Part shown: in pieces, positions 1-64,000 of the stretch
Numbering within the stretch: the stretch's first letter is position 1
How the letters are laid out: every line of letters starts with the position of its first letter
From: a virus
Strand: one strand, 5' to 3'
Length of the DNA: 64,000 nt
IMG/VR virus record: IMGVR_UViG_3300017917_002466
Span: 124,001 to 188,000 of that record
Program-made: the position numbers and the translations under genes
Notes under the pieces: model-generated
Databases searched by the model: none
Seen by the model: only the letters and a program-made list of their open reading frames with translations
Told to the model about the DNA's origin: nothing

Positions 1-177
1 CAAAGTCATAACACTTTTGAACAAAGCAATCTCTAGCCCCTGTGCAGTTATATTATTCTGATTGCGAAAAGTTGCGAATGATTCAGCATCAGAAATAACA
101 GACCTACGGAAAATATTTACCATACTTTCCAAAGCATCTTCACAATGCTTATCCCAGACTTTCGTTACGTCTTTCAT
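1..177 (-). CDS. Hypothetical phage protein, cut by window edge
   Basis: First 59 codons of a minus-strand gene that runs off the left edge. The ATG at 177 has a GGAG ribosome site just upstream. The visible residues are charged and probably helical; no family recognised. Confidence 0.6.
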   Translation of the reverse strand, partial: MKDVTKVWDKHCEDALESMVNIFRRSVISDAESFATFRNQNNITAQGLEIALFKSVMTL

Positions 178-235
178 TTAAATCTCCTTTCAATATGAAT
201 ATAACATATTCTTTCAAACTAATCAAGCTCTACTA

Positions 236-598
236 TTATTTATCTATAGCTTTGTCTGAATTCTTGAATTCCATTCTCTCGTTCTCTTTCATATTACGAA
301 GTCCTTTTCTTTTCTCAATGTCAAACTTAACATCATTGAGAATAAGCGCACTCAAGAAGCGAATGGATTCTTTTTCGTGCTGATAAATCTCCTTCGCAAT
401 CTTCTTGCTTCTTTTCTGCAACATTTGCAGAACAGTTTCCCTCATAGGATGCTTGACAAGAATATCCGACCATCCACTAAAAGAATCCTCATCTTCATAG
501 TCCTGTACAGCCATTTCAGGATAAAGATCATCCCAAATACGAACTTTGAGAGTTAGGTATTCAGGGACTGGAGGCTTCACAAACTTTTTCTTAGCCAT
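236..598 (-). CDS. Hypothetical phage protein, paralogue of 25333-25620
   Basis: 120 residues, Lys/Glu rich. The core segments DSFSGWSDI and HEKESIRFLS recur as EAFSGWTDI and HKKESVRFLA in the protein at 25333-25620, so the two are paralogues of unknown role. Last gene of a three-gene unit (236-1136) with touching ends, read from the promoter at 1143-1171. Confidence 0.75.
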   Translation of the reverse strand: MAKKKFVKPPVPEYLTLKVRIWDDLYPEMAVQDYEDEDSFSGWSDILVKHPMRETVLQMLQKRSKKIAKEIYQHEKESIRFLSALILNDVKFDIEKRKGLRNMKENERMEFKNSDKAIDK

Positions 599-903
599 TA
601 GAACTTCCTCACTTCTGCAAGTTCAACTTTGATACCGGCCTTATGAAGTGCAATACTGTTCAGAATATGTGCGGAGAATCCTTCGGGGAAGTTCACTTCA
701 CCCAACTGGGCTCCCATAAAATCCGCACACATAACACAAAAGAATCCGCAGTCATTATTGCTAGGATATTCGGTGGGACAAGGAAGATCAGTTCTTCCAA
801 GTGTCTTCAACACACAGCTATCATCATAAACCTTCGGGAAGATACCGCTGTTGTTAAGGACTTCCAAGATGTCTTTCAGAGCCGGATTGCTAGGACCTTT
901 CAT
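598..903 (-). CDS. Hypothetical phage protein, cysteine rich
   Basis: 101 residues. A central cluster CGFFCVMC could bind a metal or form a zinc knuckle with the upstream Cys. Overlaps its neighbours by a few bases on both sides, so it is probably translationally coupled. Function unknown. Confidence 0.7.
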   Translation of the reverse strand: MKGPSNPALKDILEVLNNSGIFPKVYDDSCVLKTLGRTDLPCPTEYPSNNDCGFFCVMCADFMGAQLGEVNFPEGFSAHILNSIALHKAGIKVELAEVRKF

Positions 904-1136
904 TGTAGGACTTCTTTCTTCTTCTGTTGGGGAATATCTTTCTTGTTAGCCACATCTATCAATCTTGAAAAGTAAACCATCACATCAACAATCTGTTGAG
1001 CGCCAACTTCTCCCTTATCAGCCCTTTTATCCATATCTTCTATCATAAACTTCAGACGAAGAAATCTTCCACCACCGTCTGCACCGGCCATACAGTCCAT
1101 AATGTTATCAAAATGCTTTTGTGTTTCTTTTCTCAT
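900..1136 (-). CDS. Hypothetical phage protein
   Basis: 78 residues, highly charged and predicted helical, no recognised motif. First gene of the 236-1136 unit. Its ATG lies only a few bases below the -10 box of the promoter at 1143-1171, so the mRNA leader is very short. Confidence 0.7.
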   Translation of the reverse strand: MRKETQKHFDNIMDCMAGADGGGRFLRLKFMIEDMDKRADKGEVGAQQIVDVMVYFSRLIDVANKKDIPQQKKKEVLQ

Positions 1137-1142
1137 ATTCTT

Positions 1143-1171
1143 AATATAAACCCAAAAAACGATTTTGTCAA
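1143..1171 (-). promoter_or_regulatory. Sigma70-like promoter
   Basis: On the minus strand TTGACA, 17 bases, TATATT. Upstream of the 900-1136 gene. Confidence 0.8.
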
Positions 1172-1485
1172 TACAAATCTTCGCTCAGCAATGTCTTTGT
1201 AATGCCACTATCCTCAATTTGTCCATTATCAACAGCCAACTTATAGGCTTCCTGTCGGTTCAAGAATCTATCATAGCTTGTAACAAATCCCTGCACATTC
1301 TCAATATGTACTGGTGGTTCAGTCTCAGGTCTTCCCTCAATGATCCTTCTTGTCATAAAGCAGTTATGATGCCTTCGACCACAAACAACATAACCACTCG
1401 TTATATTCTTTGGCTGATGAAGGTATTCCTTTCCATCCTTAAAATGAATGGCTGCACAGAGAATATATTCTATCTTATCTTCCAT
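1168..1485 (-). CDS. Conserved phage hypothetical protein
   Basis: 105 residues. The block CGRRHHNCF near residue 35 and the YILCAAIHF start look like a small protein I recall from several tailed phages; its function is not known to me. Its stop overlaps the -35 box of the next promoter. Shares a transcript with 1488-1694. Confidence 0.75.
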   Translation of the reverse strand: MEDKIEYILCAAIHFKDGKEYLHQPKNITSGYVVCGRRHHNCFMTRRIIEGRPETEPPVHIENVQGFVTSYDRFLNRQEAYKLAVDNGQIEDSGITKTLLSEDLY

Positions 1486-1487
1486 TT

Positions 1488-1694
1488 TTACTCCAGTCTC
1501 GGATGATAATTTTCACACTTATCATTCACAAGAGGCTTACCACATTCATCACAACAAGATACCTTCCTAAAGTAACTACCACAGCTACAAGTCAACACAA
1601 AGTAATAATCCGTATAAACCTGTACACCATTCACCTGATGTTCTTTACTTTCAGTCATTCTTTTATTACCAGCCAAGCACATCAGTACTTGCAT
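1488..1694 (-). CDS. Small zinc-ribbon-like protein
   Basis: 68 residues with C-x-C, C-C-x2-C and a late Cys-x2-His, a plausible zinc ribbon. The first ATG is preferred because a GGGGG ribosome site sits 6 bases upstream. Promoter at 1734-1762. Confidence 0.7.
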   Translation of the reverse strand: MQVLMCLAGNKRMTESKEHQVNGVQVYTDYYFVLTCSCGSYFRKVSCCDECGKPLVNDKCENYHPRLE

Positions 1695-1733
1695 ATTCTA
1701 CCCCCTTAAAAACCATATCTCCTTTCTCCCTTC

Positions 1734-1762
1734 AATATAAACCAAAGTCCATAGATTGTCAA
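1734..1762 (-). promoter_or_regulatory. Sigma70-like promoter
   Basis: TTGACA / 17 bp (one -35 base variable) / TATATT on the minus strand, upstream of 1488-1694. Confidence 0.75.
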
Positions 1763-2340
1763 GAAGCCAATTTATTTTTACAAGGTTCCCAAAGGGATTC
1801 CTTAACAATTTCCTAGAAAAAGGGGGGAGGGGTCATTGGATGGATTTTAGAACTAATAAAGGTCAAAGAGAAAGGGCTTTTGTGGAATTCAAAGATTTTG
1901 GGGGAAAAACAAGAACAAAAAAGGCTTTCAAAGATTTTGAGGAAAAACGGGCTTGATAGTCAAGGCTCGGAAAATCCGAACCCCCTATTTTCCCGATTTT
2001 TTGGTTTTCCTATAACCTGGATTTGGCCCCCTACCACCTCCAGCATATACCCAGCCCCCACCCCCTTTATTATATGTAAGCCCCTCCATATCCCCCTTAC
2101 ACATTAGAATACCCCGGCCCCACCCCCATATTCTTTTAAGTTAATCAAGCCTCCCCCGGCCCCCCATAATAAAAAAAGGTATGGCCCCAGTACATAGCCG
2201 GGGGCCACCCTTCCCCCAGCATAGCTATACTTTCTTGTGGGATCGGGTGAGGCTACCTATACTGTATAATATAGTTTTTAAAACTAATATTAAAGATTCT
2301 AATACTATATCAAATACCCTTAACAGGCGATAGAGTATGG
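1763..2340. other. Gene-free stretch with many C/G runs
   Basis: No convincing gene on either strand. From about 1980 to 2230 the plus strand has more than ten runs of four to six C, so the minus strand is G-tract rich. Open frames here have odd composition and no ribosome site. Unlike the AT-rich genes around it. Confidence 0.6.
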
Positions 2341-2358
2341 TGTAAGTGGTTGTGTTCA

Positions 2359-2748
2359 TTAAGATTCTTTTGTGTTAAGTTGTTCTTCTATTCTCTGTAT
2401 CTCTGCGGTATCTTTGGCCACTCTGGCTCTTAAATACTGAAGCCTTCTCTTGGTCTTGCCAGTCAGTATGCCTTGGTCAATATTGGCCTTGTCACCAACA
2501 GTACCGCCTTGCTTGACAATGGTATAACGAGAATCAGGGGCTCCGAATTTTTGGTCGATGGTGGTACTGAATCCAGTGGTATTGCGGAACTCTTTGCCAG
2601 TCTTGGAGCAAAGAATAACTTGGTAGGTCAAGCCATTGTCCCAGAAACTCTTCCCGATTTCAGTTACCTTCCAGTACTTCAGAACAGTAGTTTGGTTCCA
2701 CCTATTGCACAGTACGCTGAAGATGTCACCGACTGAAAGCTTGGGCAT
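2359..2748 (-). CDS. Hypothetical phage protein with C-terminal coiled coil
   Basis: 129 residues. The N-terminal half looks like a small beta fold (VGDIFSVL...). The last 45 residues are charged with a heptad pattern, suggesting a coiled coil. Follows 2752-3159 with a 3-base gap, so the two form a pair read from 3183-3211. Confidence 0.75.
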   Translation of the reverse strand: MPKLSVGDIFSVLCNRWNQTTVLKYWKVTEIGKSFWDNGLTYQVILCSKTGKEFRNTTGFSTTIDQKFGAPDSRYTIVKQGGTVGDKANIDQGILTGKTKRRLQYLRARVAKDTAEIQRIEEQLNTKES

Positions 2749-2751
2749 AGC

Positions 2752-3159
2752 TTATCCTTTTGGGTTGTAAGTATATGGCTGGTTCCACTTGCCGATATTG
2801 ATATGAGTGTACCAACCAACATCAAAAAAATCTACTTGGGCGTCACTGTTGTCGTGGTTGCCGACATTCATAGCCTCTATCAGTTCAGCCAGACAAGCCT
2901 TGGCCTGACCAGTGAAGTGCTCGTGGAACCAGTACTCATTGACTTGCAGGTGGCCGTCAAGCACTGTGCTTCGGTTGTTACGGTCGGCCTCAACCATCCG
3001 GTTGAAGTTACCCACAAAGTCAATTGGTCCTGACTTGATGTTCAGCACCAGAGTACTGTGGTGACGAACGGCCAGTGTGGCCTTGAGTCCGTACTTTCGG
3101 AGTATGGACTGGATGGCTGGGGTTAGTGACCGCTTGTTCTGCTGGCTCATGTAAGCCAT
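2752..3159 (-). CDS. Conserved phage hypothetical protein
   Basis: 135 residues. The segment AVRHHSTLVLNIKSGPIDF is a signature I recall from uncharacterised proteins of diverse phages and plasmids. The ATG has an AGGAG site at normal distance. First gene after the promoter at 3183-3211. Confidence 0.8.
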   Translation of the reverse strand: MAYMSQQNKRSLTPAIQSILRKYGLKATLAVRHHSTLVLNIKSGPIDFVGNFNRMVEADRNNRSTVLDGHLQVNEYWFHEHFTGQAKACLAELIEAMNVGNHDNSDAQVDFFDVGWYTHINIGKWNQPYTYNPKG

Positions 3160-3182
3160 AGGTTACTCCTTTCTTACTAATT

Positions 3183-3211
3183 AATATACATTCGGAAGTT
3201 CAGACTGTCAA
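3183..3211 (-). promoter_or_regulatory. Sigma70-like promoter
   Basis: -35 box near TTGACA (read as TTGACAG), 17 bp, TATATT on the minus strand; serves 2752-3159 and 2359-2748. Confidence 0.75.
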
Positions 3212-3224
3212 GTTTTATTTTTGT

Positions 3225-3434
3225 GACTTACCTACTCTTATCAAGCACCTTGAAAGCCAGTTCACTGAAGGAATGAACTGGAGTAACCACGGTCTATATG
3301 GTTGGCACATTGACCATATAATACCTTGTTCTTCATTTGACTTGACAAAGCCGGAAGAACTTGCTAAGTGTTTTCACTATACTAACCTTCAACCACTTTG
3401 GGCTAAAGATAACTTATCAAAAGGCTCCACTTAA
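3225..3434 (+). pseudogene. HNH homing endonuclease, C-terminal scar
   Basis: Plus-strand frame with no start codon, ending TAA at 3432-3434. It encodes the C-terminal HNH block of phage homing endonucleases: WHIDHIIPCSSFD, then NLQPLWAKDNLSKG. The N-terminus is gone. One of eight nuclease fragments in the window, all on the strand opposite to their neighbours. Confidence 0.85.
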
Positions 3435-3480
3435 TTTACTCGGCTAAACCAGAAGACGACCTCGCCCTCGGGTCACTTTT

Positions 3481-3509
3481 AATATAATACAAAGTGGCCT
3501 GAATGTCAA
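3481..3509 (-). promoter_or_regulatory. Sigma70-like promoter, copy of 4031-4059
   Basis: TTGACA / 17 bp / TATATT on the minus strand. The sequence around it nearly repeats that at 4031-4063. It reads leftward into a stretch with no minus-strand gene until 3159, so it may make a short RNA (see findings). Confidence 0.7.
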
Positions 3510-3790
3510 GCCCTCTTTAGATTCTTTCGGTGAGACTGTGGGTAGTTAACTCTTAACCACTTCATCCATTTAACAGAGTCAATGGTTATGGTTCCAACCA
3601 CATTTACTTCCCCGTCTTCCCTTGCAAGCTTCGCTGCGTGGTATCTGGCCGCACTTACTGAATTGAGTCCCTTCCAGTCTCGCGAGTAGACTATTAAGCT
3701 TTCAATTCCGGGATACCACTCCCACTCGCCCTTTTCAGACAAGTAGTATGGCTGGCCACTAATGCAAACATAAGGAACGTAGAACTTCAT
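3506..3790 (-). CDS. Hypothetical phage protein
   Basis: 94 residues from the ATG at 3790, rich in aromatic residues (PYYLSEKGEWEWYPG). The start at 3790 lies right at the stop of 3792-4007, giving translational coupling. No family recognised. Confidence 0.7.
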   Translation of the reverse strand: MKFYVPYVCISGQPYYLSEKGEWEWYPGIESLIVYSRDWKGLNSVSAARYHAAKLAREDGEVNVVGTITIDSVKWMKWLRVNYPQSHRKNLKRA

Positions 3791-3791
3791 G

Positions 3792-4007
3792 TTAGGCTCT
3801 TTCAATTGTGATAAGGTGGAAGCCATTAAAGACTTTGTGGTTCTTTCGGACTATGAAGGAAGCCCAATCCAACTCAATCCGCTGACCAAGGAAAGCACCG
3901 AAGTCGACTCGGCCAAAGTGAGGAAGAACAAAGGAAGTACCAGCCGAAGCCCTTGTCAGCTTCTTCTGGACGATTGAGGAGAGAATGTGATTGAGAACTT
4001 TGAACAT
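3792..4007 (-). CDS. Hypothetical phage protein
   Basis: 71 residues; the ATG at 4007 follows a GGGGAA ribosome site. Mixed hydrophobic and basic, no motif. First gene after the promoter at 4031-4059. Confidence 0.6.
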   Translation of the reverse strand: MFKVLNHILSSIVQKKLTRASAGTSFVLPHFGRVDFGAFLGQRIELDWASFIVRKNHKVFNGFHLITIERA

Positions 4008-4030
4008 ATCGTTCCCCTTTCTGTACATCT

Positions 4031-4059
4031 AATATAATACAAAGGGGCCTGAATGTCAA
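4031..4059 (-). promoter_or_regulatory. Sigma70-like promoter
   Basis: TTGACA / 17 bp / TATATT on the minus strand, upstream of 3792-4007; near-duplicate of 3481-3509. Confidence 0.75.
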
Positions 4060-4074
4060 GCCCCTTTTTGTATT

Positions 4075-4186
4075 TGGTGGCAGCGGCTGGATTCGAACCA
4101 GCATCGGGACGACCACTACTTATCTAGAATGTTCGTGACCGTCAGGCACACCATTGGCCCTTTGTGTATTTGTCCTACACGCTGCC
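4075..4186 (-). tRNA. tRNA or tRNA-like gene, identity unclear
   Basis: On the minus strand a 7-bp acceptor stem (GGCAGCG with CGCTGCC), discriminator A, encoded CCA, and a perfect T arm (GCTGG, loop TTCGAAT, CCAGC). The 112 nt are about 20-35 more than a normal tRNA. A D-arm-like hairpin (GGGC...GCCT, with GG in the loop) can be drawn, but I found no standard 5-bp, 7-nt anticodon arm. It may carry an insertion, be decayed, or be a tRNA mimic. Confidence 0.6.
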
Positions 4187-4206
4187 AGTAAGCTTGTTGA
4201 AGTTGA

Positions 4207-4509
4207 TTACACAAACTCGTAGCACTCGACAGCCGGACCGTTCCGCATATTCTCACTGACAATCACAGCCTGAACCATCGGCCACTCGGCACGGTCGATG
4301 TTGCGCCACTTGGCGATGTAGGAAACATTCTTGGCGCAAGCTATCGGCTCGTCACAACACATTGAGCCAATCTTGTAGCCGTTCTTGTCCATGAACTTCT
4401 CAGCCTGACTCTCAGCCTCAAAGTCCTCGGTGGACTCAAAGCGGGCGATCATCACAGCCTTGCGACCAGTTTCCCTTGCGATCGTCTCAGCGGTTGACTT
4501 GTTGCTCAT
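4207..4509 (-). CDS. Hypothetical phage protein
   Basis: 100 residues from the ATG at 4509. Small mixed fold with a Cys pair (MCCDEP) and a Trp-rich C-terminal half; no family recognised. Promoter at 4535-4563 directly upstream. Confidence 0.7.
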   Translation of the reverse strand: MSNKSTAETIARETGRKAVMIARFESTEDFEAESQAEKFMDKNGYKIGSMCCDEPIACAKNVSYIAKWRNIDRAEWPMVQAVIVSENMRNGPAVECYEFV

Positions 4510-4534
4510 TGATTGTTTTCCTTTCTGTACATTC

Positions 4535-4563
4535 AATATACATCAAGCGAGTCGGTTTGTCAA
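4535..4563 (-). promoter_or_regulatory. Sigma70-like promoter
   Basis: TTGACA / 17 bp / TATATT on the minus strand, upstream of 4207-4509. Confidence 0.85.
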
Positions 4564-4760
4564 GCTCTATTTTTGGTATTTCCGTACAGACATAATACTT
4601 GATACTCTTCACCATCAGAGTAAGGAATCTTTTTATTTGACATTTCAGCAAAAACAAACCGAACACCTTGATTTCGAAGGTCTTGAGCAGCTGCTTGAAG
4701 GTCAGAAATTAACTCTTCTACCGAACCACCTACGCTTATTTCAACTTCTACTCTTCGCAT
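4560..4760 (-). CDS. Hypothetical phage protein
   Basis: 66 residues beginning MRRVEVEISVGGS. Beta strand, long helix, strand pattern. The ATG at 4760 has a GGAGG site upstream. Single gene with its own promoter (4782-4810). Function unknown. Confidence 0.7.
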   Translation of the reverse strand: MRRVEVEISVGGSVEELISDLQAAAQDLRNQGVRFVFAEMSNKKIPYSDGEEYQVLCLYGNTKNRA

Positions 4761-4781
4761 ATTCCCTCCTTTTGTACATAT

Positions 4782-4810
4782 AATATACAACAAATGAGCT
4801 TGAAAGTCAA
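4782..4810 (-). promoter_or_regulatory. Sigma70-like promoter
   Basis: TTGACT / 17 bp / TATATT on the minus strand, at the border between phage genes and the distal end of cassette array A. Confidence 0.8.
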
Positions 4811-4823
4811 ACTCTTTTTATAT

Positions 4824-5591
4824 TTAGTAACATCTAAGCAAGCGCTTTGTGTGCAGGGCCCCGGCGGGAAGGTGGCGTCCGTCAAGTGAATACGTCTCCA
4901 GTCGACCGGGGCGCACCGCGACCGGCGGTCTGTGGCGGCTGTCCAATACACCCGCCCTGGGCACCAGAGAAAACAATCCGGAAAGCGTACTGATACTGTG
5001 ATTGTCGTAGTTGCTCAACTGGATATAACAGGCGTCCGACTGCGGGAGATCGGTGCCCACGGTCCAGAGCCATGAACTGCCGCTGAGCCGTGCGGTCGTC
5101 AACGTCTGGAAATTGATACCGCCGTCGGTTGACAGTTCGACGCGCAGGTCGGCCTGAAGACCGATCTGCCAGGTAATCTCATACGTCGAACCCAATTCGA
5201 TATTCTCTCCGCCGGTAGGCGTCAGGACGAGAAATGGAACATCCTCCTGCACCGTTACCGATATACTGTCAACGACGGTAAACTCTCCGTCGTAGGCAGA
5301 CAACTGGAACACGTACGCTCCCGCCATCGAGAACACAACCAGAGACGACTTCGCGCCCGGAGCCCGGATATCGGCTCCGCCGGCAGGCCCGTCAACCTGC
5401 GTCCACTGATATTGCAGTTGTGCATTGAGCAGGCTGTCGTCCGTCGCAGTGGCGAAAAACCGGAAGGTCTGTCCAAGTCGAAACGTCGTATCGTGTCCGG
5501 CATTGACAACCGGCGGATTATTCTGAACGCCCCACACCCCGGACGACAGCATCAAAATACCCAGAATTGCGGAAAAACCGAGCCGAGTCAT
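4824..5591 (-). CDS. Secreted PKD/Ig-like repeat protein (array A, distal cassette)
   Basis: 255 residues. Residues 1-22 form a signal peptide (basic start, hydrophobic core, SGVWG). Residues 25-110 read as a PKD-type domain (NAGHDTTFRLGQ, then YQWTQVDGP, then VFQLSAYDG). Residues 120-205 form a second beta domain (TPTGGENIELGSTYEITW). The tail SLDGRHLP resembles the sorting-type tail of proteins from Bacteroidota or Fibrobacterota relatives, but the last 40 residues look partly frame-shifted. GC-rich codons differ from the phage genes, so it was probably taken from a bacterium. It lies next to the attC-like site at 5621-5721; none is seen on its other side. Confidence 0.75.
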   Translation of the reverse strand: MTRLGFSAILGILMLSSGVWGVQNNPPVVNAGHDTTFRLGQTFRFFATATDDSLLNAQLQYQWTQVDGPAGGADIRAPGAKSSLVVFSMAGAYVFQLSAYDGEFTVVDSISVTVQEDVPFLVLTPTGGENIELGSTYEITWQIGLQADLRVELSTDGGINFQTLTTARLSGSSWLWTVGTDLPQSDACYIQLSNYDNHSISTLSGLFSLVPRAGVLDSRHRPPVAVRPGRLETYSLDGRHLPAGALHTKRLLRCY

Positions 5592-5620
5592 AAAACATCA
5601 CCCCCATTTAATTCACATTG

Positions 5621-5721
5621 CCTACAACGTTTACGCAATGGGCGAAGCGCACCGTCTACAAAAAAGTTTATCTTCCTCCTTACCACAAACGGTGCATTTT
5701 GCCCTTGCGCTGTTGTGTGAT
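5621..5721 (-). repeat. attC-like site A7
   Basis: Left arm ACAACGTTTACGCAATGGGC and right arm TTGCCCTTGCGCTGTTGTG form an imperfect hairpin with a long loop; the outer cores are complementary (ACAAC/GTTGT). Confidence 0.75.
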
Positions 5722-5734
5722 GTGTTGCGAGTAC

Positions 5735-5881
5735 CTAAATGTTAATAGCTATTGTTGTACAAATAAACCCTGATAATAATCCAATCCCACTACCAGCAGA
5801 TGGAGGTAAATTAAAAAGAATGCTTATGCCACAACTAATGAAACATCCAATAACAAAACCAATAATCACACGACACAACAT
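5735..5881 (-). CDS. Membrane microprotein (array A cassette 7)
   Basis: 48 residues, almost wholly hydrophobic and Gly rich, with two possible membrane segments (VIIGFVIGCFIS and SGIGLLSGFI). The ATG at 5881 follows a GGAGG site. Its stop lies just before the right arm of the attC-like site A7. No homologue recognised. Confidence 0.6.
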   Translation of the reverse strand: MLCRVIIGFVIGCFISCGISILFNLPPSAGSGIGLLSGFICTTIAINI

Positions 5882-5915
5882 AATACCTCCTTTAAAAATT
5901 TAAGAGCAACATTTT

Positions 5916-6052
5916 GCACAACGTTTACGCAACGGTAGATGTGTTGCGCTTACTTGGTTCACAAATATCATCTACAAACTTAAACTGACAATCGGGATAC
6001 CACTTGCACTTCAAACATTGGCGCAACATTTCTACCTTGCGGTGTTGTGTGT
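5916..6052 (-). repeat. attC-like site A6
   Basis: GCACAACGTTTACGCAACGG pairs imperfectly with CTTGCGGTGTTGTG. The inner arms GGTAGATGTGTTGCGC and GCGCAACATTTCTACC also pair. The 3' end of the A6 gene lies inside the hairpin. Confidence 0.8.
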
Positions 6053-6170
6053 TGCGGAGGAAGGCTACCTCAGATTCCAGAGCAATTATGCGCTTTTGAC
6101 TACGCACACAAACCAACATTTGAAAAAAACCGATTGCCACCAAAACGATGATTGAAATTGAGTTAAGCAT
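5925..6170 (-). CDS. Membrane-anchored small protein (array A cassette 6)
   Basis: 81 residues. An N-terminal membrane helix (ISIIVLVAIGFFQMLV), a short coiled segment, and a Cys pair (CLKCKWYPDCQF) that could bind metal. The C-terminal codons are supplied by attC-like site A6. A related CRKCVWYPD segment occurs in the cassette at 31696-31962. Confidence 0.65.
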   Translation of the reverse strand: MLNSISIIVLVAIGFFQMLVCVRSQKRIIALESEVAFLRNTQHRKVEMLRQCLKCKWYPDCQFKFVDDICEPSKRNTSTVA

Positions 6171-6207
6171 AATTGCTCCTATAATGATAAAAAGCCGACC
6201 GTAGTTT

Positions 6208-6237
6208 CACACAACGGTTTGCCGTGTGTTGTGTGAT
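6208..6237 (-). repeat. attC-like site A5, very short
   Basis: ACACAACGG and CCGTGTGTTGTGT pair directly with a 4-nt loop. About 30 nt in all, against 60-200 for the others; probably a collapsed site. Confidence 0.55.
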
Positions 6238-6252
6238 GTTTAACCGCGCCTC

Positions 6253-6399
6253 CTAATTTTCTTTCGGCGCAGGCACTTGAGTAAACTTACCATCAAGAGT
6301 AACCTCGAAATAATTACCACAACAATCCCGAACCAATTCTATATCACGATAACCGCCTACAGGCTCGTAACCAAGTTTGCGAAGAATATAGCAGTTCAT
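6253..6399 (-). CDS. Hypothetical small protein (array A cassette 5)
   Basis: 48 residues beginning MNCYILRKLGYEPVGGYRD, with a Cys pair (DCCGNYF). The ATG at 6399 follows GGAG. Fills the cassette between two attC-like sites. No homologue recognised. Confidence 0.6.
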   Translation of the reverse strand: MNCYILRKLGYEPVGGYRDIELVRDCCGNYFEVTLDGKFTQVPAPKEN

Positions 6400-6445
6400 T
6401 TTTGCTCCTTGCGCCGAACTATTAATTCAAAGCGCGGTTAAATTT

Positions 6446-6524
6446 CGCACAACGTTCAGCGCACAGCCGATGCGGTACGCCCCGTGCTACGCTTCCCACG
6501 TTTCGGCTTGCGCTTGTTGGCCGA
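6446..6524 (-). repeat. attC-like site A4
   Basis: CGCACAACGTTCAGCGCACA and GGCTTGCGCTTGTTGG form the arms; AGCCGATGCGG pairs with the CGGCT region. Encodes the tail of the A4 protein. Confidence 0.8.
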
Positions 6525-6761
6525 TGTGCCTGCCGACTCAAATTTTACCAGCGGGCGACCCGGCGTAGTTACGAGAAGTCGAAGAAAGTAAATCGCTGCA
6601 TCGTTAGCCACTTTGTGCAGCTTTTTATAAGAATCGCGGCAGCCTTGTTGCCTGAACGTGTCAACAAAAGCCATTGCGATATTCGACTGCCACGCATATC
6701 GATACCCTTCGTCTTTTTTCAGGGCTGCCGCCACCATTTTGAATGCCTGTTGAAACTTCAT
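6456..6761 (-). CDS. Cassette protein, paralogue of 33538-33795 (array A cassette 4)
   Basis: 101 residues. Residues 4-40 (FQQAFKMVAAALKKDEGYRY, then NIAMAF) match the cassette protein at 33538-33795 (FQEAFKVFTRALRRDKGLYR, then NIAMAY). The homologous pair thus occurs in both arrays. The basic tail (RKPKRGKRS, then SAVR) is encoded by the attC-like hairpin. Function unknown. Confidence 0.7.
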   Translation of the reverse strand: MKFQQAFKMVAAALKKDEGYRYAWQSNIAMAFVDTFRQQGCRDSYKKLHKVANDAAIYFLRLLVTTPGRPLVKFESAGTSANKRKPKRGKRSTGRTASAVR

Positions 6762-6805
6762 TTTGCTCCTTTCGCCCGCCTACAAGATGGTTCGGCAGGC
6801 ATTTT

Positions 6806-6945
6806 GGCCAACGTGTTGCTAAACGGCTGATAGTTGCCGAATAGCCTGCAAAGATTGTCGAGCCAACACATACTGACCGTTGGACGTATACTCATCGTAA
6901 TCACGCAAACGTGAGGCAATTTCAGCCTTTAGTTGTTGTAGGCTG
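6806..6945 (-). repeat. attC-like site A3
   Basis: GGCCAACGTGTTGCTAAACG and CTTTAGTTGTTGTAGG are the arms; CGGCTGATAGTTGCC pairs with GGCAATTTCAGCC. Confidence 0.8.
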
Positions 6946-7061
6946 TTTGAGGAGGCTTCCATCAATTTTGCAGCACAAACAAGTGCCGCCTCTGCACTTC
7001 CAATATCTCCAACACTTAAAGCCAATTGAGCATTATGAATGTGTGATAGTATGTGCTGCAT
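6819..7061 (-). CDS. Helical cassette protein (array A cassette 3)
   Basis: 80 residues, all-helical, tetratricopeptide-like spacing (NAQLALSVGDIGSAEAALVC). The ATG at 7061 is close to the preceding attC core. The last codons read through the attC arm. No family assigned. Confidence 0.65.
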   Translation of the reverse strand: MQHILSHIHNAQLALSVGDIGSAEAALVCAAKLMEASSNSLQQLKAEIASRLRDYDEYTSNGQYVLARQSLQAIRQLSAV

Positions 7062-7086
7062 ATAACTCCAATGAAAAGTTTATTTC

Positions 7087-7190
7087 CACCAACGTTGACA
7101 AATGCTGAAGTGCCCGCCTATATAACCTCTACCTTAATGTCAGCGGGCATTTGGGTCGAGGCATCCGAGCCAGCATTTGTTTGTTGTGTG
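7087..7190 (-). repeat. attC-like site A2
   Basis: CCAACGTTGACAAATGCTG and CAGCATTTGTTTGTTGTGTG are the arms, with an inner GTGCCCGC/GCGGGCAT stem. Confidence 0.85.
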
Positions 7191-7291
7191 CTGTGACGAC
7201 CGGCTACCTTGATTTTCTGTGCGGCGACCTTACGCAACTTATTGGCAACGACTTCCGCAACAGGATCGGGGCCGATGACTTCGATATTCAT
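7118..7291 (-). CDS. Hypothetical small protein (array A cassette 2)
   Basis: 57 residues from the ATG at 7291 (AAGGA site upstream). Starts MNIEVIGPDPVAEVVANKLR; the rest is basic and low in structure and is largely encoded by attC-like site A2. Confidence 0.6.
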   Translation of the reverse strand: MNIEVIGPDPVAEVVANKLRKVAAQKIKVAGRHSTQQTNAGSDASTQMPADIKVEVI

Positions 7292-7341
7292 ATGATTCCT
7301 TTCGCCGCACCTATTTATAGAAAAGCCGGGCGGCATGGCAT

Positions 7342-7487
7342 CACAACGTTTCAGGCACTCGCCTGTTGTTTTTCTGCGACTCTATATTGACAAGACTCTG
7401 CCACGCAATACCCACGATTGACATTTAATGGGCACTTATGTTCCGATCCGAGACAGCAGAAAAATTGCAGGCTGCCTGTGTTGTATG
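7342..7487 (-). repeat. attC-like site A1
   Basis: CACAACGTTTCAGGCACTCG and GCAGGCTGCCTGTGTTGTA are the arms; inside, TTGTTTTTCTGC pairs with GCAGAAAAATTG. Confidence 0.85.
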
Positions 7488-7605
7488 AAGGTTTTGTTGA
7501 CTCCACCAGTGCTGCTTTTATGCGAAGCCACGCAAGATACTGGAGTCGCGACATACCGATATCACCCCAAGCCGAATCAACACTTTCTATATCTTCTTGT
7601 AGCAT
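7351..7605 (-). CDS. Cassette protein, related to 30252-30503 (array A cassette 1)
   Basis: 84 residues from the ATG at 7605, after a GGAGG site. The segment LAWLRIKAALVESTKPSYN resembles LAWGRIKMFCEEALKPSHN of the cassette at 30252-30503. The C-terminal part is Cys rich (CCLGSEHKCPLN). First cassette behind the attI-like site. Role unknown. Confidence 0.7.
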   Translation of the reverse strand: MLQEDIESVDSAWGDIGMSRLQYLAWLRIKAALVESTKPSYNTGSLQFFCCLGSEHKCPLNVNRGYCVAESCQYRVAEKQQASA

Positions 7606-7640
7606 AAAAGCCTCCAATACGGTTCAACAAAACTTTTGTA

Positions 7641-7680
7641 CAACTAGTTAAATGATGTCATTCCCTTGTCTAACTCTTTG
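7641..7680 (-). other. attI-like site, array A
   Basis: 40 bases identical to 33852-33891, the only other place where a cassette array begins. On the minus strand it ends CTAGTTGTAC, an attC-type GTT core directly joined to the first cassette. It contains GTTAGAC and GTTAAAT-like half-sites. No integrase gene is visible. Confidence 0.65.
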
Positions 7681-7697
7681 TTTTCTCCTATACATTT

Positions 7698-7726
7698 AAT
7701 ATACAACAGGAAACCGTTCTTGTCAA
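7698..7726 (-). promoter_or_regulatory. Promoter facing array A
   Basis: TTGACA / 17 bp / TATATT on the minus strand. It sits in the place of an integron cassette promoter. I saw no copy of this promoter inside the array. Confidence 0.8.
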
Positions 7727-7734
7727 GCCCTTTC

Positions 7735-7917
7735 TTACATCACCGAAACAAACAGATTCACGTCAGGGGCTTCCATTGCCTTCTTCAAAAATTCAACATC
7801 GGCATCTGTAATGGGCCGAAGGAACTTCTTCTGATTCTCAACCATATCGCTCTTGGCGATTACCAAGGCACGATAGTTGTCATACTCTCGCTTCGTCCAA
7901 CCACCAGTGAAATTCAT
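7735..7917 (-). CDS. Hypothetical phage protein
   Basis: 60 residues from the ATG at 7917 (MNFTGGWTKREYDNYRALV). Helical and charged. Own promoter at 7940-7968. No family recognised. Confidence 0.65.
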   Translation of the reverse strand: MNFTGGWTKREYDNYRALVIAKSDMVENQKKFLRPITDADVEFLKKAMEAPDVNLFVSVM

Positions 7918-7939
7918 GTTGCCTCCCTTTCTTACTATC

Positions 7940-7968
7940 AATATACACTATGGAAGAAGGATTGTCAA
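7940..7968 (-). promoter_or_regulatory. Sigma70-like promoter
   Basis: TTGACA / 17 bp / TATATT on the minus strand, upstream of 7735-7917. Confidence 0.8.
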
Positions 7969-7991
7969 GCCCCAAAGTTGAAGTCCTTTTA

Positions 7992-8073
7992 TTTAATCGT
8001 TTAAAAATCCACCGTAGGCTTTATCCTTGGCTTACTAAACCCTCGGCTTTATCCTGTCTTCTTAAGCGATTAA
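7992..8073. repeat. Two copies of the TTTAANCGNTTAAA palindrome
   Basis: TTTAATCGTTTAA at 7992-8004 and TTAAGCGATTAA at 8062-8073. Members of a palindrome family found only in the gene-free stretches of the left third of the window. Confidence 0.65.
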
Positions 8074-8081
8074 ATAAGGGT

Positions 8082-8112
8082 AAAAAAAGAAGGGGAAACC
8101 TTTGCTTCCCCC
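8082..8112 (-). terminator. Rho-independent terminator
   Basis: On the minus strand GGGGAA, a short loop, TTCCCC, then CTTCTTTTTTT. Ends transcription of 8135-8320. Confidence 0.75.
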
Positions 8113-8134
8113 AGTTAGATCACATCTTCGGTTC

Positions 8135-8320
8135 TTAGGCAGCCAAACTTGCTACCCAGTTGTAACCAGCAATCAAGTAAGGCACTATTGTATTATAGAC
8201 CTGAATAGCCAGACTCCATACCTGAGGAACGAGAGCCACGACGAAGGTTACCAGAGTCACAACCACCATCACCATAAAACTGAACACTGTCACCAGAATC
8301 CCACCGATTGTTGCGAACAT
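8135..8320 (-). CDS. Small membrane protein
   Basis: 61 residues from the ATG at 8320 (GGAG upstream). Residues 5-35 form one long Val-rich membrane helix (GGILVTVFSFMVMVVVTLV) and a second amphipathic helix follows. Own promoter and terminator. Function unknown. Confidence 0.7.
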   Translation of the reverse strand: MFATIGGILVTVFSFMVMVVVTLVTFVVALVPQVWSLAIQVYNTIVPYLIAGYNWVASLAA

Positions 8321-8366
8321 CTTCCTTCTCCTTTGATTGTTTGTGTCTTCCCTACCGACACATATA

Positions 8367-8395
8367 ATATAAGCTCTGCAAACCAATTTGTCAAG
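8367..8395 (-). promoter_or_regulatory. Sigma70-like promoter
   Basis: TTGACA / 17 bp / TATATT on the minus strand, upstream of 8135-8320. Confidence 0.85.
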
Positions 8396-8399
8396 CCCT

Positions 8400-8541
8400 A
8401 AAAAAGAAAACCGGGACCGATAGAGAAGGGGAGAGGGAGGAATCGATCCCGGTTTCTTTGAAGCAACTTTAAAGATGGTAGCTTTTTGATTTGTCTTTTA
8501 GCCGCATCAACTCGGCGCAGTCAACTACCGAAACTGCTTGC
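8400..8541 (-). ncRNA. Candidate small RNA with own promoter and terminator
   Basis: The promoter at 8548-8576 reads leftward into about 140 bases without a usable gene (the longest frame is 12 codons). They end in a strong hairpin: AAACCGGGA pairs with TCCCGGTTT and is followed on the minus strand by CTTTTTT. Promoter, short RNA and terminator make a stand-alone unit. Confidence 0.6.
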
Positions 8542-8547
8542 AATCTT

Positions 8548-8576
8548 AATATACATTACTCGGGTCGTTTTGTCAA
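8548..8576 (-). promoter_or_regulatory. Sigma70-like promoter of the candidate small RNA
   Basis: TTGACA / 17 bp / TATATT on the minus strand. Confidence 0.8.
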
Positions 8577-8596
8577 GTCCTTTTAATAAAAAAATA

Positions 8597-8621
8597 AAAG
8601 CTATCGAGAACCGATAGCTTT
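8597..8621 (-). terminator. Rho-independent terminator
   Basis: AAAGCTATCG and CGATAGCTTT pair perfectly (10 bp, 5-nt loop), followed on the minus strand by a T-rich tail. Ends the 8650-9117 transcript. Confidence 0.85.
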
Positions 8622-8649
8622 TCAAGCAAGGAAGGATAAAATGAGGAAA

Positions 8650-9117
8650 TTACTGAGCAGATGCCATATCGGCTTTTGCTGAGGCTTCTGCATTTGCATC
8701 AACCGGGATTTCATCATTGACGATCACCTCAGGAATATCTATAATATTTTCCGGATGAACGACTTTCTGCTTACGGCTTTTATTTACCCGACTTGAATTG
8801 GACTTACTTTCTTTGGTCACGATTGCAATACCATTTTTCTTGAGCATTGCAACGATTTTTGAAACGCTCATACCAGTCTTTTTCGCAATTTCACTGGCTG
8901 TACGTTTTCCTTTACGACCAAGAGCAAGAACACGATATTTCGCTCTTCGACCAGCAACTTTGTCAGACCCTTTTGTATTTGCATACACAGTCTGATAAGT
9001 CATCCCGGTCATCTCAGCAGCTTCTGCAAGCGTCTTACCAGCAGCAACCAAAGCCTTCGCTGCGGCTGTTCGAGACTTGTACTCTACACCTTCAATCTTC
9101 ACACTCTGCTTAGCCAT
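8650..9117 (-). CDS. Helix-turn-helix repeat protein
   Basis: 155 residues from the ATG at 9117 (AAGGAGG site). Two helix-turn-helix-like units: residues 15-45 (AAAKALVAAGKTLAEAAEMT, then TYQTVYA) and 65-95 (TASEIAKKTGMSVSKIVAML). An acidic tail follows. Probably binds DNA as a phage regulator. The short protein at 10729-10893 matches the first unit. Own promoter and terminator. Confidence 0.75.
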   Translation of the reverse strand: MAKQSVKIEGVEYKSRTAAAKALVAAGKTLAEAAEMTGMTYQTVYANTKGSDKVAGRRAKYRVLALGRKGKRTASEIAKKTGMSVSKIVAMLKKNGIAIVTKESKSNSSRVNKSRKQKVVHPENIIDIPEVIVNDEIPVDANAEASAKADMASAQ

Positions 9118-9172
9118 TTGGCCCTCCTTATTGGTTTGTTGTTTGCAGAGTCCTATTTGGACTTTCAATATC

Positions 9173-9201
9173 AATATACAATGTTTTCCCGAACTTGTCA
9201 A
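9173..9201 (-). promoter_or_regulatory. Sigma70-like promoter
   Basis: TTGACA / 17 bp / TATATT on the minus strand, upstream of 8650-9117. Confidence 0.8.
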
Positions 9202-9515
9202 GTCCCTTCTTCAACGGAGAAAGCCATCAGAATCTTGTTCACCTGTTCACTGGTGATGCTTCCAAAGTCAAGCCCTCGGTCATAGTTGAACAAGAGCTTT
9301 TCACGATAGAAGCCAGGCCAAACATTTGTCTTGGAAATAATCAATTTGGAAACCCGACCTTCGTTGATACCGAAGATTGAGGGGTTTACATAGACCTTGG
9401 ATTGAAACCAATGTCCATCAACCTGACCCGTGACCCAGTTGCCTGAGCTTTCGGTGACTTCCACACCCTCAACCTGTTGATAGGAACCTACATAATCATT
9501 AAGATAGTTAATCAT
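9198..9515 (-). CDS. Hypothetical phage protein
   Basis: 105 residues from the ATG at 9515 (GGAAA site). Beta-rich N-terminal half (VEVTESSGNWVTGQVDGHWF), helical C-terminus. No family recognised. Single gene with promoter 9539-9567. Confidence 0.7.
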   Translation of the reverse strand: MINYLNDYVGSYQQVEGVEVTESSGNWVTGQVDGHWFQSKVYVNPSIFGINEGRVSKLIISKTNVWPGFYREKLLFNYDRGLDFGSITSEQVNKILMAFSVEEGT

Positions 9516-9538
9516 TTTGTTTTCCTTTCTGTACATTC

Positions 9539-9567
9539 AATATACATCAAGAAGACTGTTTTATCAA
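9539..9567 (-). promoter_or_regulatory. Sigma70-like promoter
   Basis: TTGATA / 17 bp / TATATT on the minus strand, upstream of 9198-9515. Confidence 0.75.
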
Positions 9568-9574
9568 GCACATT

Positions 9575-9796
9575 TCAATCATATTCAGGAACTTCAAAAT
9601 CTTTGCGATCATCATATCCGCCGCCGTGAAACAACTGAGCACAATCCTCACAACAAAAATCCTGATCTTTGTCGGAAGGCTCAAATTCACATCCGCACCA
9701 CCGGCACACTCTTTTCTCATCTTTCCAAGCTTCTGGGCATCCTTGTTCGTGACAAAGTAATCCATTGATAACAAGAGATTCACAAGATGAACACAT
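9575..9796 (-). CDS. Double zinc-ribbon protein, paralogue of 17633-17809
   Basis: 73 residues with MCSSCESLVINGLLCHEQGC, then CRWCGCEF, then CCEDC: at least two zinc sites. The protein at 17633-17809 matches throughout (MCRSCETLVINGVLCHEHGC). Follows 9798-9920 in one transcript. Role unknown. Confidence 0.75.
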   Translation of the reverse strand: MCSSCESLVINGLLCHEQGCPEAWKDEKRVCRWCGCEFEPSDKDQDFCCEDCAQLFHGGGYDDRKDFEVPEYD

Positions 9797-9797
9797 A

Positions 9798-9920
9798 TTA
9801 AATGATCTCCATTTCTAGAGAATCTTCCATCGCGCTGATGGTCGCCATCTCGGTCAGCCACTCATCGTCGTCCCAACGTCCGTCTTCCTCGGTCACGACC
9901 ACGTTTAGATTCTCGTTCAT
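9798..9920 (-). CDS. Acidic microprotein
   Basis: 40 residues, strongly acidic (TEEDGRWDDDEWLTEM). The ATG at 9920 has a GGAGG site; the stop touches the start of 9575-9796. A nucleic-acid mimic is possible but not shown. Confidence 0.6.
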   Translation of the reverse strand: MNENLNVVVTEEDGRWDDDEWLTEMATISAMEDSLEMEII

Positions 9921-9943
9921 ATTCCCTCCCTTTCTGTACTTCT

Positions 9944-9972
9944 AATATACATCAAAGGAACGGATTTGTCAA
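9944..9972 (-). promoter_or_regulatory. Sigma70-like promoter
   Basis: TTGACA / 17 bp / TATATT on the minus strand, for 9798-9920 and 9575-9796. Confidence 0.8.
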
Positions 9973-9975
9973 GTC

Positions 9976-10248
9976 CTAATCTTCGTAATCTTGAAGAAAG
10001 CCATCCAGATGCCAAGCCTCAATACAGGCCCGAACTGGGGCAGACTTCTGACCACGCCAAGAAATGCCGGCTTCAGTCAAGTCGATTTGTGCATCCCATT
10101 CACCTTCGTTGGCCAATTCAATGGCCTGCTTGGCAAGGCCGAACACACATCCGGGAAGCGGCGGGTAGTGGTTGGACTGAAGGTGCCAACGAAGTGCAAT
10201 GTCGGCATCAGTCAGTTCAAGCATTGATTCAAGTCCCATTCGGCCCAT
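9976..10248 (-). CDS. Hypothetical phage protein
   Basis: 90 residues from the ATG at 10248, behind a GGGAG site. Helical and acidic with several Trp (EGEWDAQIDLTEAGISWRG). Its start overlaps the stop of 10248-10397. Unknown function. Confidence 0.65.
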   Translation of the reverse strand: MGRMGLESMLELTDADIALRWHLQSNHYPPLPGCVFGLAKQAIELANEGEWDAQIDLTEAGISWRGQKSAPVRACIEAWHLDGFLQDYED

Positions 10249-10397
10249 TATCCATTCTCCCTGTTCATTTTGACGCACTCGTCCTGCACCACCGGATGCC
10301 AGACTCCAGAAATCTCGGTGAGGGGCTTATAGTTCTCTCTGGCCCACTTGCGGAACTCGACTTCTTCTGCTGCGGTCAATTCACGAAAGAGTATCAT
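10248..10397 (-). CDS. Hypothetical microprotein
   Basis: 49 residues (MILFRELTAAEEVEFRKWAR...). The ATG at 10397 has GGGAG upstream; the stop overlaps the next start, so the pair is coupled. Distal genes of the unit from 10581-10609. Confidence 0.6.
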   Translation of the reverse strand: MILFRELTAAEEVEFRKWARENYKPLTEISGVWHPVVQDECVKMNRENG

Positions 10398-10400
10398 ATC

Positions 10401-10574
10401 TTATCTCCCTTCCTTTCTCCTGTAACTCAGCACAACATTATTATAACATTGCCCGCATCGAGATTTAAGATCAACCAATTCGCCTTGGTTAGACATTGAA
10501 AATATAATGAACTCAAACGGAACCCATCTTTTACATTCGGCACATTGAACATATATGTGTTTGTTCGTTATCAT
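10401..10574 (-). CDS. Zinc-ribbon protein, apparently leaderless
   Basis: 57 residues from the ATG at 10574: CAEC ... CGQC gives one zinc site. The ATG lies 7 bases below the -10 box at 10581-10586, where transcription should begin, and no ribosome site is present, so the mRNA is likely leaderless. Confidence 0.65.
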   Translation of the reverse strand: MITNKHIYVQCAECKRWVPFEFIIFSMSNQGELVDLKSRCGQCYNNVVLSYRRKEGR

Positions 10575-10580
10575 AAGAAT

Positions 10581-10609
10581 AATATACATCAAAGAGGCTG
10601 GTTTGTCAA
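10581..10609 (-). promoter_or_regulatory. Sigma70-like promoter
   Basis: TTGACA / 17 bp / TATATT on the minus strand, 7 bases from the ATG of 10401-10574. Confidence 0.8.
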
Positions 10610-10639
10610 GCTCTATCTTCATCTTTGTTTTAACATCTA

Positions 10640-10652
10640 TTTAATCGTTTAA
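10640..10652. repeat. TTTAANCGNTTAAA palindrome
   Basis: TTTAATCGTTTAA, identical to 7992-8004, in the gap behind the promoter at 10581-10609. Confidence 0.6.
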
Positions 10653-10671
10653 GAAGACAGGCAAAAAGAAA

Positions 10672-10695
10672 GGGAAGGTAATAACATACCTTCCC
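10672..10695 (-). terminator. Rho-independent terminator
   Basis: GGGAAGGTA, 6-nt loop, TACCTTCCC; the minus strand continues TTTCTTTTT. Ends the 10729-10893 transcript. Confidence 0.85.
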
Positions 10696-10728
10696 AATCA
10701 ATCTGAACCGGAGATGTTGTATAAAGTC

Positions 10729-10893
10729 TTAACCCCGAACAAGCATACGCATTTTGATCGCGTAAACAGTTTGTGGTCGAATTCCAGTCTTCCGAGCAAT
10801 CTCCGAATCCGACATATTGCTGTTGACGAGCAGGGTCCGAACATACGCGGAACGGGAACGATACTTTACGACACCAATCTTCTTCGCCTTCAT
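10729..10893 (-). CDS. Helix-turn-helix microprotein
   Basis: 54 residues from the ATG at 10893. KYRSRSAYVRTLL, then SDSEIARKTGIRPQTVYAI, matches the first helix-turn-helix unit of 8650-9117. Likely a small DNA-binding regulator. Own promoter (10938-10966) and terminator. Confidence 0.7.
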   Translation of the reverse strand: MKAKKIGVVKYRSRSAYVRTLLVNSNMSDSEIARKTGIRPQTVYAIKMRMLVRG

Positions 10894-10937
10894 CTGAACA
10901 CCTTTCGTTAAGGATTGTTTGTCTTGCTTACACATCT

Positions 10938-10966
10938 AATATACTCAAAAGAAACTGATTTGTCAA
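10938..10966 (-). promoter_or_regulatory. Sigma70-like promoter
   Basis: TTGACA / 17 bp / TATATT on the minus strand, upstream of 10729-10893. Confidence 0.8.
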
Positions 10967-10972
10967 GCCCTA

Positions 10973-11152
10973 TCAGTTCATTTCAAAAGAAATATCGGCA
11001 TCAGCACGGAATGAACCATCAACATAATCACCATCAGGAAGGGGAATAGTCTCATCTTCTTCCGCAATCCGAATAGCATCTTCAAGACATTTTGCTTCGA
11101 CGGTTACAACACCGTACATTTCCCAAGAAACCGCAACATTGAATTTTGCCAT
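10973..11152 (-). CDS. Hypothetical phage protein
   Basis: 59 residues from the ATG at 11152 (MAKFNVAVSWEMYGVVTVEA). Beta-alpha-beta pattern with an acidic C-terminus, resembling small DpnD/PcfM-like phage proteins; that likeness is weak. Promoter 11196-11224. Confidence 0.65.
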   Translation of the reverse strand: MAKFNVAVSWEMYGVVTVEAKCLEDAIRIAEEDETIPLPDGDYVDGSFRADADISFEMN

Positions 11153-11195
11153 CTTGTCTCTCCCTTTGTTTGTTGTTTCCCCTACCGACACATAT

Positions 11196-11224
11196 AATAT
11201 ACAAAGAGAATACTGATTTGTCAA
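11196..11224 (-). promoter_or_regulatory. Sigma70-like promoter
   Basis: TTGACA / 17 bp / TATATT on the minus strand, upstream of 10973-11152. Confidence 0.85.
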
Positions 11225-11242
11225 GTCCCTAATTGAAGTTTC

Positions 11243-11416
11243 TTACAGGATCGCCATAACTATAAAAGAAATAATGACTACTACAACAAATGCAAAAACT
11301 AATCCACCTAAATCACAAATTATTGACCATAACAACCAAAGAAGTTTAACTGCTGCCACAAGCAGAATAAGCCCACCAATAATAACCGCAGCAAAAGTAA
11401 GCAATGTAGTTACCAT
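11243..11416 (-). CDS. Two-helix membrane microprotein
   Basis: 57 residues, two hydrophobic segments (TFAAVIIGGLILLVAAV and VFAFVVVVIISFIVMAIL). The ATG at 11416 has GGAG upstream, inside the end of 11410-11559. Function unknown. Confidence 0.65.
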   Translation of the reverse strand: MVTTLLTFAAVIIGGLILLVAAVKLLWLLWSIICDLGGLVFAFVVVVIISFIVMAIL

Positions 11417-11559
11417 TCATTTCTCCTTTGATGTTTAATTTTACGAGAATACTTGGTCTTATCACGCATTACTTGACCTTGCTTTTGACCACGCAGCTTT
11501 AAAATAAGAACTCCATTAATAGAGACTAAACCACCGTAAGTATATTTTGAGGACTTCAT
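11410..11559 (-). CDS. Basic microprotein
   Basis: 49 residues, 30 percent Lys/Arg (LKLRGQKQGQ, RKIKHQRRNEW). Its stop overlaps the start of 11243-11416. First gene behind promoter 11585-11613. May bind nucleic acid. Confidence 0.55.
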   Translation of the reverse strand: MKSSKYTYGGLVSINGVLILKLRGQKQGQVMRDKTKYSRKIKHQRRNEW

Positions 11560-11584
11560 TTTTCTTTCCTTCTTTCGCATATTC

Positions 11585-11613
11585 AATATACATTAAAAAT
11601 ACTGATCTGTCAA
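11585..11613 (-). promoter_or_regulatory. Sigma70-like promoter
   Basis: TTGACA / 17 bp / TATATT on the minus strand. Confidence 0.8.
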
Positions 11614-11813
11614 GCCTTATGTTTCAATGGTGAAAAGTTCTCTCTAATGTATTTGATTTTGTTTTGAATCTCATCAAAACTATTTCCACAAAAAGTTGCA
11701 CCTGTACGATTACAATTAAACGTACATAGTGAAAATTTTTCACTGTAAAACATTCCTATGAATTCTACATCTTCAAATTCATTGGCTAAATCTTTGCCCA
11801 ACTCTTCAAGCAT
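11610..11813 (-). CDS. Hypothetical phage protein
   Basis: 67 residues from the ATG at 11813 (AAGGAG site). Small alpha/beta pattern with two Cys. Two promoters (11844-11872 and 11916-11944) and a minus-strand late-type box lie upstream, so it may be made at more than one stage. Confidence 0.65.
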   Translation of the reverse strand: MLEELGKDLANEFEDVEFIGMFYSEKFSLCTFNCNRTGATFCGNSFDEIQNKIKYIRENFSPLKHKA

Positions 11814-11843
11814 CTTCAATCTCCTTCAAGGTATAGAATCTAT

Positions 11844-11872
11844 ATTATATCATCTTGCGGGCGCTTTGACAA
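11844..11872 (-). promoter_or_regulatory. Sigma70-like promoter
   Basis: TTGTCA / 17 bp / TATAAT on the minus strand, a second promoter for 11610-11813. Confidence 0.65.
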
Positions 11873-11873
11873 G

Positions 11874-11881
11874 TATTTATA
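11874..11881 (-). promoter_or_regulatory. Late-type TATAAATA box, minus strand
   Basis: TATAAATA on the minus strand upstream of 11610-11813; the only minus-strand copy I noticed. Confidence 0.45.
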
Positions 11882-11915
11882 CAAGAAGGGATTGTATTCT
11901 CTCTTCCTCACATCT

Positions 11916-11944
11916 AATATACTCACGAAATACCGTCTTGTCAA
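11916..11944 (-). promoter_or_regulatory. Sigma70-like promoter
   Basis: TTGACA / 17 bp / TATATT on the minus strand, distal promoter of 11610-11813. Confidence 0.8.
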
Positions 11945-11970
11945 GCCCTATTTTTTATTAAAGAAAGGGC

Positions 11971-11999
11971 TTGACTTTATAGCTTCTATAGCTTATATT
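11971..11999 (+). promoter_or_regulatory. Plus-strand promoter
   Basis: TTGACT / 17 bp / TATATT on the plus strand. Reads through an AGCGAACGGGGAG stem-loop and three palindromes toward the endonuclease at 12265. Confidence 0.75.
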
Positions 12000-12041
12000 A
12001 AAGGTGTGGCAAGGCCAGCGAACGGGGAGGTCGTCTTTAAG

Positions 12042-12150
12042 TTTAAGCGATTAAATAAGAGTTCTATTTAAGCGATTCAAATTCAATCGTAGGCTTTAGG
12101 TGAGGGATTACTAGGGATAGCTTCTTAACCTGTCTTCTTAAGCGATTAAA
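12042..12150. repeat. Three TTTAANCGNTTAAA palindromes
   Basis: TTTAAGCGATTAAA at 12042-12055, TTTAAGCGATTCAA at 12067-12080, TTAAGCGATTAAA at 12138-12150. All in a gene-free leader. Confidence 0.7.
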
Positions 12151-12163
12151 CGATGATTAAAAC

Positions 12164-12260
12164 TATAAATACTGTTGTAGTAGGGAGACAGAGGAGTCGA
12201 CACCTTTTCTCAACCATACTTGAGATTATCCCTACTTAATCTACTTAACCTGTATGGAGG
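12164..12260 (+). promoter_or_regulatory. Late promoter plus pseudoknot leader, copy 1
   Basis: TATAAATA at 12164-12171. Outer stem AGTAGGGA (12179-12186) with TCCCTACT (12229-12236). Inner hairpin TCTCAA, loop CCATAC (12214-12219), TTGAGA. Downstream GTATGG (12252-12257) is the exact complement of the loop and overlaps the GGAGG ribosome site of the gene at 12265. Conserved GGGAGACAG after the 5' strand. Confidence 0.85.
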
Positions 12261-12264
12261 GAAT

Positions 12265-12957
12265 ATGCAAAAACTTTCTAAAGAAGATTTCATTTCCAAG
12301 GCTAATCAAATCCACCAAAATCGTTTTGATTATTCAAAAGTTGAATACTACGATAATAAAACTAAGGTTTGTATTATTTGCAAAGAACATAAAGAGTTCT
12401 ATCAACAACCAAGCAAACATCTTCTTGGTCAAGGTTGTCCAATATGTTCAGACCAAAAATTAACATTAGATAAGTTTATTTCAAAAGCAAATCAAACTCA
12501 TAACTTCTATTACGATTATTCTGAAGTTGTTTATGTTAACTGGAAAACTAAAATTTGTGTGGTATGTCCAGCACACGGAAAGTTCTGGCAAAGACCAGAT
12601 GTTCATTCGTCTGGTCAAGGATGTCCTATATGTAAATCTTCAAAAGGCGAAAAAGAAGTTGAAAAATGTTTAACCAACAAAGGAATTACATTCATTCCAC
12701 AAAAACGATTTGAAGATTGTCGTGGTAAAGTCAAACCTTTACCTTTTGACTTTTACTTACCAGAACATAATATTTGTATTGAATACCAAGGTAAACAACA
12801 CTACCTAAAAGAAAGTAAGTTCTATTCGGAAGAACTTTTACAGAATGATAAAACAAAAGCCCAGTATTGTTTCGATAACAACATTAGGCTTATCGTGATC
12901 CCATATTGGGAAGACGTTTATAAATGTCTACGATTTTTTGGTAGCGAAAGAGGTTGA
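12265..12957 (+). CDS. EDxHD (Vsr-like) homing endonuclease
   Basis: 230 residues. Residues 7-60 and 65-121 are two copies of a DNA-binding zinc repeat (DFISKANQIHQNRFDYSKV, then C-x2-C; DUF723 type). The C-terminal 100 residues carry the restriction-like core FDFYLPEHNICIEYQGKQHY, as in free-standing phage EDxHD homing endonucleases. Start at 12265, behind GGAGG. Lies opposite to all its neighbours and is expressed from the late promoter and pseudoknot leader. All key segments look intact. Confidence 0.88.
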   Translation: MQKLSKEDFISKANQIHQNRFDYSKVEYYDNKTKVCIICKEHKEFYQQPSKHLLGQGCPICSDQKLTLDKFISKANQTHNFYYDYSEVVYVNWKTKICVVCPAHGKFWQRPDVHSSGQGCPICKSSKGEKEVEKCLTNKGITFIPQKRFEDCRGKVKPLPFDFYLPEHNICIEYQGKQHYLKESKFYSEELLQNDKTKAQYCFDNNIRLIVIPYWEDVYKCLRFFGSERG

Positions 12958-13039
12958 CTTTAAAAAAACATTAAATCCTTTCTGTAAAGAAATGAAAGGG
13001 CTCTGGTCGCTTGGCGTCCGTGGCCCCTTCCCCCAATTT

Positions 13040-13055
13040 ACCAACCCATTGACTT
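13040..13055. repeat. Direct repeat of the 13193-13208 sequence
   Basis: ACCAACCCATTGACTT here and ACCAACCCATCGACTT at 13193-13208 (15 of 16 bases). The second copy is the 3' end of the gene at 13191. The pair flanks a promoter copy and an HNH fragment. Confidence 0.65.
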
Positions 13056-13064
13056 GATACATAC

Positions 13065-13094
13065 AATATATATCAAAAAAAGTTGTTTTGTCAA
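13065..13094 (-). promoter_or_regulatory. Sigma70-like promoter
   Basis: TTGACA / 18 bp / TATATT on the minus strand, reading left into a gap with no minus-strand gene; its -35 box abuts the HNH fragment. Confidence 0.55.
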
Positions 13095-13210
13095 ATGGAA
13101 TTTGTTTATGTAAAGATTGTCATAAAAAATTTCACAGTATGTTTGGTATAAAACATACTGTAAAATCTATGATAGACGATTTTTTAAAAACTACCAACCC
13201 ATCGACTTAA
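13094..13210 (+). pseudogene. HNH endonuclease, C-terminal scar
   Basis: Plus-strand frame without a start: NGICLCKDCHKKFHSMFG, the end of an HNH domain, then a short tail to TAA at 13208-13210. Lies between the direct repeats described at 13040. Confidence 0.8.
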
Positions 13211-13457
13211 CCATCTCACGACATTTGATTTGAGCAGGAGTATATTCGAGGTCTTTCTTCCATTCACCAGTCGTCTTGTCTCTATAGGCGATAATATCGC
13301 TGGTATACACACTTCCGCACTCCGTCTCAAAGCCATAGACCCGACAGATGGTCGTGGAACCACGGGCTGAACCAAGAACGTCGGCTTCCCAGCCGTTGCG
13401 CTGCATCACCCGAAAGCCCTTCTTGTTCTTCGCATCCCACAGTTCGGCAGTCTTCAT
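13191..13457 (-). CDS. Hypothetical phage protein
   Basis: 88 residues from the ATG at 13457. Beta-rich (TTICRVYGFETECGSVYTSD), helical C-terminus REMVKSMGW. Single gene with promoter 13503-13531. No family recognised. Confidence 0.7.
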   Translation of the reverse strand: MKTAELWDAKNKKGFRVMQRNGWEADVLGSARGSTTICRVYGFETECGSVYTSDIIAYRDKTTGEWKKDLEYTPAQIKCREMVKSMGW

Positions 13458-13502
13458 TCCCCATCCCTTCGTTAAATGTTTGTTTCTCTCACCTACACAT
13501 TT

Positions 13503-13531
13503 AATATACAACAGAAAAGGGATTTTGTCAA
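13503..13531 (-). promoter_or_regulatory. Sigma70-like promoter
   Basis: TTGACA / 17 bp / TATATT on the minus strand, upstream of 13191-13457. Confidence 0.85.
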
Positions 13532-13540
13532 GCCCTATAT

Positions 13541-13909
13541 TCACCACGAAGACTGGTAGATACAAGGCTTGTTTGCGGCGATGGCATTGTCCAGAATCTT
13601 CAAGGTGGACTCCAAGTCCTGAATGTAGTATTCGTCATAGTCCGTTCCACCGAAGAAAAATCCGCCCTGAGTAGGAAGCATTTTTTCCGCCAGAGAGAAG
13701 TCGCTCTTCTTGGCAGCGGCCAAGACCTTGTTGACGGTTGAACGAAGGGACTTCAGCTTGGTGACAGAGACGAGGGACCCCTGGCATTCGTCAATACCCT
13801 TCTGGCAGTTCTGTACGAACCATTTGTGAATTGCGTTGGCCTTGCGCCAATATCCGACATTAACGTTCTGGCCATTCACATTGCGGAACAAATACATATC
13901 CAGACCCAT
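13541..13909 (-). CDS. Conserved phage hypothetical protein
   Basis: 122 residues starting MGLDMYLF and containing GYWRKANAIHKWFV, a pattern I recall from uncharacterised proteins of many phages and bacteria. Function unknown. Single gene with promoter 13951-13979. Confidence 0.8.
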   Translation of the reverse strand: MGLDMYLFRNVNGQNVNVGYWRKANAIHKWFVQNCQKGIDECQGSLVSVTKLKSLRSTVNKVLAAAKKSDFSLAEKMLPTQGGFFFGGTDYDEYYIQDLESTLKILDNAIAANKPCIYQSSW

Positions 13910-13950
13910 ACGCCTCCCTTATGTTGATTGTTTCTTTTCCCTACATATCT

Positions 13951-13979
13951 AATATACATCAAGGAAATTGTTTTGTCAA
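13951..13979 (-). promoter_or_regulatory. Sigma70-like promoter
   Basis: TTGACA / 17 bp / TATATT on the minus strand, upstream of 13541-13909. Confidence 0.85.
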
Positions 13980-14008
13980 GCCTTAATTACGAAAAGAATC
14001 AACTCGCA

Positions 14009-14212
14009 TTAGTTGATCTTTTCAAGAGAAAATGTTTCGCCTTCATAAACATATTTCAACTGAACATCTTCTGCTTCTGCTCTTGTCAAGATTTTGGGGT
14101 TTGCACCCTTTGCACCCTTTGCAACATAAATCGGCATCCCTTGAACAGTTCCCTCAAAGACCCAAACTTTCCCCTCTGCATCTGTTACCTTTGCAATGTA
14201 TAATTCTTTCAT
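14009..14212 (-). CDS. Hypothetical phage protein
   Basis: 67 residues from the ATG at 14212, behind a GAGAGG site; an in-frame ATG at 14251 is a possible alternative. Small beta protein (MKELYIAKVTDAEGKVWVFE). Downstream of 14235-14645. Confidence 0.6.
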   Translation of the reverse strand: MKELYIAKVTDAEGKVWVFEGTVQGMPIYVAKGAKGANPKILTRAEAEDVQLKYVYEGETFSLEKIN

Positions 14213-14234
14213 ATTTGTTTTTCCCCATCCTCTC

Positions 14235-14645
14235 TTAATTTGTTTTTCCATAGTTGTCAAGGAATTTTTGAATTGCAGGAAGAAGAACATTATGAAAAGA
14301 ATCAACGATTATTTTAGCCGATTCATAATCTGGTGCTAAGTCTTCATTAGTCACGACGAATCCTGCATCCATATTGGACTGACCTTGATTAAAAATATTT
14401 ATAAAGACTTCCTTTGCCATTTGAAGAACAATATCGTCATCTTCATTAATGTTTGAATTAACAAGATTGGTTTTGAAAAACATATCTGCTTCCCAATCTT
14501 CTTTGGCGGCATTATATTCTTTTTGAACAAAAGTGTCAAAAGAAATTTTTTCATTGAGGGTTTTTTCAATATCATAATGCATTGAATGAAGTTCTTTCAA
14601 ACCAATATCATCAATCCATTCGATAAGACTGGGGAACTGAATCAT
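14235..14645 (-). CDS. Hypothetical acidic phage protein
   Basis: 136 residues, acidic and helical throughout, no motif recognised. The ATG has GGAGG upstream. First gene after promoter 14684-14712. Confidence 0.7.
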   Translation of the reverse strand: MIQFPSLIEWIDDIGLKELHSMHYDIEKTLNEKISFDTFVQKEYNAAKEDWEADMFFKTNLVNSNINEDDDIVLQMAKEVFINIFNQGQSNMDAGFVVTNEDLAPDYESAKIIVDSFHNVLLPAIQKFLDNYGKTN

Positions 14646-14683
14646 ATTTCCTCCCTCGTTAATGTTGTTCTTTCAACACATAT

Positions 14684-14712
14684 AATATACAACAAGAACT
14701 GAAAAAAGTCAA
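14684..14712 (-). promoter_or_regulatory. Sigma70-like promoter
   Basis: TTGACT / 17 bp / TATATT on the minus strand. Confidence 0.8.
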
Positions 14713-14715
14713 TCC

Positions 14716-15066
14716 CTATTTGACATTATCAAATTTTACCATAGCTGCATTTTTGCTATTAAAAGACCAGGCCCAATCACCAAACGATTCATTACCTGGA
14801 AACATTTCCGAAGGTGGATAATTATATACTTGACCTTTCTTTTTACCGTGCTTTTGAATCAATGAATATCCTTTTTGAACCTTAATCAAAAAGACTTCGT
14901 ATCCGACAGTCTTGCCGACCTCTCCATTGATTTCTTTTTCTATCTTTTGTTCGTAGACAGCTGCCTTGTCTGAACGACAGACCTGAACGTATTCGTATCC
15001 GTTCTTGGACTTCGTCTGAGGCAGCTTCTCGTAGGTCTTTGGGGCAGGTGCTTTGGTTCGTGCCAT
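14716..15066 (-). CDS. Hypothetical phage protein
   Basis: 116 residues, Lys rich with a beta core (EYVQVCRSDKAAVYEQKI) and a C-terminal aromatic segment (FGDWAWSFNS). GGGAG site upstream of the ATG. Single gene with promoter 15089-15117. Confidence 0.7.
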   Translation of the reverse strand: MARTKAPAPKTYEKLPQTKSKNGYEYVQVCRSDKAAVYEQKIEKEINGEVGKTVGYEVFLIKVQKGYSLIQKHGKKKGQVYNYPPSEMFPGNESFGDWAWSFNSKNAAMVKFDNVK

Positions 15067-15088
15067 TGTTCTTTCTCCCTTCCCTAAT

Positions 15089-15117
15089 AATATACATCAC
15101 GGACGAAGGATTGTCAA
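15089..15117 (-). promoter_or_regulatory. Sigma70-like promoter
   Basis: TTGACA / 17 bp / TATATT on the minus strand, upstream of 14716-15066. Confidence 0.8.
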
Positions 15118-15178
15118 GCCCTAAAAAAATGAATATGCCGCCAGTTTGGAATCCTTTCAGTTAAAGTTATCTTCTTTC

Positions 15179-15502
15179 CTATATAAAATTGACAATTCTT
15201 GAAATTCGATTTCGATAAACTTCGGTCTCAGTTATCGTTCTCTTTTTGCAATCTACGGTCACAAGGTATTCAATGTCTCCGTGCATATTGGTTCCGATGC
15301 CGTAGCCAGTCTCGCCAGCCTCATCGCCGCGAACCATCTCACAGAAGATGATGCGAGCAAGATATTCAGGATCATCCTGGCGGCCCTTCCCAACAGGACT
15401 GTTGACAGCCTTCACAACCTTATCCATCAGATTGTCGCCATCCCAATGCTGGTACAGATAGACACCTTCATCCTTGATAAACACCTGCGCTCTTGTTCCC
15501 AT
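15179..15502 (-). CDS. Conserved phage hypothetical protein
   Basis: 107 residues: MGTRAQVFIKDEGVYLYQHW and GETGYGIGTNMHGDIEYLV are characteristic of a small protein I recall from phages and prophages, with unknown function. Promoter 15528-15556. Confidence 0.75.
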   Translation of the reverse strand: MGTRAQVFIKDEGVYLYQHWDGDNLMDKVVKAVNSPVGKGRQDDPEYLARIIFCEMVRGDEAGETGYGIGTNMHGDIEYLVTVDCKKRTITETEVYRNRISRIVNFI

Positions 15503-15527
15503 TGTTTTCCTCTCTTTCTATACAGAT

Positions 15528-15556
15528 AATATACATCAAGGAAATTATTTTGTCAA
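15528..15556 (-). promoter_or_regulatory. Sigma70-like promoter
   Basis: TTGACA / 17 bp / TATATT on the minus strand, upstream of 15179-15502. Confidence 0.85.
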
Positions 15557-15858
15557 GACCTTTTATTTCCACATTGACCACAGTAATTATCTTTGTCATT
15601 AAAAGCGTTTCCGCAATTACGACAATAATTATCTTTCTTACAATTTTTCACGGGAGTTGTAGCCAATGTACTTATTAATCCTTCATCTCTTGCTTCGTCA
15701 ATATGCCTGCAATTTTTACGATATTCAAATCCTCTACAATCACAAGTAATAACACCATCAACAAACTTAATAGTATAATCATTTCCACTGTATGAATGAC
15801 ATATAATCTCATGACATTCATCATTCATTATCAATTCAAAATCATCTTTAAAACTCAT
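15553..15858 (-). CDS. SWIM-like zinc finger plus zinc ribbon protein
   Basis: 101 residues. Residues 38-54, CDCRGFEYRKNCRHI, fit the SWIM pattern C-x-C-x(n)-C-x-H. Residues 78-99 (CRNCGNAF...CGQCGNK) form a zinc ribbon. Likely binds nucleic acid or protein. Last of three genes (15553-16267) from promoter 16289-16317. Confidence 0.75.
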   Translation of the reverse strand: MSFKDDFELIMNDECHEIICHSYSGNDYTIKFVDGVITCDCRGFEYRKNCRHIDEARDEGLISTLATTPVKNCKKDNYCRNCGNAFNDKDNYCGQCGNKRS

Positions 15859-15873
15859 TGGGTAACCTTTCGT

Positions 15874-16122
15874 TTATATTCCACAATATTCACATGATCC
15901 ATTGATATGAAACAAATGATAATTTCTCTCAGTGATATATCCGTAATCATACATGCCATGTTTAACAGGAACCATAAACTTATTAGGTCGAGTTTTCCAA
16001 GTCTTCACTTTGCCGTTGACTCTCCAACGAACACAAGTACCATCAGCATTCATTTCATCATTCATCGCGAGAACATCATGATAATGAAGATTTTTAGCTT
16101 TATCAATTGTCAATGCAACCAT
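15874..16122 (-). CDS. Hypothetical phage protein
   Basis: 82 residues, beta-rich with a C-terminal CEYC pair. Start touches the stop of 16124-16267. Unknown function. Confidence 0.65.
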   Translation of the reverse strand: MVALTIDKAKNLHYHDVLAMNDEMNADGTCVRWRVNGKVKTWKTRPNKFMVPVKHGMYDYGYITERNYHLFHINGSCEYCGI

Positions 16123-16123
16123 C

Positions 16124-16267
16124 TTATTCCTCGCCTTCTATTCTGTCAATGTTGATTTCTTGTTCATCATTGTTAGTATCATTTTCGATACCGGCAACTT
16201 CACAAAGAGAATCCCAGACTCCAATTTCGATAGCATAATCTGTTAAATCACTTTTACGAAGTACCAT
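16124..16267 (-). CDS. Acidic microprotein
   Basis: 47 residues (MVLRKSDLTDYAIEIGVWDS, then an acidic tail). GGGAG site upstream of the ATG at 16267. First gene of the unit. Confidence 0.6.
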   Translation of the reverse strand: MVLRKSDLTDYAIEIGVWDSLCEVAGIENDTNNDEQEINIDRIEGEE

Positions 16268-16288
16268 ATTGTTTCTCCCTTCAACAAT

Positions 16289-16317
16289 AATATACAACAA
16301 AACATCCGATTTGTCAA
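16289..16317 (-). promoter_or_regulatory. Sigma70-like promoter
   Basis: TTGACA / 17 bp / TATATT on the minus strand, for 16124-16267 and the two genes after it. Confidence 0.8.
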
Positions 16318-16320
16318 GCC

Positions 16321-16530
16321 CTAAAATCTCTCGACAACCGTAAAGTGATCACCTTTCCCTCTTGCGGCGATCTCAGGCAATTGTTTTTCGCAACCAGCCA
16401 GAGTCCTGAAGCCTGACCAATCCATCTCGTCATAAAGAATAAGGAAGTTTGCGCTCTCAACATTTCCCCTTGGTTCACTTACCTTAATGAACGAACCAAA
16501 ATGTTCCTGACAGTAGATTAATTGGTCCAT
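16321..16530 (-). CDS. Hypothetical phage protein
   Basis: 69 residues; small alpha/beta (SANFLILYDEMDWSGFR). Last of three genes (16321-17074) behind promoter 17097-17125. Confidence 0.65.
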   Translation of the reverse strand: MDQLIYCQEHFGSFIKVSEPRGNVESANFLILYDEMDWSGFRTLAGCEKQLPEIAARGKGDHFTVVERF

Positions 16531-16546
16531 GATGTTTAGCCTTTCA

Positions 16547-16768
16547 TTAGTTAGTTATCTTACGCCTGTAGTATCCATACGGAACTGACATATCAGGAGT
16601 ATTGACTTTATTACCAAAAAGCTGTTCACCTACACTCTTCCATTTTCTGTAGATCGGTTCATTGCGAACCATCAAAGACACATCATCACCCTTGACAATT
16701 ATCTCCCCAATGTTCAACAGACGATAACCCTCGCCAGGATAAACCACTTCGTAAAAGAAAGCTTTCAT
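16547..16768 (-). CDS. Hypothetical phage protein
   Basis: 73 residues; mostly beta (MKAFFYEVVYPGEGYRLLNI). Three-base gap to 16772-17074, so co-transcribed. Unknown function. Confidence 0.65.
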   Translation of the reverse strand: MKAFFYEVVYPGEGYRLLNIGEIIVKGDDVSLMVRNEPIYRKWKSVGEQLFGNKVNTPDMSVPYGYYRRKITN

Positions 16769-16771
16769 AGT

Positions 16772-17074
16772 TCACATACTCCAATAGGTTTCGGATGAAG
16801 GATCGCAACACAAGGGAGTGTTTACGGGCTGTGTGAATTCTTTGCCACTTATCAAATTCTTTTTTGTCACCTGCTTTTCGATTTTAGTATGAAAGATAGA
16901 TTCGTCTTCGATAGCATAATCGTCTTTATTTGTTAAAACTATTCCCATATCATTAAACTCTCTTTTCATAACACGAGTCATGAATCCCTTTGCAGTTCTT
17001 TTAAATGTAAACCTTTTGGGATTTAATGAACCACCTAATAGTCTTGTAGTCTTTTTATTGTATATGATATACAT
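16772..17074 (-). CDS. Hypothetical phage protein
   Basis: 100 residues, basic N-terminal half (PKRFTFKRTAKGFMTRVMKR). First gene after the promoter at 17097-17125. No family recognised. Confidence 0.65.
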   Translation of the reverse strand: MYIIYNKKTTRLLGGSLNPKRFTFKRTAKGFMTRVMKREFNDMGIVLTNKDDYAIEDESIFHTKIEKQVTKKNLISGKEFTQPVNTPLCCDPSSETYWSM

Positions 17075-17096
17075 ATTAAATCCTTTCTATGCATTT

Positions 17097-17125
17097 AATA
17101 TAATACATAAAAGAAGAAAAGTCAA
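17097..17125 (-). promoter_or_regulatory. Sigma70-like promoter
   Basis: TTGACT / 17 bp / TATATT on the minus strand. Confidence 0.75.
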
Positions 17126-17128
17126 GCC

Positions 17129-17416
17129 CTATTTTAATCTATTTAATAAATCAATTGCTTGCTGTTGATACTTTTCAACTTTATTAAAATTATCTGTGAT
17201 AAAGAAATAATCGGTTCCGGTGTTTCCTAATACACATGAACTATCCATCCAATATGAATATCCATCCGAGTCTGTATAAGACCAATAAAATCCATCAGAA
17301 GTCTTTATACTTAGGCTAACTCTTTTTGAATATTCCCATTCACTTTTGTCTCTATTCCATTGACGAGTAAATACATTATTCTTTGTAAAGACTAAATCAG
17401 TTATATTGTAATTCAT
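17129..17416 (-). CDS. Hypothetical aromatic-rich protein
   Basis: 95 residues from the ATG at 17416, behind AAGGAGG. Rich in Trp, Tyr and Ser (YWSYTDSDGYSYWMDSS), a beta pattern. Last gene of the 17129-17809 unit. Confidence 0.65.
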   Translation of the reverse strand: MNYNITDLVFTKNNVFTRQWNRDKSEWEYSKRVSLSIKTSDGFYWSYTDSDGYSYWMDSSCVLGNTGTDYFFITDNFNKVEKYQQQAIDLLNRLK

Positions 17417-17418
17417 AA

Positions 17419-17622
17419 TCAATCCTCCTTAAAAAACTTTTTTGTTTTATTCCTCGGCAATTCGTTCCAATTTCTTACCGCTATTTTATGATCAAATTCG
17501 TCTGCGTGTTCGTCATTACGACCATTATTTTGTTTGGGACCAGTCATCAAACACACATTACATTCGACATAAACATAACGATCATTCAGATCAGTACTAC
17601 CACAATTAGGACAAGGTTTCAT
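17419..17622 (-). CDS. Lar-like zinc-ribbon protein
   Basis: 67 residues from the ATG at 17622: MKPCPNCGSTDLNDRYVYVE with a later Cys and AVRNWNEL. The CPxCG start and Trp-Asn-x-x ending recall Lar/restriction-alleviation-type small phage proteins. Family likeness only; function not shown. Confidence 0.65.
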   Translation of the reverse strand: MKPCPNCGSTDLNDRYVYVECNVCLMTGPKQNNGRNDEHADEFDHKIAVRNWNELPRNKTKKFFKED

Positions 17623-17632
17623 TTGATTTCTC

Positions 17633-17809
17633 CTAGCTGTTATGATTATAATAACAATCATCAGAACAACAAGTTTGATTATTAGATTCTGGCTTAAAAT
17701 CACAACCACACCAAAGACAATTACGAACTTCATTCATCCATGCATCAGGACAACCATGTTCATGACAAAGAACACCATTAATAACGAGAGTTTCACATGA
17801 TCGACACAT
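17633..17809 (-). CDS. Double zinc-ribbon protein, paralogue of 9575-9796
   Basis: 58 residues from the ATG at 17809: MCRSCETLVINGVLCHEHGC, CLWCGCDF, CCSDDC. About 60 percent alike to 9575-9796. First gene after promoter 17837-17865. Confidence 0.75.
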   Translation of the reverse strand: MCRSCETLVINGVLCHEHGCPDAWMNEVRNCLWCGCDFKPESNNQTCCSDDCYYNHNS

Positions 17810-17836
17810 AGATTGTTTTATCCTTTCTGTATATCT

Positions 17837-17865
17837 AATATACATCAGAATGATTATTATGTCAA
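17837..17865 (-). promoter_or_regulatory. Sigma70-like promoter
   Basis: TTGACA / 17 bp / TATATT on the minus strand; last minus-strand promoter before transcription switches to the plus strand. Confidence 0.8.
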
Positions 17866-17889
17866 GCCCTATTTTCTTTTATTTGGGGC

Positions 17890-17918
17890 TTGACAATATT
17901 AAGCCCGTGTTGTATATT
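17890..17918 (+). promoter_or_regulatory. Plus-strand promoter
   Basis: TTGACA / 17 bp / TATATT, divergent from the promoter at 17837-17865. Confidence 0.8.
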
Positions 17919-17988
17919 ATAATCATAGGGTGACGAAAGTCATCAGAAGAGGCCAAGGGCGAGGGTAGCCCGCCCAGCCGGAGACGGG

Positions 17989-18054
17989 TTTAAGCGCTTA
18001 AACAAAGGCCCTCAAAAATCCTCCCTCACCAAACCCCTATTTAAACGCTTCAAA
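17989..18054. repeat. Two TTTAANCGNTTAAA palindromes
   Basis: Perfect palindrome TTTAAGCGCTTAAA at 17989-18002; TTTAAACGCTTCAAA at 18040-18054. Confidence 0.7.
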
Positions 18055-18123
18055 TTCCATCGTAGATAGGAGCCTTTGTTGCCCCTATAAGGCCCCCTGC
18101 TACAGGATCAAACCTAGTGTCTA

Positions 18124-18218
18124 TTTAAGCGGTTTGAATCAATTCCCATTGACACAATGTGGCGAGGCTGTGACACATCAAAATTGGGCTTAAGCGGTTA
18201 GCCTATTTAAACGATTAA
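18124..18218. repeat. Three TTTAANCGNTTAAA-like palindromes
   Basis: TTTAAGCGGTTTGAA at 18124-18138, CTTAAGCGGTTAG at 18189-18201, TTTAAACGATTAA at 18206-18218. Confidence 0.65.
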
Positions 18219-18234
18219 CAAAAAAAGAAAGGGC

Positions 18235-18263
18235 TTGACAAACACTCTGCTATGATGTATATT
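18235..18263 (+). promoter_or_regulatory. Plus-strand promoter
   Basis: TTGACA / 17 bp / TATATT; followed by stem-loop AGCGA-ACGGGGAGA-TCGCT. Confidence 0.8.
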
Positions 18264-18307
18264 AATAGTACTGGAAGCCTCCAGCGAACGGGGAGATCGC
18301 TCTTTGA

Positions 18308-18321
18308 TTTAACCGCTTAAA
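18308..18321. repeat. TTTAANCGNTTAAA palindrome
   Basis: TTTAACCGCTTAAA. Confidence 0.65.
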
Positions 18322-18470
18322 TGAATGCTTAAGTTTCTTCGCCTTTGTCAATCCTTTTAGTCAATCTTCTCTGTCAATTTATCCCCTCTGAAACAGCTAA
18401 ATATAATCTCTCATTATCCCCTATGAAAACAAGCCCTATTATCCCCTCTGAAATATCCCCCAAAGGCTCA

Positions 18471-18499
18471 TTGACAATTACCTTCTAATATGTTATCTT
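18471..18499 (+). promoter_or_regulatory. Plus-strand promoter of the microprotein array
   Basis: TTGACA / 17 bp / TATCTT, the last promoter before 18596. Confidence 0.65.
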
Positions 18500-18566
18500 G
18501 TATTATAGGTGGTGAAAGAGCCTATCCGAGCGTTTGCGGGCTTATGGGGGCTCTAGTACCCACGTA

Positions 18567-18580
18567 TTTAAGCCCTTAAA
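18567..18580. repeat. TTTAANCGNTTAAA-like palindrome
   Basis: TTTAAGCCCTTAAA immediately before the AAGGAG ribosome site of 18596. Confidence 0.6.
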
Positions 18581-18595
18581 AAGGAGCCTTGACAG

Positions 18596-18865
18596 ATGAT
18601 GAAACTAGTCCATTCCTTCTTGCGATTCATATGGAGTAACCTCATAGGCATTCTCAGTTGGCTATGGTTGATATGGGTGACTGCAAGCCTATTGGATATG
18701 GGAAGCAGGCTTGACAAATTAGAGAAGCAAAATGGGCTTATCTTAGAATGGATATTGATGCAGGGGCAAGATGTTGGAAAGCTTAAACAGGCTCCGAATG
18801 AATCCGATACATCACAAGTCCCATATGGAAATTCGGATAGATGGAAAGGCTTAAATTGGCTTTAA
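18596..18865 (+). CDS. Membrane-anchored small protein
   Basis: 89 residues. Residues 10-38 form a Trp-rich membrane helix (FIWSNLIGILSWLWLIWV), followed by a short coiled coil (GSRLDKLEKQNGLILEWI) and a polar tail. AAGGAG site 9 bases before the first ATG. First gene of the plus-strand run; not an M-x-R-W protein. Confidence 0.75.
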   Translation: MMKLVHSFLRFIWSNLIGILSWLWLIWVTASLLDMGSRLDKLEKQNGLILEWILMQGQDVGKLKQAPNESDTSQVPYGNSDRWKGLNWL

Positions 18866-19002
18866 GCATATGGAAATGTGGATGGATGGAAAGAGTTTGG
18901 GAGGCTTGATTAAGCCCACAACGAGAGAGTGAATAGGCCCTATCTTTATTAAAGTGGGAGATTGTGGGATAAAGTGGGCCTTCGTGGGGAAATCTGGATA
19001 GA
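18827..19002 (+). repeat. Short direct repeat GGAAATCTGGATGGAT
   Basis: Variants at 18827-18844, 18872-18889 and 18988-19002; further copies at 19255-19274 and 19526-19545 near the ends of two array genes. The segment carries tandem ATGG units at which a short reading frame (MERLKLALSIW...) begins; probably debris of array duplication. Confidence 0.5.
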
Positions 19003-19032
19003 AAATCAATAGCTTACGCGGGAGCCTTCCTT

Positions 19033-19284
19033 ATGGAAAGATGGAGAATTAGACCTGATGATTGTCATTTTGATTCTGTTTGCCCCTTTTATGATTCAAA
19101 GAAAAATAGATGTACTAATATCAAAATGGCCTTTAGAAAGAAGTGTATTGTTTGGGAAGCCCTTCCTGTATCAAACTTTGATATATTGATAGACCTTGGA
19201 GTTAATCGTGATGATGAATGGTCAAGGGAAGAAGTTTTACAATGGAGAGAGTTTGGAAATCTGGATGGATTTTCTGGGAGTTAA
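19033..19284 (+). CDS. M-x-R-W microprotein with Cys cluster
   Basis: 83 residues: MERWRIRPDD, then four Cys (CHFDSVC, CTN, CIVW), a likely zinc knuckle that other members lack. GGAG upstream of the ATG at 19033. First member of a tandem family whose proteins start M-x-[R/K]-W and mostly end in an acidic Leu-Glu helix. Confidence 0.7.
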   Translation: MERWRIRPDDCHFDSVCPFYDSKKNRCTNIKMAFRKKCIVWEALPVSNFDILIDLGVNRDDEWSREEVLQWREFGNLDGFSGS

Positions 19285-19291
19285 GCCTATT

Positions 19292-19543
19292 ATGGAAAGA
19301 TGGATTATCAGTAAAACATATTCGGAATACATTAAAGATGTTATGGACATTGTGGTTCGTATGAATAAGTATAAAGATGTTGCGACTAATTTATTTGGCA
19401 ACTGTCTTAATGGGCCTTTTTTGTTAGATAGGGTTGAGAATGGTTTGTTTAAGTCTAATGCTATGGTTTCTGTTGACAAGGTAAAAGATAATGAAAAGTT
19501 TAACTTTGTAATGTATGTTGAGTCTGGAAATCTGGATGGATAA
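19292..19543 (+). CDS. M-x-R-W family microprotein
   Basis: 83 residues from the ATG at 19292 (MERWIISKTYSEYIKDVMDI). Helical. Ends in the GGAAATCTGGATGGA repeat, as does 19033-19284, which supports their duplication. Function unknown. Confidence 0.7.
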   Translation: MERWIISKTYSEYIKDVMDIVVRMNKYKDVATNLFGNCLNGPFLLDRVENGLFKSNAMVSVDKVKDNEKFNFVMYVESGNLDG

Positions 19544-19548
19544 TCTAT

Positions 19549-19752
19549 ATGAGAAGATTTTATACTTTAAAGAAACACTGGGACAAGGATTGTTTAAAAG
19601 CCTTTGAGTCTCGTATGACGGATATATTAGAATACATTGATTACTATAAAAGAAGTAATATATGGTTAGATTCTGATATTAAAAGCATTGAGAATTGTAG
19701 AGAAGATGTTACTATAATTTACAATGGATTAAGAACGAAAGGAACTATATAA
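19549..19752 (+). CDS. M-x-R-W family microprotein, variant start
   Basis: 67 residues beginning MRRFYTLKKHW: Phe replaces the family Trp. The central segment FESRMTDILEYIDYY matches the R-x-D-[V/I]-L core seen in other members. Confidence 0.7.
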   Translation: MRRFYTLKKHWDKDCLKAFESRMTDILEYIDYYKRSNIWLDSDIKSIENCREDVTIIYNGLRTKGTI

Positions 19753-19929
19753 GAAGGTGGGAAGGTAACAAAGTATGATAGAAGATTGAACGGAAACCTT
19801 TATGAAGCAGAATTTCGGATGGATGTTTTGGTATGGAAGTCTTCATTTGGGCAAATGGGGAGTACTGATACTGATTTTGAATTCTTCTTTAACTACTTGG
19901 AGAATATGAATGATAAGATGGCATATTAA
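19749..19929 (+). pseudogene. Decayed M-x-R-W family member
   Basis: IRRWEGNKV is readable from an ATA where other members have ATG. After a frameshift near 19775 the rest follows: LYEAEFRMDVLVWKS, ending FFFNYLENMND as other members do. Two lesions (start codon and frame) indicate loss. Confidence 0.65.
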
Positions 19930-20155
19930 AAAGATCAAAGCCAAGTGGTGGAAGATAACCTTCCCTTGGTTAGATAAGATAACTAAGATAAGAGTTGACA
20001 GAAGGTTAGATGTAATGGTAGCTATTAATTTCTTGAAAGGTTGTCGTCACGAAGGTGGTATTCCTTGCGTTGAAAGAATGTATGTTGAAGGTAAAGGATA
20101 CACAAGCCTCTATGAAAGAAAGAACTATCTTGATTGTTTGGAGAATGGAGTTTGA
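19910..20155 (+). CDS. M-x-R-W family microprotein
   Basis: 81 residues: MIRWHIKKIKAKWWK, core RVDRRLDVMVAINFL, ending NYLDCLENGV. The ATG lies inside the tail of the decayed copy before it. Clear example of the family layout: basic Trp start, R-x-D core, acidic Leu-Glu end. Confidence 0.75.
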   Translation: MIRWHIKKIKAKWWKITFPWLDKITKIRVDRRLDVMVAINFLKGCRHEGGIPCVERMYVEGKGYTSLYERKNYLDCLENGV

Positions 20156-20158
20156 CTT

Positions 20159-20314
20159 ATGCAAAGATGGAAGATTGATAGAGTATTTTTCTCTGAGGAA
20201 GAAGCCGAAGGTATGCTTGGTGAATGGCTTGATGTTCGTCTTCACTTAGACTATTTGGAAAATGATTGGCACGGCCAGAAGCTTCTTGAAACGCTTGAGG
20301 AAGATCAAGTATGA
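20159..20314 (+). CDS. M-x-R-W family microprotein
   Basis: 51 residues: MQRWKIDRVFFSEEEAEGML, core EWLDVRLHLDYLEN, ending LLETLEEDQV. Its stop TGA overlaps the next ATG (ATGA), so translation is coupled. Confidence 0.7.
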   Translation: MQRWKIDRVFFSEEEAEGMLGEWLDVRLHLDYLENDWHGQKLLETLEEDQV

Positions 20315-20493
20315 TAAAATATAAAGGGTTTAAAAACGACCACGATAAAGCAAGAAAAGAAGTCCTTGAAAAAATGAAGGATATGATTGAACTAAGGGAA
20401 TGGTGTGTTAGACATAATTCTCTTTCTTGTGACTTAGATGATTTTAATAATTTCCTTGAGATAATTGAAAAAGGTGGCAATGATAATGTATAA
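20311..20493 (+). CDS. M-x-R-W family microprotein, variant start
   Basis: 60 residues beginning MIKYKGFKND: Tyr in place of Trp. Core KMKDMIELREWC, ending FNNFLEIIEKGGNDNV. ATGA overlap with the previous gene. Confidence 0.7.
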   Translation: MIKYKGFKNDHDKARKEVLEKMKDMIELREWCVRHNSLSCDLDDFNNFLEIIEKGGNDNV

Positions 20494-20671
20494 GTGGAGA
20501 ATTCTTAAATTCAAGACAAGAAAGGATGCTGAGTTTATACTTGAACAAAGGTTAGATGTTTTGAAGTATGTTCCGACAGTAATTAACAAGGAACCATATT
20601 TTGAAATGCTTGAGTATGATGAAGAGCTAATAGAAGAAGAGACATTTAACAAAGACAGGTCTTTACTGTAG
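20486..20671 (+). CDS. M-x-R-W family microprotein
   Basis: 61 residues from the ATG at 20486 (MYKWRILKFKTRKDAEFILE); an in-frame ATG two codons upstream at 20480 is also possible. Core EQRLDVLKYV. Overlaps the end of the previous gene. Confidence 0.7.
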   Translation: MYKWRILKFKTRKDAEFILEQRLDVLKYVPTVINKEPYFEMLEYDEELIEEETFNKDRSLL

Positions 20672-20694
20672 ATACATAATAAGGTGAAGCTAAT

Positions 20695-20886
20695 ATGAAA
20701 AGATGGAAGACAAGAGACAAGAAGCCAGAAACAGTAGAACTCTATATGGACATATTAAAGGCTGAAGAGTTCTTCAAATTCTTGGATAATGAAAGTATAT
20801 TTGACAAAAAGCAAAGATACCCTGATAACTTTCAAAGATACATTATCAAGTCCGAGTTCGGTAACAATGAAGGTAAATATGTATAG
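20695..20886 (+). CDS. M-x-R-W family microprotein
   Basis: 63 residues: MKRWKTRDKKPETVELYMDI, then KAEEFFKFL. AAGGTG site before the ATG at 20695. The core R is replaced, but the start and helical pattern fit the family. Confidence 0.65.
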   Translation: MKRWKTRDKKPETVELYMDILKAEEFFKFLDNESIFDKKQRYPDNFQRYIIKSEFGNNEGKYV

Positions 20887-21076
20887 ATGGAAAGTTCAAA
20901 GGCTAAGTAGGAACAAAGAGATGCTTGAAAGGCGAATGGATGCCTTAGTAGCAAAAGAATATATTCTACATAACAAGTTTGAAGAAAGTATTATTGCTTG
21001 GAGTGGTGGCCCTCATCTCATTAAAAAGTTTGAACATTATTTGACGTTTCTTGAGAGTGGAATAATGGAGAAATAA
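20879..21076 (+). CDS. M-x-R-W family microprotein
   Basis: 65 residues: MYRWKVQRLSRNKEMLERRM, core RRMDALVAKEYI, ending HYLTFLESGIMEK. Starts inside the end of the previous gene. Confidence 0.7.
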   Translation: MYRWKVQRLSRNKEMLERRMDALVAKEYILHNKFEESIIAWSGGPHLIKKFEHYLTFLESGIMEK

Positions 21077-21111
21077 AGTTAGCTAAATGTATGTAACCCA
21101 TTGGAGGACTT

Positions 21112-21279
21112 ATGATAAGATGGGTTTCAAAAAAGGTCAAAACAGTTCCAGCAACAGACTGGATTACAATGGAGAAAACTGAGCAAGAATTATTGGATGA
21201 ATTGGCGTATCAGATGGATATTCAAATAGTTAAGCAGCTAATGTCAAAAGAAGGTGGGTGTTTTGTCAGGGTGTTTTGA
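21112..21279 (+). CDS. M-x-R-W family microprotein, split by frameshift
   Basis: 55 residues: MIRWVSKKVKTVPATDWITM, core ELAYQMDIQIVKQL, stop at 21277-21279. The family ending continues in another frame as MTDIEEYLECLENSV (21279-21326, TGATG overlap). Either a one-base change split the gene or the tail is separately translated. Confidence 0.6.
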   Translation: MIRWVSKKVKTVPATDWITMEKTEQELLDELAYQMDIQIVKQLMSKEGGCFVRVF

Positions 21280-21326
21280 TGACTGATATAGAAGAATACC
21301 TTGAATGTTTGGAGAATTCAGTATGA
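21279..21326 (+). pseudogene. Separated tail of the 21112 gene
   Basis: 15 codons, MTDIEEYLECLENSV, matching the usual family ending. It starts on the overlap TGATG and ends on TATGA at the next gene's ATG. Confidence 0.5.
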
Positions 21327-21529
21327 GAAGGTGGAGTTTCAAAAAGAACGGGAACAATGAAGAGTTTGATTCTTTTAGACTTATGACTGATATTTTAGTT
21401 TATTTGAATAATATGAAAGAGATAACAGCCAAATCTGTTAGTAATCCAGAAACCCTGAAATTCTATATCCAACATCAAACGGATAAAATAATTGCTTCAA
21501 TTGAAGAAGGAGATGGCTCAAATGGTTAG
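21323..21529 (+). CDS. M-x-R-W family microprotein
   Basis: 68 residues: MRRWSFKKNGNNEEFDSFRL, core LMTDILVYLNN, ending IIASIEEGDGSNG. ATGA overlap with the fragment before it. Confidence 0.7.
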   Translation: MRRWSFKKNGNNEEFDSFRLMTDILVYLNNMKEITAKSVSNPETLKFYIQHQTDKIIASIEEGDGSNG

Positions 21530-21704
21530 ATGGCATATTGTCAAAGGAAGAAAAGAAGAACCCGAACTTACCAAGAGATTCACCGATGTTCAGTATGAAA
21601 TTGATTGTTGGAAGTCTCTTAAACTAACCGCGGGATGGGCTGACGAAAAAGGAATTCAAGAAGCAGTTAAAAATACTTTACATAGTCTTGAGTTTGGAAG
21701 GTAG
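21522..21704 (+). CDS. M-x-R-W family microprotein
   Basis: 60 residues from the ATG at 21522 (MVRWHIVKGRKEEPELTKRF), chosen over 21513 because of spacing from the AAGGAG site. Ends NTLHSLEFGR. Starts within the end of the previous gene. Confidence 0.7.
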   Translation: MVRWHIVKGRKEEPELTKRFTDVQYEIDCWKSLKLTAGWADEKGIQEAVKNTLHSLEFGR

Positions 21705-21708
21705 ACAA

Positions 21709-21882
21709 ATGGTAAAATGGAGATTCCATAAACTTTGTTTAGATGCTGATGAGTTGCACGAAGAATGTCTTGACATAATAACACGACGAAGAAATTTGTT
21801 TAGAAGATATGAGGATGAAGAAATGGATTGTTTAATACAAGAAGATTGGAAGTCCGAACTAAGGTCAATAGAATATGATTAA
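21709..21882 (+). CDS. M-x-R-W family microprotein
   Basis: 57 residues: MVKWRFHKLCLDADELHEEC, core LDIITRRRNLFRR, ending SELRSIEYD. GGAAGG site from the previous gene's last codons. Confidence 0.7.
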   Translation: MVKWRFHKLCLDADELHEECLDIITRRRNLFRRYEDEEMDCLIQEDWKSELRSIEYD

Positions 21883-22108
21883 GTGGAGCGCAAACGGTTC
21901 AAATGGTCAAAGAAGAAAGAGGATAATAGCCACATTATCTGATTTAAAGATATGTGAAGCTTGCATTAATGAATATGATACTTTTCAAAATTACTTAGAA
22001 ATTCTTGAAGATGGTCAAGACGATGGGAAGTTTCCTGCTCAAATTCAAAATAAAATTATTGTAGGTATTGAAAAATTAAATTGGACTGATTTTAACTTTT
22101 CTATGTAA
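21875..22108 (+). CDS. M-x-R-W family microprotein
   Basis: 77 residues: MIKWSANGSNGQRRKRIIAT. FQNYLEILEDGQDDGKF is the family ending, here followed by an extra 22 residues. Overlaps the previous gene by 8 bases. Confidence 0.7.
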   Translation: MIKWSANGSNGQRRKRIIATLSDLKICEACINEYDTFQNYLEILEDGQDDGKFPAQIQNKIIVGIEKLNWTDFNFSM

Positions 22109-22117
22109 AGATTTTAT

Positions 22118-22315
22118 ATGATACGTTGGAAAATCTATAAATCGAAAAACAAGAGTTCTATAAGAGCCAGAAACAATATGATGAACTTTTATAATTGGAG
22201 TAACGCTATTAAACAAGTCGGGAAAAAAATTAATGCAGATTATTCTAAACATATTAGCGAAAGATTAACATTAATTGAGTCAGAAGAAGTTTATATAATT
22301 AAAAGGAATATTTAA
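22118..22315 (+). CDS. M-x-R-W family microprotein
   Basis: 65 residues: MIRWKIYKSKNKSSIRARNN. More basic than most and with a weak ending (RLTLIESEEVY). Confidence 0.65.
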   Translation: MIRWKIYKSKNKSSIRARNNMMNFYNWSNAIKQVGKKINADYSKHISERLTLIESEEVYIIKRNI

Positions 22316-22346
22316 GCTTGCATAACTTATTGGAAAATATTATATT

Positions 22347-22553
22347 ATGATAAGGAAATGGAGGGTTAATAAAGGAAAGTCAGTTCAGGCTAGCTTTACT
22401 ATTTCTAAGCTAGGCCATCAAGGATTTATTTCACCAAACCCAAAAGACTTTGAAAAGTACTGTGACATAATGAGTGATGAATTAAAGTTCAGAAAACTAT
22501 TTACTGATCCAAATACTATTAAAAGATACGAAGAATTTTTGGAGAATGACTGA
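22347..22553 (+). CDS. M-x-R-W family microprotein, insertion in start
   Basis: 68 residues: MIRKWRVNKGKSVQASFTIS (one extra residue before Trp). Core KYCDIMSDELKF, ending RYEEFLEND. Its stop overlaps the next ATG (TGATG). Confidence 0.7.
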   Translation: MIRKWRVNKGKSVQASFTISKLGHQGFISPNPKDFEKYCDIMSDELKFRKLFTDPNTIKRYEEFLEND

Positions 22554-22723
22554 TGCAAAGGTGGATAGTTCCAAAACAGATTCGTAAGTGGGAAGCTGTC
22601 ATTGAGGAAAGGGATCGTTGTATGGATGTTTTGAAAGATATTGAATATTACTCAGGAATTTGTTTGGTTAGAGTAGACCCTTTAAAAGTTAGAATGGCTG
22701 AACTATCTGTATGGGAAAACTAA
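22553..22723 (+). CDS. M-x-R-W family microprotein
   Basis: 56 residues: MQRWIVPKQIRKWEAVIEER, core RCMDVLKDIEYY, ending MAELSVWEN. Last clear member of the array. Confidence 0.7.
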   Translation: MQRWIVPKQIRKWEAVIEERDRCMDVLKDIEYYSGICLVRVDPLKVRMAELSVWEN

Positions 22724-22745
22724 TTGTATTTAATTATGTAAAGTT

Positions 22746-23015
22746 ATGATAAAATTTATGTACGAACAAGTTTCTATGTTTACTTTTTGGTTTGAAATTC
22801 GTGGAAATTATGGTGAATTACTTTATCCAAAATCGACAATATCTGCACCTGCAATGTCTATAATAAAAGAAATTTTGACAGACTATTTGTTTGCCAGAGA
22901 AATTAATAATAATACTTCTAAGATATTTAATAATGAAAGTTTAAGCCCTGAAGAACAAATAGATTTATTAACAATAATAATTCACAAACTAGAGGATGCT
23001 GACAATGACAAATAA
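22746..23015 (+). CDS. Hypothetical protein, distant array member
   Basis: 89 residues beginning MIKFMYEQVSMFTFWFEI and ending LLTIIIHKLEDADNDK. Length and acidic Leu ending fit the array, but the Trp is missing. Overlaps the start of the metallopeptidase gene. Confidence 0.6.
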   Translation: MIKFMYEQVSMFTFWFEIRGNYGELLYPKSTISAPAMSIIKEILTDYLFAREINNNTSKIFNNESLSPEEQIDLLTIIIHKLEDADNDK

Positions 23016-23604
23016 TGATAAAACTTTTATTGGTTGGGCGATAAATGAATGTATTAAAGAAGGTGTTAGTGTTCATTTAGTTCCTAAACAATCTATTAAA
23101 TTTGATAACGAAGATTGTGCTGGTTGTTTTAGTGATGGAGACAGAGAACTTTATGTAGCCACTAAAACTTCATTTAAAAATTTCTTTCCAACGTTTCTTC
23201 ACGAATTTTGTCACTTTAAACAATGGCAAACAAAAGAACCATCATATATGAAAGTCTGCAATAATCCTGAAGTTGATGCTGATATGTGGGAATGGATCGA
23301 GGGAAAAGATATTCCGATGAAAAGAGTTAGAAAGTCAATTCACTCTTATAGATTAATGGAGTTGAACTGTGAGAAGATGGCCTTAAATTATATAAAGAAT
23401 TTTGATTTATCTATTAACAAAGAGCATTATATTGTAGCCGCAAATGTCTATGTGTTGTTCTATGGGGTGATTGAGGAAACAAGAAAGTGGTTCAAGTACT
23501 CTCCTTATGATGATAGACTCTTTGATTTGGTACCAAAGAATTTTGTAAGGAGTTTCAGACTTCCGAAGGGGTTTAAAAAGAGGGCGTTGTCAGTGTGTTA
23601 TTGA
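23005..23604 (+). CDS. HExxH metallopeptidase-like protein
   Basis: 199 residues from the ATG at 23005. FLHEFCHFKQW (residues 63-73) is the zinc-binding HExxH helix. About 50 residues on, MELNCEKMALNY offers the third, acidic ligand of a gluzincin/M78-like fold. No membrane segment. Ends the plus-strand unit. Substrate unknown. Two other proteins here carry HExxH (36827-37486 and 52983-53816). Confidence 0.75.
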   Translation: MTNNDKTFIGWAINECIKEGVSVHLVPKQSIKFDNEDCAGCFSDGDRELYVATKTSFKNFFPTFLHEFCHFKQWQTKEPSYMKVCNNPEVDADMWEWIEGKDIPMKRVRKSIHSYRLMELNCEKMALNYIKNFDLSINKEHYIVAANVYVLFYGVIEETRKWFKYSPYDDRLFDLVPKNFVRSFRLPKGFKKRALSVCY

Positions 23605-23609
23605 ACTTA

Positions 23610-23738
23610 TCATTTTGATACTTTTTGAAGACGAACATTCTTACCAGTCTTTTCACAGTAAGATTTTATCCACTTCTTTTCAGATTGTCTTTTGACAGTC
23701 TGACCACAATGTTTACAGTGATATTTTTGTGCTTTCAT
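23610..23738 (-). CDS. Zinc-ribbon microprotein
   Basis: 42 residues: HCKHCGQTVKRQSEKKW, then SYC; basic. The ATG at 23738 lies within the end of 23713-24174, so the two are coupled. Confidence 0.65.
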   Translation of the reverse strand: MKAQKYHCKHCGQTVKRQSEKKWIKSYCEKTGKNVRLQKVSK

Positions 23739-24174
23739 ATTTCAACAGTTCTTCGTCACCCCAGTTTTCATCTATTGCTACAAATCCAAGCTTCTTGAAA
23801 AGATGATTAGATACTTTGTTTTCTTTAGTTGTGGAAGTATAGATTGGAACATCTGGTGGGGCTTCTTGAAGAATAAGTTTAATTGCATTAGTAGCTATTC
23901 TTTTCTTTCGGAAATTTGGATGGATCATTAGCCTTTGAATCCAAAAACCGGGAGCTTCTTCTCCTTTTTCAATTCCATAAGAAACCATACCACAGTCAAT
24001 CCAATTGCCGGTAGATTCATCTTTAGCCTGAATCCATCTGATACAATCAGAATATACTTTGAAAGACTCGGCAGCCCCAACTACAAAGTTTTCTTCTTCA
24101 TCAACTGAAACGTATTCTATTTTTAGGGCTTCATCCAAATCAGTACCGGAAAGTTGTATAAGTCGGATTTGCAT
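23713..24174 (-). CDS. GNAT-family N-acetyltransferase
   Basis: 153 residues. Core pattern of a GNAT enzyme: IQRLMIHPNFRKKRIATNAI (beta 4 and the acetyl-CoA pyrophosphate loop, R-K-K-R-I-A in place of Q-x-x-G-x-G/A), then NHLFKKLGFVAID. Would transfer acetyl from acetyl-CoA to an amine; substrate unknown. Overlaps 24140-24484 by 35 bases. Confidence 0.75.
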   Translation of the reverse strand: MQIRLIQLSGTDLDEALKIEYVSVDEEENFVVGAAESFKVYSDCIRWIQAKDESTGNWIDCGMVSYGIEKGEEAPGFWIQRLMIHPNFRKKRIATNAIKLILQEAPPDVPIYTSTTKENKVSNHLFKKLGFVAIDENWGDEELLKYESTKISL

Positions 24175-24484
24175 ATCTTATCTCTTGTTTTCCCAAGTAT
24201 ACATCTCGTTCTTCCAATGTCATTTCTTCAACAGAGTAACTATCAATACAATAGTTTGCGATTCTGGCAAGGTCTGTACACACTCCGTTCTTCATATGTA
24301 GAATTCTAAATACCTTTTCTTTACAAATTTTCAGGGCTGTTTCAAAGGTTTCGTTATTTCTAAGTACAAATTTCTTGACGAAACTTACCCTGTTCTTCCT
24401 AATATAAAGTTCTATTATACCACCACGAAGGCCGGTATAATTAACTCTCCACCTAACTATTCCTCTTTCAACCGCTTCATTCAT
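24140..24484 (-). CDS. Hypothetical protein with R-W motif
   Basis: 114 residues, VERGIVRWRVNYTGLRGG near the start, which recalls the R-W start of the nearby microproteins, but on the other strand and internal. Otherwise helical. First gene after promoter 24520-24548. Confidence 0.65.
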   Translation of the reverse strand: MNEAVERGIVRWRVNYTGLRGGIIELYIRKNRVSFVKKFVLRNNETFETALKICKEKVFRILHMKNGVCTDLARIANYCIDSYSVEEMTLEERDVYLGKQEIRYANPTYTTFRY

Positions 24485-24519
24485 GCTTCAGCCAATCTAT
24501 TTTGGAGTTTATACATATA

Positions 24520-24548
24520 ATTATATCATTTGATATTTGATTTGTCAA
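24520..24548 (-). promoter_or_regulatory. Sigma70-like promoter
   Basis: TTGACA / 17 bp / TATAAT on the minus strand, back to back with the late promoter at 24559. Confidence 0.8.
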
Positions 24549-24558
24549 GAAGTAATAT

Positions 24559-24657
24559 CATAAATATTTGTAGAAGTTAGGAGACAGCCTCCGGCCGGTG
24601 GTTTCTTTACCGCAATAAAGATTATCTTAACTTCCTTACTTAACCTTTGCGGAGGAG
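24559..24657 (+). promoter_or_regulatory. Late promoter plus pseudoknot leader, copy 2
   Basis: CATAAATA at 24559-24566. Outer stem GAAGTTAGGA (24573-24582) with TCTTAACTTC (24625-24634). Inner hairpin TCTTTA, loop CCGCAA (24610-24615), TAAAGA. Loop partner TTGCGG at 24647-24652 runs into GGAGGAG before the ATG at 24660. Confidence 0.85.
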
Positions 24658-24659
24658 CC

Positions 24660-25343
24660 ATGATTCTTTCTAAAACTGTTCAAGTTAAAATTAGCCGAAG
24701 AAATATTAAACATTATTTGTCTCTTGGTTATGTTATTCCAAAACATACTGATATTTATAATCGCCTTTGTAATCAAATAGGGATTCTAATTGAAGTATCT
24801 ATTGGACATTTACTCAAAGGAAGTAAAGTAAAAGTTCTTTGTAAATGTGACGAATGTGGAAAAGAAAATTTAACTTATTACAACGAATCTCTTAAATTCA
24901 AATATATTTGTAAAAATTGTGCTGCTAACCAACCTAAAAGATTAGAAAAGTTAAAAAATGCTATGACTGGTAAAAAACATTCCGAAGAAACTAAAAAGAA
25001 AATGAGTGAACATAATTGGGCAAAGAATCATACTGGAAAACTACATCCTTGTTACAATTCTAATCTTACTTTTGAAGACCGATATCTAGGTAGAAATAGA
25101 AATGTACAGCCAGAAAATTATCAATGGAAAAAGAAAGTTAAAGAAAGAGATAATCATATTTGCCAAAAATGTGGCTCAAAAGAAAATCTATGCGTTCATC
25201 ATCTTAACAACTATAAATCATTTGAAAACGAAAGGTATGACATTAAAAATGGAATTACCTTATGTGTTGGATGTCATAAGGAATTCCATAAAAGATATGG
25301 TCGTTTAACTACCAAAGAGCAAATAAAGGATTTTATAGGGTAA
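24660..25343 (+). CDS. HNH homing endonuclease with NUMOD-type region
   Basis: 227 residues. A zinc pair near 63-90 (CKCDECGKEN, then CKNC), a NUMOD3-like helix (TGKKHSEETKKKMSEHN) near 102-118, and a C-terminal HNH domain (CQKCGSKENLCVHHLNNY, then GITLCVGCHKEFHKRYGRL). Appears intact. Unrelated in its nuclease fold to the enzyme at 12265, yet it has the same leader. On the strand opposite to its neighbours. Confidence 0.88.
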   Translation: MILSKTVQVKISRRNIKHYLSLGYVIPKHTDIYNRLCNQIGILIEVSIGHLLKGSKVKVLCKCDECGKENLTYYNESLKFKYICKNCAANQPKRLEKLKNAMTGKKHSEETKKKMSEHNWAKNHTGKLHPCYNSNLTFEDRYLGRNRNVQPENYQWKKKVKERDNHICQKCGSKENLCVHHLNNYKSFENERYDIKNGITLCVGCHKEFHKRYGRLTTKEQIKDFIG

Positions 25344-25620
25344 TGCTAGAACGATCCACAACTTCAAAAGGCTCTCGTTTCATTACTTTATCAGCCAAAA
25401 ATCTAACTGACTCTTTCTTGTGTTTGCAAAGAAGTACAGCCATCTTACGGCCTTCGTCGTTATCTTTGTTGTCAACCATCTTAATGACCATCTTGAGCAA
25501 GTCGGTATCCATTCGGATAATGTCAGTCCATCCACTGAAGGCTTCATCTGTGTCTTCATCCTGAATAGACATCTCAAATGCATTGGCATACTTTCTATAC
25601 TTTTCAATCAATACTGCCAT
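25333..25620 (-). CDS. Hypothetical phage protein, paralogue of 236-598
   Basis: 95 residues: DEAFSGWTDI and HKKESVRFLADK match 236-598. Its 3' end overlaps the end of the endonuclease gene by 11 bases. It borders the distal end of cassette array B and is itself phage-like. Confidence 0.7.
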   Translation of the reverse strand: MAVLIEKYRKYANAFEMSIQDEDTDEAFSGWTDIIRMDTDLLKMVIKMVDNKDNDEGRKMAVLLCKHKKESVRFLADKVMKREPFEVVDRSSITL

Positions 25621-25632
25621 TATTCAAACCTC

Positions 25633-26481
25633 CTAACGGGCATTTCGCACAACAGTGTCCTGCGCGGGGCTTCTTAGCGCATGGATGCGCTCTTCTGCTA
25701 TCCGGCAGTATTTCTCTTCCTTCTCAATTCCGATGTAATTCCGGCCAGTATTAATACAAGCGATTGCAGTAGTACCGGAACCAATGAACGGGTCTAAAAT
25801 TGTATCACCACAAAAAGAATAATAAGAAATCGCTTTTGTAGCCAACTCTAATGGGAACGGAGCTGGATGTCTATTACGCTCCGGGTTGATTTTCCATACA
25901 TTTGTTCTTTCGTAACCATCCAGCACTTTGGATTTTTTTATTATCTCTTGTGAATGAGAACGAATTGATTTGTCCAGTAAGCACCCCGGCTTTGAAAACA
26001 CCAGTATATATTCTGTAATATTAAATGTTTTGTACGCAACTGGTCTACGATGGTGCGAAAATTTGATTGCTCGACTTGATGCACCATCTGGCTTTACCCA
26101 TATAATGTCGTCTAAGAATGTCCATTTTTTTGAAAGCATAGAACAAACATCAAACGGTATTGGTATTCGTTTTGATTCTGTGCTTCTTTTTTTCCTCGCT
26201 TCAATAACGCATGACAAGTTCAGCACAAATATTCCCGCCGGTTTTATCTTTGTATGTGCCGTATTAAAAACTGTGTCTAAAAAAGATAGATACGAGGCAT
26301 ACGATTCGTATTTTGAATAACACCTTGCATTATAATACGGCGGTGATGTTAAAATCATATCCACGCTCTCGTCTGGTATAGTCTGCATGACTTCGAGGCA
26401 GTCCCCGCATGTTACGGTATTTGTCTTCGGCGCAGGACGCGCCGTGTCTTGCCCCGCGCCTATAATTTCAGAATTTGCCAT
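25633..26481 (-). CDS. Site-specific DNA methyltransferase, beta-class order (array B distal cassette)
   Basis: 282 residues from the ATG at 26481. Motif IV TSPPYY at about 44-49 comes first. The AdoMet-binding motif DPFIGSGTTAIA comes near residue 235, followed by NYIGIEKEEKYCRIAEERI. The order and the TSPPY motif fit an N4-cytosine or N6-adenine methyltransferase. The ribosome site AGG is part of the attC core GTTAGGTGC right before the ATG. No cognate restriction enzyme beside it. Probably modifies phage or host DNA against restriction. Confidence 0.85.
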   Translation of the reverse strand: MANSEIIGAGQDTARPAPKTNTVTCGDCLEVMQTIPDESVDMILTSPPYYNARCYSKYESYASYLSFLDTVFNTAHTKIKPAGIFVLNLSCVIEARKKRSTESKRIPIPFDVCSMLSKKWTFLDDIIWVKPDGASSRAIKFSHHRRPVAYKTFNITEYILVFSKPGCLLDKSIRSHSQEIIKKSKVLDGYERTNVWKINPERNRHPAPFPLELATKAISYYSFCGDTILDPFIGSGTTAIACINTGRNYIGIEKEEKYCRIAEERIHALRSPAQDTVVRNAR

Positions 26482-26485
26482 ATTG

Positions 26486-26618
26486 CACCTAACGGTTCGG
26501 CAAACGTAAGCCGTGCCTACGAATGCGTGCGACAAGGATATTTTACGTGAACGCACTGACGGTCGTAATTCTCCACACAGCACGTTGTTTGGCATGGCTT
26601 GCTTTGCCTGTTGTTTGT
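26486..26618 (-). repeat. attC-like site B25
   Basis: CACCTAACGGTTCGGCAAAC and GCTTTGCCTGTTGTTTG are the arms; TAAGCCGTGCC pairs with GGCATGGCTTG. Minus-strand core GTTAGGT fits the integron consensus GTTRRRY. Confidence 0.85.
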
Positions 26619-26732
26619 CTGTTGAGCGAGTACAGCGGATTTCAGAGTTTGCCAATGCAACCGCCCCTTAGTTTGCAAGTGCTCCGATAACTCATCAAAC
26701 CATTGAACCGCATCAGATATTTCGTTACTCAT
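26517..26732 (-). CDS. Hypothetical cassette protein (array B)
   Basis: 71 residues from the ATG at 26732 (GGAG site). MSNEISDAVQWFDELSEHLQ is helical; the C-terminal 35 residues, Cys and basic rich, are encoded inside attC-like site B25. Confidence 0.6.
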   Translation of the reverse strand: MSNEISDAVQWFDELSEHLQTKGRLHWQTLKSAVLAQQTNNRQSKPCQTTCCVENYDRQCVHVKYPCRTHS

Positions 26733-26769
26733 TGGCAAACTCCTATCAGTAAATTTAAGAGCGAAATTG

Positions 26770-26910
26770 CAAACAACGTATCACGCACCCGCCCGTTGTT
26801 TGTCCGTTATCCACTTACAGCACCGAGGGCACCAAGCATCTATACCGCTATATGGATACACTGGTGCCTTACCACATGTAGGACAAATTACGGGCTGCGT
26901 GTGTTGTGGG
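26770..26910 (-). repeat. attC-like site B24
   Basis: AACAACGTATCACGCACCCG pairs with CGGGCTGCGTGTGTTG; the zinc-ribbon end of the B24 gene lies in the loop. Confidence 0.8.
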
Positions 26911-27095
26911 ACCGTGGGCAATTCTACCGCAATCTCTGCGCGGCGATCTTTTACCCATTGCTCCATTTCGATTTGATCATTACTCAATACCACCAACGCA
27001 TCATTAGGGATTTTCCCACCATGACGAAAAGGTGCCGTGACCTTGTTGACTCGGCAAAGGAACATCTCAAGCCTGTGTATGTCTTCGACGCGCAT
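26781..27095 (-). CDS. Zinc-ribbon cassette protein (array B)
   Basis: 104 residues from the ATG at 27095 (AAGGA site). Helical first half, then CPTCGKAPVYPYSGIDAWCP and CCKW, a four-Cys zinc ribbon whose codons lie in the attC hairpin loop. Confidence 0.65.
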   Translation of the reverse strand: MRVEDIHRLEMFLCRVNKVTAPFRHGGKIPNDALVVLSNDQIEMEQWVKDRRAEIAVELPTVPQHTQPVICPTCGKAPVYPYSGIDAWCPRCCKWITDKQRAGA

Positions 27096-27122
27096 AATAA
27101 TTCCTTTTGAATTGCCCATGTA

Positions 27123-27264
27123 CCACAACGTTTAGCGCACGGGTGATAGTTTGCCCGTGGCTCGACAAAGCCCACACTTTACCATACCAGTACCAGGATC
27201 GTCGGATAAATACTCGCCACTACCCATACACGTAGGGCAAATTTTACCCTGCGCTTGTTGGTTG
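27123..27264 (-). repeat. attC-like site B23
   Basis: CCACAACGTTTAGCGCACGG and CCCTGCGCTTGTTGGTTG; GATAGTTTGCCC pairs with GGGCAAATTTT. Confidence 0.85.
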
Positions 27265-27371
27265 ATGCGGAGGGAAGCCACCTCAGCCTCCAGCGTGGCG
27301 ATAGCCCGTTCAAGAGACAAAAACCGATTCATAACAAATGATGGATCAGAGAAATCAATTTCGTTTACCAC
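27132..27371 (-). CDS. DnaJ-type zinc-finger cassette protein (array B)
   Basis: 79 residues, GTG start at 27371 behind GGAGG. Coiled N-terminal part (LERAIATLEAEVASLR), then CPTCMGSGEY...CGLCRATGK, the C-x-x-C-x-G-x-G pattern of DnaJ zinc fingers. The cassette at 27722-27958 has a similar pair. Confidence 0.7.
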   Translation of the reverse strand: MVNEIDFSDPSFVMNRFLSLERAIATLEAEVASLRINQQAQGKICPTCMGSGEYLSDDPGTGMVKCGLCRATGKLSPVR

Positions 27372-27407
27372 GCCACACCTCCATGTATAAAAAGCTGACC
27401 GAAGTTT

Positions 27408-27490
27408 CAACCAACGTCTGCCCTATGCTGACGTTTCTGTTTCAGAAATGTGGGAGTCATCGACCGAACAGCATTGGGCTGTTGTTTGCT
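27408..27490 (-). repeat. attC-like site B22
   Basis: CAACCAACGTCTGCCCTATG and CAGCATTGGGCTGTTGTTTG are the arms; TTTCTGTTTCAGAAA closes the loop. Confidence 0.75.
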
Positions 27491-27668
27491 GTGCGCTCGC
27501 TTCCACAAAACCTGCGGTTTGCGGAGTATCGAGAGGGCACCAATTTGGTATTTCAAAAGTAACATTGATAACAGACCTACCGCCATATAGAGGATGGTTG
27601 CAAATAAATCCACTCTGACTGTAGCACAAGGGACATTCGTTACAGCAACTAATTTTGATTACACGCAT
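27423..27668 (-). CDS. Cys-rich cassette protein (array B)
   Basis: 81 residues from the ATG at 27668: CCNECPLCYSQSGFICNHP gives five Cys and one His in 20 residues, a clear metal site. The tail is attC-encoded. Confidence 0.65.
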   Translation of the reverse strand: MRVIKISCCNECPLCYSQSGFICNHPLYGGRSVINVTFEIPNWCPLDTPQTAGFVEASAQQTTAQCCSVDDSHISETETSA

Positions 27669-27705
27669 GAGCAAACCGCCTATCTATTCTCAAAAGAGCG
27701 CATTG

Positions 27706-27846
27706 CAACCAACGGTATCGGCTACGCCTGAAGTTTGCCCGTACCGTGACAACGCCAACAGTCCTTACCATTGTTATAATTATTGGTAGAACCAGACCCA
27801 GCAGGGAAACAGTCAGGGCAAATTTTAGGCTGGCCGTGTTGGTGGA
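27706..27846 (-). repeat. attC-like site B21
   Basis: AACCAACGGTATCGGCTACG and GGCTGGCCGTGTTGGTGG; GAAGTTTGCCCG pairs with AGGGCAAATTTT. Confidence 0.8.
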
Positions 27847-27958
27847 TGTGACGCTTGCTTCCACCAATTTTGCGGCGGGTCTTAAACTGATCCTCGCCAT
27901 AGTGGCCGGTTATGTAATTATCAAGTTCCTGACTCATGCGCTTATCGTTGCCGAACAT
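27722..27958 (-). CDS. DnaJ-type zinc-finger cassette protein (array B)
   Basis: 78 residues, ATG at 27958 behind GGAGG. KICPDCFPAGSG and CWRCHGTGKL form a DnaJ-like zinc finger encoded within the attC hairpin. Related to 27132-27371. Confidence 0.65.
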   Translation of the reverse strand: MFGNDKRMSQELDNYITGHYGEDQFKTRRKIGGSKRHIHQHGQPKICPDCFPAGSGSTNNYNNGKDCWRCHGTGKLQA

Positions 27959-27999
27959 ATTTCCTCCCGCCGCTTACCAGTTAAAAGCAAGCGGCATTT

Positions 28000-28144
28000 A
28001 CACCAAGTTTGGCGCATTCGCACGAAGTTACGCCGTCTTATCGCACCAACAAGTAGAACACTGCTTGTGAGCAACATCAAACGGGCATATATCCAAGCCC
28101 CATTTACAAGAAGGCGTAATTTTGTGCTGCGCCTGTTGGTGGAT
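28000..28144 (-). repeat. attC-like site B20
   Basis: ACCAAGTTTGGCGCATTCGC and GCTGCGCCTGTTGGTGG; GAAGTTACGCC pairs with GGCGTAATTTT. The left core is degenerate (CCAAG for CCAAC). Confidence 0.75.
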
Positions 28145-28267
28145 GTGCCGCGTTTCTTCCGCAATGTCAGGCTGGCAATCTTCCAGCATGATAGGGCAAG
28201 AACCGGCGTGATCCACTATTTCATCTTGAGTGCCAAAGAAGCCGCAATATTTACATTTGCCAGCCAT
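28028..28267 (-). CDS. Zinc-finger cassette protein (array B)
   Basis: 79 residues from the ATG at 28267: MAGKCKYCGFFGTQDEIVDH, then AGSCP gives a C-x2-C...H...C finger near the start. A second Cys group (CKWGLDICP, CSTCWC) is attC-encoded. Confidence 0.65.
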   Translation of the reverse strand: MAGKCKYCGFFGTQDEIVDHAGSCPIMLEDCQPDIAEETRHIHQQAQHKITPSCKWGLDICPFDVAHKQCSTCWCDKTA

Positions 28268-28298
28268 ATAATAAACCTTTCTTGAAACGCGGCATTTA

Positions 28299-28443
28299 CA
28301 CCAACGTTTGCTCAACCGCACGATAGTTGTCGCAATCGATCTACCACTGCTGTAACATAAGACACATAAACCTTGTGCTCAACAAACTCTTTGTAAAGAC
28401 TATCGGCTATTGCGGCAATTTCGTGCTTGAGCTGTTGTACGTC
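28299..28443 (-). repeat. attC-like site B19
   Basis: CACCAACGTTTGCTCAACCG and TGCTTGAGCTGTTGTAC; CACGATAGTTGTCGCAA pairs with TTGCGGCAATTTCGTG. Confidence 0.8.
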
Positions 28444-28551
28444 TGTGGAAGGAGCGGCTTCCTCAGCTTTAAGTGCTCGCATCACGGCAGGGCAACGGTC
28501 TACGTTTATACCCATACCGCTACACGGCAAAATGAATGACTTGTTATCCAC
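28312..28551 (-). CDS. Hypothetical cassette protein (array B)
   Basis: 79 residues, GTG start at 28551 behind GGAGG. APSTDVQQLKHEIAAIADSL resembles APSTDVQQPQVDITA of the cassette at 29752-29973, because both read the same attC arm. Helical; function unknown. Confidence 0.6.
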   Translation of the reverse strand: MDNKSFILPCSGMGINVDRCPAVMRALKAEEAAPSTDVQQLKHEIAAIADSLYKEFVEHKVYVSYVTAVVDRLRQLSCG

Positions 28552-28590
28552 GCGAGCACCTCCTAAATCGTAAAGAGCGACTGGAATTGC

Positions 28591-28724
28591 GTACAACGGT
28601 TCAGCAACGTGCGCCGTGCCTACAGGGCTTCACGGCAATATGGACACCACACAAACCCAGTATGGGCCTTGCCAAGACGAAGCCACTCGTGAAATTGGCA
28701 TGGCGTACTTGCCGTGTTGTGCGA
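28591..28724 (-). repeat. attC-like site B18
   Basis: GTACAACGGTTCAGCAACGT and TACTTGCCGTGTTGTGC; GCGCCGTGCC pairs with GGCATGGCG. Nearly identical over 100 bases to site B15 at 29438-29571. Confidence 0.85.
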
Positions 28725-28832
28725 TGAATTTGTTGACTCCCTAATGTAAGCGCGAATTGCTTCTAACGCGGTAAAATCTTTTGAATATTTACACATTCTC
28801 TCTACTTGCAAAACGGCTTCGTGTATATCCAT
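28620..28832 (-). CDS. Cassette protein, 3' half duplicated at 29468 (array B)
   Basis: 70 residues from the ATG at 28832 (GGAGG site). Helical N-terminal half (HEAVLQVERMCKYSKDF). The C-terminal FHEWLRLGKAHTGFVWCPYC is shared with 29468-29701 and ends in a Cys pair. Start region like 31415-31651. Confidence 0.65.
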   Translation of the reverse strand: MDIHEAVLQVERMCKYSKDFTALEAIRAYIRESTNSSHNTASTPCQFHEWLRLGKAHTGFVWCPYCREAL

Positions 28833-28863
28833 TCGCGCCTCCAATATGGTTCAACAAACTTTT

Positions 28864-28953
28864 GCACAACGGTTCGGCAAACGGGCGAAGTTGGTTTACC
28901 TCGACACGGAGGGCTGTTCTACGCCAATTTCGCCCTTTGCCTGTTGTGCGATG
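28864..28953 (-). repeat. attC-like site B17
   Basis: GCACAACGGTTCGGCAAACG and CCCTTTGCCTGTTGTGC; GGGCGAAGTTGG pairs with CCAATTTCGCCC. Confidence 0.9.
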
Positions 28954-29063
28954 TTGTTTTTAATTACCTTAATTTCAGCGGCGATTTCTCGTAACCGAAG
29001 ATTATTAGCTACAACAAAGCACCACAACGATAAATAAGCCAGAAAGACAAAAAACCATTTCAT
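28896..29063 (-). CDS. Membrane-anchored cassette protein (array B)
   Basis: 55 residues: MKWFFVFLAYLSLWCFVVAN is a membrane anchor or signal, then LRLREIAAEIKVIKNNIAQQ is a helix. GGCGG site before the ATG at 29063. Tail attC-encoded. Confidence 0.6.
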   Translation of the reverse strand: MKWFFVFLAYLSLWCFVVANNLRLREIAAEIKVIKNNIAQQAKGEIGVEQPSVSR

Positions 29064-29100
29064 AATCGCCGCCTATAAATCAAAGATTAAAAACCATTTC

Positions 29101-29235
29101 GCCTAACGTCTACCGCATCGCACGAAGTTGCCGCGCCCAAACCCACAACCTACGATAAACCCCTGACGGTAGATTATTGTTATTGTCTACAAAGGCTTCC
29201 ATTTCTGCGGCAATTTTGTGCTGCGGTTGTTGCAC
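29101..29235 (-). repeat. attC-like site B16
   Basis: GCCTAACGTCTACCGCATCG and GTGCTGCGGTTGTTGCAC; CACGAAGTTGCCGCG pairs with TGCGGCAATTTTGTG. GCCTAAC is the canonical integron core RYYYAAC. Confidence 0.9.
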
Positions 29236-29406
29236 GGGGCGCTTCGCCCGAACCGTTCGGCCCGTTTCCAAATTATCCAGCGCGGTGCGGACTGCTATTG
29301 CCCCGCTGTGGCCGAGAGAATAATTGACAACGGCAACCGCTTTGCCGTTACGACATACCTCAAACGCATAGCCAGTATCTTCTATCTCATATTTGGCACC
29401 GCGCAT
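29110..29406 (-). CDS. Hypothetical cassette protein (array B)
   Basis: 98 residues. The first 50 (MRGAKYEIEDTGYAFEVCRN, SGAIAVRTALDNLE) form a small alpha/beta unit; the rest, basic then helical, is attC-encoded. Function unknown. Confidence 0.65.
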   Translation of the reverse strand: MRGAKYEIEDTGYAFEVCRNGKAVAVVNYSLGHSGAIAVRTALDNLETGRTVRAKRPVQQPQHKIAAEMEAFVDNNNNLPSGVYRRLWVWARQLRAMR

Positions 29407-29437
29407 ATTAACATCCTATCTTTAAGGGCCGAATGGC

Positions 29438-29571
29438 GTGCAACGTTCTCGGCAATGTACGCCGTGCCTACAGGGCTTCACGGCAATATGGACACCACAC
29501 AAACCCAGTATGGTCCTTGCCAAGACGAAGCCACTCGTGATATTGGCATGGCGTACTTGCCGTGTTAGGCG
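29438..29571 (-). repeat. attC-like site B15
   Basis: GTGCAACGTTCTCGGCAATG and TACTTGCCGTGTTAGGCG; GTACGCCGTGCC pairs with GGCATGGCGTAC. The plus-strand core GTTAGGC matches the integron consensus exactly. Confidence 0.9.
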
Positions 29572-29701
29572 ATGTAGAAAGCGACTCCTTAACGTCCTCA
29601 AATTTGACAAATTCACCGTCGTCGCACTCCTCCATCCGAGCATGCGTGCCATACATATCGCTCGTGACCTTATAATCGTACCGTGTCAAATTTACATCCA
29701 T
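29468..29701 (-). CDS. Cassette protein, 3' half duplicated at 28620 (array B)
   Basis: 77 residues from the ATG at 29701. The N-terminal half NLTRYDYKV...GEFVKFEDVKESLS resembles 32217-32474 (NLTRYNLEW...AWVKFDDIKELLN) and 31696-31962. The C-terminal half is nearly identical to 28620-28832, so this cassette is a hybrid. Confidence 0.65.
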   Translation of the reverse strand: MDVNLTRYDYKVTSDMYGTHARMEECDDGEFVKFEDVKESLSTSPNTASTPCQYHEWLRLGKDHTGFVWCPYCREAL

Positions 29702-29724
29702 ATATCGCTCTCGCTTTCTATTTC

Positions 29725-29863
29725 GCATAACGTCTGCCACACGGTTGATCGTTACGGCCTACCTTGCCAATCACCAGATTCACGTTCAGGAACATCATAT
29801 CGCCGTTTAGATAAATCTCCATAATATGAATAGGCCGTAATGTCAACCTGTGGCTGTTGTACG
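29725..29863 (-). repeat. attC-like site B14
   Basis: GCATAACGTCTGCCACACGG and CCTGTGGCTGTTGTACG; TTGATCGTTACGGCCTA pairs with TAGGCCGTAATGTCAA. Confidence 0.85.
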
Positions 29864-29973
29864 TCTGTGGAAGGAGCGGATTCTTTAGTTAATGCGGTGC
29901 AGCCATGACCGACACCCTGAACACCTTGCCACTCCCACCGAGCTTGTATATAGTGACGACAATCTTTGAACAT
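29752..29973 (-). CDS. Hypothetical cassette protein (array B)
   Basis: 73 residues from the ATG at 29973 (GGCGG site). FKDCRHYIQARWEWQGVQGV near the start; the second half is attC-encoded. Function unknown. Confidence 0.6.
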   Translation of the reverse strand: MFKDCRHYIQARWEWQGVQGVGHGCTALTKESAPSTDVQQPQVDITAYSYYGDLSKRRYDVPERESGDWQGRP

Positions 29974-30012
29974 TTGCACCGCCTTATAGATCGTTTAGAG
30001 CGACTGGAATAG

Positions 30013-30083
30013 CGTACAACGTGTGCCAAAGTATGAAGGTGTGAAACAATTTGCGAAGCGAACATACTTTGGCTGTTGTGTGT
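30013..30083 (-). repeat. attC-like site B13, compact
   Basis: GTACAACGTGTGCCAAAGTA and ATACTTTGGCTGTTGTGTG; an 11-bp perfect stem GCCAAAGTATG/CATACTTTGGC. No coding sequence inside. Closely similar to site B6 at 31989-32064. Confidence 0.9.
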
Positions 30084-30238
30084 TGGTTTTCGCTCCACAA
30101 TATTAAAAAGCAATTTGGCGATTGTAACGAGGCCAACTCAACCACCCTCGTATCCCATCGGGCGTCCCCTTTGGTGGTCTACATAGCCGTGGACGGCTTA
30201 GCCAAATTGCCTATAAATTCAAAGAGCGAAAACTTACA
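30081..30238. ncRNA. Non-coding structured cassette NB2
   Basis: A cassette-sized interval between two attC-like sites without a reading frame of use. Outer helix GTTTTCGCT (30086-30094) with AGCGAAAAC (30225-30233). Second helix GCAATTTGGC (30110-30119) with GCCAAATTGC (30201-30210). Inner hairpins ACCACC/GGTGGT and AGCCG-TGGA-CGGCT. The cassette at 32059-32205 has the same outer helix and layout but a different, again complementary, second helix. Strand of the RNA not known. Confidence 0.6.
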
Positions 30239-30389
30239 CACAACGTATACGCTATTGTGAAGTAACTATGTTATTTAGGCGCTCCTCTAACTGTGAAATA
30301 AGCGACAATGCCTGTGGATACGACTCCATTGCTGACGGAACTGAATCCCGTAGAAACTTGAGCGCCGCCACAATAGCGTTGTTGTGCGA
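30236..30389 (-). repeat. attC-like site B12
   Basis: ACACAACGTATACGCTATTG pairs with CAATAGCGTTGTTGTG; most of the B12 gene's second half lies in the loop. Confidence 0.85.
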
Positions 30390-30503
30390 AGGTTTTAACG
30401 CCTCCTCACAAAACATTTTTATGCGACCCCACGCCAGTTGTTCAGACGAAGACCCTTTTGCATTAACAAGTGCGCTAACAGATGATAGTTCATTTTCAAG
30501 CAT
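30252..30503 (-). CDS. Cassette protein, related to 7351-7605 (array B)
   Basis: 83 residues from the ATG at 30503 (GGAG site). LAWGRIKMFCEEALKPSHN matches the array A cassette at 7351-7605. All-helical; function unknown. Confidence 0.7.
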   Translation of the reverse strand: MLENELSSVSALVNAKGSSSEQLAWGRIKMFCEEALKPSHNNAIVAALKFLRDSVPSAMESYPQALSLISQLEERLNNIVTSQ

Positions 30504-30535
30504 AAAAACTCCTAAATAAAAAGCGTTAAAACTTT

Positions 30536-30734
30536 TGCACAACGGGATCAGGCATTGCCCGACAGTTTGCGCGGTGCTTCACAAGCGATACAAACGCTTC
30601 ACAAAGCGCGAAGTTGCCGCGCCCATTTACTTAACTGCTCTGCACTTGGTACGCCACCGATATTTGCTATGCGCACACCATCCTCAAGCTCAGTGGCAAT
30701 TTGGGCGATAGCCGCGCTTTGTGTGTTGGTTGAT
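30536..30734 (-). repeat. attC-like site B11, long
   Basis: The left side starts GCACAACGGGATCAGGCATT; the pairing arms are CACAAAGCGCGAAGTTGCC and GGCAATTTGGGCG...CCGCGCTTTGTGTG. Extra sequence on the left side makes it about 200 nt. Confidence 0.65.
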
Positions 30735-30895
30735 GTGGAAGGAATGCCCACCTTATTTTTCTTTCGGCGGGTAATCTTTCTCCACCACGAATGAACAACG
30801 GAACAGATAATAGCAACCAATCCTATTGCCAACGCTACGCCAAGGAACACCAGCCCAAACACATCATGAAACGTCCATACGAAAATAGAACCCAT
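30599..30895 (-). CDS. Membrane cassette protein (array B)
   Basis: 98 residues. Residues 10-36 form a membrane helix (FGLVFLGVALAIGLVAIICS), then a basic stretch (WWRKITRRKKNK) that would stay inside, and a soluble helical tail encoded in the attC hairpin. Confidence 0.7.
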   Translation of the reverse strand: MGSIFVWTFHDVFGLVFLGVALAIGLVAIICSVVHSWWRKITRRKKNKVGIPSTSTNTQSAAIAQIATELEDGVRIANIGGVPSAEQLSKWARQLRAL

Positions 30896-30945
30896 TTTTT
30901 TCTCCTTACCCGCCGAACTATTAATTCAAAAGCGGGATTTATTTT

Positions 30946-31024
30946 GCACAACGGTCAGCGCACAGCCGATGCGGTACGCTTACCATTTTTGCTACCCCGT
31001 TTCGGCTTGCGCTTGTTGTGTGCT
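30946..31024 (-). repeat. attC-like site B10
   Basis: GCACAACGGTCAGCGCACAG and GGCTTGCGCTTGTTGTGTG; near-identical left arm to A4. Confidence 0.85.
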
Positions 31025-31131
31025 GTTCGGCGCGACTCTAATCGCTCCCAGGCGGCCAGCTCCGCATCACCACGGGCCTCCGCCGCACCCATCACAGCAT
31101 CAAAATCATCAGGACCATAATCGTTTTTCAT
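30955..31131 (-). CDS. Basic-tailed cassette microprotein (array B)
   Basis: 58 residues from the ATG at 31131: acidic helical first half (MKNDYGPDDFDAVMGAAEAR), strongly basic second half (NKRKPKRGSKNGKRTASAVR) encoded by the attC arm and closely like the tail of 6456-6761. Confidence 0.6.
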   Translation of the reverse strand: MKNDYGPDDFDAVMGAAEARGDAELAAWERLESRRTAHNKRKPKRGSKNGKRTASAVR

Positions 31132-31170
31132 TTGGCCGCCTTTACAATAACGCTCTCACGCCGAATGGCA

Positions 31171-31230
31171 TCACAACGTTCACCGCACGCCGGATGCGGT
31201 ACTCCGTTTACGGCTGCGGGTGTTGTGCGA
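31171..31230 (-). repeat. attC-like site B9
   Basis: TCACAACGTTCACCGCACGC and GGCTGCGGGTGTTGTGCG; about 60 nt. Confidence 0.85.
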
Positions 31231-31374
31231 AGTGCGGCCCGCTTCCGCAAGTATTGGCGCGACTTCGCTACGGTGCGCCCACTGACCTTCCTTGTCAAAC
31301 ACAAACCTTGCAATTACTTTTCCACAGCAAATCTCAGTTTTCAATGAATACCACTGCAGTTTTTTTCGCGCCAT
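31180..31374 (-). CDS. Hypothetical cassette protein (array B)
   Basis: 64 residues from the ATG at 31374 (GGAGG site): MARKKLQWYSLKTEICCGKV, a small beta unit with a Cys pair. Basic attC-encoded tail. Confidence 0.6.
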   Translation of the reverse strand: MARKKLQWYSLKTEICCGKVIARFVFDKEGQWAHRSEVAPILAEAGRTSHNTRSRKRSTASGVR

Positions 31375-31400
31375 TATAACCTCCAAAAGGGCCGCATTTT

Positions 31401-31536
31401 GCACAACGTCTGCGCTACTGGTGCTGTGCGCATACTAAGCAGGCATGTTTTTTACACTTTCGACTAGTAATTACACCACAGTCGTAACCAGCTCCGATGT
31501 GCGCTTCGCATGGCACCATAGCGCTGTTGTGCGATG
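31401..31536 (-). repeat. attC-like site B8
   Basis: GCACAACGTCTGCGCTACTG and ATAGCGCTGTTGTGCG; the Cys-rich end of the B8 gene is in the loop. Confidence 0.85.
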
Positions 31537-31651
31537 AATTTGTTGACTCCGCCAGTGCTGCGCGAATGGTTTCCAATGCACATTTACAATCTGGACACTG
31601 GTGTTGATCCACGACTATTTGAAAATGAGCCAAGGCTTTCTTAATTTCCAT
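31415..31651 (-). CDS. Cys-rich cassette protein (array B)
   Basis: 78 residues from the ATG at 31651 (GGAGG site; same start region as 28620-28832). CPDCKCALETIRAALAES near the middle and CKKHACLVCAQH at the end suggest metal binding. Confidence 0.65.
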   Translation of the reverse strand: MEIKKALAHFQIVVDQHQCPDCKCALETIRAALAESTNSSHNSAMVPCEAHIGAGYDCGVITSRKCKKHACLVCAQHQ

Positions 31652-31682
31652 TCGCGCCTCCAATATGGTTCAGCAAATTTTT

Positions 31683-31848
31683 CGCACAACGTATGCTAAA
31701 CGGCTGATGCCTTGCGCTGGATAAAATAGTCGTGAACATCTGGATACCACACACATTTACGACATTTATATAAATCCTCGTAATCGCTACCATAGTACGT
31801 TTCACATTCCTTACAGCGCAAGGTTTCAGCCTTTAGCGGTTGGTTGCC
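31683..31848 (-). repeat. attC-like site B7
   Basis: CGCACAACGTATGCTAAACG and CTTTAGCGGTTGGTTG; GGCTGATGCCTTGCGCTG pairs with CAGCGCAAGGTTTCAGCC. Confidence 0.9.
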
Positions 31849-31962
31849 TGTTTGTGAAAGCTCCTTAGTGTCGGCAAATTTTAAATATACTCCGTCACCA
31901 CCTTGATGTATGTCGCAATCACAATCGCAACTATTAAACACAAATGTTCTGAAATTTGCCAT
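31696..31962 (-). CDS. Cys-rich cassette protein (array B)
   Basis: 88 residues. The N-terminal half (MANFRTFVF, VYLKFADTKELSQ) is related to 32217-32474. LRCKECETYYG...CRKCVWYPD adds a two-site Cys ribbon; its last part is like that of 5925-6170 in array A. Confidence 0.65.
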   Translation of the reverse strand: MANFRTFVFNSCDCDCDIHQGGDGVYLKFADTKELSQTGNQPLKAETLRCKECETYYGSDYEDLYKCRKCVWYPDVHDYFIQRKASAV

Positions 31963-31988
31963 ATAATATCGCTCCTTTCACAAATTGC

Positions 31989-32064
31989 AACCAACGGTTG
32001 CCAAAGTATGAAGTTTACGTTTCGTAAATTTGCGAAGCGAACATACTTTGGCTGTTGTGTGTTG
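31989..32064 (-). repeat. attC-like site B6, compact
   Basis: CCAACGGTTGCCAAAGTATG and CATACTTTGGCTGTTGTGTG, with GTTTACGTTTCGTAAAT in the loop. Similar to B13. Confidence 0.9.
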
Positions 32065-32205
32065 GTTTTCGCTTCACAATAATGTAAGGCGCGGGGCTGC
32101 ATAGGCTGAGTAGTGACCACCGCAGCATATATCTCCACCGAAAGTACGGTGAACCCTCAATTGTCACCGCGCCATATAAATTCCAAAGAGCGAAAACTTT
32201 CACAC
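32059..32205. ncRNA. Non-coding structured cassette NB1
   Basis: Same plan as 30081-30238. Outer helix GTTTTCGCT (32065-32073) with AGCGAAAAC (32189-32197). Second helix GGCGCGG (32088-32094) with CCGCGCC (32167-32173), covarying with GCAATTTGGC/GCCAAATTGC of NB2. Inner hairpin CACCG-AAAGTA-CGGTG (32136-32151). The only minus-strand ATG after the attC core is followed by a stop two codons later. Confidence 0.6.
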
Positions 32206-32344
32206 AACGGTTCGCACTACTGCTGTTCGTGCCAATCGGTTCGTTTGCCAGTAAACCTACTGCACGCATGGCACGTGGGGCTGACACAACCACCTATGTT
32301 ACGTTTGCAAGATTGGCATGACAGCATAGCGCTGTTGTGCGATG
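32201..32344 (-). repeat. attC-like site B5
   Basis: CACACAACGGTTCGCACTAC and AGCATAGCGCTGTTGTGCG are the arms. Confidence 0.8.
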
Positions 32345-32474
32345 AATTTAGAAGCTCCTTAATGTCGTCAAATTTAACCCAAGCCCCCTCATCGGATGCA
32401 ACCATTTGATGAAAATTATCCATAGTTTTAGTACGGTTAAACCACTCTAAATTATAACGGGTTAAATTTGCCAT
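32217..32474 (-). CDS. Cys-rich cassette protein (array B)
   Basis: 85 residues: MANLTRYNLEWFNRTKTMDN, then AWVKFDDIKELL (family core shared with 29468 and 31696), then attC-encoded CQSCKRNIGGC...CHAC. GGAG site before the ATG. Confidence 0.65.
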   Translation of the reverse strand: MANLTRYNLEWFNRTKTMDNFHQMVASDEGAWVKFDDIKELLNSSHNSAMLSCQSCKRNIGGCVSPTCHACSRFTGKRTDWHEQQ

Positions 32475-32500
32475 ATAATATCGCTCCTTTCACAAATTGC

Positions 32501-32628
32501 AACCAACGTTTACGCAACGGGTGAAGTCGCCACAACTTTTAGATTATGACAATACCCTTGCTTTAATGTACAATGATCCGATAAACACTTTAAACTACAC
32601 TCGATTTCACCCTTGCGTTGTTGGTTGT
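32501..32628 (-). repeat. attC-like site B4
   Basis: AACCAACGTTTACGCAACGG and CTTGCGTTGTTGGTTG; GGGTGAAG pairs with TTTCACCC. Confidence 0.85.
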
Positions 32629-32749
32629 CTGTAAAATTTTCTACCTTAGATGCAAGAGCGGCACACCATACGAGATGGGTATACTGCTCCTTATCTAACG
32701 TAGATTTACAACCAATACTATCAAACCATTCTCTACAAGTGCCGCTCAT
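32510..32749 (-). CDS. Hypothetical cassette protein (array B)
   Basis: 79 residues from the ATG at 32749 (GGAG site): MSGTCREWFDSIGCKSTLDK. Several Cys in the attC-encoded part (CSLKCLSDHCTLKQGYC). Confidence 0.6.
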   Translation of the reverse strand: MSGTCREWFDSIGCKSTLDKEQYTHLVWCAALASKVENFTDNQQRKGEIECSLKCLSDHCTLKQGYCHNLKVVATSPVA

Positions 32750-32775
32750 ATAAACTCCAAAGAAAATTTTATTGC

Positions 32776-32850
32776 AACCAACGTTTGACAAATGGTGAAG
32801 TCGTGTACTCACGATTTAGGCTTTTCGTTACCATTTGTTTGTTGTAAGAT
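32776..32850 (-). repeat. attC-like site B3
   Basis: AACCAACGTTTGACAAATGG and CCATTTGTTTGTTGTAAG are the arms; about 75 nt, outside the coding sequence. Confidence 0.85.
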
Positions 32851-32868
32851 GTTTATGCCACTTCCTTA

Positions 32869-33165
32869 TTATCCGTTGGCGCATCTTTGTTTTTTGATAT
32901 AGTCTAAAAGTGTAACCTGTTCTTTTTCTGGTAACTGTTCAATCACTTTTTTATTGAAAAAATATTCATCCGTAAAACCACCAACAAAATCTAACCATTT
33001 TCCTGAAATCTTTGGTAATGGTAACTCGGTGCCCCGATAAGATGCAGACATAAATATCTCTGCTGGTACGCCGTTTAATTTCCGGTAAAGTGTTCCCCCA
33101 CCACTTTTCTGATGTTCCTCTGGATACGGTGGGTTCCAAACGCCTGTGAATTTTAGTTTTTGCAT
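32869..33165 (-). CDS. Hypothetical cassette protein (array B)
   Basis: 98 residues: MQKLKFTGVWNPPYPEEHQK, then AEIFMSASYRGTELPLPKI, ending in a helical basic tail. Unusually, its stop lies before the attC-like site. Compact single-domain look; no family recognised. Confidence 0.65.
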   Translation of the reverse strand: MQKLKFTGVWNPPYPEEHQKSGGGTLYRKLNGVPAEIFMSASYRGTELPLPKISGKWLDFVGGFTDEYFFNKKVIEQLPEKEQVTLLDYIKKQRCANG

Positions 33166-33210
33166 TTTTTCTCCTGCGCCAACATCTGAATATCAGAGTG
33201 GCATAAATTT

Positions 33211-33353
33211 CTTACAACGTTCACCGCACAGCCGATGAATTGCGCTGCCAGTTACAAGAAAGATTTTTTACACATACATCACCAAACCCTGCTTGATAAC
33301 TACACATTCCACTATATGCACAAAGCAATTTTTCGGCTTGCGGTTGTTGTGGG
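33211..33353 (-). repeat. attC-like site B2
   Basis: CTTACAACGTTCACCGCACA and GGCTTGCGGTTGTTGTGG are the arms; GCCGATGAAT pairs with ATTTTTCGGC. Confidence 0.85.
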
Positions 33354-33445
33354 ATGTGGAGCGCAGGTTCCTTAGTGTCCTGCGCGGCACGCTTCGCCCA
33401 AAAATCAATCCATTCATCACGAGTAATAGCTGGTTTAGATGGCAT
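33221..33445 (-). CDS. Hypothetical cassette protein (array B)
   Basis: 74 residues: MPSKPAITRDEWIDFWAKRA is helical and AAQDTKEPAL follows. Cys-rich attC-encoded end (CAYSGMCSY...CVKNLSCNW). Confidence 0.6.
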   Translation of the reverse strand: MPSKPAITRDEWIDFWAKRAAQDTKEPALHIPQQPQAEKLLCAYSGMCSYQAGFGDVCVKNLSCNWQRNSSAVR

Positions 33446-33496
33446 AATGTGACTTTCTATGAGCCGCGCCTATCATATAGACCTGCGCGGAATTTA

Positions 33497-33564
33497 CCAC
33501 AACGTCTGCGCAACTGCGCGTAGTTGGGCCTTGACAATTACGACGCTTGCGCTGTTGGTGGATG
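33497..33564 (-). repeat. attC-like site B1
   Basis: CCACAACGTCTGCGCAACTG and GCTTGCGCTGTTGGTGG are the arms; GCGCGTAGTTGG pairs with CAATTACGACGC. Confidence 0.85.
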
Positions 33565-33795
33565 TGCCTGCCGACTCCGCTTGCTCTGCGGGCGAACCGG
33601 CGTCAACAACAGCGCGAGGAAATGATCGGCGGCGCGATTGCCTATAGTGTGCCGTTTGGCCGATGAATCACGGCTACCCTCCCAACGAGCACAGTCGTAA
33701 TACGCCATGGCGATGTTGGCCTGATAGGCACGGTACAGCCCCTTGTCGCGCCGTAACGCCCTTGTGAATACCTTGAACGCCTCTTGAAACTCCAC
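33538..33795 (-). CDS. Cassette protein, paralogue of 6456-6761 (array B cassette 1)
   Basis: 85 residues: FQEAFKVFTRALRRDKGLYR and NIAMAYYDCARWEGSRDSSA match 6456-6761. First cassette behind the attI-like site. The ATG at 33795 has GGAGG upstream. Function unknown. Confidence 0.7.
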   Translation of the reverse strand: MEFQEAFKVFTRALRRDKGLYRAYQANIAMAYYDCARWEGSRDSSAKRHTIGNRAADHFLALLLTPVRPQSKRSRQAHPPTAQAS

Positions 33796-33851
33796 AGGCG
33801 CCTCCTTATTGTTCGCCCGCCTACAATCGCGTTCTCGGCAGGCATTTACAC

Positions 33852-33891
33852 CAACTAGTTAAATGATGTCATTCCCTTGTCTAACTCTTTG
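33852..33891 (-). other. attI-like site, array B
   Basis: 40 bases identical to 7641-7680. Here they overlap the last 12 codons of the gene at 33859 (QRVRQGNDII stop), while at array A only this fragment of the gene remains. The minus strand ends CTAGTTGGTG at the join to the first cassette. Confidence 0.65.
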
Positions 33892-34095
33892 ATTTTCATA
33901 AAATTTTTTAAACTTATTGCTCAATTTATCTAATGGATAACCGTCTTGTATTAAAGCCCTTATTACAGCATACCGAATATATTTAGAACGAGTAATTTTT
34001 AGCTTTTCTCCTTGATGCAAACAACCAGTTGCTAAAACTGGTTCTAAATATATCTTATAGTCACTTCTTATCTTATCAGACCATTTTGCTTTCAT
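33859..34095 (-). CDS. Hypothetical protein hosting the attI-like site
   Basis: 78 residues, basic: KITRSKYIRYAVIRALIQDG resembles a ribbon-helix-helix pattern (short strand, two helices), so it may bind DNA. The 3' end is the attI-like site. Promoter 34102-34130 would also drive the array. Not a tyrosine recombinase. Confidence 0.65.
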   Translation of the reverse strand: MKAKWSDKIRSDYKIYLEPVLATGCLHQGEKLKITRSKYIRYAVIRALIQDGYPLDKLSNKFKKFYENQRVRQGNDII

Positions 34096-34101
34096 ATTTT
34101 A

Positions 34102-34130
34102 AATATATATTATTTTAATGAATTTGTCAA
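34102..34130 (-). promoter_or_regulatory. Promoter facing array B
   Basis: TTGACA / 17 bp / TATATT on the minus strand, upstream of 33859-34095 and array B. Confidence 0.8.
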
Positions 34131-34369
34131 CCCCTCTGAACAATTATATCATCAGCCAACATTGCAATACCTTTGTTATCGCTTCTTCTATTTAAAATTG
34201 CGGTCTTGAAATCTCTTGTCATTAACTTCTTTGCGACTTCGTATTCTTCATCAGTCAAATTGAATGTAGATGGATATACCCTCATATTTCGGTTGATCGC
34301 AGACATATCCCAAACTTCAAGAACCTTTGTCTTGCTTGTCAGTTTAAAGTAAGGCTGAATACGTTCCAT
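34127..34369 (-). CDS. Hypothetical phage protein
   Basis: 80 residues. The segment FKTAILNRRSDN recurs as GKTAILNRTHNN in 36306-36809 and loosely as TGAILYIKHEK in 34989-35255, a small paralogous family. Touches 34369-34740. Confidence 0.65.
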   Translation of the reverse strand: MERIQPYFKLTSKTKVLEVWDMSAINRNMRVYPSTFNLTDEEYEVAKKLMTRDFKTAILNRRSDNKGIAMLADDIIVQRG

Positions 34370-34740
34370 TAGGCAACCTTTCGACTTTCCTTGTACTTCC
34401 TGAAGTTCTCTACAATCTGATTATGTTTTTCTCTTGAGCAGTAAAAACACCAGTTGCCTTGTAGTTTGTTTGAGTCCGGCAAAAGACAACCAAACATTGT
34501 TTTCTCAACTCCATTAATAACTATTCTCTCAATTGAAACAATACGGGCTTGTTCAAAGTCAATATCAAATTCACAGTTTGAAGCTTCTTCCGCTTTCTTC
34601 TTTATCTGGTCGGCATAATCTCGATTCATCCGTTCAATGACGTTACGAAGCTCTCCGTTCTCTTTCTCCAATTTCTCAACCTTATCTTGAAGAAGTTTGG
34701 CGTCAACTAGATAATCCAATCCTTTGAAGAAATTCCACAT
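34369..34740 (-). CDS. Coiled-coil protein
   Basis: 123 residues. Residues 15-55 form a coiled coil (LLQDKVEKLEKENGELRNVI). The C-terminal half is beta-rich with CFYCSREKHNQ, a possible metal site. First gene after promoter 34759-34787. Confidence 0.7.
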   Translation of the reverse strand: MWNFFKGLDYLVDAKLLQDKVEKLEKENGELRNVIERMNRDYADQIKKKAEEASNCEFDIDFEQARIVSIERIVINGVEKTMFGCLLPDSNKLQGNWCFYCSREKHNQIVENFRKYKESRKVA

Positions 34741-34758
34741 AAAGTTCTCCTTTTCTAT

Positions 34759-34787
34759 AATATAATGATTGCCAAATGTTTTGTCAA
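34759..34787 (-). promoter_or_regulatory. Sigma70-like promoter
   Basis: TTGACA / 17 bp / TATATT on the minus strand, back to back with the late promoter at 34796. Confidence 0.8.
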
Positions 34788-34795
34788 GGTCTTTC

Positions 34796-34892
34796 TATAA
34801 ATACATATAGAAGTTAAGAGACAGCGACTGATCCTCGTTTCTTTGCTTACCCAAAGATTATCTTAGCTTCCTCACTTAAACTCGGTAAGGAG
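34796..34892 (+). promoter_or_regulatory. Late promoter plus pseudoknot leader, copy 3
   Basis: TATAAATA at 34796-34803. Outer stem GAAGTTAAGA (34810-34819) with TCTTAGCTTC (34861-34870). Inner TCTTTG, loop CTTACC (34846-34851), CAAAGA. Loop partner GGTAAG at 34884-34889 merges with AAGGAG before the ATG at 34899. Confidence 0.85.
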
Positions 34893-34898
34893 TATCTT

Positions 34899-35030
34899 AT
34901 GCCAAGAAAATCCACTCGTGAAGAATTCATTACTAAAGCTAATCAAATCCACAATTTCAAATATGATTACTCCAATACAACGAATCAATTACGGAAACTT
35001 TGTCCCATCTATAACAGACTGTTTTTGTAA
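34899..35030 (+). pseudogene. Homing endonuclease, N-terminal scar
   Basis: MPRKSTREEFITKANQIHNF, then KYDYSNTTN, is the start of a DUF723-type repeat as at 12265. After about 30 codons it runs into the antisense of 34989-35255 and stops. Start, ribosome site and leader remain. Confidence 0.8.
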
Positions 35031-35255
35031 TTCATCAATCTTAAACTGCGCTAACTTTCCTAGCTTTTCGTGTTTGATATAAAGGATGGCTCCCGTATCT
35101 GAAGCCATTATTTTTTCAAATCCATCCTTCTCGTCTTCGGTTAGAGTATCTCTGTAGATTTCTTTGTAGTGTTCGTCAACAACATGGCAATCAAACAACT
35201 TCACATCACCCAAAGTTGTTACCTGTAAAATTGGATTGATAAAGTACTTAAGCAT
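34989..35255 (-). CDS. Hypothetical phage protein
   Basis: 88 residues from the ATG at 35255, overlapping the end of 35248-35472. Contains TGAILYIKHEKLGK (family of 34127-34369). Its 3' end covers the deletion point of the nuclease scar. Confidence 0.65.
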   Translation of the reverse strand: MLKYFINPILQVTTLGDVKLFDCHVVDEHYKEIYRDTLTEDEKDGFEKIMASDTGAILYIKHEKLGKLAQFKIDELQKQSVIDGTKFP

Positions 35256-35472
35256 CTTGAACAATTGGAGTAAAGTTGTCCTGAGTCCAAGAGAATCTTA
35301 AACAGTTTAAACAAGGAATTTGACCAGAATAACAATAAGGTTTTCCAGATGTTACCATTAGATAAAGCTGATATGAACCACAATTCTTACAATCATCACT
35401 CATATGCTGACCTCCTTTACATTTGGAACAATTTCTATCCTGTATGCATTCTCTATCTTCTATATTTTTCAT
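35248..35472 (-). CDS. Zinc-ribbon protein
   Basis: 74 residues with CSKC, CKNCGSYQL and CLNC. An internal ATG at 35403 has a better ribosome site (GGAGG) and may be the true start of a 51-residue form. Confidence 0.6.
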   Translation of the reverse strand: MKNIEDRECIQDRNCSKCKGGQHMSDDCKNCGSYQLYLMVTSGKPYCYSGQIPCLNCLRFSWTQDNFTPIVQDA

Positions 35473-35819
35473 CTAAGAAAAACATCGCCTCTTTTAAGTG
35501 AATCTATGATTTTAGATTCTTCTTCCTCTTTTGTCTTCTCCATCATTTTTTGAAAGTCTACTCTAGTTGATTTATCCGGTCTGTCACCACATTCTTGACA
35601 AGTCATTTTATTAGTAGTTACATCAACCGAGATATTAAAACTACCACATTTTTGACATTTATAAACACTGTTACAATCAACATCAAGTTCACCGTCTAAA
35701 AAAGGATTTGGTACTCCTTGTTTAGTAGTTGGTGAAATATTTTTTAATGTATTTTTACTTGGGATTAATTTATTTTTTTGTTTATATTCATTATATAGAT
35801 TTTCTAATTCTCCTTGCAT
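35469..35819 (-). CDS. Zinc-ribbon protein
   Basis: 116 residues: helical N-terminus, CQKCGSFNISVDVTTNKMTC, then QECG (zinc ribbon, residues 54-78), and an acidic helical tail. GGAGG before the ATG. First of a chain of genes ending at 33859. Confidence 0.7.
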   Translation of the reverse strand: MQGELENLYNEYKQKNKLIPSKNTLKNISPTTKQGVPNPFLDGELDVDCNSVYKCQKCGSFNISVDVTTNKMTCQECGDRPDKSTRVDFQKMMEKTKEEEESKIIDSLKRGDVFLR

Positions 35820-35835
35820 AATTATTCCTCCTTTA

Positions 35836-35911
35836 TATAAATATATATATGAAGTTAGAAGACAGGGAGTAATTAACCTTTCTTTGCCAATCCAAAGATT
35901 ATTCTGACTTC
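35836..35911 (+). promoter_or_regulatory. Late promoter plus leader, copy 4 (pseudoknot partner lost)
   Basis: TATAAATA at 35836-35843. Outer stem GAAGTTAGAA (35851-35860) with TTCTGACTTC (35902-35911). Inner TCTTTG, loop CCAATC, CAAAGA (35881-35898). The downstream partner and ribosome site are gone; the sequence jumps into the end of an HNH gene. Confidence 0.8.
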
Positions 35912-35916
35912 CTTGT

Positions 35917-36102
35917 TGTGGCTCTAAAAAACATCTTCAAGCCCATCATATTAACAACTTCAGAGATTTCAAAGAACAAAGGCTTCTAGTCGAAAACGGT
36001 ATTACTTTGTGTCAAGAATGTCATAAATTAATTCATAAACAATTCGGTCGTTTAACTAATAGAAAAAACTTAAACGAATTTATGAATCTTCAATCTTCTT
36101 GA
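35917..36102 (+). pseudogene. HNH endonuclease, C-terminal scar joined to leader
   Basis: CGSKKHLQAHHINNFRDF...GITLCQECHKLIHKQFGRLT to TGA at 36100-36102, homologous to residues 165-227 of 24660-25343. Everything between the leader and this point is deleted. Confidence 0.85.
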
Positions 36103-36316
36103 AAACATCTATTTCACAAATTTCATTTTCTTGATGTTGAAAAACTAAACGGTAATGATCTCTTATTTCTTTTTTGAGTTTTTCACTTCTTTCTCTATTA
36201 ACAACTGAAACTATTAAAGAATCTTTTCCATCTGATTGTTTAATCACTTGTTGAAATATTGGAAAGAAAAAAGAGTCCGTTGTCAAAGTATAAGGCTTCC
36301 AAATTTCATTTTTCAT
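36080..36316 (-). CDS. Hypothetical phage protein
   Basis: 78 residues; alpha/beta with SLIVSVVNRERSEKLKKEIR. Same small paralogous family as 34127 by position and style, weakly. Overlaps 36306-36809. Confidence 0.6.
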   Translation of the reverse strand: MKNEIWKPYTLTTDSFFFPIFQQVIKQSDGKDSLIVSVVNRERSEKLKKEIRDHYRLVFQHQENEICEIDVFKKIEDS

Positions 36317-36809
36317 TCTTCTTTTTCCTTTTGTATTTTACCTTAATCTTTTTAAATTCTTTTTGACTTTTTTCAATTGACTTTTGCCCTTCTTGTACTA
36401 TTGAAATAATTATTTTATCTTCGAGATTGATGGGATGGTCTATCTCAATAGTACTTTGACTTTCTCTTACATATTCGTGTATTCCAGAAAAAGACTTTGT
36501 CCAAATGCTAAAACAGTATTCTTTCCAGATAACTTCATATCCTATTACTTTATCAATAAATTTTCTAACTTCTTTATTGTTATGAGTACGATTAAGAATT
36601 GCAGTCTTACCAGTGTCAGAACAAATCTTCTTTATTAAAGAAATATGATTAATATTAATAAAACTTTCATAGATAAAAGAGTTGTTAATATCAGTATAAT
36701 AATTTAATATCTTCAAAGGAATACTGTTATCAGCAACAGCAATAAAAGCCTTTGGAGCTTTACCGTATTTAATACAATAGACTGTAAGTTTCTTTTTCAT
36801 TTTTCTCAT
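36306..36809 (-). CDS. Hypothetical phage protein
   Basis: 167 residues; contains GKTAILNRTHNNKEVRKFID (family of 34127-34369) and a basic tail. ATGs at 36809 and 36800; the first lies a few bases below the -10 box at 36818-36823, so the leader is very short. Confidence 0.65.
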   Translation of the reverse strand: MRKMKKKLTVYCIKYGKAPKAFIAVADNSIPLKILNYYTDINNSFIYESFININHISLIKKICSDTGKTAILNRTHNNKEVRKFIDKVIGYEVIWKEYCFSIWTKSFSGIHEYVRESQSTIEIDHPINLEDKIIISIVQEGQKSIEKSQKEFKKIKVKYKRKKKNEK

Positions 36810-36817
36810 TTCTATTT

Positions 36818-36846
36818 ATTATCTTATTAAGATTTTCCATTGTCAA
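36818..36846 (-). promoter_or_regulatory. Sigma70-like promoter
   Basis: TTGACA / 17 bp / GATAAT on the minus strand, overlapping the end of 36827-37486. Confidence 0.65.
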
Positions 36847-37486
36847 TCCTCACAAACTTTTTTGAAAAATGATTATAGATAATACCCCATTTATTTTTAA
36901 GATGTTCTTTGACTTTAATTGGAAATCCTTTATAAATAAAAGCACATCTATTTAAAGAACAAGTTACCGATGACTTAAAATAATTCTTACAAAAATTAAA
37001 ATGTGGTTTAGAAATTAATTTTAAAAGATAAGGATTTGTAATATATAAAGTTTGAATTTCAGCAAGTTCATCGTGTATTTCATTATTACTATACTCGTTA
37101 AGATAAAGTCTTTGAATTGGAAATTTTTTAATATAATCTTGAATTATTGTTGGATAAATTTGATATTGAAGTAAGTGTGAAAATTCGTGAATAGTAATAC
37201 CAAAAAGAGTTATATCTTGAAGACTACCGGGACAATAAGGCTCTTCAAAATCTTGTTTTTCGACTTCGTTCTGATTCTTGCATATTAATGGATTAACAAA
37301 AATTCTATACTTTTGACCTTTCTCAAAAGGTTTATATAATCCTGCTTCTACACTAGAAAAATCATAAGCAATAGATAAGTTTATATTGATTTTATTTTTC
37401 TTTAAAAATTTTTCAATAAGAATTATTGCTGCTTGAGTATCATCGAGTGGAACGTCAACCTCAACCCAAATTTTCTTCTTTGTCAT
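36827..37486 (-). CDS. HExxH metallopeptidase-like protein
   Basis: 219 residues. TIHEFSHLLQYQ (residues 97-108) is the zinc helix. NNEIHDELAEIQTLYI about 30 residues later supplies an acidic third ligand, as in gluzincins. No signal peptide. Similar in plan to 23005-23604 though not close in sequence. Substrate unknown. Confidence 0.7.
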   Translation of the reverse strand: MTKKKIWVEVDVPLDDTQAAIILIEKFLKKNKININLSIAYDFSSVEAGLYKPFEKGQKYRIFVNPLICKNQNEVEKQDFEEPYCPGSLQDITLFGITIHEFSHLLQYQIYPTIIQDYIKKFPIQRLYLNEYSNNEIHDELAEIQTLYITNPYLLKLISKPHFNFCKNYFKSSVTCSLNRCAFIYKGFPIKVKEHLKNKWGIIYNHFSKKFVRIDNGKS

Positions 37487-37715
37487 TTTCTTTTTCCTTG
37501 GCTATAACAATTAAAGAATTAATAATAATATTTTTGGGAATGATAGTATTTTCTTCTTTACTATTTTTTACCAGTAAAGAAGAAAGTCGATTTTCATTAG
37601 CTAATCTAAGATCATTTTCCCAAATATTAATTATGTTTTCTTTTTCTGATTCATCAAACCATTTTCCAATAAAAATAATATTTTGCGCCTGATTTAATTC
37701 AATTCGATACCTCAT
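37461..37715 (-). CDS. Hypothetical phage protein
   Basis: 84 residues, alpha/beta with IIINSLIVIAKEKE. Overlaps 36827-37486 by 26 bases, so coupled to it. Unknown function. Confidence 0.6.
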   Translation of the reverse strand: MRYRIELNQAQNIIFIGKWFDESEKENIINIWENDLRLANENRLSSLLVKNSKEENTIIPKNIIINSLIVIAKEKENDKEENLG

Positions 37716-37747
37716 TAATAAACCTCCTTATAAATCTTAAAAATTTT

Positions 37748-38140
37748 TTATTTAGCATAATATCCAGCTAATAGTCTGTCCAAAAGAAGTTTAAAGTGTT
37801 GTAACGTACATCTTGGGCAAATGTTTGTGTTACAATGATTGTCGTCTGAGCATTCTTCGCCCCAAGGAATACTTGCAACCATTGGAGTATCACCACTAGA
37901 AGCTAGATTTATTTCTCTGTCTTTTGGAATTTTATGCTTTGGAGCGATCTTAGCGATTATCTCTGGCATATTCGCGTGAACAAACTTAAAGGAACCAAAG
38001 TCCTGCTGTTCCTTTAGCTGTGCAATCTTTTCTGTTATTGCTTCGGAGTCTTGAGTCTTCTTTTGAAGTTTGACTTTCAAGATTTCTAATTCTTCAATTA
38101 GCTTCTCCTGTTCTTCCTGAAGTTCCTTCATTTGTTTCAT
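37748..38140 (-). CDS. Coiled-coil protein with Cys cluster
   Basis: 130 residues. Residues 1-50 form a strong coiled coil. Near 100-112 ECSDDNHCNTNICPRCTLQH is a likely metal site. No family recognised. Confidence 0.7.
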   Translation of the reverse strand: MKQMKELQEEQEKLIEELEILKVKLQKKTQDSEAITEKIAQLKEQQDFGSFKFVHANMPEIIAKIAPKHKIPKDREINLASSGDTPMVASIPWGEECSDDNHCNTNICPRCTLQHFKLLLDRLLAGYYAK

Positions 38141-38198
38141 ATCAATCTCCTGTTAAATATTCATTAATATTATATCATTTTTTCAAAAAGTTAAAAAA

Positions 38199-38858
38199 TT
38201 ATCTAAACTTACCAACATCTTTGTGACCGTGATTTAAATTAAGATTTCCAATTTCACAAATTTTTTGTACTCCAATTTGATAGTTATTTATGAAAATTTC
38301 ATATTGTCCTTTATATAAATTTAAAAAAGACTGAATTCCTTCTCTTGGATGTATCCACATACATCCATTTTCTTTATAAGTTTCAAATTCTTTGTGTGAA
38401 ATATAAAACCAATTGTCCTCAACCAACATATTAAAATCATCAAAAAGAAGTATTCCATTTTCTTTTAAAATTCTCCAAGATAAAATTGCGTCTTCTAATA
38501 CAGATGGTGCAAAATGGTCACCATCAATATATATCAAATCATACTTATTACCTCTAACATATTCCTCAAGTAAAGAAGAAAATGAATAATCGCACTTCCA
38601 TTTAAATCTACTAATGTCATTATCTTTTGACCATTCTTTAAAATTATGACTAAAGTTAGGCTCGTGTGCATTTGGATCAATTGTCGTTAGTTTACAATTT
38701 GGTAAATTTTCCAGAAGATAAAAAGTTGTTTTTCCTTCAAAAGTTCCAATTTCAAGTATTTCAGGACAAGTATTGTGTTTAAAATGACTTACTATCTTTT
38801 CAAAGTTTTTGTAATGAAAATCGTTCCAAAAGTCCATACTGAACTTATAATCTTTCAT
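38199..38858 (-). CDS. Class I methyltransferase-like protein
   Basis: 219 residues. ILEIGTFEGKTTFYLLENLP (residues 34-53) is AdoMet motif I, TIDPN motif II, and YDLIYIDGDH with a later GILLFDDF fits the Methyltransf_24 family. Target (small molecule, sugar or protein) cannot be told from sequence. Confidence 0.8.
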   Translation of the reverse strand: MKDYKFSMDFWNDFHYKNFEKIVSHFKHNTCPEILEIGTFEGKTTFYLLENLPNCKLTTIDPNAHEPNFSHNFKEWSKDNDISRFKWKCDYSFSSLLEEYVRGNKYDLIYIDGDHFAPSVLEDAILSWRILKENGILLFDDFNMLVEDNWFYISHKEFETYKENGCMWIHPREGIQSFLNLYKGQYEIFINNYQIGVQKICEIGNLNLNHGHKDVGKFR

Positions 38859-39025
38859 ATTGCCTCGTTTTCAGAAATTTTTCTTCCATCTTCCTTCATC
38901 TTGCGATAGGCCCGACATTGTTGAACAGTGGCTGCAGAACCACTCTTTGAAGCATTCTTACACTTGCAGAATTCGTATTGACCCCATTTACAACAATATA
39001 TGCTTGGGCAATCATAATTATCCAT
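38855..39025 (-). CDS. Cys-rich microprotein
   Basis: 56 residues: CPSIYCCKWGQYEFCKCKNA has five Cys; a later Cys completes a zinc or iron site. The ATG at 39025 has GGAGG upstream; the stop overlaps the methyltransferase start. Confidence 0.65.
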   Translation of the reverse strand: MDNYDCPSIYCCKWGQYEFCKCKNASKSGSAATVQQCRAYRKMKEDGRKISENEAI

Positions 39026-39051
39026 ATCAACCTCCTATTTTTATTATAACA

Positions 39052-39171
39052 TATTTATCAAAAAACGACAAAATTAAAAATAACTTTTGTAAACAAAATA
39101 ATATCACCCTTATAAAAATTACTTATAAAGATGATATTACAAATTATTTAAATATGTGCGTCATAAATTGA
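39052..39171 (+). pseudogene. EDxHD endonuclease, C-terminal scar
   Basis: NDKIKNNFCKQNNITLIKIT, then DDITNYL, aligns with NDKTKAQYCFDNNIRLIVIP and EDVYKCL of 12265-12957. Start lost; TGA at 39169-39171. Confidence 0.75.
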
Positions 39172-39181
39172 AAGAAGAGTA

Positions 39182-39277
39182 TCATCGGGTAATCCTATCA
39201 ATGTAGTGTTGGACTTCAAGCCAATCCCAATAAGGCTTGGTATATGGAACAGGCTTAGTTAACTTTTTGGTCTCCAT
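39182..39277 (-). CDS. Hypothetical microprotein
   Basis: 31 residues from the ATG at 39277 (GGAG site): METKKLTKPVPYTKPYWDWL, then a helix. Short, but positioned as a gene in the chain 39182-39660. Confidence 0.45.
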   Translation of the reverse strand: METKKLTKPVPYTKPYWDWLEVQHYIDRITR

Positions 39278-39428
39278 CTTTCTTCTCCTTCTTTACTTTC
39301 TTGTGCATTGAGTAAGAACCCCAACAAGTGCATCCTGCATATGGTACGCCGGGATTCTCTTTATGAAAATCACAGGTATGACTCTCAGTCCTACATTCGT
39401 AGTCGTCTGGGTTATAGTCTACTTGCAT
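39255..39428 (-). CDS. Hypothetical microprotein
   Basis: 57 residues from the ATG at 39428 (GGAGG site): HTCDFHKENPGVPYAGCTCW, then a Lys-rich tail. Overlaps both neighbours. Confidence 0.6.
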   Translation of the reverse strand: MQVDYNPDDYECRTESHTCDFHKENPGVPYAGCTCWGSYSMHKKVKKEKKDGDQKVN

Positions 39429-39660
39429 ATGATTCAACCTCCCGTTCAAATTCAACAATAATAGAAATAAGTTGTTCCTTTGTCATGTTCTTATACTTTT
39501 CTTTTATCGGATGGCAAACTCCATATTCTTCTGGTACCAATCCCAATTGATCTTTGATGTAATTGTAAGTATGTTCGGGATGATCTATTGGTAAACAATC
39601 CCTACGATACATCATTCCGCCGTGACTCCACCATACAGGAATTTCAATTTCAGACTTCAT
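39412..39660 (-). CDS. Hypothetical phage protein
   Basis: 82 residues: beta start (EIEIPVWWSHGGMMYRRDCL), helical end. Overlaps 39255-39428. Unknown function. Confidence 0.65.
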   Translation of the reverse strand: MKSEIEIPVWWSHGGMMYRRDCLPIDHPEHTYNYIKDQLGLVPEEYGVCHPIKEKYKNMTKEQLISIIVEFEREVESYASRL

Positions 39661-39663
39661 ATC

Positions 39664-40152
39664 CTAATCCTTCTTATAAGCCCTAAAAATACAACCCAAG
39701 TATTGTCTTACCTCTTGGAAAATCTTTGTTGACTCTTCTGGGTCTTTTCCGCGATTTCCGGCAACATTCAATATTACAATATTGTTTTTATCAATCCAAT
39801 CTGTGACATCAAAAATAAATGGTAAATCTTTTAAATCACATTCAAATGATAACTTATTATAAAATTGAATAGCTTTTTTAGTACAGATTGTTCCAGGTGA
39901 ATTAAAATCGTTTGCTATAAGAAGAGTTGCATCACTATCTTTTACATTACAGTATGTTCTTGGTGAATAGTTTGGAGAAGTATGCTCTATCAATCCGAGT
40001 TTGGCAAGAGATGGTCTGGGTCCATATACTGTTTTATATCCAAGAGGAGCAGTACCACCAGTAATTAACCCACAATCTCTAGCAGCAGCCAACGCAGCTA
40101 AATCAACTCCATATTGTCCACCACTGTAAATTGTTGTTAAAGTTTTTTTCAT
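39664..40152 (-). CDS. SLOG-like Rossmann protein (putative molybdenum-carrier family), leaderless
   Basis: 162 residues from the ATG at 40152. SGGQYGVDLAALAAARDCGL and TGGTAPLGYKT match the nucleotide-binding start of the family annotated as molybdenum carriers, part of the SLOG superfamily. DATLLIANDFNSPGT is the next conserved block. The ATG is 7 bases from the -10 box at 40159-40164 and lacks a ribosome site. SLOG proteins bind nucleotides or ADP-ribose derivatives; its role here is not known. Confidence 0.8.
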   Translation of the reverse strand: MKKTLTTIYSGGQYGVDLAALAAARDCGLITGGTAPLGYKTVYGPRPSLAKLGLIEHTSPNYSPRTYCNVKDSDATLLIANDFNSPGTICTKKAIQFYNKLSFECDLKDLPFIFDVTDWIDKNNIVILNVAGNRGKDPEESTKIFQEVRQYLGCIFRAYKKD

Positions 40153-40158
40153 ATGATT

Positions 40159-40187
40159 AATATACCATTTTGTTGTCAATCTGTCAA
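40159..40187 (-). promoter_or_regulatory. Sigma70-like promoter
   Basis: TTGACA / 17 bp / TATATT on the minus strand, 7 bases from the ATG of 39664-40152. Confidence 0.75.
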
Positions 40188-40229
40188 TAGAAAACTATAA
40201 ACACCTAAAGATGATATTAAAATTAAACT

Positions 40230-40574
40230 TCAAAACAATCTTTTACCAATCTCATATAAATCTACCGAAAAACGCCGATGCATCAACCTAACAGTAAAGT
40301 ACTCTCTTAAAGTATGTCTGGCATTTTCATCTTCAAAAAAACTGTTCGTTGAAGGTCTGTCGCCGTGTTCTAAGAGTAAAGGATGTTTAATGTACAATAC
40401 ACACCATTTCAACTCAGCAGACTTTGTTACAATCATATCAATATTTGATATTATTTTTGGGTTGAGTCCACTTATCCATATCTTTTCAGAAAATATCAAA
40501 GTATCAAAGTCAACTCCGAACTGAATAGAATAAAATCCTTTCTTGGTGCTTCCGCGATCTATTATCAGTTTCAT
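40230..40574 (-). CDS. Hypothetical phage protein
   Basis: 114 residues, mixed alpha/beta (IQFGVDFDTLIFSEKIWISG; WCVLYIKHPLLLEHG). Its start touches the stop of 40574-41320. Possibly a distant member of the 34127 family (ILYIKH). Confidence 0.65.
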   Translation of the reverse strand: MKLIIDRGSTKKGFYSIQFGVDFDTLIFSEKIWISGLNPKIISNIDMIVTKSAELKWCVLYIKHPLLLEHGDRPSTNSFFEDENARHTLREYFTVRLMHRRFSVDLYEIGKRLF

Positions 40575-41320
40575 TACTTCTTTGCGTTTACCAATTGTGC
40601 CTGAAACTCTGGCATCGCAGTAGTGTTATTTGAAAAACTTTGGTTCCTCAACTGAGTTATCTTATCAGGAGTCAGAAGACTTATTCCAAGTTTCTGCTCG
40701 TCATTCGTTCCCCATCCATTAGCGTCAATCTTTCCATACTTCTCATAGTATTCATCAACGCCAATTGTAAAGCTTTGCTTCGGTCTTACAATCCAATTCT
40801 TAATCCTTTCATACATTGAGTTACCATCAATGATAGTAACTGGGTCGTTCCTTGTCTCAAAATGCTCTTGGAGCATTAAAGCTAGCCCTTCAATCCGCAA
40901 TCCATATCCTTCGTACTGATGAATTGCTTCATTGACTCCATCACCCTTATTGTACAGTTCATCGGAAACTGGATTGTCTGTCCATATATGCCAAACGAAG
41001 TTATTAAAATACCTTGGGTTCCAATGATATTTTTGTGCAATATTTATTAGATTTACAAACTGGTCAACGTGTTGTTCAGGAGCATAAAAGAAAACATAAG
41101 CCTGGCTATTGTGGTGGGTTTTCGGTTCTTCTTCTTTCTCGTAAGAATATCCACAGCAAGAAAACTTCGGTATCATACCGATTCGGGCAAGTTCAAAGAC
41201 TAGCGGACGAATCGGTTTGTCAACGCATTCCCAAACTGTTCTCTTGTCTCTATCAGCGTTTATCTTTTTGAATCTTTTCTGAAAGGCTTTCCTCTGAATC
41301 GGCGTGACTCTGGACTCCAT
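40574..41320 (-). CDS. Hypothetical phage protein
   Basis: 248 residues from the ATG at 41320 (AAGGAG site). PLVFELARIGMIPKFSCCGY is reminiscent of phage proteins with a CCGY motif. No catalytic signature recognised. Confidence 0.7.
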   Translation of the reverse strand: MESRVTPIQRKAFQKRFKKINADRDKRTVWECVDKPIRPLVFELARIGMIPKFSCCGYSYEKEEEPKTHHNSQAYVFFYAPEQHVDQFVNLINIAQKYHWNPRYFNNFVWHIWTDNPVSDELYNKGDGVNEAIHQYEGYGLRIEGLALMLQEHFETRNDPVTIIDGNSMYERIKNWIVRPKQSFTIGVDEYYEKYGKIDANGWGTNDEQKLGISLLTPDKITQLRNQSFSNNTTAMPEFQAQLVNAKK

Positions 41321-41618
41321 TATCAACTCCTTGTTGAAGTTCTCTTTCAATTTTATCAATCTCAATTTGGATTCTATTTTTATCCGAAGTCAATTTAGCA
41401 AGAGCGGTCTTCAAGTTGTTCTCTCTGTCAGCCGCATTTATTTGTTTACAAAATGGACAACGCCTTTCTCTTGTAGGGTCAAAAGTACTCATTGTGCTTG
41501 AAACATCTATATCGTAAGTCTCTCCACATAAGTCACACACAAATTCAGCCCAAATCTTTTCAAGAGGGTCAGACCTTTTACTTTTATAACCGCTTCCAAA
41601 ATAACGTAAAAATCGCAT
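41253..41618 (-). CDS. Zinc-ribbon and coiled-coil protein
   Basis: 121 residues. CDLCGETY...RRCPFCKQ (residues 27-57) is a zinc ribbon. Residues 62-95 form a coiled coil (NRIQIEIDKIERELQ). Overlaps 40574-41320 by 68 bases. Confidence 0.7.
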   Translation of the reverse strand: MRFLRYFGSGYKSKRSDPLEKIWAEFVCDLCGETYDIDVSSTMSTFDPTRERRCPFCKQINAADRENNLKTALAKLTSDKNRIQIEIDKIERELQQGVDNGVQSHADSEESLSEKIQKDKR

Positions 41619-41631
41619 AAAATTTCCTTTC

Positions 41632-41796
41632 TTAATATTTTGTTAGTAAACCTTCTAACTTTCTCCAAGGATTTTTCCAATTGAGATAATATTCGTAAAC
41701 TCTTCCGACTGCCCAATATCCTATAAAAAATAAAATACTAGAAGTAATAGAAATACTAAATCCAATAATAAAACAATATATATAATCATTTATCAT
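41632..41796 (-). CDS. Membrane microprotein
   Basis: 54 residues: one membrane helix (CFIIGFSISITSSILFFIG), then a basic aromatic tail. Overlaps the stop of 41793-42050. Confidence 0.6.
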   Translation of the reverse strand: MINDYIYCFIIGFSISITSSILFFIGYWAVGRVYEYYLNWKNPWRKLEGLLTKY

Positions 41797-42050
41797 AAAA
41801 TATCCTGAAGTGAGTTTTTTTCTTTTTTTCTTTTCTTTTCCTTTTTTTCTTTCTTTTTTTGTTTTTTATCAGAGCAAGTTTTTCTTATTTTATTTTTATT
41901 ATCATCTAATTCCGATTCTATTTCAACTTTTCCTTTTTTAATTCGACGATAGTAAGAACATCCAGTTTTTGGATCAGGTTTTTTAATAAGAATTGTTTTA
42001 AAGAAACAATCTTTATTATAAAGATGACAGTTCGTAATTTCGCAGTCCAT
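41793..42050 (-). CDS. Cys-containing protein with Lys/Glu tail
   Basis: 85 residues: CEITNCHLYNKDCFF...CSYYRR looks like a zinc knuckle; residues 58-78 are almost only Lys and Glu. Role unknown. Confidence 0.6.
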   Translation of the reverse strand: MDCEITNCHLYNKDCFFKTILIKKPDPKTGCSYYRRIKKGKVEIESELDDNKNKIRKTCSDKKQKKKEKKEKKRKKEKNSLQDIL

Positions 42051-42061
42051 TAATTTTTCTT

Positions 42062-42460
42062 TTAAAATTTTTGCTGATTTTTTATAAATAAATTTCTTTT
42101 ATATTCATTTCTATGATCGGGACACATTTTTGGATATACAAAAATATTTGGAAATATTTTGATTTTAAACTCGTTATTACAACCTGGAAGTTTACAATTA
42201 GCCTTAATTATAACTGGGTTAGTATAACTATGCATAATAGTTTGATTTGGGTTACGAGATTCTTCTTCGGCTTTCTTGGTGGCGATCTTGGCGGCATCAA
42301 TTATCTTACGATATTTACGATGACGGTGTTCTGTACAAAATTTTCCCTTTCCAGTCATTTTTTGTTTTATTTTACATCCTGGAAAAGCACACTTCTTAAA
42401 TTTAAGTTTTTCACAATGCTGCTTACCAGATTTCTTTGGAACTATAAATGGTACGCTCAT
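42062..42460 (-). CDS. Double zinc-finger protein
   Basis: 132 residues. Two similar units: CAFPGCKIKQKMTGKGKFCT, then EHR, and CKLPGCNNEF...KMCPDHR, each C-x4-C...C-x2-H. Basic throughout; probably binds nucleic acid. Confidence 0.7.
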   Translation of the reverse strand: MSVPFIVPKKSGKQHCEKLKFKKCAFPGCKIKQKMTGKGKFCTEHRHRKYRKIIDAAKIATKKAEEESRNPNQTIMHSYTNPVIIKANCKLPGCNNEFKIKIFPNIFVYPKMCPDHRNEYKRNLFIKNQQKF

Positions 42461-42524
42461 AAACCTCCAATAAATAAAATTAAACCGATGAGGTTCTTGT
42501 TATAATATACAAAATCCTATCTAT

Positions 42525-42553
42525 AATATAATATTAGGAAACCGTTTTGTCAA
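42525..42553 (-). promoter_or_regulatory. Sigma70-like promoter
   Basis: TTGACA / 17 bp / TATATT on the minus strand, upstream of 42062-42460. Confidence 0.75.
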
Positions 42554-42565
42554 TAAAATTTTTTG

Positions 42566-43456
42566 TCAATTACAAGCTATTATAGAAGGTTTATTAGCCA
42601 TTTCTTCTCCGACTCTCTTGTATTGGTCAAGAAATTGAACTCCGTCAAGCTTATCAATAGCCTTTGGAATAGCAATGTCATAGTAGCTCATTGAAATCTT
42701 TTTCTTTGAAGAATTACACATTGCCTGTAATCCATAGACTTGTTCTTGACGAACTTGTTCTCTGGCTAGTCCACCATCATCAATTTCAAGGAAAGAAAGA
42801 ATCTGACGAACAAATTTATACTTTTTAGCTTTATTGAATAAAATATTTTCATCAGAAAATCCACAACCAATAATATCAAAATGCCAATTTTCATTTGGCC
42901 AAAGAATGAAAGCATCAACAAGACCATAAGCAATAGGAATATTGGCTACTCCCATTCCACCATCCATCCATACGGATTTATTTTGTTCGTCAATCAATGT
43001 TCCGAAATAGAAAGGAGCAGCAAAAGACTTACATGTCGAAGTAACAAGATATTCTTGTCCATCCTTTTGTTCCCAAGACTTAAAGAAGTGATTTCTCTTG
43101 TCACAAAGATTAACAGAAGTTATTTGAACTTTTGTCAAACAATCAGCCATTTTTATCATTCCAATTTCTTTGACAAAAATTTCAATGAAGTGTTTTCTAT
43201 TATACATTGGAATTGGTGGAAGCCATTGTCTTTCAAATATCTTCTTGACCATACTTGGATAAATAGCTTCAAGATAATCCATTGTAATCTTTCCAGAAGC
43301 TATCATTGCGGCATTGATAGCCCCAACAGAGCTTCCTACAATCAAGTCATAATATTTGGAAAGAGGACCAACTTCAGCTTCTTTCTTTTTCAAAACTTGG
43401 GCTTGTGCGTAGCCTTTTACACCACCACCGCTTAGAATCATTATTCGTTTAGACAT
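42566..43456 (-). CDS. Patatin-like phospholipase
   Basis: 296 residues. GGGVKGYAQAQVL (oxyanion loop, residues 9-21), GSSVGAIN (G-x-S-x-G nucleophile elbow, Ser near 43), and DGGMGVANIP (catalytic Asp, near 166) are all present, so the Ser-Asp dyad is complete. Would release fatty acids from phospholipids; could act in host membrane change or lysis. No signal peptide. Confidence 0.88.
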   Translation of the reverse strand: MSKRIMILSGGGVKGYAQAQVLKKKEAEVGPLSKYYDLIVGSSVGAINAAMIASGKITMDYLEAIYPSMVKKIFERQWLPPIPMYNRKHFIEIFVKEIGMIKMADCLTKVQITSVNLCDKRNHFFKSWEQKDGQEYLVTSTCKSFAAPFYFGTLIDEQNKSVWMDGGMGVANIPIAYGLVDAFILWPNENWHFDIIGCGFSDENILFNKAKKYKFVRQILSFLEIDDGGLAREQVRQEQVYGLQAMCNSSKKKISMSYYDIAIPKAIDKLDGVQFLDQYKRVGEEMANKPSIIACN

Positions 43457-43709
43457 TTTTTAATTCCTCTTTATCTTGATTAAAGTTTTCACATTTTTCT
43501 TTTAATAAATGTCCGCATTTTTCCCATTCAAAACAATTTTTACAACAAGAATTATTCCATTTTTCTCTTAAAGATGATGCACTTAGTTCAATCATTTCTA
43601 AAACAAATTTTTCACCTGGGTCTTTTCCTTTATTAATTCCATCAAAATATTTTGCATCATTCAAATATTTAATTTCTACTTTTATAAATCTTTGGTCTTT
43701 TTGAGACAT
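43449..43709 (-). CDS. Hypothetical Cys-containing protein
   Basis: 86 residues: NNSCCKNCFEWEKCGHLLKE, then KCENF is a possible metal site. Overlaps the patatin start by 8 bases, so the pair is coupled. Confidence 0.65.
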   Translation of the reverse strand: MSQKDQRFIKVEIKYLNDAKYFDGINKGKDPGEKFVLEMIELSASSLREKWNNSCCKNCFEWEKCGHLLKEKCENFNQDKEELKNV

Positions 43710-43724
43710 TTTTGCTCCTTTTCA

Positions 43725-43732
43725 TATAAATA
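43725..43732 (+). promoter_or_regulatory. Late-type TATAAATA promoter, different leader
   Basis: TATAAATA upstream of the scar at 43786. The leader here is not the common one: a simple hairpin ATTAGG-ATAAA-CCCTAAT, then AAGGAG. Confidence 0.7.
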
Positions 43733-43785
43733 CTATATGAAGAAAAAATTAGGATAAACCCTAATCAAAAAGGAGTCAATTTTAA

Positions 43786-43899
43786 ATGAAAAATTATTCT
43801 ACATCTTTTATAAAAAGATCAAATATTATACATAAAAATAAGTATGAATATTCTGAAATTATTTATATTAATAATAAAACTAAAGTCAAAATATATTGA
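43786..43899 (+). pseudogene. Homing endonuclease, N-terminal scar
   Basis: 37 codons: SFIKRSNIIHKNKYEYSEII, then INNKTKVKIY, the start of a DUF723-type repeat as at 12265, ended early by TGA. Confidence 0.75.
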
Positions 43900-43935
43900 A
43901 AATATTTTAATAAGTAAAATATTCTAAAGGCTTTA

Positions 43936-45240
43936 CTAAATTCTGTTATCTTCAAATCGGTCTAGAAAAGTTTTAAATCCCCACATCACAGGAGGATTAG
44001 AGTTTTTTGTACTCATAAGCCACAATACTTTACATTTTGGTTGGTGGGGAGGAGAAGCACAACCATCAGTATAAACTACCAATCCATCAACCTTTTCTTT
44101 ATCAGCTAAATTCATTATTTGCTCAAAGTCAGTTCCTCCCCTACCAAGACAAGTAAAACTCTTTCTGGCTTTTCTAAAGTTCTTTTCCACAATTTTTATT
44201 TCTGTATCAAACTCCACAAAAGTTATCTTACAATAGTGAAGTAGTTTATTCACAACACCAAAACCATATGCCAAATCTTCATCAGTCATTGAACCAGAAC
44301 TATCAACAGCAAAGATAACGTGTGGCATATAAACTCGTCTATAACCTGGGAGTTCAATATCCCAACGTCTATTCAAACGCATACGGCTACTAATACTTTT
44401 TCCTGTCAATACAGAAGCGCCAAATTTTCTAATAACATCTGAAGCTCTTACTTTTGGTTCAAGAGTCGCAAGAATTGATGCCTGTGCAGTACCAGTATAT
44501 CGTCCCCATTGTCTTGTCCTATGACGAACTTTATCAACGAAAGTCTTTATATCAGTATCAAATCCATTATTCTTTCCCCAACCCTGATTGCCATTACTAT
44601 TAGGGTCAGTATATTTCGTCATTGCTTCTTTTTCATTATCAAACTCTTGGAATCCATCACCATCAGCATTTTCATCTCGTTGGTCTTGTTCATCTTCAGT
44701 TTGAGAGATTACTTTTTGAACCATATCTTTCTTTTGTTCGTCAGACATTGACCCCCAAATCTTTTGAATTTGTTTATTGACCTTATCGGCTCTTTCTAAA
44801 AGTTCTCGGAAATATTCTTCAAAAGCTAAATTATCTTTCAAACCAAATCTTTTTGGGTCGGGAGTTATTTCATCAATTCCTTGGAGAAGTTTCTCAACAT
44901 CACCGTTTGAAAGTTGATTAATTGCTAAAGAAGAAGAAAGGTGAGCGATGTTTGCCGGTTCTTTCAGTCTGGTGGTGGGGTGACGAAGAAGCACACGCAT
45001 ACCTTCCGTATAAAGTACCAATTCAAGTTTTTCAAGAGAGATTGTAGTAATAAAGTTTGGGTTATACCTAAGAGATACTCGGTCTTGTCTAGTAACATCA
45101 ATACCCATTGTGTCATATTGTGGGTCTGGAATCTTATCCAACATTGACAAAGCACCAAATAAAACATTATCTTTTCTCCAAAGAGAAAAAATAACCTTAT
45201 CTATTTTTTGTTTGGCTCTTTCTATATTTTCATTATTCAT
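43936..45240 (-). CDS. VWA-domain protein (DUF2201 type)
   Basis: 434 residues. The C-terminal third (from about 295) is a von Willebrand A domain: FAVDSSGSMTDEDL (MIDAS D-x-S-x-S), GRGGTDFEQIM and VVYTDG. The N-terminal two thirds fit the DUF2201 metallopeptidase-like region, but I see no HExxH. Pairs with the MoxR-type ATPase at 45383-46648, a combination known in phages and bacteria as a chaperone-like couple. Confidence 0.85.
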   Translation of the reverse strand: MNNENIERAKQKIDKVIFSLWRKDNVLFGALSMLDKIPDPQYDTMGIDVTRQDRVSLRYNPNFITTISLEKLELVLYTEGMRVLLRHPTTRLKEPANIAHLSSSLAINQLSNGDVEKLLQGIDEITPDPKRFGLKDNLAFEEYFRELLERADKVNKQIQKIWGSMSDEQKKDMVQKVISQTEDEQDQRDENADGDGFQEFDNEKEAMTKYTDPNSNGNQGWGKNNGFDTDIKTFVDKVRHRTRQWGRYTGTAQASILATLEPKVRASDVIRKFGASVLTGKSISSRMRLNRRWDIELPGYRRVYMPHVIFAVDSSGSMTDEDLAYGFGVVNKLLHYCKITFVEFDTEIKIVEKNFRKARKSFTCLGRGGTDFEQIMNLADKEKVDGLVVYTDGCASPPHQPKCKVLWLMSTKNSNPPVMWGFKTFLDRFEDNRI

Positions 45241-45382
45241 TTAGAATATTCTTTCTATCAAATATAATATATAAATAACAAACAGAAGATGACATTATTA
45301 GACTAAATCATTTTACTAACTTAGAGTTATTGACAGTAGAAGATCACAAGAAAATACATTCTGGTGATCTTCTACTAAACGA
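45241..45382. other. Intergenic gap with late-type box and 12-bp hairpin
   Basis: TATAAATA on the plus strand at 45270-45277 with no gene behind it. A perfect 12-bp hairpin GTAGAAGATCAC (45336-45347) / GTGATCTTCTAC (45364-45375) lies next to the stop of 45383-46648. It may end or stabilise that transcript; it lacks a T run. Confidence 0.5.
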
Positions 45383-46648
45383 TTAGCCTTTTAGTAACTC
45401 ATCAATGTCAGGATCGTTGAAATGGTTTTCCTCATCCTCTTTCTCTTTCGGTGTTTTCCCGTGAATTAGGTCTATAAAATCATCCACTAATCCTTTGATA
45501 TTACTGGAAAGTAATTTATCGGGCCACGATTTGTGATTCTCGGTTGTTGCTTCACTGATGTAGTCATAAAAATCACAGCGAAGTTCATTGGGAAGGCACT
45601 TGAGATATTGGTACACATTAAATGCGTACTTATCGGCCTGTTTCTTTCCAGTGGGACTTTCCATCTCTCCAAAGTACTGTTCTTCTTCCTCTTCAAGATG
45701 AATTGATAATTCAAGGTTTAGTAACAAAATTTCTTGGTTGGAACATTTCTTGACTTTTTCTTCCAAATCTTTTGTCCAGTTTGTTACGATACTTCCAGGA
45801 TTTATCCCCTTCTTCTGTTCCTTGATGAAAGCATAGAAAGCCGAAGATGCACTTTCTCCAATGATTCCAGCCGAAATATCCCTAAGTGTAACAAAGTCTT
45901 CTTCGTTCAAAATCTTTGGATTCTTCTTGATGATATTGCTCATCCTTACCCAAGAACGTCGGGAAGGATAGACTACGCCCATCTTTCCGTTAGATGGAGG
46001 GTCAAGGTGCAATGCTCCGAACTTGGCAATGAATCCGATAACAAGCTTATGAACCTTTGCATCAATAGCCCAGTAAATCCATTCCTTGCGTGAAGGAGCG
46101 AACCCATAAACATTGAATCGGTCAAAAAGGGCTGGGTCAAGCTCGGTAACCTGATATCCAAACTTATCGTCAAGAGGATTGATTGCAGCGATGATTCGGG
46201 TGCAATCAGGAAGCTTCAATCCGTTGAGTTGACGGTTGAGAGCCATATCCATAATGCACTGATAGACCTCGGGCTTTCCTCGGTTGAACTCATCAAGGAA
46301 AAGAACGAGCTTGGTATTATTGTCTCTCGGCCACCATTTTGGTGGTGCGAATTCTGTTATTTTCTGTGAAACTTCTTTTCCATCATAAATGAAAGTAACT
46401 ATAGTTCGATCTGGCAAACCAATCAAATCACCAGCATCAGCCATCTGGCCAAGGAAAAGCATAATGACGGCATACCCACGCTTCTCAAAATAAGCCTTCA
46501 TAAACTCGGATTTGCCGATACCGTGAATACCAACGGCCATAATGGCTTGGTCTTCTGGAGTCATTTCAAGAATGTTTATCCAGTCTTTTGCCTCAAGCTC
46601 ACGAACCATATCCAAGGAACCGTTTGAACCACCTTCAATCTTGGACAT
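45383..46648 (-). CDS. MoxR-type AAA+ ATPase
   Basis: 421 residues. Walker A is modified: AVGIHGIGKSEFMKAYF (G-I-H-G-I-G-K-S, residues 41-48). Walker B LVLFLDEFNRGKPEV near 112-125 with the MoxR-like sensor block DKFGYQVTELDPALFDRFN. C-terminal half helical and acidic. Expected to work with the VWA protein downstream. Confidence 0.85.
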   Translation of the reverse strand: MSKIEGGSNGSLDMVRELEAKDWINILEMTPEDQAIMAVGIHGIGKSEFMKAYFEKRGYAVIMLFLGQMADAGDLIGLPDRTIVTFIYDGKEVSQKITEFAPPKWWPRDNNTKLVLFLDEFNRGKPEVYQCIMDMALNRQLNGLKLPDCTRIIAAINPLDDKFGYQVTELDPALFDRFNVYGFAPSRKEWIYWAIDAKVHKLVIGFIAKFGALHLDPPSNGKMGVVYPSRRSWVRMSNIIKKNPKILNEEDFVTLRDISAGIIGESASSAFYAFIKEQKKGINPGSIVTNWTKDLEEKVKKCSNQEILLLNLELSIHLEEEEEQYFGEMESPTGKKQADKYAFNVYQYLKCLPNELRCDFYDYISEATTENHKSWPDKLLSSNIKGLVDDFIDLIHGKTPKEKEDEENHFNDPDIDELLKG

Positions 46649-46670
46649 TATGAACCCCTTTCAATTGGTG

Positions 46671-46850
46671 TTACTTATGAAGCTCTTCGTCTATTTCTTC
46701 TTCGTACTCTTCATCTTCTTCAAGACTATCAAGGTCTATCTTTCTAAGGTAATCTTTTACCTTCTGTCTACTTTTCTTTTGAGACTTGCCGACTTTCTCC
46801 ATTCCATAGTTGTCAGCGTCATAATAGTTTTCACGGAAAGTCTTACTCAT
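46671..46850 (-). CDS. Acidic small protein
   Basis: 59 residues; basic middle (KSQKKSRQKVKDYLRK) and a very acidic end. GGAG-like site before the ATG at 46850. Upstream of the MoxR gene in the same direction. Confidence 0.6.
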   Translation of the reverse strand: MSKTFRENYYDADNYGMEKVGKSQKKSRQKVKDYLRKIDLDSLEEDEEYEEEIDEELHK

Positions 46851-46854
46851 TTGA

Positions 46855-47295
46855 TTAGGCTCCTTTTCCCTTTCTTACTCTTTTGAAAAAGCAACGAGTA
46901 CATTGCGTTAAATTGTTTGCATCAGCAGGCTGAATGAAATATTGGTTGCAGAATTTACAACGACAAATCTTCCCAGTCCACATAATGCGGATACGTTCAA
47001 AAATGTTATAGTGCTTTGGTATTGTTCCAAACAAAGAAAACTTCTTGAGCCAGCATTGTATTGGATTCTTGATTGATAATTCGTATTCATTGATTTCTTG
47101 GAAGACATTGCATTCTTTGACTTGGTCAAAAAGCATACTGAAGTGTTCAAAACTGCCATCCCCTTTATGTAAGAAGTGGCAAAAACCATTCTCTTGATGT
47201 GGTTTGTCTTTTTGAATTGACCAATATGGGCAAGTTCCATCACTATCCCAACAATATATTCCCTGTGGAATATTCTCAATTTTTCTTTCTTTCAT
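46855..47295 (-). CDS. Cys-rich phage protein with zinc ribbon
   Basis: 146 residues from the ATG at 47295. Early YCWDSDGTCPYWSIQ...CHFL resembles small phage Cys-cluster proteins. The C-terminal CRCKFCNQYFIQPADANNLT with CTRC is a zinc ribbon. Promoter 47302-47329. Confidence 0.7.
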   Translation of the reverse strand: MKERKIENIPQGIYCWDSDGTCPYWSIQKDKPHQENGFCHFLHKGDGSFEHFSMLFDQVKECNVFQEINEYELSIKNPIQCWLKKFSLFGTIPKHYNIFERIRIMWTGKICRCKFCNQYFIQPADANNLTQCTRCFFKRVRKGKGA

Positions 47296-47301
47296 ACTTT
47301 C

Positions 47302-47329
47302 AATATACATCTGTTTGCGAAAAAGTCAA
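47302..47329 (-). promoter_or_regulatory. Sigma70-like promoter
   Basis: TTGACT / 16 bp / TATATT on the minus strand, back to back with the late promoter at 47340. Confidence 0.7.
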
Positions 47330-47339
47330 GTAGTAAAAT

Positions 47340-47437
47340 CATAAATATTTATAGAAGTTAAGAGACAGCGACTGATCCTCGTTTCTTTGCCAGTACAAAG
47401 ATTATCTTAACTTCATCTACACAAACCGTACTGGAGG
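47340..47437 (+). promoter_or_regulatory. Late promoter plus pseudoknot leader, copy 5
   Basis: CATAAATA at 47340-47347. Outer stem GAAGTTAAGA (47354-47363) with TCTTAACTTC (47405-47414), 10 perfect pairs. Inner TCTTTG, loop CCAGTA (47390-47395), CAAAGA. Loop partner TACTGG at 47429-47434 merges with GGAGG before the ATG at 47442. Confidence 0.85.
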
Positions 47438-47441
47438 TTCT

Positions 47442-47489
47442 ATGATAGTTTCTAAAACAATTCTAATAAAAGAGTTTATGAATTTATAA
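47442..47489 (+). pseudogene. Endonuclease scar with both ends kept, middle deleted
   Basis: 15 codons: MIVSKT matches the start of 24660-25343 (MILSKT), and IKEFMNL matches its end (IKDFIG). All between has been removed in frame, leaving promoter, leader, start and stop. Confidence 0.75.
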
Positions 47490-48051
47490 CACGAAAAGCA
47501 TCAACAACAAATCTAATTTGATATTTACAATCGCTTATTGCGTTATGTTTCTGATCTTTGTCATCTGAATATTTACTTGTTGATATTTTTGAAAGCCAAG
47601 TTATTGTTCTACAATCAAATATATGCTTATAACTCCAAGGAGTTATAAGATTATATTCATTATAAGCTTGATTTAAAAGAGGAATATCAAAACCATTGCC
47701 CCAAACCTTAAAATTCTCTACAAGATTATTAGAACAAAAATCATTAAGTAAATTCAAACATTCCAATAAACTAATATTCCTATATGCTTCACTTTGTTCT
47801 TTTCTTACATTTTCGGGTTGGTTAAACCAAAATTTAATAGAACCCCATTCAATGTTTCTATTTGTTTGAGTTTCAATAATTGGATAAATTTCAAACTCTT
47901 TCCCCAATGTTCCATCTGTAATATTAAAACAAACTGCTCCAATACTTAAAACTACTGCATTCGTTTGAACTCCAAGAGTTTCAAGGTCTATCATAAGATG
48001 ATGTAGCTTCTTACTTTCTGCGGCCGGTACTGCGTTTATTTCTTCTGACAT
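47476..48051 (-). CDS. DEDDh 3'-5' exoribonuclease (Rv2179c-like)
   Basis: 191 residues from the ATG at 48051 (AAAGGA site). MIDLETLG (D-x-E), WGNGFDIPLLNQAY (second Asp) and HNAISDCKYQ (His and last Asp) give the full DEDDh set of an RNase H-fold exonuclease. Expected to trim RNA or short oligonucleotides. Neighbours include a coiled-coil protein that overlaps its start. Confidence 0.85.
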   Translation of the reverse strand: MSEEINAVPAAESKKLHHLMIDLETLGVQTNAVVLSIGAVCFNITDGTLGKEFEIYPIIETQTNRNIEWGSIKFWFNQPENVRKEQSEAYRNISLLECLNLLNDFCSNNLVENFKVWGNGFDIPLLNQAYNEYNLITPWSYKHIFDCRTITWLSKISTSKYSDDKDQKHNAISDCKYQIRFVVDAFRVINS

Positions 48052-48319
48052 CTGTAGTCCTTTCTCGGAGCGCGTCAAAGAATGCATCCTCGCCATAATC
48101 GTCGTCACAATCTTCTTTACAAACATTCGTTTTCTTTACCTTTACAGGCTTCTCTTTGGATTCAAGTTCCTTTATTCTATTTCTAAGCCTTTCTATTTCT
48201 TCCTCATATCGTGAAACATCTGAGTTAGCGTGACCAACAACGGTCTTTCCTTTCTCTACAATCACTGGCTTGAGGACTTGAAAATTATCGTGGAATGAAT
48301 TCTTATTCTCATTTATCAT
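48011..48319 (-). CDS. Coiled-coil protein
   Basis: 102 residues: SRYEEEIERLRNRIKELESK is a coiled coil; basic end. Overlaps the exonuclease start by 41 bases. Confidence 0.65.
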   Translation of the reverse strand: MINENKNSFHDNFQVLKPVIVEKGKTVVGHANSDVSRYEEEIERLRNRIKELESKEKPVKVKKTNVCKEDCDDDYGEDAFFDALRERTTDVRRNKRSTGRRK

Positions 48320-48321
48320 AT

Positions 48322-48477
48322 CTAATCCTTTATGAAGTCCATCTTCTTGCTTCTACGTTTCAGTATCATCCATCCTGTGCGAATGACAGAGAATCCCATC
48401 ACAAGTACAGTCAATATTGCTATTGATAGTTTCACAATGATAAGAGCATTGCTGTCTTGGTCGTCTATCTCAATCAT
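48322..48477 (-). CDS. Membrane microprotein
   Basis: 51 residues with one membrane helix (ALIIVKLSIAILTVLVMGFS) and a basic tail. Coupled to 48011-48319 by a 2-base gap. Confidence 0.65.
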   Translation of the reverse strand: MIEIDDQDSNALIIVKLSIAILTVLVMGFSVIRTGWMILKRRSKKMDFIKD

Positions 48478-48599
48478 GTGTTACCTTCTTTATCTCTTTC
48501 AACACAATAGCATAAATAAAGACCATAAAAAAGTACCAAACCAATACCACCAACTATTACAATAACAAGAGAAGCTATTAACCATTGTGGCAATATCAT
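48474..48599 (-). CDS. Membrane microprotein
   Basis: 41 residues: IASLVIVIVGGIGLVLFYGL membrane helix, charged tail. ATGA-type overlap with the next gene. Confidence 0.65.
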   Translation of the reverse strand: MILPQWLIASLVIVIVGGIGLVLFYGLYLCYCVERDKEGNT

Positions 48600-49579
48600 A
48601 GATAATTTTTTCTGGCTATTTCAATAGCCCTTTCAACTACAGTCTTCACATTGCATCCGTAAAGACCGGCACAACTGAAGCTGTTCAACTCCATTACCGA
48701 AAACTTATCTTGAGCATTCTTACAAATATCAACTGTGTACATCGGGTCGGGCTGATATACTTTAGCAGTCGCCTTCGCAAGCTCCAATGCCTGTTCCTCA
48801 AAGGAAGGAGAATAGTCTGATTCACTTTCCTTCTTGTATTGACTACCCGTAATGATTTCACCCTCAGCAGCAATGAATCTCCACTCAGCCACGATTCTAT
48901 CTTCATGACCAACCGGCCGAGCAAGAAGCAGTATATCTTCTTCCTTGGTTCCTTCACGAACCCAGAACCAATCCGAAGACCAGTATGGTTCATTTACTAT
49001 AAAAACCATACCAGTAAAAGGTTTCAATCCAGAGCTTGGTCTAATGAAGATTCGGCCTGTCTGTGGTTCCCCTATTGACTCTATGTATTTTTCAATACCT
49101 TTCTCTACGTTTATCCTTGAATCAAACAAACAGTAACCATTGAACAATGGGATTCCTGCGCTTTGAAGAATTGGGTAATACCGGCAACATTCGTAGTTTT
49201 CAACAGTAAGCCACGGTCCGGGCTTCCAATTAGTCTGCTTCTTAATCTGAAGCGCAAAGTTTATAGAAGTTTGAGTGAGTACGAAATCATCCTTGTCAAT
49301 GAAAGACAAGTCCATTCCTTCTATCGGAATGTACTTCTCAACGTGAACATCACATCCTTGTTTCTTGGCTTCTTCAGCCAAATCACCAAAGCGATTGTCA
49401 GGATGAAAGTCTTCTATAAACCATCTTGGATTAATCATTTGATATTTCCCATTTCTATCCTTTTCTATAATATAATATGTAACTCCAAGTTTGTCAAGAG
49501 CTTTCTTCCAAATTTCTGTTTCTTGACGAAGACATTCGGATTTCCAGACTGGAAAGCCTTCTATGATGAATTTAATCAT
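48596..49579 (-). CDS. ATP-grasp domain protein (DUF4343 type)
   Basis: 327 residues. IFIRPSSGLKPFTGMVF (ATP-lysine segment), AEWRFIAAEGEIITGSQYK and DICKNAQDKFSVMELNSFS (the D...E...N metal and ATP residues) fit an ATP-grasp ligase. Such enzymes join a carboxylate to an amine; the phage substrate is unknown. Confidence 0.8.
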   Translation of the reverse strand: MIKFIIEGFPVWKSECLRQETEIWKKALDKLGVTYYIIEKDRNGKYQMINPRWFIEDFHPDNRFGDLAEEAKKQGCDVHVEKYIPIEGMDLSFIDKDDFVLTQTSINFALQIKKQTNWKPGPWLTVENYECCRYYPILQSAGIPLFNGYCLFDSRINVEKGIEKYIESIGEPQTGRIFIRPSSGLKPFTGMVFIVNEPYWSSDWFWVREGTKEEDILLLARPVGHEDRIVAEWRFIAAEGEIITGSQYKKESESDYSPSFEEQALELAKATAKVYQPDPMYTVDICKNAQDKFSVMELNSFSCAGLYGCNVKTVVERAIEIARKNYL

Positions 49580-49767
49580 TTGGCTTCCTTAAATATTATG
49601 CAACCACAATACTTACATCCACAAGGATACATTTCTGCATAAGTATCAAAGTGTCGGTAATAAGGATGGCCGCAAGTACAGACTCTATCATCCCCGTAGT
49701 TAGGATTGTAATGTCTATCAGTTAATACTCTCTTTGTAATGATATATGGCTTCTCAGGCTTTTTCAT
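49576..49767 (-). CDS. Zinc-binding microprotein
   Basis: 63 residues: VCTCGHPYYRH...YPCGCKYCGCIIF, six Cys and two His in 30 residues. Overlaps both neighbours. Confidence 0.65.
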   Translation of the reverse strand: MKKPEKPYIITKRVLTDRHYNPNYGDDRVCTCGHPYYRHFDTYAEMYPCGCKYCGCIIFKEAK

Positions 49768-49945
49768 TCTTCAATTCCTTCTTGGCCTGCTTCTCCAAAG
49801 CATCCCACTTCTTTTGGTCAGCTACGATTTGAATTGCTTGACCCATTTCCTCAAGGACTTTCATTGAAGCATGAGAGCCTTGGACGATTTGTTTTCCACG
49901 CCTCATATTCAAATCCTTACGCATTACTATTACTTGTTTGACCAT
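49754..49945 (-). CDS. Truncated peptidyl-tRNA hydrolase 2-like protein
   Basis: 63 residues from the ATG at 49945 (GGAG site). KQVIVMRKDLNMRRGKQIVQ, then GSHASM, is the strand-helix start of PTH2 with its catalytic-region His. PTH2 is normally about 115-120 residues; the second half, including the conserved TVTCLGIGP-type block, is absent and replaced by a Lys-rich helix. May be inactive or repurposed. Confidence 0.7.
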   Translation of the reverse strand: MVKQVIVMRKDLNMRRGKQIVQGSHASMKVLEEMGQAIQIVADQKKWDALEKQAKKELKNEKA

Positions 49946-49946
49946 A

Positions 49947-50300
49947 TTATAGTTTCTCCCAAAGGAAAGGAACATACTGTGCTTGAATTCCATAATCCTC
50001 AAAGAGCTTAATCATCAATTTTGCGGCTGGACGGTTAATTGAATGAACGAAAATCTGATTCGGAACTCTGTCTCGGTTCTGAACCAACCACTTCACAACT
50101 CCATATCCGGTATTATCACCGGCTAGTACATATGTCTTACCACCAAGGTCGTGGTCAAGCATCAACACATCAAATTCAAAGGACTCCAAAGCAGCAATAC
50201 AATCTTTTGAAGTTGTAGTAAAGACTACATCGTTTCCGATAAGCTTCTGCTGAAATGTCTTGGTCCTTTCTGGACAGTCTTCAAGAATTAATATCTTCAT
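49947..50300 (-). CDS. cPPR receiver-like domain protein
   Basis: 117 residues. ILILEDCPERT, then VLMLDHDLGGKT (Asp pair), and FVHSINRPAAKLM fit the cyclic-phosphate processing receiver (cPPR) family, which is linked to RNA-repair and nucleotide-phosphate systems. Next to Thg1 and the RlaP-like enzyme. Confidence 0.75.
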   Translation of the reverse strand: MKILILEDCPERTKTFQQKLIGNDVVFTTTSKDCIAALESFEFDVLMLDHDLGGKTYVLAGDNTGYGVVKWLVQNRDRVPNQIFVHSINRPAAKLMIKLFEDYGIQAQYVPFLWEKL

Positions 50301-50301
50301 A

Positions 50302-51126
50302 TTACTCCTTGTCTACATCAACCCATTTCTGAATATAGTTTCTGTCTTGTGTGAAGATAGGAATTTCAGTATCAATAACATATTCTGTTCTTATTGTAGG
50401 ATTTCCAAGTATCTGTAGTCTATCTTCTTTTGATTTAGGAAATCCATCTTTATCATCCAAGTTATATGTGAGTCCATCTTTAATACAAACACTTCTTTTA
50501 TAGACGCAAGTTCCCCTTTTCTTGTGAGTTTCTGTATCATTCCAGTTGATACCTTTCTGTGAGAAAAGCATTTCCTGAATTGCTTCACAAGACTTATGGT
50601 CAAGTTCCTTGTGAGAGAAGTGGGCTCTTCCAACCATCTGAATAGAGTTGCGAGTACAGTCCTGCTGTCTCCAAATTATCACATTAACAACATCATCTTT
50701 CGGAACGTTAAATGCTCTGGCATCAAACAAAGCTGGCTTTTTATCATATCTTTCAGGAAATTTAGCCATAAACTCGTGATTAAAGAAAGCAGTTGCCATT
50801 GAAGCCGCAACAGACTCAACTTTACTTTTACGATAGTCAAACCAAGCACAGGTTTCAATTCTTGTATAATCAGTTAAAAGTAGCGTAATTTCATCGCTTT
50901 GAGTATAACCGAACGAACAACCTTCAATATTCTTTACAAGAGCTTGAGTTGTTCTTTGCATACATTCAATAAGATTATCGTCAAAAGGTCTATTCATTCC
51001 TCTTGTTAAAGTATGAAAAGCGCACCCATCCAAACGAATAATAACTGGTACGCGTCTAGTCAAATATATTTCGGTTGCCTTTTCATATTCTTTACATCTA
51101 TCGCCTAATGATCTTTTGTCTGACAT
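50302..51126 (-). CDS. thg1: tRNA(His) guanylyltransferase-like protein
   Basis: 274 residues from the ATG at 51126 (AAGGAG site). IRLDGCAFHTLTRGMNRPFD (first metal Asp), YTQSDEITLLLTDY (second catalytic S-D-E) and WFDYRKSKVESVAASMATAF are the hallmark blocks of Thg1. The enzyme adds G to the 5' end of tRNA(His), or repairs 5'-truncated tRNA by 3'-5' polymerisation. Probably part of a tRNA-repair set with the neighbouring genes. Confidence 0.92.
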   Translation of the reverse strand: MSDKRSLGDRCKEYEKATEIYLTRRVPVIIRLDGCAFHTLTRGMNRPFDDNLIECMQRTTQALVKNIEGCSFGYTQSDEITLLLTDYTRIETCAWFDYRKSKVESVAASMATAFFNHEFMAKFPERYDKKPALFDARAFNVPKDDVVNVIIWRQQDCTRNSIQMVGRAHFSHKELDHKSCEAIQEMLFSQKGINWNDTETHKKRGTCVYKRSVCIKDGLTYNLDDKDGFPKSKEDRLQILGNPTIRTEYVIDTEIPIFTQDRNYIQKWVDVDKE

Positions 51127-51140
51127 AGATACTCCTTGGT

Positions 51141-51170
51141 AATATAATATGGTCGCGGCTAGTTTGTCAA
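51141..51170 (-). promoter_or_regulatory. Sigma70-like promoter
   Basis: TTGACA / 18 bp / TATATT on the minus strand; the -35 sits in the palindrome GGCTAGTTTGTCAACTAGCC. Confidence 0.65.
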
Positions 51171-51181
51171 CTAGCCACAAC

Positions 51182-52108
51182 CTATTTGGTGAGAAGAGCT
51201 TCCAGTTTGTCAAGACGCTCCCAAACATCTTTAACAGAAATGTACTCTGTAGTCTGTTTTTTCATTCCACTCTCACTACCATACCATTGTTCAATAGCAT
51301 TAGCGAGAAGAACTTTAAGTTCTCCTGTTCTTGGTTGTGGGGAAATTGTGGTTTGATTAAGAGATTTCTTTTCAAGAATATCCAATCTTTCAAGAGCATA
51401 CTTCTCAAACCTTTCCCAAGTTCCCCAAGTACCTTCTCTCATACTTTTGGCTTCTTCTTTATTATTCATCAAATCAATAGTTCCGTTATCCAAAACCTGA
51501 TTGATTTGGTCAATGAGCCTCAATATTTGAGAAGCTTGTTTAACATCCATTCCAAACTGTTCAAGCATAAATTGTCTCTTAGGGTTTTCGGTTTTACCTC
51601 TTTTAATATCATTTCTCATACGATGAAGCTGTGCAAAAGCATAACCCTTAAAAGCCATTACTGTTCTAAGAGATAAAAACTTCTCAGCATTATCTCTTAG
51701 CATCCAAGCAATATCTGTACCAAAGGTAACCAAGTGTCTTCTAACAAAAAGACATTCAATAAGATTTGGTGAACCTTTAATTCCAGTAAGATAAAAAAAT
51801 CTAACTAAACTATTCCACTCTCCTTCAACATCAGTCTTACCATCAGGAGTAAGAATTCTACTTTTTTCTCCTTTGACTTCTTTACTTTCAAAATTGGGAA
51901 CATTATCAAAACCAATTACATATCCGTACTTTTGAGGAAAAAGATGGACTTCTTGTGGCATAACTAATGCGACAATATCAATATCTGATTGCGGAGTATT
52001 AAGTCCATAAGCTTGGCTTCCGACAATACACTCATAAAGTAAATTTTCTCTAATCCAAAGTTCTTGTTTTTGAAATTTTTCTTGAACAAATAAATCCGTG
52101 TAAATCAT
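51182..52108 (-). CDS. RlaP-like nucleotidyltransferase
   Basis: 308 residues. CIVGSQAYGLNTPQSDIDIV (G-S-x-A-x-G...S-D-x-D, residues 29-48) is the pol-beta-type catalytic start of the COG3541/RlaP family (RNA-ligase-associated). PNLIECLFV and the helical C-terminal part also fit. Likely acts on RNA ends. Confidence 0.85.
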   Translation of the reverse strand: MIYTDLFVQEKFQKQELWIRENLLYECIVGSQAYGLNTPQSDIDIVALVMPQEVHLFPQKYGYVIGFDNVPNFESKEVKGEKSRILTPDGKTDVEGEWNSLVRFFYLTGIKGSPNLIECLFVRRHLVTFGTDIAWMLRDNAEKFLSLRTVMAFKGYAFAQLHRMRNDIKRGKTENPKRQFMLEQFGMDVKQASQILRLIDQINQVLDNGTIDLMNNKEEAKSMREGTWGTWERFEKYALERLDILEKKSLNQTTISPQPRTGELKVLLANAIEQWYGSESGMKKQTTEYISVKDVWERLDKLEALLTK

Positions 52109-52277
52109 TATATCCTTCCTTTTTGAAAACCTTTATCTTTTCATTTCGTTGTTTCGGAATAGGACATCTTTCAAATCCATAAATCAACCATTGGCTTTGA
52201 CACCACTCTTCATCACGACTATCCATATCCCAGTATGGACAAACTATTTTCCCAACTGAACATTTATGTTTCTTCAT
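52050..52277 (-). CDS. Cys-cluster phage protein
   Basis: 75 residues: CSVGKIVCPYWDMDSRDEEW, then CQ...CPIP, a four-Cys cluster like those in 46855-47295. Overlaps 51182-52108 by 59 bases. Confidence 0.65.
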   Translation of the reverse strand: MKKHKCSVGKIVCPYWDMDSRDEEWCQSQWLIYGFERCPIPKQRNEKIKVFKKEGYNDLHGFICSRKISKTRTLD

Positions 52278-52434
52278 AAATCTTCTTTCCTTTGTCTATC
52301 GCAAAAGTTTCAATCCATGAACCAGATACTTCCTTTGAAGCTTCCTTTGCTTTCTTCTTGGTTGAATACACTCCATAAATGGACTGTGGATTGAACTGGC
52401 AACAGTAGAACATGACTATGTAGACTTTCTTCAT
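52264..52434 (-). CDS. Hypothetical microprotein
   Basis: 56 residues: MKKVYIVMFYCCQFNPQSIY, then a Lys-rich helix; a small strand-helix-strand protein. The ATG at 52434 has GGGGA upstream. Confidence 0.6.
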   Translation of the reverse strand: MKKVYIVMFYCCQFNPQSIYGVYSTKKKAKEASKEVSGSWIETFAIDKGKKIYEET

Positions 52435-52669
52435 TTATTTTCCCCTTATAAGTCTTCCAACACTTTGCCATTTCTTTACGAAGTTTGCAATCAGTGATAT
52501 AACCAAAACCAAGATGCTTACTACACCGTTTCTTGTAAAGACCATTAACGTCATTACACTGCAGTTCCTGACTGGTATGCTGATAAGGACAATGAAGTTC
52601 CTCAATCGGGAGAGGCTTCTCACCATTAAGCCAATCCTTGTAAGCGACTCCAAACTTTGAGAAGTGAAT
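52310..52669 (-). CDS. Coding-like frame without a standard start
   Basis: The frame from 52669 encodes a credible soluble sequence: HFSKFGVAYKDWLNGEKPLP, then ELHCPYQH, with Cys pairs. It has an AAGGA site 6 bases before an ATT. No ATG, GTG or TTG begins it, and it continues 125 bases into the next gene. Possibly an ATT start, a lost start, or a frameshifted gene. The competing frame 52435-52653 is Val/Ile/Arg-rich and less gene-like. Confidence 0.4.
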   Translation of the reverse strand: MHFSKFGVAYKDWLNGEKPLPIEELHCPYQHTSQELQCNDVNGLYKKRCSKHLGFGYITDCKLRKEMAKCWKTYKGKINEESLHSHVLLLPVQSTVHLWSVFNQEESKGSFKGSIWFMD

Positions 52670-52687
52670 AGTTTTTCCTTCTATAGT

Positions 52688-52981
52688 TTAATTCTTTTTC
52701 TTCCAAATTCCAGTACTAAAACAATTATTACACAAAATCTTCATTGGTCGACCAACCCAAGCATGAAATATATCGCTTGGCTTTACTTCAAGAGCCATCC
52801 ATCCACCGTCCAGTTCAAAATTTGAATCCCAATGAGTTTCTAGTTTGCGACCACAACAGCAACAGAAATGAACAATGCGAATGCCTTTATCTTTTATAGA
52901 TTGGACTCTGGCGGTTCTTTGTAGCCTTCGGTCCTCGGCAGTTTCAATCCGTCCGATATTTTCATCTGTGCCTTCAAACAT
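52688..52981 (-). CDS. Zinc-ribbon phage protein
   Basis: 97 residues from the ATG at 52981, right behind the stop of 52983-53816. FCCCCGRKLETH...CNNCFS gives a zinc ribbon. Coupled to the ArdC-like gene. Confidence 0.7.
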   Translation of the reverse strand: MFEGTDENIGRIETAEDRRLQRTARVQSIKDKGIRIVHFCCCCGRKLETHWDSNFELDGGWMALEVKPSDIFHAWVGRPMKILCNNCFSTGIWKKKN

Positions 52982-52982
52982 T

Positions 52983-53816
52983 TTATTGACACTTTTCGTT
53001 TTCGTCCAGAATGAGATTGATAGCTTTTCCAATTCTGCTGACAAGAGGAATCACAGCATCAACAGTTTCCTTCTTCAAGTTGTCAGCATACTTGTCAATG
53101 TATTCGTATGTGTTCTTTGTACCAGCCTTCAAACCAAACATCCTCATAAGTACGGCTGCTCCGAACTCTGCGACAATCTCTTGGTTAGAATCTTGACCAG
53201 CCTTGATTGCTCCCTGCACCTTCTCGTCTGCGGCATGGACAAGTTCGTGAAAAAATGCCTGCTGGTCGTCCGTTGCCATCACAATTTCTTTGCGTTCAGG
53301 TGAGAAGTATGCATAGAAAGAAGGGTTATCAAATCCCTGCCTGACCTTCATCCCCCAATTTTTTGCGACCTTCTCACAGAGGAACTGTGGCATTTCCTTG
53401 TCAACCTTGTAGTCTACATCTTTCCCTTCAGTCTTTTCCACTCCCCAAACTGCGATAGGGTTGAAGCCCACCAAAATCGGAATCTTCTTTTCCTTTCCAT
53501 CCTTATCCAGTACAGGCTTCCCGTCGTTGTCAAGGACTGGCTTCAGCCAAAGCTTCGGGGCGATGATACAGAAGTTCCCCGCCTTCGTAACCTTGCGTCC
53601 AACCTTGAACCAAGCCCTCGGGCCTCTTGCGTCAAAAGTACCGTGACGCATCATAATCAGTCGGTTCAGGATTGACCAGTTGTCAGAAGGAATGTCTATA
53701 CCTCTGCGGAACATAGACTTCGCCACAGTCTCCAAAGACTCTGGCTCCTTGAACATCTTCAACAGCCCTTCAATTTCCCCTCGCACCTTGTCGTTGGACA
53801 ACATACTTCTGGCCAT
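52983..53816 (-). CDS. ArdC-like antirestriction/metallopeptidase protein
   Basis: 277 residues. FFHELVHAADE (residues 187-197) is the HExxH zinc helix, and EIVAEFGAAVL the third-ligand helix, as in the peptidase part of ArdC. The N-terminal 120 residues resemble the ssDNA-binding part (LNRLIMMRH, then ARGPRAWFKVGRKVTKAG). ArdC protects incoming DNA from restriction. Own promoter 53842-53870. Confidence 0.8.
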   Translation of the reverse strand: MARSMLSNDKVRGEIEGLLKMFKEPESLETVAKSMFRRGIDIPSDNWSILNRLIMMRHGTFDARGPRAWFKVGRKVTKAGNFCIIAPKLWLKPVLDNDGKPVLDKDGKEKKIPILVGFNPIAVWGVEKTEGKDVDYKVDKEMPQFLCEKVAKNWGMKVRQGFDNPSFYAYFSPERKEIVMATDDQQAFFHELVHAADEKVQGAIKAGQDSNQEIVAEFGAAVLMRMFGLKAGTKNTYEYIDKYADNLKKETVDAVIPLVSRIGKAINLILDENEKCQ

Positions 53817-53841
53817 ACAAACCTTCCTTTCTTATGATTAT

Positions 53842-53870
53842 AATATACATCAAAGGAAAGAAAATGTCAA
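53842..53870 (-). promoter_or_regulatory. Sigma70-like promoter
   Basis: TTGACA / 17 bp / TATATT on the minus strand, upstream of 52983-53816. Confidence 0.85.
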
Positions 53871-53886
53871 GAGGAAAATAAAAAAG

Positions 53887-53913
53887 ATTGCCGGGCTTAA
53901 GACCCGGCAATCT
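53887..53913 (-). terminator. Rho-independent terminator
   Basis: GATTGCCGGG and CCCGGCAATC pair perfectly; the minus strand goes on TTTTTTATTTT. Ends the SPFH transcript (53989-55188). Confidence 0.95.
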
Positions 53914-53988
53914 CCAGTCCGTGAGTGGTTTGGGACGCTCAAGCAAGAAGCGCTAGCGTACTTGCCTGCTGTGTTGCTCCCGCCTTGT

Positions 53989-55188
53989 TCACTTCGTGTT
54001 TCCTGCTCCTTCAACACCCAAGTCAAGCGCAAGGTCTTTGGCTGTCTTGGCTGTCAGGAGATTGACAAGTTCATTAGCCCCTGAAGCCGACCTGCTATTA
54101 CCTTCACCCATGACAACAGTCGGAACCCAGTTACCAGCATAACCCTTGATAGCTTCAGCATATGCCTTGTTGATTTCAACAATTGCCTCAATCTTCTGTT
54201 CAAGGGCTCCGTTAGCCTGCATAACAAGCCTCTTATATGATGCCTCACCTTCTCCACGAAGGATGTTTGCACGCTTCTCCTGCTCGGCGGTCTTTGCTTC
54301 AAGTGTAGCAACTTCAAGCTTCTGCTGAGCTTCTGTTACTGCCGTTGCTTTAATTACTTCTTGATCCCACTTTGCCTTGGCTGCATCGGCCTCTCCGTTC
54401 TTGGCAACAGTGATAGCCCTCTGCTCGGCCTTCTTGGCTTCTGCTATGGAAGTTTGAACGTCCATTGTAATCTGTTGCTGTTGCTTAATCTGGTCTTCAA
54501 CAGCCTTGTCATACGGAAGCTGGTCAATCGCAAAGTTGAAGGTACGGATTCCGAAGTCCTTGATGGCTGACTCTTCCTGACGGGCAAGAAGTCCACTACT
54601 ATCTTTGACAATCTCAACCAAAGTTACAGTCTTCTCTGCACCTGTCATTTGGTCATTGGTCTTAACTTCTTTAGAGATAGTCTTGTACACACCATTGGAA
54701 ATCTGGTCTTCTACATATGAGATAAGGTAGTTGCGCTTCTCGGCATAAGACTCCTTGGAACTCATAAGAGGGCCAGTCATATAGATTGCCTTGTTCACAA
54801 TAGTCTGAATCAACTGAGTTTCAAGGGATGCCTGATTACTAAACTTATTCTGAACCTTGGTAAGATAATCCTTATTCAGTGGCATTTCATACTGAACTGA
54901 TCCCATCATTGTTCCGTGTCCACCATCATTGAAACGAACGGAAGTCTTGAACTGATAGATGGAACGCTTCTTGTACTTGGTGACCTTTCCGAAACCTTGC
55001 CACTTGATACCTGCATCGGTATACCAAGCGAGCTTTCCTGCGATGGGTGACTGAATACAAGCGATTTCGTCAGTATCTACGTTCTCAAAGATGTTACCCG
55101 CAAAAGCGATAACAATGATACCGACGACTACGATACTAACGATAGATGCAATTACTCCAACCGGATTGCGCTTCAATTGCTGGGTCAT
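53989..55188 (-). CDS. SPFH/Band 7 membrane protein
   Basis: 399 residues. Membrane helix at 12-32 (IASIVSIVVVGIIVIAFAGN), SPFH domain at about 35-220, and an Ala/Glu/Lys coiled coil (EAKKAEQRAITVAKNGEADA) at 225-330, the prohibitin/flotillin plan. Phage SPFH proteins may scaffold or protect membranes. Coupled to 55192-55422. Confidence 0.88.
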   Translation of the reverse strand: MTQQLKRNPVGVIASIVSIVVVGIIVIAFAGNIFENVDTDEIACIQSPIAGKLAWYTDAGIKWQGFGKVTKYKKRSIYQFKTSVRFNDGGHGTMMGSVQYEMPLNKDYLTKVQNKFSNQASLETQLIQTIVNKAIYMTGPLMSSKESYAEKRNYLISYVEDQISNGVYKTISKEVKTNDQMTGAEKTVTLVEIVKDSSGLLARQEESAIKDFGIRTFNFAIDQLPYDKAVEDQIKQQQQITMDVQTSIAEAKKAEQRAITVAKNGEADAAKAKWDQEVIKATAVTEAQQKLEVATLEAKTAEQEKRANILRGEGEASYKRLVMQANGALEQKIEAIVEINKAYAEAIKGYAGNWVPTVVMGEGNSRSASGANELVNLLTAKTAKDLALDLGVEGAGNTK

Positions 55189-55191
55189 AAA

Positions 55192-55422
55192 CTAACTTCT
55201 CCTTTTGGTTTTGATTGTTTTACGAATTTCACGAGCTTCTTTTTCCAAATCAACTTCAGAGGATTCCTGATTGAGTTCGCGAATTTCACTCTGAATCTTC
55301 TGTTCCTTTTGGAACATTGGGAACATCTTGGTTCCTTTTAGTGACGGGACTAACATTTGAGTGACAATTAGAATCATCACCGTCACGCATACAGCGAACT
55401 CAAACAGTGAAAGAAAGAACAT
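55192..55422 (-). CDS. Membrane-anchored coiled-coil protein
   Basis: 76 residues: membrane helix at 5-25 (LFEFAVCVTVMILIVTQML), then a charged coil. Three bases from the SPFH start; likely its partner in the membrane. Confidence 0.7.
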   Translation of the reverse strand: MFFLSLFEFAVCVTVMILIVTQMLVPSLKGTKMFPMFQKEQKIQSEIRELNQESSEVDLEKEAREIRKTIKTKRRS

Positions 55423-55457
55423 ACCTTGACCTCCTTTCTTTTTTAAAACTTTAAATA

Positions 55458-56312
55458 TTATTCACCATCAACACAATCATAACCACAATCAGGACAATTA
55501 TAGATTTTACCATTCTTGCCGTTTTCAATATTCATTTCACACCCACATTCTGGACAATCATTATCTTCTTCATCTTCTTCTGTACCAATGAGTAAAAGCT
55601 CATAATCGCAAGAATCAGCTATCAACTCTCCTTTTTTATTAGTAAGACCTTCGCTAATTAATATATCTTGTAACAAACAAGCAGCTGTATAACCAATGCT
55701 TAAACCTTTTTGAATTGTAAAAGGGTTTGCGTTTCCTTCATCATAAACTAATTTAACAGTTTTAGTAAAGTATTTTTCTTTCAATTCTTTTTTGTGTTTT
55801 TCTTTTGCTTCTTTTGCTTCCTCTGCTTCTTTTTTTCTAGCTAATCTTTTTTCTTCTGCTTTATTTGTTACTTCATATTCTTCTTCGTATTCTTGATTTT
55901 CCAAATATTCTTCTGTTGATTGAAAAGAATCTTGATAATCTTCTCTATTCGGCGTTAGAGAATCATCAAGCTCTTGTAGTCTCTCAAGCTCCTTATCAAG
56001 CTTCTTTTGATTTCTCTTGCTTATAAAAGAACCAGCGGAAATGCCGGCTCCAAAAGAAAGAGATTCGTTTCTACTGTTTCTCTTTTCATTATCCGATCTT
56101 TTTCTTTCAGCATCTTTTTCGTTTCTCATCCTTCTTTCATAGTCACCAATCGTTTCAGTTGATCTTGAACCACAACTCAAACACTTCCTGTCTTTGAAAG
56201 ATTTTGAAGGGCAACTATTATTACTACATCCAGTACTACCACAATCTTTGCATCGGTATATCCAACCGCTGCATCTAATATGATTATGGACTGCTTCACA
56301 CAAAGTTTTCAT
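55458..56312 (-). CDS. Multi-zinc-ribbon protein with charged centre
   Basis: 284 residues. N-terminal Cys clusters (YRCKDCGSTGCSNNSC, then CLSCGS), a long Glu/Lys helix (160-195), and a C-terminal zinc ribbon (CPECGCEMN...CPDCGYDC). Possibly a structural or nucleic-acid-binding adaptor. No family assigned. Confidence 0.75.
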   Translation of the reverse strand: MKTLCEAVHNHIRCSGWIYRCKDCGSTGCSNNSCPSKSFKDRKCLSCGSRSTETIGDYERRMRNEKDAERKRSDNEKRNSRNESLSFGAGISAGSFISKRNQKKLDKELERLQELDDSLTPNREDYQDSFQSTEEYLENQEYEEEYEVTNKAEEKRLARKKEAEEAKEAKEKHKKELKEKYFTKTVKLVYDEGNANPFTIQKGLSIGYTAACLLQDILISEGLTNKKGELIADSCDYELLLIGTEEDEEDNDCPECGCEMNIENGKNGKIYNCPDCGYDCVDGE

Positions 56313-56322
56313 ATTAAACCTT

Positions 56323-57489
56323 TTATATCTTATCTAAGCAACTTTTGAGATAATTAAAATAATCTTGATCTTCTGTCATAGACTTGGAAATATTATTGCT
56401 AAGTTTACAAACAGGTAGTCCATTAACAGAAATCTGCTTACAAACATTTTGTAGTGGCTCAAGTCCAAGATCATTAGATAAATAAGTTCCAATCCCGAAC
56501 ATAGTTTTTATTCTATGATTAAAACGAATAGCTAACTCAAACATCTTTGGAAAATCAAGTCCGTCAGAAAAAATCAATACCTTATTTTTTGGGTTAATTC
56601 CCAAAGCATTATAGTGATTTAGTACCATCTCACCCCAGACTATAGGATCACCAGAGTCGTGCCTCAAACCAGAACTTCTATTAGCAATATCTGGTGATAG
56701 ATCAAGTAACATTTTTTTATCACCTAACGTATCAGACAAAAGAATTCCTAAATCATTTCCATAAAAATCTAACCAAGTTTCAATCGCCATTTTCTGACTG
56801 TTCATAGGATGAGTAAAGGCTTGGAACAAAGTAAAAAACTCGTGTGCCATTGTGCCTATAGGTTTGATATTGAAACGCCTTGCCAAATCCACATCACTAG
56901 TTCCAATAATAACTCCATTATCAGCAAGATTTTTTGTTATGAACTCGTGCCATTCTGTAGTGTACGCTCTCCTACCCCCAAATTCTGCAATCAAAGGAGT
57001 ATAGCCATTCTTGCGTTCAAATTCTTTGAACATCGCAATTTTCTGAACAAGCCTATTTCTACCTTCAGAAATAAGATTATCATTAATAGGATTTACATTC
57101 CTACTATAAACCTCATGTACAATTTTCAAAACAAATATTTCAAATAGACTTACGTTTGTTAATGGTCCTTCCATTTCAATAGCCAAATTCCCATCTTTCT
57201 CACCAACATTAATATAATGCCTTTTGAGTCTGAAATCATCAAGATAGTTTATAAAACATTCACTAAAATAAGGAATAACAGCAAGATATTCAAGTTCATC
57301 ATTAGTAAAATTCAAATCACATAAACAGTCGATCTCATCTTCAATCTCTTTTTTAAATGGTAAGAGATTGATTCCGACATTTCTACACTTGAATTTATAC
57401 TTTGCTAATACATTAGGAAACTTCTGAAAAAAGATATTCAACATCGTCAGTTTGTAATAGTCTTGACTCAATAAACTTTTGATTATCAT
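56323..57489 (-). CDS. pncB: Nicotinate phosphoribosyltransferase
   Basis: 388 residues, near the bacterial PncB length. LLSQDYYKLTMLNIFFQKFP start, EFGGRRAYTTEWHEF, GTSDVDLARRFNIKPIGTMA (catalytic His region AHEFF), SGLRHDSGDPIVWGE and FSDGLD are signature PncB blocks; nicotinamide phosphoribosyltransferases lack this pattern. Makes nicotinate mononucleotide from nicotinate and PRPP. Second step of the NAD block, with PncA (62145), NadD (60408) and NadE (61345). Own promoter 57572-57600. Confidence 0.9.
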   Translation of the reverse strand: MIIKSLLSQDYYKLTMLNIFFQKFPNVLAKYKFKCRNVGINLLPFKKEIEDEIDCLCDLNFTNDELEYLAVIPYFSECFINYLDDFRLKRHYINVGEKDGNLAIEMEGPLTNVSLFEIFVLKIVHEVYSRNVNPINDNLISEGRNRLVQKIAMFKEFERKNGYTPLIAEFGGRRAYTTEWHEFITKNLADNGVIIGTSDVDLARRFNIKPIGTMAHEFFTLFQAFTHPMNSQKMAIETWLDFYGNDLGILLSDTLGDKKMLLDLSPDIANRSSGLRHDSGDPIVWGEMVLNHYNALGINPKNKVLIFSDGLDFPKMFELAIRFNHRIKTMFGIGTYLSNDLGLEPLQNVCKQISVNGLPVCKLSNNISKSMTEDQDYFNYLKSCLDKI

Positions 57490-57571
57490 TCAATTCCTCT
57501 TTCTTACTTCAATACACTTTCAATACGATTCTTTATTGCGGTCTTTAATTGAAGTTCCTTTTTATACATCT

Positions 57572-57600
57572 AATATAAATCAAGGTAAAGGATTTGTCAA
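57572..57600 (-). promoter_or_regulatory. Sigma70-like promoter of pncB
   Basis: TTGACA / 17 bp / TATATT on the minus strand. Confidence 0.8.
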
Positions 57601-57601
57601 G

Positions 57602-57814
57602 TTATTTCTTTCTTGCTTCTCTAAATTGTTTCAATTGTTCAAGCTTACCATTTAAAAACTTAGCTGGTAAAAAGAAAATATCTCCACACACTTGAAGAAA
57701 TTCCACAATAGGTTCAAGTGTTTCAATTGCAACAACAAGTTCTTTATCAGCAATTGCTTCACCAACACGAAGTCTATTCAAAACATCCGAAGTTGTTTGA
57801 TGTTCGGATTTCAT
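57602..57814 (-). CDS. Hypothetical phage protein
   Basis: 70 residues, helical (LRVGEAIADKELVVAIETLE). Overlaps 57811-57993 (ATGA-type). Unknown function. Confidence 0.65.
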   Translation of the reverse strand: MKSEHQTTSDVLNRLRVGEAIADKELVVAIETLEPIVEFLQVCGDIFFLPAKFLNGKLEQLKQFREARKK

Positions 57815-57993
57815 CTATCCTCCCTTCCAAAAGTCTCCATCCAATATGTTAAAATTTTAATAGATTCTTTATTATTAACTTTAAACTTCTTTTCAATATA
57901 TGGAGCAGCTCCAAACATGTTAGTTTTACCTGACTCTCTTAATTCATCAAGAAAGTCAAGATGATCTTGAGTTACATAATCTGGTCTTGACAT
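57811..57993 (-). CDS. Hypothetical phage protein
   Basis: 60 residues: MSRPDYVTQDHLDFLDELRE, then IKILTYWMETFG; small helical protein with a winged-helix feel. Part of the coupled run 57602-58158. Confidence 0.65.
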   Translation of the reverse strand: MSRPDYVTQDHLDFLDELRESGKTNMFGAAPYIEKKFKVNNKESIKILTYWMETFGREDR

Positions 57994-58158
57994 TTAATCA
58001 TTCTCCATTGGTAGTGATTCTACAATTAATTTTCTTCCCCACTTAATATCCAGTTCTTCAATAGTAAAAGCTCTTCCTTTATCAATTTCATTTAGTTGAT
58101 GTACAATTTTGATTTCATCATTATCAGCATAATGAATTTTAGCAGGAAAATTAATCAT
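57994..58158 (-). CDS. Hypothetical microprotein
   Basis: 54 residues: MINFPAKIHYADNDEIKIVH, ending in an acidic stretch. Stop TAA adjoins the ATG of 57811-57993. Confidence 0.6.
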   Translation of the reverse strand: MINFPAKIHYADNDEIKIVHQLNEIDKGRAFTIEELDIKWGRKLIVESLPMEND

Positions 58159-58185
58159 GACTTAGACTCCTTCGTTTAGAATAAT

Positions 58186-58554
58186 TTAAATTACCCTCAT
58201 ATAAAGAGTTTTGAAATACTTACCGTATTCAATACTATCGTCTATCATTAAATCAATATTTTGTTGCTTACAATATTTGGCTTTAGCATAGTTCCAATCT
58301 TCATTTTTGAAAAATGGATCATTAGGAGTCTTCCAATAAACTTCTTTACCTTGCGAAAGAAGATCGTCTGCTATGCTATAAAAATGAGTGTATTGAATTC
58401 CAAATTCTTTTAATTGAGATTCTATTTCAGGAGTTCTTTGCGAACCAGTTATAATGTAAACATTATGACCTTGTTCAATCAACCTTTTAGTAAAGGTTGT
58501 AAAAAACTTTGGCTTTGCATCAATTGTGTTATGTATGTCTACTCCGAACCGCAT
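58186..58554 (-). CDS. HAD-like phosphatase-fold protein, atypical active site
   Basis: 122 residues. GVDIHNTI (motif I), YIITGSQRT (motif II) and LMIDDSIEYGKYF (motif IV) outline a small HAD or 5'-nucleotidase fold. The second Asp of D-x-D-x-T is His here (D-I-H-N-T), so classic phosphatase activity is doubtful. Confidence 0.7.
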   Translation of the reverse strand: MRFGVDIHNTIDAKPKFFTTFTKRLIEQGHNVYIITGSQRTPEIESQLKEFGIQYTHFYSIADDLLSQGKEVYWKTPNDPFFKNEDWNYAKAKYCKQQNIDLMIDDSIEYGKYFKTLYMRVI

Positions 58555-58561
58555 AACAACT

Positions 58562-58795
58562 TTAAGCCTTTCTAAACCAATCCCACAAATAGTTCTTTCC
58601 CTTAAACTCTGGCTGGAGACTAAAGCTGTCTATTGTATTGTACTCTCCGTACACATCAACCCAATCCCCTCGGAACCCTTTGATTTTGTAGGTCTTGTTT
58701 TTGAAGAAAGCACATCCGACTGGGTCAGAAATTTCTGGAACATCTCGTTCTGCAAGGAGAAAATCATTTGGAACAATTACCTCAAAGCATTCCAT
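58562..58795 (-). CDS. Hypothetical phage protein
   Basis: 77 residues, beta-rich (CAFFKNKTYKIKGFRGDWVD), resembling small SH3-like phage proteins. Promoter 58819-58847. Confidence 0.65.
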   Translation of the reverse strand: MECFEVIVPNDFLLAERDVPEISDPVGCAFFKNKTYKIKGFRGDWVDVYGEYNTIDSFSLQPEFKGKNYLWDWFRKA

Positions 58796-58818
58796 AAACG
58801 TATCCTTTCTATGTAACT

Positions 58819-58847
58819 AATATAATATCTGTGAAAGGATTTGTCAA
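58819..58847 (-). promoter_or_regulatory. Sigma70-like promoter
   Basis: TTGACA / 17 bp / TATATT on the minus strand, upstream of 58562-58795. Confidence 0.8.
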
Positions 58848-59038
58848 TGGTTATTTGAAATATTCATAACCATTTGTGCCAAAGCTCCAATATCATCTGA
58901 AATAAAATCAAGGGCTTTAGAAAGTTCTCTTCTTGTTACCATTTTATCTGGACTTCTTTTCATCTTTTCTACAAAGCTATCCCAATCTTTTTGTCTAAGT
59001 TCAGAATCTTTATTTTCCGTTTTCATAGTAAACTTCAT
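58844..59038 (-). CDS. Hypothetical protein, paralogue of 61013-61321
   Basis: 64 residues: KDWDSFVEKMKRSPDKMVTR, then ELSKALDFISDDIGALAQMV, matching KAKWDAFVQDLKDNPDATVT and ELLEVVEFVSGNIEGLAQMS of 61013-61321. Helical. Confidence 0.7.
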   Translation of the reverse strand: MKFTMKTENKDSELRQKDWDSFVEKMKRSPDKMVTRRELSKALDFISDDIGALAQMVMNISNNH

Positions 59039-59193
59039 TCCACTTCTGATTCTTCTTTCTTGATATTGAACTTTTTGCCTTTCACGCTATTGCCGTGAAC
59101 GCATTCGTGTTCAATGTTGTTGGGCTTTGAACCTTGACACCAACGATAGTTCTTAGTGTAGGGAGCATAAACTGGACATTCACAACACTTCAT
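59035..59193 (-). CDS. Cys-rich microprotein
   Basis: 52 residues: MKCCECPVYAPYTKNYRWCQ...ECVHG, a zinc-type cluster, basic tail. The stop overlaps the next start. GGAGG before the ATG. Confidence 0.65.
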   Translation of the reverse strand: MKCCECPVYAPYTKNYRWCQGSKPNNIEHECVHGNSVKGKKFNIKKEESEVE

Positions 59194-59202
59194 AGAAACC
59201 TC

Positions 59203-59418
59203 CTATTCTGAAATTATATCAAACTGGTCACCGATTTTATTCAAAGTATTGGCAAGTTGTTTGGCCAAAGACTTTAGCCATTCCTCAGACCTACCATTCA
59301 TTACCCTGTCTTGTTCTTCTTCTGATAAGTCTTCAAAGACAACATTAGCATACTTCTTGGTATCTTCGTTCAAAGTCCTGAAATAAATGCCCGAAAGTTT
59401 TCTACGTTCTTTAGCCAT
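59203..59418 (-). CDS. Hypothetical phage protein
   Basis: 71 residues: RRKLSGIYFRTLNEDTKKYA, then VVFEDLSEEEQDRVM. Looks like a small phage protein of unknown role. Confidence 0.7.
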   Translation of the reverse strand: MAKERRKLSGIYFRTLNEDTKKYANVVFEDLSEEEQDRVMNGRSEEWLKSLAKQLANTLNKIGDQFDIISE

Positions 59419-59421
59419 TTT

Positions 59422-59826
59422 CTAATCTCCTTTATCTGTTTCATTAAGGATTCTATTAGCCCTACGTTTAACATTACCCGGCTTCTTATACATCATTTTC
59501 AAATAATCTTCAGCAGAAATTGAAGCACTCGAGACAGTAGGACGATAAGTACCAGAAACTGTTCTACCATCCATCGTAGTTGCTGTCAAAGGATTAAAGC
59601 CATTGTCATACATTCTATTATAATGATCTACTTCTTTCCTTATATCTTCAATGTAGTCTGTATTCTTCTTAGCCTTCTCAATCACTACTTTCATTGTAGG
59701 AGTTACTGTTTTCGGTGGCCTTGGCTTAGGCTTCGGAAGCATTGCCTTGATTGTTTTCAATTCTTCAAGAAGATTCTTGAAAGTTGAATCAAGGAAATCA
59801 ACATACTTCAAGTAAAGCTTAATCAT
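59422..59826 (-). CDS. Hypothetical helical protein
   Basis: 134 residues from the ATG at 59826, overlapping the stop of the Nudix gene. Pro-rich linker (PKPKPRPPKTVTPT) between two helical parts. Unknown function. Confidence 0.65.
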   Translation of the reverse strand: MIKLYLKYVDFLDSTFKNLLEELKTIKAMLPKPKPRPPKTVTPTMKVVIEKAKKNTDYIEDIRKEVDHYNRMYDNGFNPLTATTMDGRTVSGTYRPTVSSASISAEDYLKMMYKKPGNVKRRANRILNETDKGD

Positions 59827-60427
59827 ATAATTCACCTTCAATTTTAAAAAAATTTCTACCAATAAAAGAATTAAAAATTAACCAAGCTTTTGCACTTATT
59901 TTATTATTTGGATTTTCTAAAATTTCTTGAACTTTATTTTTGTCGGCTATAATAATTTCTATTTCTTCACTTGATTCATTATTTTTATTTGAGATTTCTC
60001 CTTCAGCTTCACAAAAAACAATTGAAATTGATTCATCTGAAAGACCCGCGCTGTTTATAATAAATGGACTTATATGTTTTATTTTTGTCACATTTAGTCC
60101 AACTTCTTCAAAAAATTCCCTACGAGCAGCTTCTTCAATACTTTCATTTTTGTCAATTAATCCTGCTGGCAGAGAAAATTCATAATCCTGAAGTGGAACT
60201 CGGAACTCTTTGATAACTACAAGCCTCAAATCTCTTTGATATCCTGCACCAACTGGCATTGTAATCCATCCCTTATCAACAACAGCCGCAATATAAACTG
60301 CCTTCATTCCGTTTGGTCTAGAACACCAAGTCCAATAATTTGTTTGATTTTTTTTATTAAGATATTCAGTTGCAAGTAAATCAAGAAATTGTGTTTTAAT
60401 TAGTGGTTTAGTTCTCAATATTTTCAT
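59819..60427 (-). CDS. Nudix hydrolase, ADP-ribose pyrophosphatase type
   Basis: 202 residues from the ATG at 60427. The Nudix box reads GLIDKNESIEEAARREFFEE, then VGL, complete (G-x5-E-x7-REUxEExGU). An upstream strand (LPAG) and a downstream acidic stretch fit ADP-ribose hydrolases. Expected to split ADP-ribose to AMP and ribose phosphate. Overlaps nadD, so both are made together; ADP-ribose is the other product when NAD is destroyed. Confidence 0.85.
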   Translation of the reverse strand: MKILRTKPLIKTQFLDLLATEYLNKKNQTNYWTWCSRPNGMKAVYIAAVVDKGWITMPVGAGYQRDLRLVVIKEFRVPLQDYEFSLPAGLIDKNESIEEAARREFFEEVGLNVTKIKHISPFIINSAGLSDESISIVFCEAEGEISNKNNESSEEIEIIIADKNKVQEILENPNNKISAKAWLIFNSFIGRNFFKIEGELYD

Positions 60428-61004
60428 AAAGCTTTTCCTTTTTAATAAAACGTACAATTTTTTTATTTGTCAATGCAGTAGCACAATTAAAATTACCCCG
60501 ACTCAAAAGCTTTCTTATATAAGTAGAACTACATTCACAATTTTTTATAAGCAACATTTGATGTGGCTTAATTAAATACCAAGTTTCAAGATGTTGTTCG
60601 ATATAATCGCCTCTTTCAAAAATAATAAATGGAACTGATTGTATTAATGATTCATAATTAGCCCAAGTATTAATATGGTCTGCACAGTCCCTTCCTATAA
60701 TAACACTAAAATTATATTTTTCAAACATAAAACGAAGAATAGCTATCATATCATACATACGACCACTTATATTCATTTCTTCATATCGCTTAACCTTAAT
60801 ACGACCAAATAAACTAGGAAATATTAATTTACACATTTTAATTCTATGTTCAAAAGATACTTGATTATTTTTATGTGGATGGTTATAAGTAGGAAGTACC
60901 CAAACTTCATTAACAAGATTCTTTTCCAAACAAGCTTTTACAATTGCTAGATGTGAAATGTGGGGTGGATTAAAAGAACCCCCTAGTATTCCGATCTTTT
61001 TCAT
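60408..61004 (-). CDS. nadD: Nicotinate-nucleotide adenylyltransferase
   Basis: 198 residues. GILGGSFNPPHISHLAIVKA (nucleotide-binding G-x-F-x-P-x-H-x-x-H), VLPTYNHPHK, SVIIGRDCADHINTW and the C-terminal SSTYIR are the NadD blocks. Makes nicotinate adenine dinucleotide from NaMN and ATP. Overlaps the Nudix gene by 20 bases. Confidence 0.9.
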   Translation of the reverse strand: MKKIGILGGSFNPPHISHLAIVKACLEKNLVNEVWVLPTYNHPHKNNQVSFEHRIKMCKLIFPSLFGRIKVKRYEEMNISGRMYDMIAILRFMFEKYNFSVIIGRDCADHINTWANYESLIQSVPFIIFERGDYIEQHLETWYLIKPHQMLLIKNCECSSTYIRKLLSRGNFNCATALTNKKIVRFIKKEKLYENIEN

Positions 61005-61012
61005 ATTATTCT

Positions 61013-61321
61013 TTACGGAAGAATGATACCACTCTTAGTCTTATTACCAACTGTTCCTGGTTTTCCACCCGTAATTACTGATACAATCTGCTGAAAGTTA
61101 TGGTTCAGAGCATCCATATTATGCATCATCGTTACTGACATTTGAGCCAAACCTTCAATGTTTCCAGAAACGAACTCAACAACTTCCAAGAGTTCGGACT
61201 TGGTAACAGTTGCATCAGGATTATCTTTCAAATCCTGAACAAAAGCATCCCACTTAGCTTTGCGGGCTTCGTATTCTTTCTTCATTTCCTCTTTGGTCAT
61301 TTCCTTCTGTGGCTGTTCCAT
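61013..61321 (-). CDS. Hypothetical protein, paralogue of 58844-59038
   Basis: 102 residues, helical; long charged N-terminal helix, then the shared VVEFVSGNIEGLAQMSVTMM core. Lies between nadD and nadE in the same direction. Confidence 0.7.
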   Translation of the reverse strand: MEQPQKEMTKEEMKKEYEARKAKWDAFVQDLKDNPDATVTKSELLEVVEFVSGNIEGLAQMSVTMMHNMDALNHNFQQIVSVITGGKPGTVGNKTKSGIILP

Positions 61322-61344
61322 TTTAGCTTCTTGGTATGATGATT

Positions 61345-62127
61345 TTATGTCTTATTAAGTTTACAGATTGGTGGCATATTCATTTTATGAAAACTATTAT
61401 TATGTCTCTTAACATAAATTGTTAAAATTTCTTTTTGTCTATCTGTTAATTCTATAAACATTCTTTCATAAACTTTTACTGGCAAATATGAATACTTTTC
61501 ATAATATTCCATTGCCCATTCAAGTTCAGGATAAGTTGCACCTATCTGATCTTCATCCGAACGATCATCTTCCCATAATCCGTCTGTAGGTTTTGCTTCA
61601 ACAATCTCTTTATTAATATCAAAATGTTTAGACAAATCCCATACTTCAGTCTTCAATAAATCACCAATTGGACTAATATCAACTCCACCATCTCCATACT
61701 TTGTAAAAAAACCTACACCAAAATCTTCAACTTTATTTCCAGTACCAGCTACAACATACCCATAACTATTAGCAAAGTTATACAAAGTCACCATTCTTAA
61801 ACGCGATCTGGCATTTACTAAAGCTAAATCTGAAATTGCATCAAATGGAATACTTTTTTTCCATACTTCAAAAGTTTCCGTCAAATCAACCTCAAAAGAA
61901 GTAACATTCGTAAAATTCCTTTTCAACCAATTCATATGGTTATGGGCTCTATCTAAATGAGATTTTGGTTGATGAATTGGCATTGAAACAACAATAACGG
62001 GTTTTTTAGTTTTAGCACAAAGAGTACTAACTAATGCAGAGTCAACCCCACCACTAATACCAATAACAAAACCATTGTAACTCTGTAGCCAATTAACAAT
62101 TTGTTTTTCAACTTTAATGCAGTCCAT
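61345..62127 (-). CDS. nadE: NAD synthetase, ammonia-type
   Basis: 260 residues. GISGGVDSALVSTLCA is the P-loop of ATP pyrophosphatases (S-G-G-x-D-S). NARSRLRMVTLYNFAN, VAGTGNKVEDFGVGFFTKYG and DGGVDISPIGDLLKTEVW are the NadE signatures. No glutaminase domain, so it would use ammonia. Final step to NAD. Confidence 0.93.
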   Translation of the reverse strand: MDCIKVEKQIVNWLQSYNGFVIGISGGVDSALVSTLCAKTKKPVIVVSMPIHQPKSHLDRAHNHMNWLKRNFTNVTSFEVDLTETFEVWKKSIPFDAISDLALVNARSRLRMVTLYNFANSYGYVVAGTGNKVEDFGVGFFTKYGDGGVDISPIGDLLKTEVWDLSKHFDINKEIVEAKPTDGLWEDDRSDEDQIGATYPELEWAMEYYEKYSYLPVKVYERMFIELTDRQKEILTIYVKRHNNSFHKMNMPPICKLNKT

Positions 62128-62144
62128 AACACTTTATTTTCGTA

Positions 62145-62675
62145 TTAAAGTTTTGCTACTGCAAAGTGCGCTCCAGCAGCGCGCATTTCTTTGATTGCTA
62201 CTTCGGTAGTTTCTGGAGCAACCCCAGCAATTGCATTCTCAAAGACGTAAGTCTTAATCCCAAGTTTACAAAGACCAAGAACAGCCGCCTTCACACAGTA
62301 GTCAGTGGCAACTCCAGCGATCCAAGCATCAGTAATCTTATTCTTTTTCAACCAATCTACAATCTCCTTGCTTCCAAGTTCTGGATGAAAAACATCATAA
62401 GTCTTTTTATTAAAAACCACTGCTTTATTAGCGGCACATTCTATTATACTAGCTTGTCCGCTGGTTTCTGTTATACAATGAGGTGGAAAAATCTTAAACT
62501 CTGGATCGTTGACATCGTGACAGTCCATTGTCTTGATAAGAAGAATATTGTCTTCTTTAACCATTTCTGTAATTTTGGCAAGAACTGGCCTAATTTTATC
62601 GGTATTCGGAACAGCCAGTGTTCCACCAAAAAAGAAATCATTTTGACAATCAACTAGAACAATTACCTTTTTCAT
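62145..62675 (-). CDS. pncA: Nicotinamidase
   Basis: 176 residues. LVDCQNDFFFGGTLAVP (catalytic Asp), TMDCHDVNDPEFKIFPPHC (metal site) and IAGVATDYCVKAAVLGL (nucleophile Cys after the cis-peptide V-A-T) fit PncA. Turns nicotinamide into nicotinate, so it starts the salvage of what NAD-cleaving enzymes leave behind. First gene of the block behind promoter 62705-62733. Confidence 0.92.
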   Translation of the reverse strand: MKKVIVLVDCQNDFFFGGTLAVPNTDKIRPVLAKITEMVKEDNILLIKTMDCHDVNDPEFKIFPPHCITETSGQASIIECAANKAVVFNKKTYDVFHPELGSKEIVDWLKKNKITDAWIAGVATDYCVKAAVLGLCKLGIKTYVFENAIAGVAPETTEVAIKEMRAAGAHFAVAKL

Positions 62676-62704
62676 ACTATATACTCCTTTGTTGAGTTCA
62701 CAAT

Positions 62705-62733
62705 AATATAATATCTTGTAACAAGTTTGTCAA
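62705..62733 (-). promoter_or_regulatory. Sigma70-like promoter of the NAD block
   Basis: TTGACA / 17 bp / TATATT on the minus strand, back to back with the late promoter at 62742. Confidence 0.8.
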
Positions 62734-62741
62734 GGACAATC

Positions 62742-62838
62742 TATAAATACCTTTAGAAGTTGGGAGACAAGGGCCGTACACCTTTTTCTTGCCAATCCAA
62801 GAATTACCTCAACTTCCTTACTTATACCTGATTGGAGA
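62742..62838 (+). promoter_or_regulatory. Late promoter plus pseudoknot leader, copy 6
   Basis: TATAAATA at 62742-62749. Outer stem GAAGTTGGG (62756-62764) with CTCAACTTC (62808-62816), including one G-T pair. Inner TTCTTG, loop CCAATC (62792-62797), CAAGAA (a paired change from TCTTTG/CAAAGA). Loop partner GATTGG at 62830-62835 merges with GGAGAG. Confidence 0.85.
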
Positions 62839-62843
62839 GCTAT

Positions 62844-62912
62844 TGTCATAAAGATATTCATAAAAGATTTAGTAAATTTACAACAGAAGAATACTTAATT
62901 CTGTTTATCTAG
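62844..62912 (+). pseudogene. HNH endonuclease, C-terminal scar joined to leader
   Basis: CHKDIHKRFSKFTTEEYLIL to TAG at 62910-62912, homologous to the last 22 codons of 24660-25343 (CHKEFHKRYGRLTTKEQIKD). Leader and gene end are kept; no start codon in frame. Confidence 0.8.
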
Positions 62913-63176
62913 TTTATTAGATTCGTCAAAATATTGTTTGATTATTTTCAAAACTTGAACCCAGAACACCTTTATTGAAAGTTCTTTGGATTCTCTCATA
63001 TTGTTATCCACGTATCTTATCCCTTTTTCAAAATCCAGAGTATCGTGCAAAAAACCTATAAGAATATAATCAAGTTTATTATTCATCTTATTTGGAACCA
63101 TAGACTGAAGTTCAGCTAATTCCTTTATCATCTTGATAACTAAATCTTTCTTAGTCTGATTTTTTCTTACGTTCAT
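62895..63176 (-). CDS. Hypothetical phage protein
   Basis: 93 residues, helical (LVIKMIKELAELQSMVPNKM). Its ATG overlaps the stop of the macro-domain fragment upstream. Unknown function. Confidence 0.65.
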   Translation of the reverse strand: MNVRKNQTKKDLVIKMIKELAELQSMVPNKMNNKLDYILIGFLHDTLDFEKGIRYVDNNMRESKELSIKVFWVQVLKIIKQYFDESNKLDKQN

Positions 63177-63280
63177 AGAATGTAGACCTTGACTGTTGTT
63201 TCACCAAAACATTCGTTAATCATCTTCTCAACGATTGACCACTCACCATTGGTCAACCCACAACCAATCTTTATACTTAA
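63173..63280 (-). pseudogene. Macro-domain protein, C-terminal fragment
   Basis: 35 codons without a start: IKIGCGLTNGEWSIVEKMIN, then TVKVYIL. It matches the last third of macro-domain (ADP-ribose-binding) proteins, with the I-G-C-G-L ligand loop. The N-terminal two thirds are missing. Lies just upstream of the NAD block. Confidence 0.65.
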
Positions 63281-63283
63281 TCA

Positions 63284-63520
63284 TTAAAACAACACTCCCT
63301 CGTCCATAAGACGAATCTTTTTTTCTTTTTCACATTTTTCAATACATTCATCACATAGGGCTACTTGATAGACATTTCCATCAAAAAGACTTCCGTATGG
63401 CATTTGAAGAAGAAAAGTCACCCCACCGTTTACATTGTTGAATGATTTGTTAAGGATACTCTCAAGCTTCTTTCCGCAAATCATACAGACTGGCTTCTTA
63501 AATTTCTTCTTGTTGTTCAT
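63284..63520 (-). CDS. Zinc-ribbon phage protein
   Basis: 78 residues from the ATG at 63520 (GGAGG site): CMICGKKLESILN...LCDECIEKC, two C-x2-C pairs. Unknown function. Confidence 0.7.
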   Translation of the reverse strand: MNNKKKFKKPVCMICGKKLESILNKSFNNVNGGVTFLLQMPYGSLFDGNVYQVALCDECIEKCEKEKKIRLMDEGVLF

Positions 63521-63552
63521 TTCTTCCTCCGTTAAATATTTATCATTAAAAA

Positions 63553-63650
63553 TATAAATACAAGTAGAAGTTAAAAGACAGCGTAGGCATACGTTTCTTT
63601 GCTCACTCAAAGATTATTTTAACTTCACTAACATAAACCTAGTGAGAGGT
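63553..63650 (+). promoter_or_regulatory. Late promoter plus pseudoknot leader, copy 7
   Basis: TATAAATA at 63553-63560. Outer stem GAAGTTAAAA (63567-63576) with TTTTAACTTC (63617-63626), a paired change from AAGA/TCTT. Extra hairpin CGTA-GGCA-TACG. Inner TCTTTG, loop CTCACT (63602-63607), CAAAGA. Loop partner AGTGAG at 63641-63646 merges with GAGAGG before the ATG at 63657. Confidence 0.85.
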
Positions 63651-63656
63651 ATATCT

Positions 63657-64000
63657 ATGCGTCCTAAAATTATCAAAGATGAATTTATCCAGAAAGCTAA
63701 TTTTATTCATAATAATAAATTTAATTATGATTTAGTTGTTTTTAACAACGCAAATGATAAAATAACTATCAAATGTAATGATTGTCAAAATATATTTATT
63801 CAAAGATTAAGTTCACACATAGAAAAAAATCACCCTAAAGGATGCCCAAATTGTGCAATAAAACAACAATCCAATGTTCGTTTATATAAAGCATCAAACA
63901 AATTTCATAAAACTATTCAAATTAAACAACCAGATATTGATTTTTCAAAAGATACTTATAGTGGTTGGAATAAGCCTTATAAATGTATTTGTAAAAAATG
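63657..64000 (+). CDS. DUF723-type homing endonuclease, cut by window edge
   Basis: First 114 codons, still open at the end of the window. EFIQKANFIHNNKFNYDLVV, C-x2-C (CNDCQN) and GCPNCAIKQQ form one zinc repeat like those of 12265-12957, and a second unit begins (HKTIQIKQPDIDFSKDTYSG). Preceded by leader copy 7. Confidence 0.85.
   Translation, partial: MRPKIIKDEFIQKANFIHNNKFNYDLVVFNNANDKITIKCNDCQNIFIQRLSSHIEKNHPKGCPNCAIKQQSNVRLYKASNKFHKTIQIKQPDIDFSKDTYSGWNKPYKCICKK

Follow-up and report, generated by a model that had tools for sequence, protein, structure and literature searches.

The ends of integron cassettes pair with each other over 9–11 contiguous nucleotides according to the available excerpts of PMC2727003, which also describe an extra-helical base in ordinary attC sites that sets which strand recombines. 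For phages, the available part of PMC9892861 mentions a prophage in which an integron and a CALIN each carry an attI. Within the open-licence literature without preprints, including the available portions of PMC9892861, PMC8876359, and PMC2727003, no description was found of end-helices of the kind reported below. We analysed a window of 64,000 nucleotides (positions 124,001–188,000 of the IMG/VR record IMGVR_UViG_3300017917_002466, 253,664 bases), which belongs to a large phage. The window contains an integron-like cassette array (array B, 25633–33891, − strand), in which short units lie in a row around two non-coding cassettes and the genes, on the − strand, run from an attI-like end at 33853–33891 toward 25633, and a shorter array of the same kind (array A, 5624–7680, − strand). 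Open reading frames are present in most cassettes of the arrays.

Both arrays start at an attI-like sequence of 39 bp (33853–33891 at the gene-5' end of array B and 7642–7680 at the start of array A, both on the − strand), with the two copies being identical (2 exact matches, 0 expected). Even with up to 3 mismatches allowed, the 24-bp core of this sequence has no further site in the record, and a search of IMG/VR with the phage's own record excluded gave 0 matches to the core. The same array plan is found in three viral records, none of which is stated to be complete: this phage (G000), G001 (locus L003), and G002 (locus L006). The candidate attI at the array start is AACTAGTTG in G002 and, in this phage, the 39-bp sequence shared by both arrays. 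In array B, the 39-bp sequence makes up the 3' end of a short reading frame of 78 amino acids (window 33853–34094, − strand) that has no Pfam match, and array A retains only the 3' end of this frame. The final cassette of array B (25633–26655, − strand) encodes a DNA methylase (PF01555, E 9e-43), and the 3' end of the cassette looks truncated. In addition, a viral record of 192 kb carries an apparent relic, the degraded remains of a similar array (L005:3700–5560).

The earlier note had singled out two gene-less cassettes of array B, 30081–30238 and 32059–32205, with shared flanks and a second helix whose sequence is fully changed and still paired (GCAATTTGGC/GCCAAATTGC in the first, GGCGCGG/CCGCGCC in the second), and the sequence bears out both points. 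The body of the first cassette spans 30075–30244 on the − strand, from R' (30237–30244) to R'' (30075–30082). Its outer helix pairs AGCGAAAAC at 30225–30233 with GTTTTCGCT at 30086–30094, its inner helix pairs the arm at 30201–30210 with that at 30110–30119, and its compact attC, with a GCCAAAGTATG L box, lies at 30021–30074 (all −). The body of the second cassette spans 32054–32208 (−), from R' (32201–32208) to R'' (32054–32061), with the same outer arms at 32189–32197 and 32065–32073, the inner arms CCGCGCC at 32167–32173 and GGCGCGG at 32088–32094, and a compact attC with a GCCAAAGTATG stem at 31996–32053 (all −). The attC-like sites are present, and follow the cassettes, as had been said, on the − (gene) strand; on the + strand they precede them. 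The pairing also involves two R boxes, GTTGTGTG/CACACAAC, absent from the earlier note. The whole bodies fold far better than shuffled sequences (z = −6.58 for the first and −4.61 for the second, with 0/200 shuffles as good). The proposed internal hairpins did not hold up: inside the inner helix, the z values on the gene strand are −0.44 (first) and −0.10 (second).

An exact pattern search revealed a third copy in another viral record (L003:9039–9272), with the same frame of helices and the inner helix GCAATGGCGG/CCGTCATTGC; its interior, inside the inner helix on the gene strand, has a z value of +0.53. Comparison of the three copies revealed that they share about 34 bases at the start, about 36 at the end, and the following attC, with nothing alignable between their interiors. 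Although part of the variable interior, the inner helix is paired in 3/3 copies, and no reading frame is common to the three; an unpaired second helix or a conserved frame in further copies had been named as the findings that would speak against the original proposal. The three copies are alike through the body and the following attC and diverge at the end of the unit, which is at G|TT. The first cassette has no match to the DNA of named phages. These two stretches are ordinary members of the array, namely cassettes without a convincing gene.

Complementary cassette ends are the general plan of the array, coding cassettes included, a point missed by the earlier note. Scans for inverted repeats showed that nested double helices bracket most cassettes, including the coding ones, with a layout consisting of the R box, an unpaired spacer of 2–3 nt, an outer helix of about 10 bp, a loop of about 13 × 13 nt, and an inner helix of about 10 bp. 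The coding cassette at 30381–30543 (−) follows this plan (outer helix GTTTTAACGC/GCGTTAAAAC, inner helix TTTTTATGC/GCATAAAAA), with its start codon within the inner helix, as does that at 31526–31690 (−), which is homologous to 28716–28870 and to 7480–7644 (−) of array A. In the latter the inner helix is altered on both sides, so that homologous coding cassettes change both inner arms together (GCTTTTATGC/GCATAAAAGC in 7480–7644 versus GCGCGAATGG/CCATTCGCGC). The arm sequence is free and the pairing is kept.

To avoid circularity, each R'' was located solely by the L-box pairing of its attC before the ends were scored, which yielded 53 cassettes (23 from array B, 6 from array A, 5 from L003, and 19 from L006). 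Left out, for want of an R'' reliably found from the L box, were 32507, 30952, 6453, L003:8085, L003:9039, and L006:8285, 11387, 14133, 16038, and 16407, together with array ends that have no site after them; of the left-out cassettes, three were added by hand to a survey of reading frames (n = 56) and four to a comparison of attC sharing. The ends of the 53 cassettes are complementary to their own partners and not to the ends of other cassettes: a score of at least 7 was reached by 37/53 own pairs versus 43/2756 cross pairs for the outer helix, and by 45/53 versus 147/2756 for the inner helix, while 0/10,000 permutations reached the own mean of either helix. In 16/53 cassettes the outer helix scores below 7. 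By position, pairing is high in the R box, nearly absent at positions 9–10 (0.15, 0.00), and present again at positions 11–21 (0.49–0.74 for own versus mostly about 0.25 for cross pairs). In cassettes with both helices, the loop between them measures 12–14 nt on the 5' side in 26/34 and on the 3' side in 28/34, with the consensus motifs TTGAAWTTATAG and AWTTAAGGAG.

If the helices acted in RNA, their arms would close each transcribed cassette and hide the start codon or protect the transcript, and the gene-less cassettes would be small RNAs of the same fold. Such a role would suit the many coding cassettes whose start codon lies within or abuts the inner arm, and the whole bodies, folded as RNA, are highly stable. 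Selection on an RNA should leave more G.U than A.C pairs, yet inside the helices we counted 791 Watson-Crick, 3 G.T, and 7 A.C pairs (mismatch counts being lowered in general, since the helix segments were picked by Watson-Crick score), with G.T/G.U nearly absent and G.T not in excess over A.C. The same helices also occur in gene-less cassettes, the start codon of other coding cassettes lies beyond the inner arm (offsets +51 to +73), and the interiors of the non-coding cassettes are shuffle-like in folding and not alignable. The missing G.U excess, together with these plain interiors and the gene-less members, argues against RNA and favours a DNA structure. Moreover, the helices characterise the array as a whole and occur in its coding cassettes too. 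An RNA may still be made from the non-coding cassettes, but it is not needed to explain the covariation. Searches for a structured RNA family gave 0 gathering-level Rfam matches in the window and in L003, with only weak, implausible matches at a permissive threshold, and ARAGORN found no tRNA. An RNA role is unlikely on these grounds, and the matching ends most likely allow DNA rather than RNA to form a recombination hairpin of unusual length; where the earlier note had left structured RNA and structured DNA carried as a cassette side by side, the DNA half is supported and the RNA half is not. Two cassettes without a clear gene at L003:8819–8981 and L003:9862–10017 contain stretches resembling a tRNA T-arm inside a GGCGGC/GCCGC helix, that in the former being GATGGTTCGACTCCATC; neither ARAGORN nor Rfam detected a tRNA in them.

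Ordinary integrons were compared through 80 bacterial and 80 viral control loci, fetched via their integron integrases, and through a pattern-listed set of cassettes from the integron of Shewanella phage M16-3. Early automatic finders were too insensitive even on the positive arrays and were replaced with an exact-R-box finder that was applied alike to all loci. At a score of 7, the outer helix was present in 0/31 bacterial and 0/66 viral candidates versus 18/29 cassettes of the phage arrays, and the inner helix in 1/31, 1/66, and 22/29, respectively, where the 31 and 66 are candidates that may include false cassettes (stricter GTTRRRY sets comprise 3 and 15). In ordinary cassettes, own pairing is down to background by about position 12, which agrees with the 9–11 nt given in the available excerpts of PMC2727003. 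Mutation bias alone could also be considered, in which template switching in hairpins (quasipalindrome correction) recopies one arm from the other and the helices are functionless; near-perfect Watson-Crick pairing, free arm sequence, and no strand preference are the trace expected of it. The same process should make the spacer and the loop of about 13 × 13 nt vanish, yet positions 9–10 stay unpaired (0.15, 0.00), both the size and the consensus of the loop are preserved, and no such helix is seen in ordinary integron cassettes. Mutation bias is accordingly a very unlikely explanation on its own.

Analysis of the attC sites showed that 53/53 align as L''/L' stems with a score of at least 6, R'' having been chosen by the L box. 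The spacers are regular, with 1–2 nt between R'' and L'' in 50/53 and 4–5 nt between L' and R' in 48/53. The core GTTRRRY is mostly not matched, the fifth base being T or C in 38/53, and GTT is retained in nearly all. An extra-helical base, usually 5–6 bp inside the L box, lies on the L' arm in 44/53 sites (33 only there); 0 sites have it on the L'' arm alone and 9 have none. Among ordinary sites aligned with the same settings, it lies on the L'' arm alone in 7/10 of M16-3, 49/61 viral, and 22/30 bacterial sites. The polarity of these attC sites relative to the genes is the mirror of that of ordinary attC sites. The R boxes that mostly depart from GTTRRRY and the mirrored polarity suggest that an ordinary IntI may not act on these sites. 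A search of bacterial genomes with a conserved attC loop gave 0 matches.

In the homologous attC pair 31015 (array B)/6516 (array A), the body that is shared lies on the other side of the attC, at odds with a simple unit made of a body and the attC after it. Evidence from attC sharing for recombination at both R boxes was mixed, and we make no such claim. A more elaborate scheme would be a hairpin-coded shuffling of phage modules, in which bodies, attC hairpins, and inner modules are separate, exchangeable folded-DNA units that use the R boxes and the conserved internal loop as points of recombination, have a polarity mirrored relative to ordinary integrons, and assemble small proteins with attC-encoded C-terminal parts; we consider it distinctly unlikely. 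Two attC sites of L006 (9813–9893 and 10641–10719) carry the internal-loop halves GACATTAAGGA and TTGAATTTTATTATAGG back to back in a helix-closed apical loop, and look as if the outer helix, the R box, and the attC part were missing. Separately, the survey of reading frames in arrays A and B, L003, and L006 found a start codon with a Shine-Dalgarno-like sequence and a frame extending at least 30 nt beyond R'' into the attC in 43/56 cassettes, some of these frames surely being spurious, and similar attC-encoded C-termini follow unrelated N-termini. Protein selection on these C-termini was considered and set aside, as the conserved ends may merely translate L boxes.

To model the excised form, circle junctions were folded with DNA parameters after joining the ends at G/TT, and one continuous rod was predicted, running from the inner helix through the loop, the outer helix, and the R box to the L box of the attC. 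In these folds a cassette's own flanks add −19.9 kcal/mol versus −9.9 kcal/mol with swapped partners, own flanks being better in 52/53 cassettes; for the ordinary integron of M16-3 the values are −8.4 and −6.7 kcal/mol (n = 9). In folds of the linear array, for the 40 of 53 cassettes with a usable neighbour, R'' is predicted to pair with its own R' in 34/40 and with its attC partner in 1/40, the corresponding values for M16-3 being 3/6 and 1/6. Taken together, the two sets of folds suggest that the site would be weak as long as the cassette sits in the array and strong once it is a circle, a lock-and-switch step that depends on predicted structures and is to be read beside the M16-3 control, which also pairs R'' with its own R' in 3/6.

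Our main reading, to which we give a probability of roughly two in three, is that the two non-coding stretches are cassettes lacking a convincing gene, in an integron-like array whose integrase is undetected, and that the covarying helices are cassette-end inverted repeats forming part of a folded-DNA recombination site. The repeats would constitute an extended attC: in the array, the cassette body would occupy its R boxes, and in the excised circle these would join into one long rod. An integron-type tyrosine recombinase, from the host or from outside the records, would recognise the folded strand, and the extra helices may promote extrusion or binding of the site in the circle while making it weaker in the array; capture would thereby be favoured over loss. 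Tyrosine recombinases (PF00589) were detected in 0/4 records, which may be fragments, so that the host or sequence outside these records would have to supply the enzyme; serine recombinases (PF00239) were likewise found in 0/4 records.

The TnpB/Cas12f1-like zinc-ribbon matches number 2 in G001 and 5 in G002 (one of the five being short and below the cut-off), and G002 has one Y1 transposase. With TnpB-like proteins above the family cut-off in 2/4 records and a Y1 transposase in one, the units might be thought hairpin-mobilised elements of the IS200/IS605 or REP kind, moved by such a transposase and unrelated to integrons; yet neither family occurs in G000, the record with two arrays, and attC sites with R and L boxes and unit ends at G|TT are integron features, which makes such an origin extremely improbable. 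Homing or HNH endonuclease genes lie near the arrays (window 12220–12957 and 24660–25343), and the regions 50302–52108 and 56323–62127 of the window encode Thg1-like and RlaP-like RNA-repair proteins, a nicotinate phosphoribosyltransferase, and an NAD synthetase.

The cassette-specific nested end-helices, with their fixed unpaired layout, offer a natural test of how a recombination site is specified by the folding of DNA and not by its sequence. From the layout, one would expect a weak site in the array and a strong one in the circle, and cassette traffic would thereby gain a direction. The mirrored position of the extra-helical base leads to a testable prediction of which strand is used. Such arrays occur here in large phages in which no integrase was detected, and where the recombinase comes from is now a direct question.

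The phage arrays are a variant of the integron cassette with added end-helices, of which the outer one is lacking in ordinary cassettes. They resemble integron cassettes in the tandem arrangement, the single gene direction, the R''-L''-L'-R' hairpins of the attC sites, the unit ends at G|TT, and an R' complementary to its own R''; unlike them, they add a second and a third end-helix past the R box. The core is GTTRRRY in integrons and mostly GTTGTNN in the phage arrays, and the extra-helical base, on the L'' arm of integron attC sites, is on the L' arm here. In the integron of Shewanella phage M16-3, R' likewise pairs with its own R'' in 10/12 cassettes (6 of 7 positions or better), whereas outer helices are present in 0/12 and inner helices in 1/12 at a score of 7. 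With at least two attC sites and no integrase gene, the phage arrays fall under the definition of CALINs, which the available part of PMC9892861 describes as attC clusters in phage genomes without an integron integrase. Paired cassette ends are not described in that part, and this phage differs further in having two arrays that share an attI-like sequence of 39 bp.
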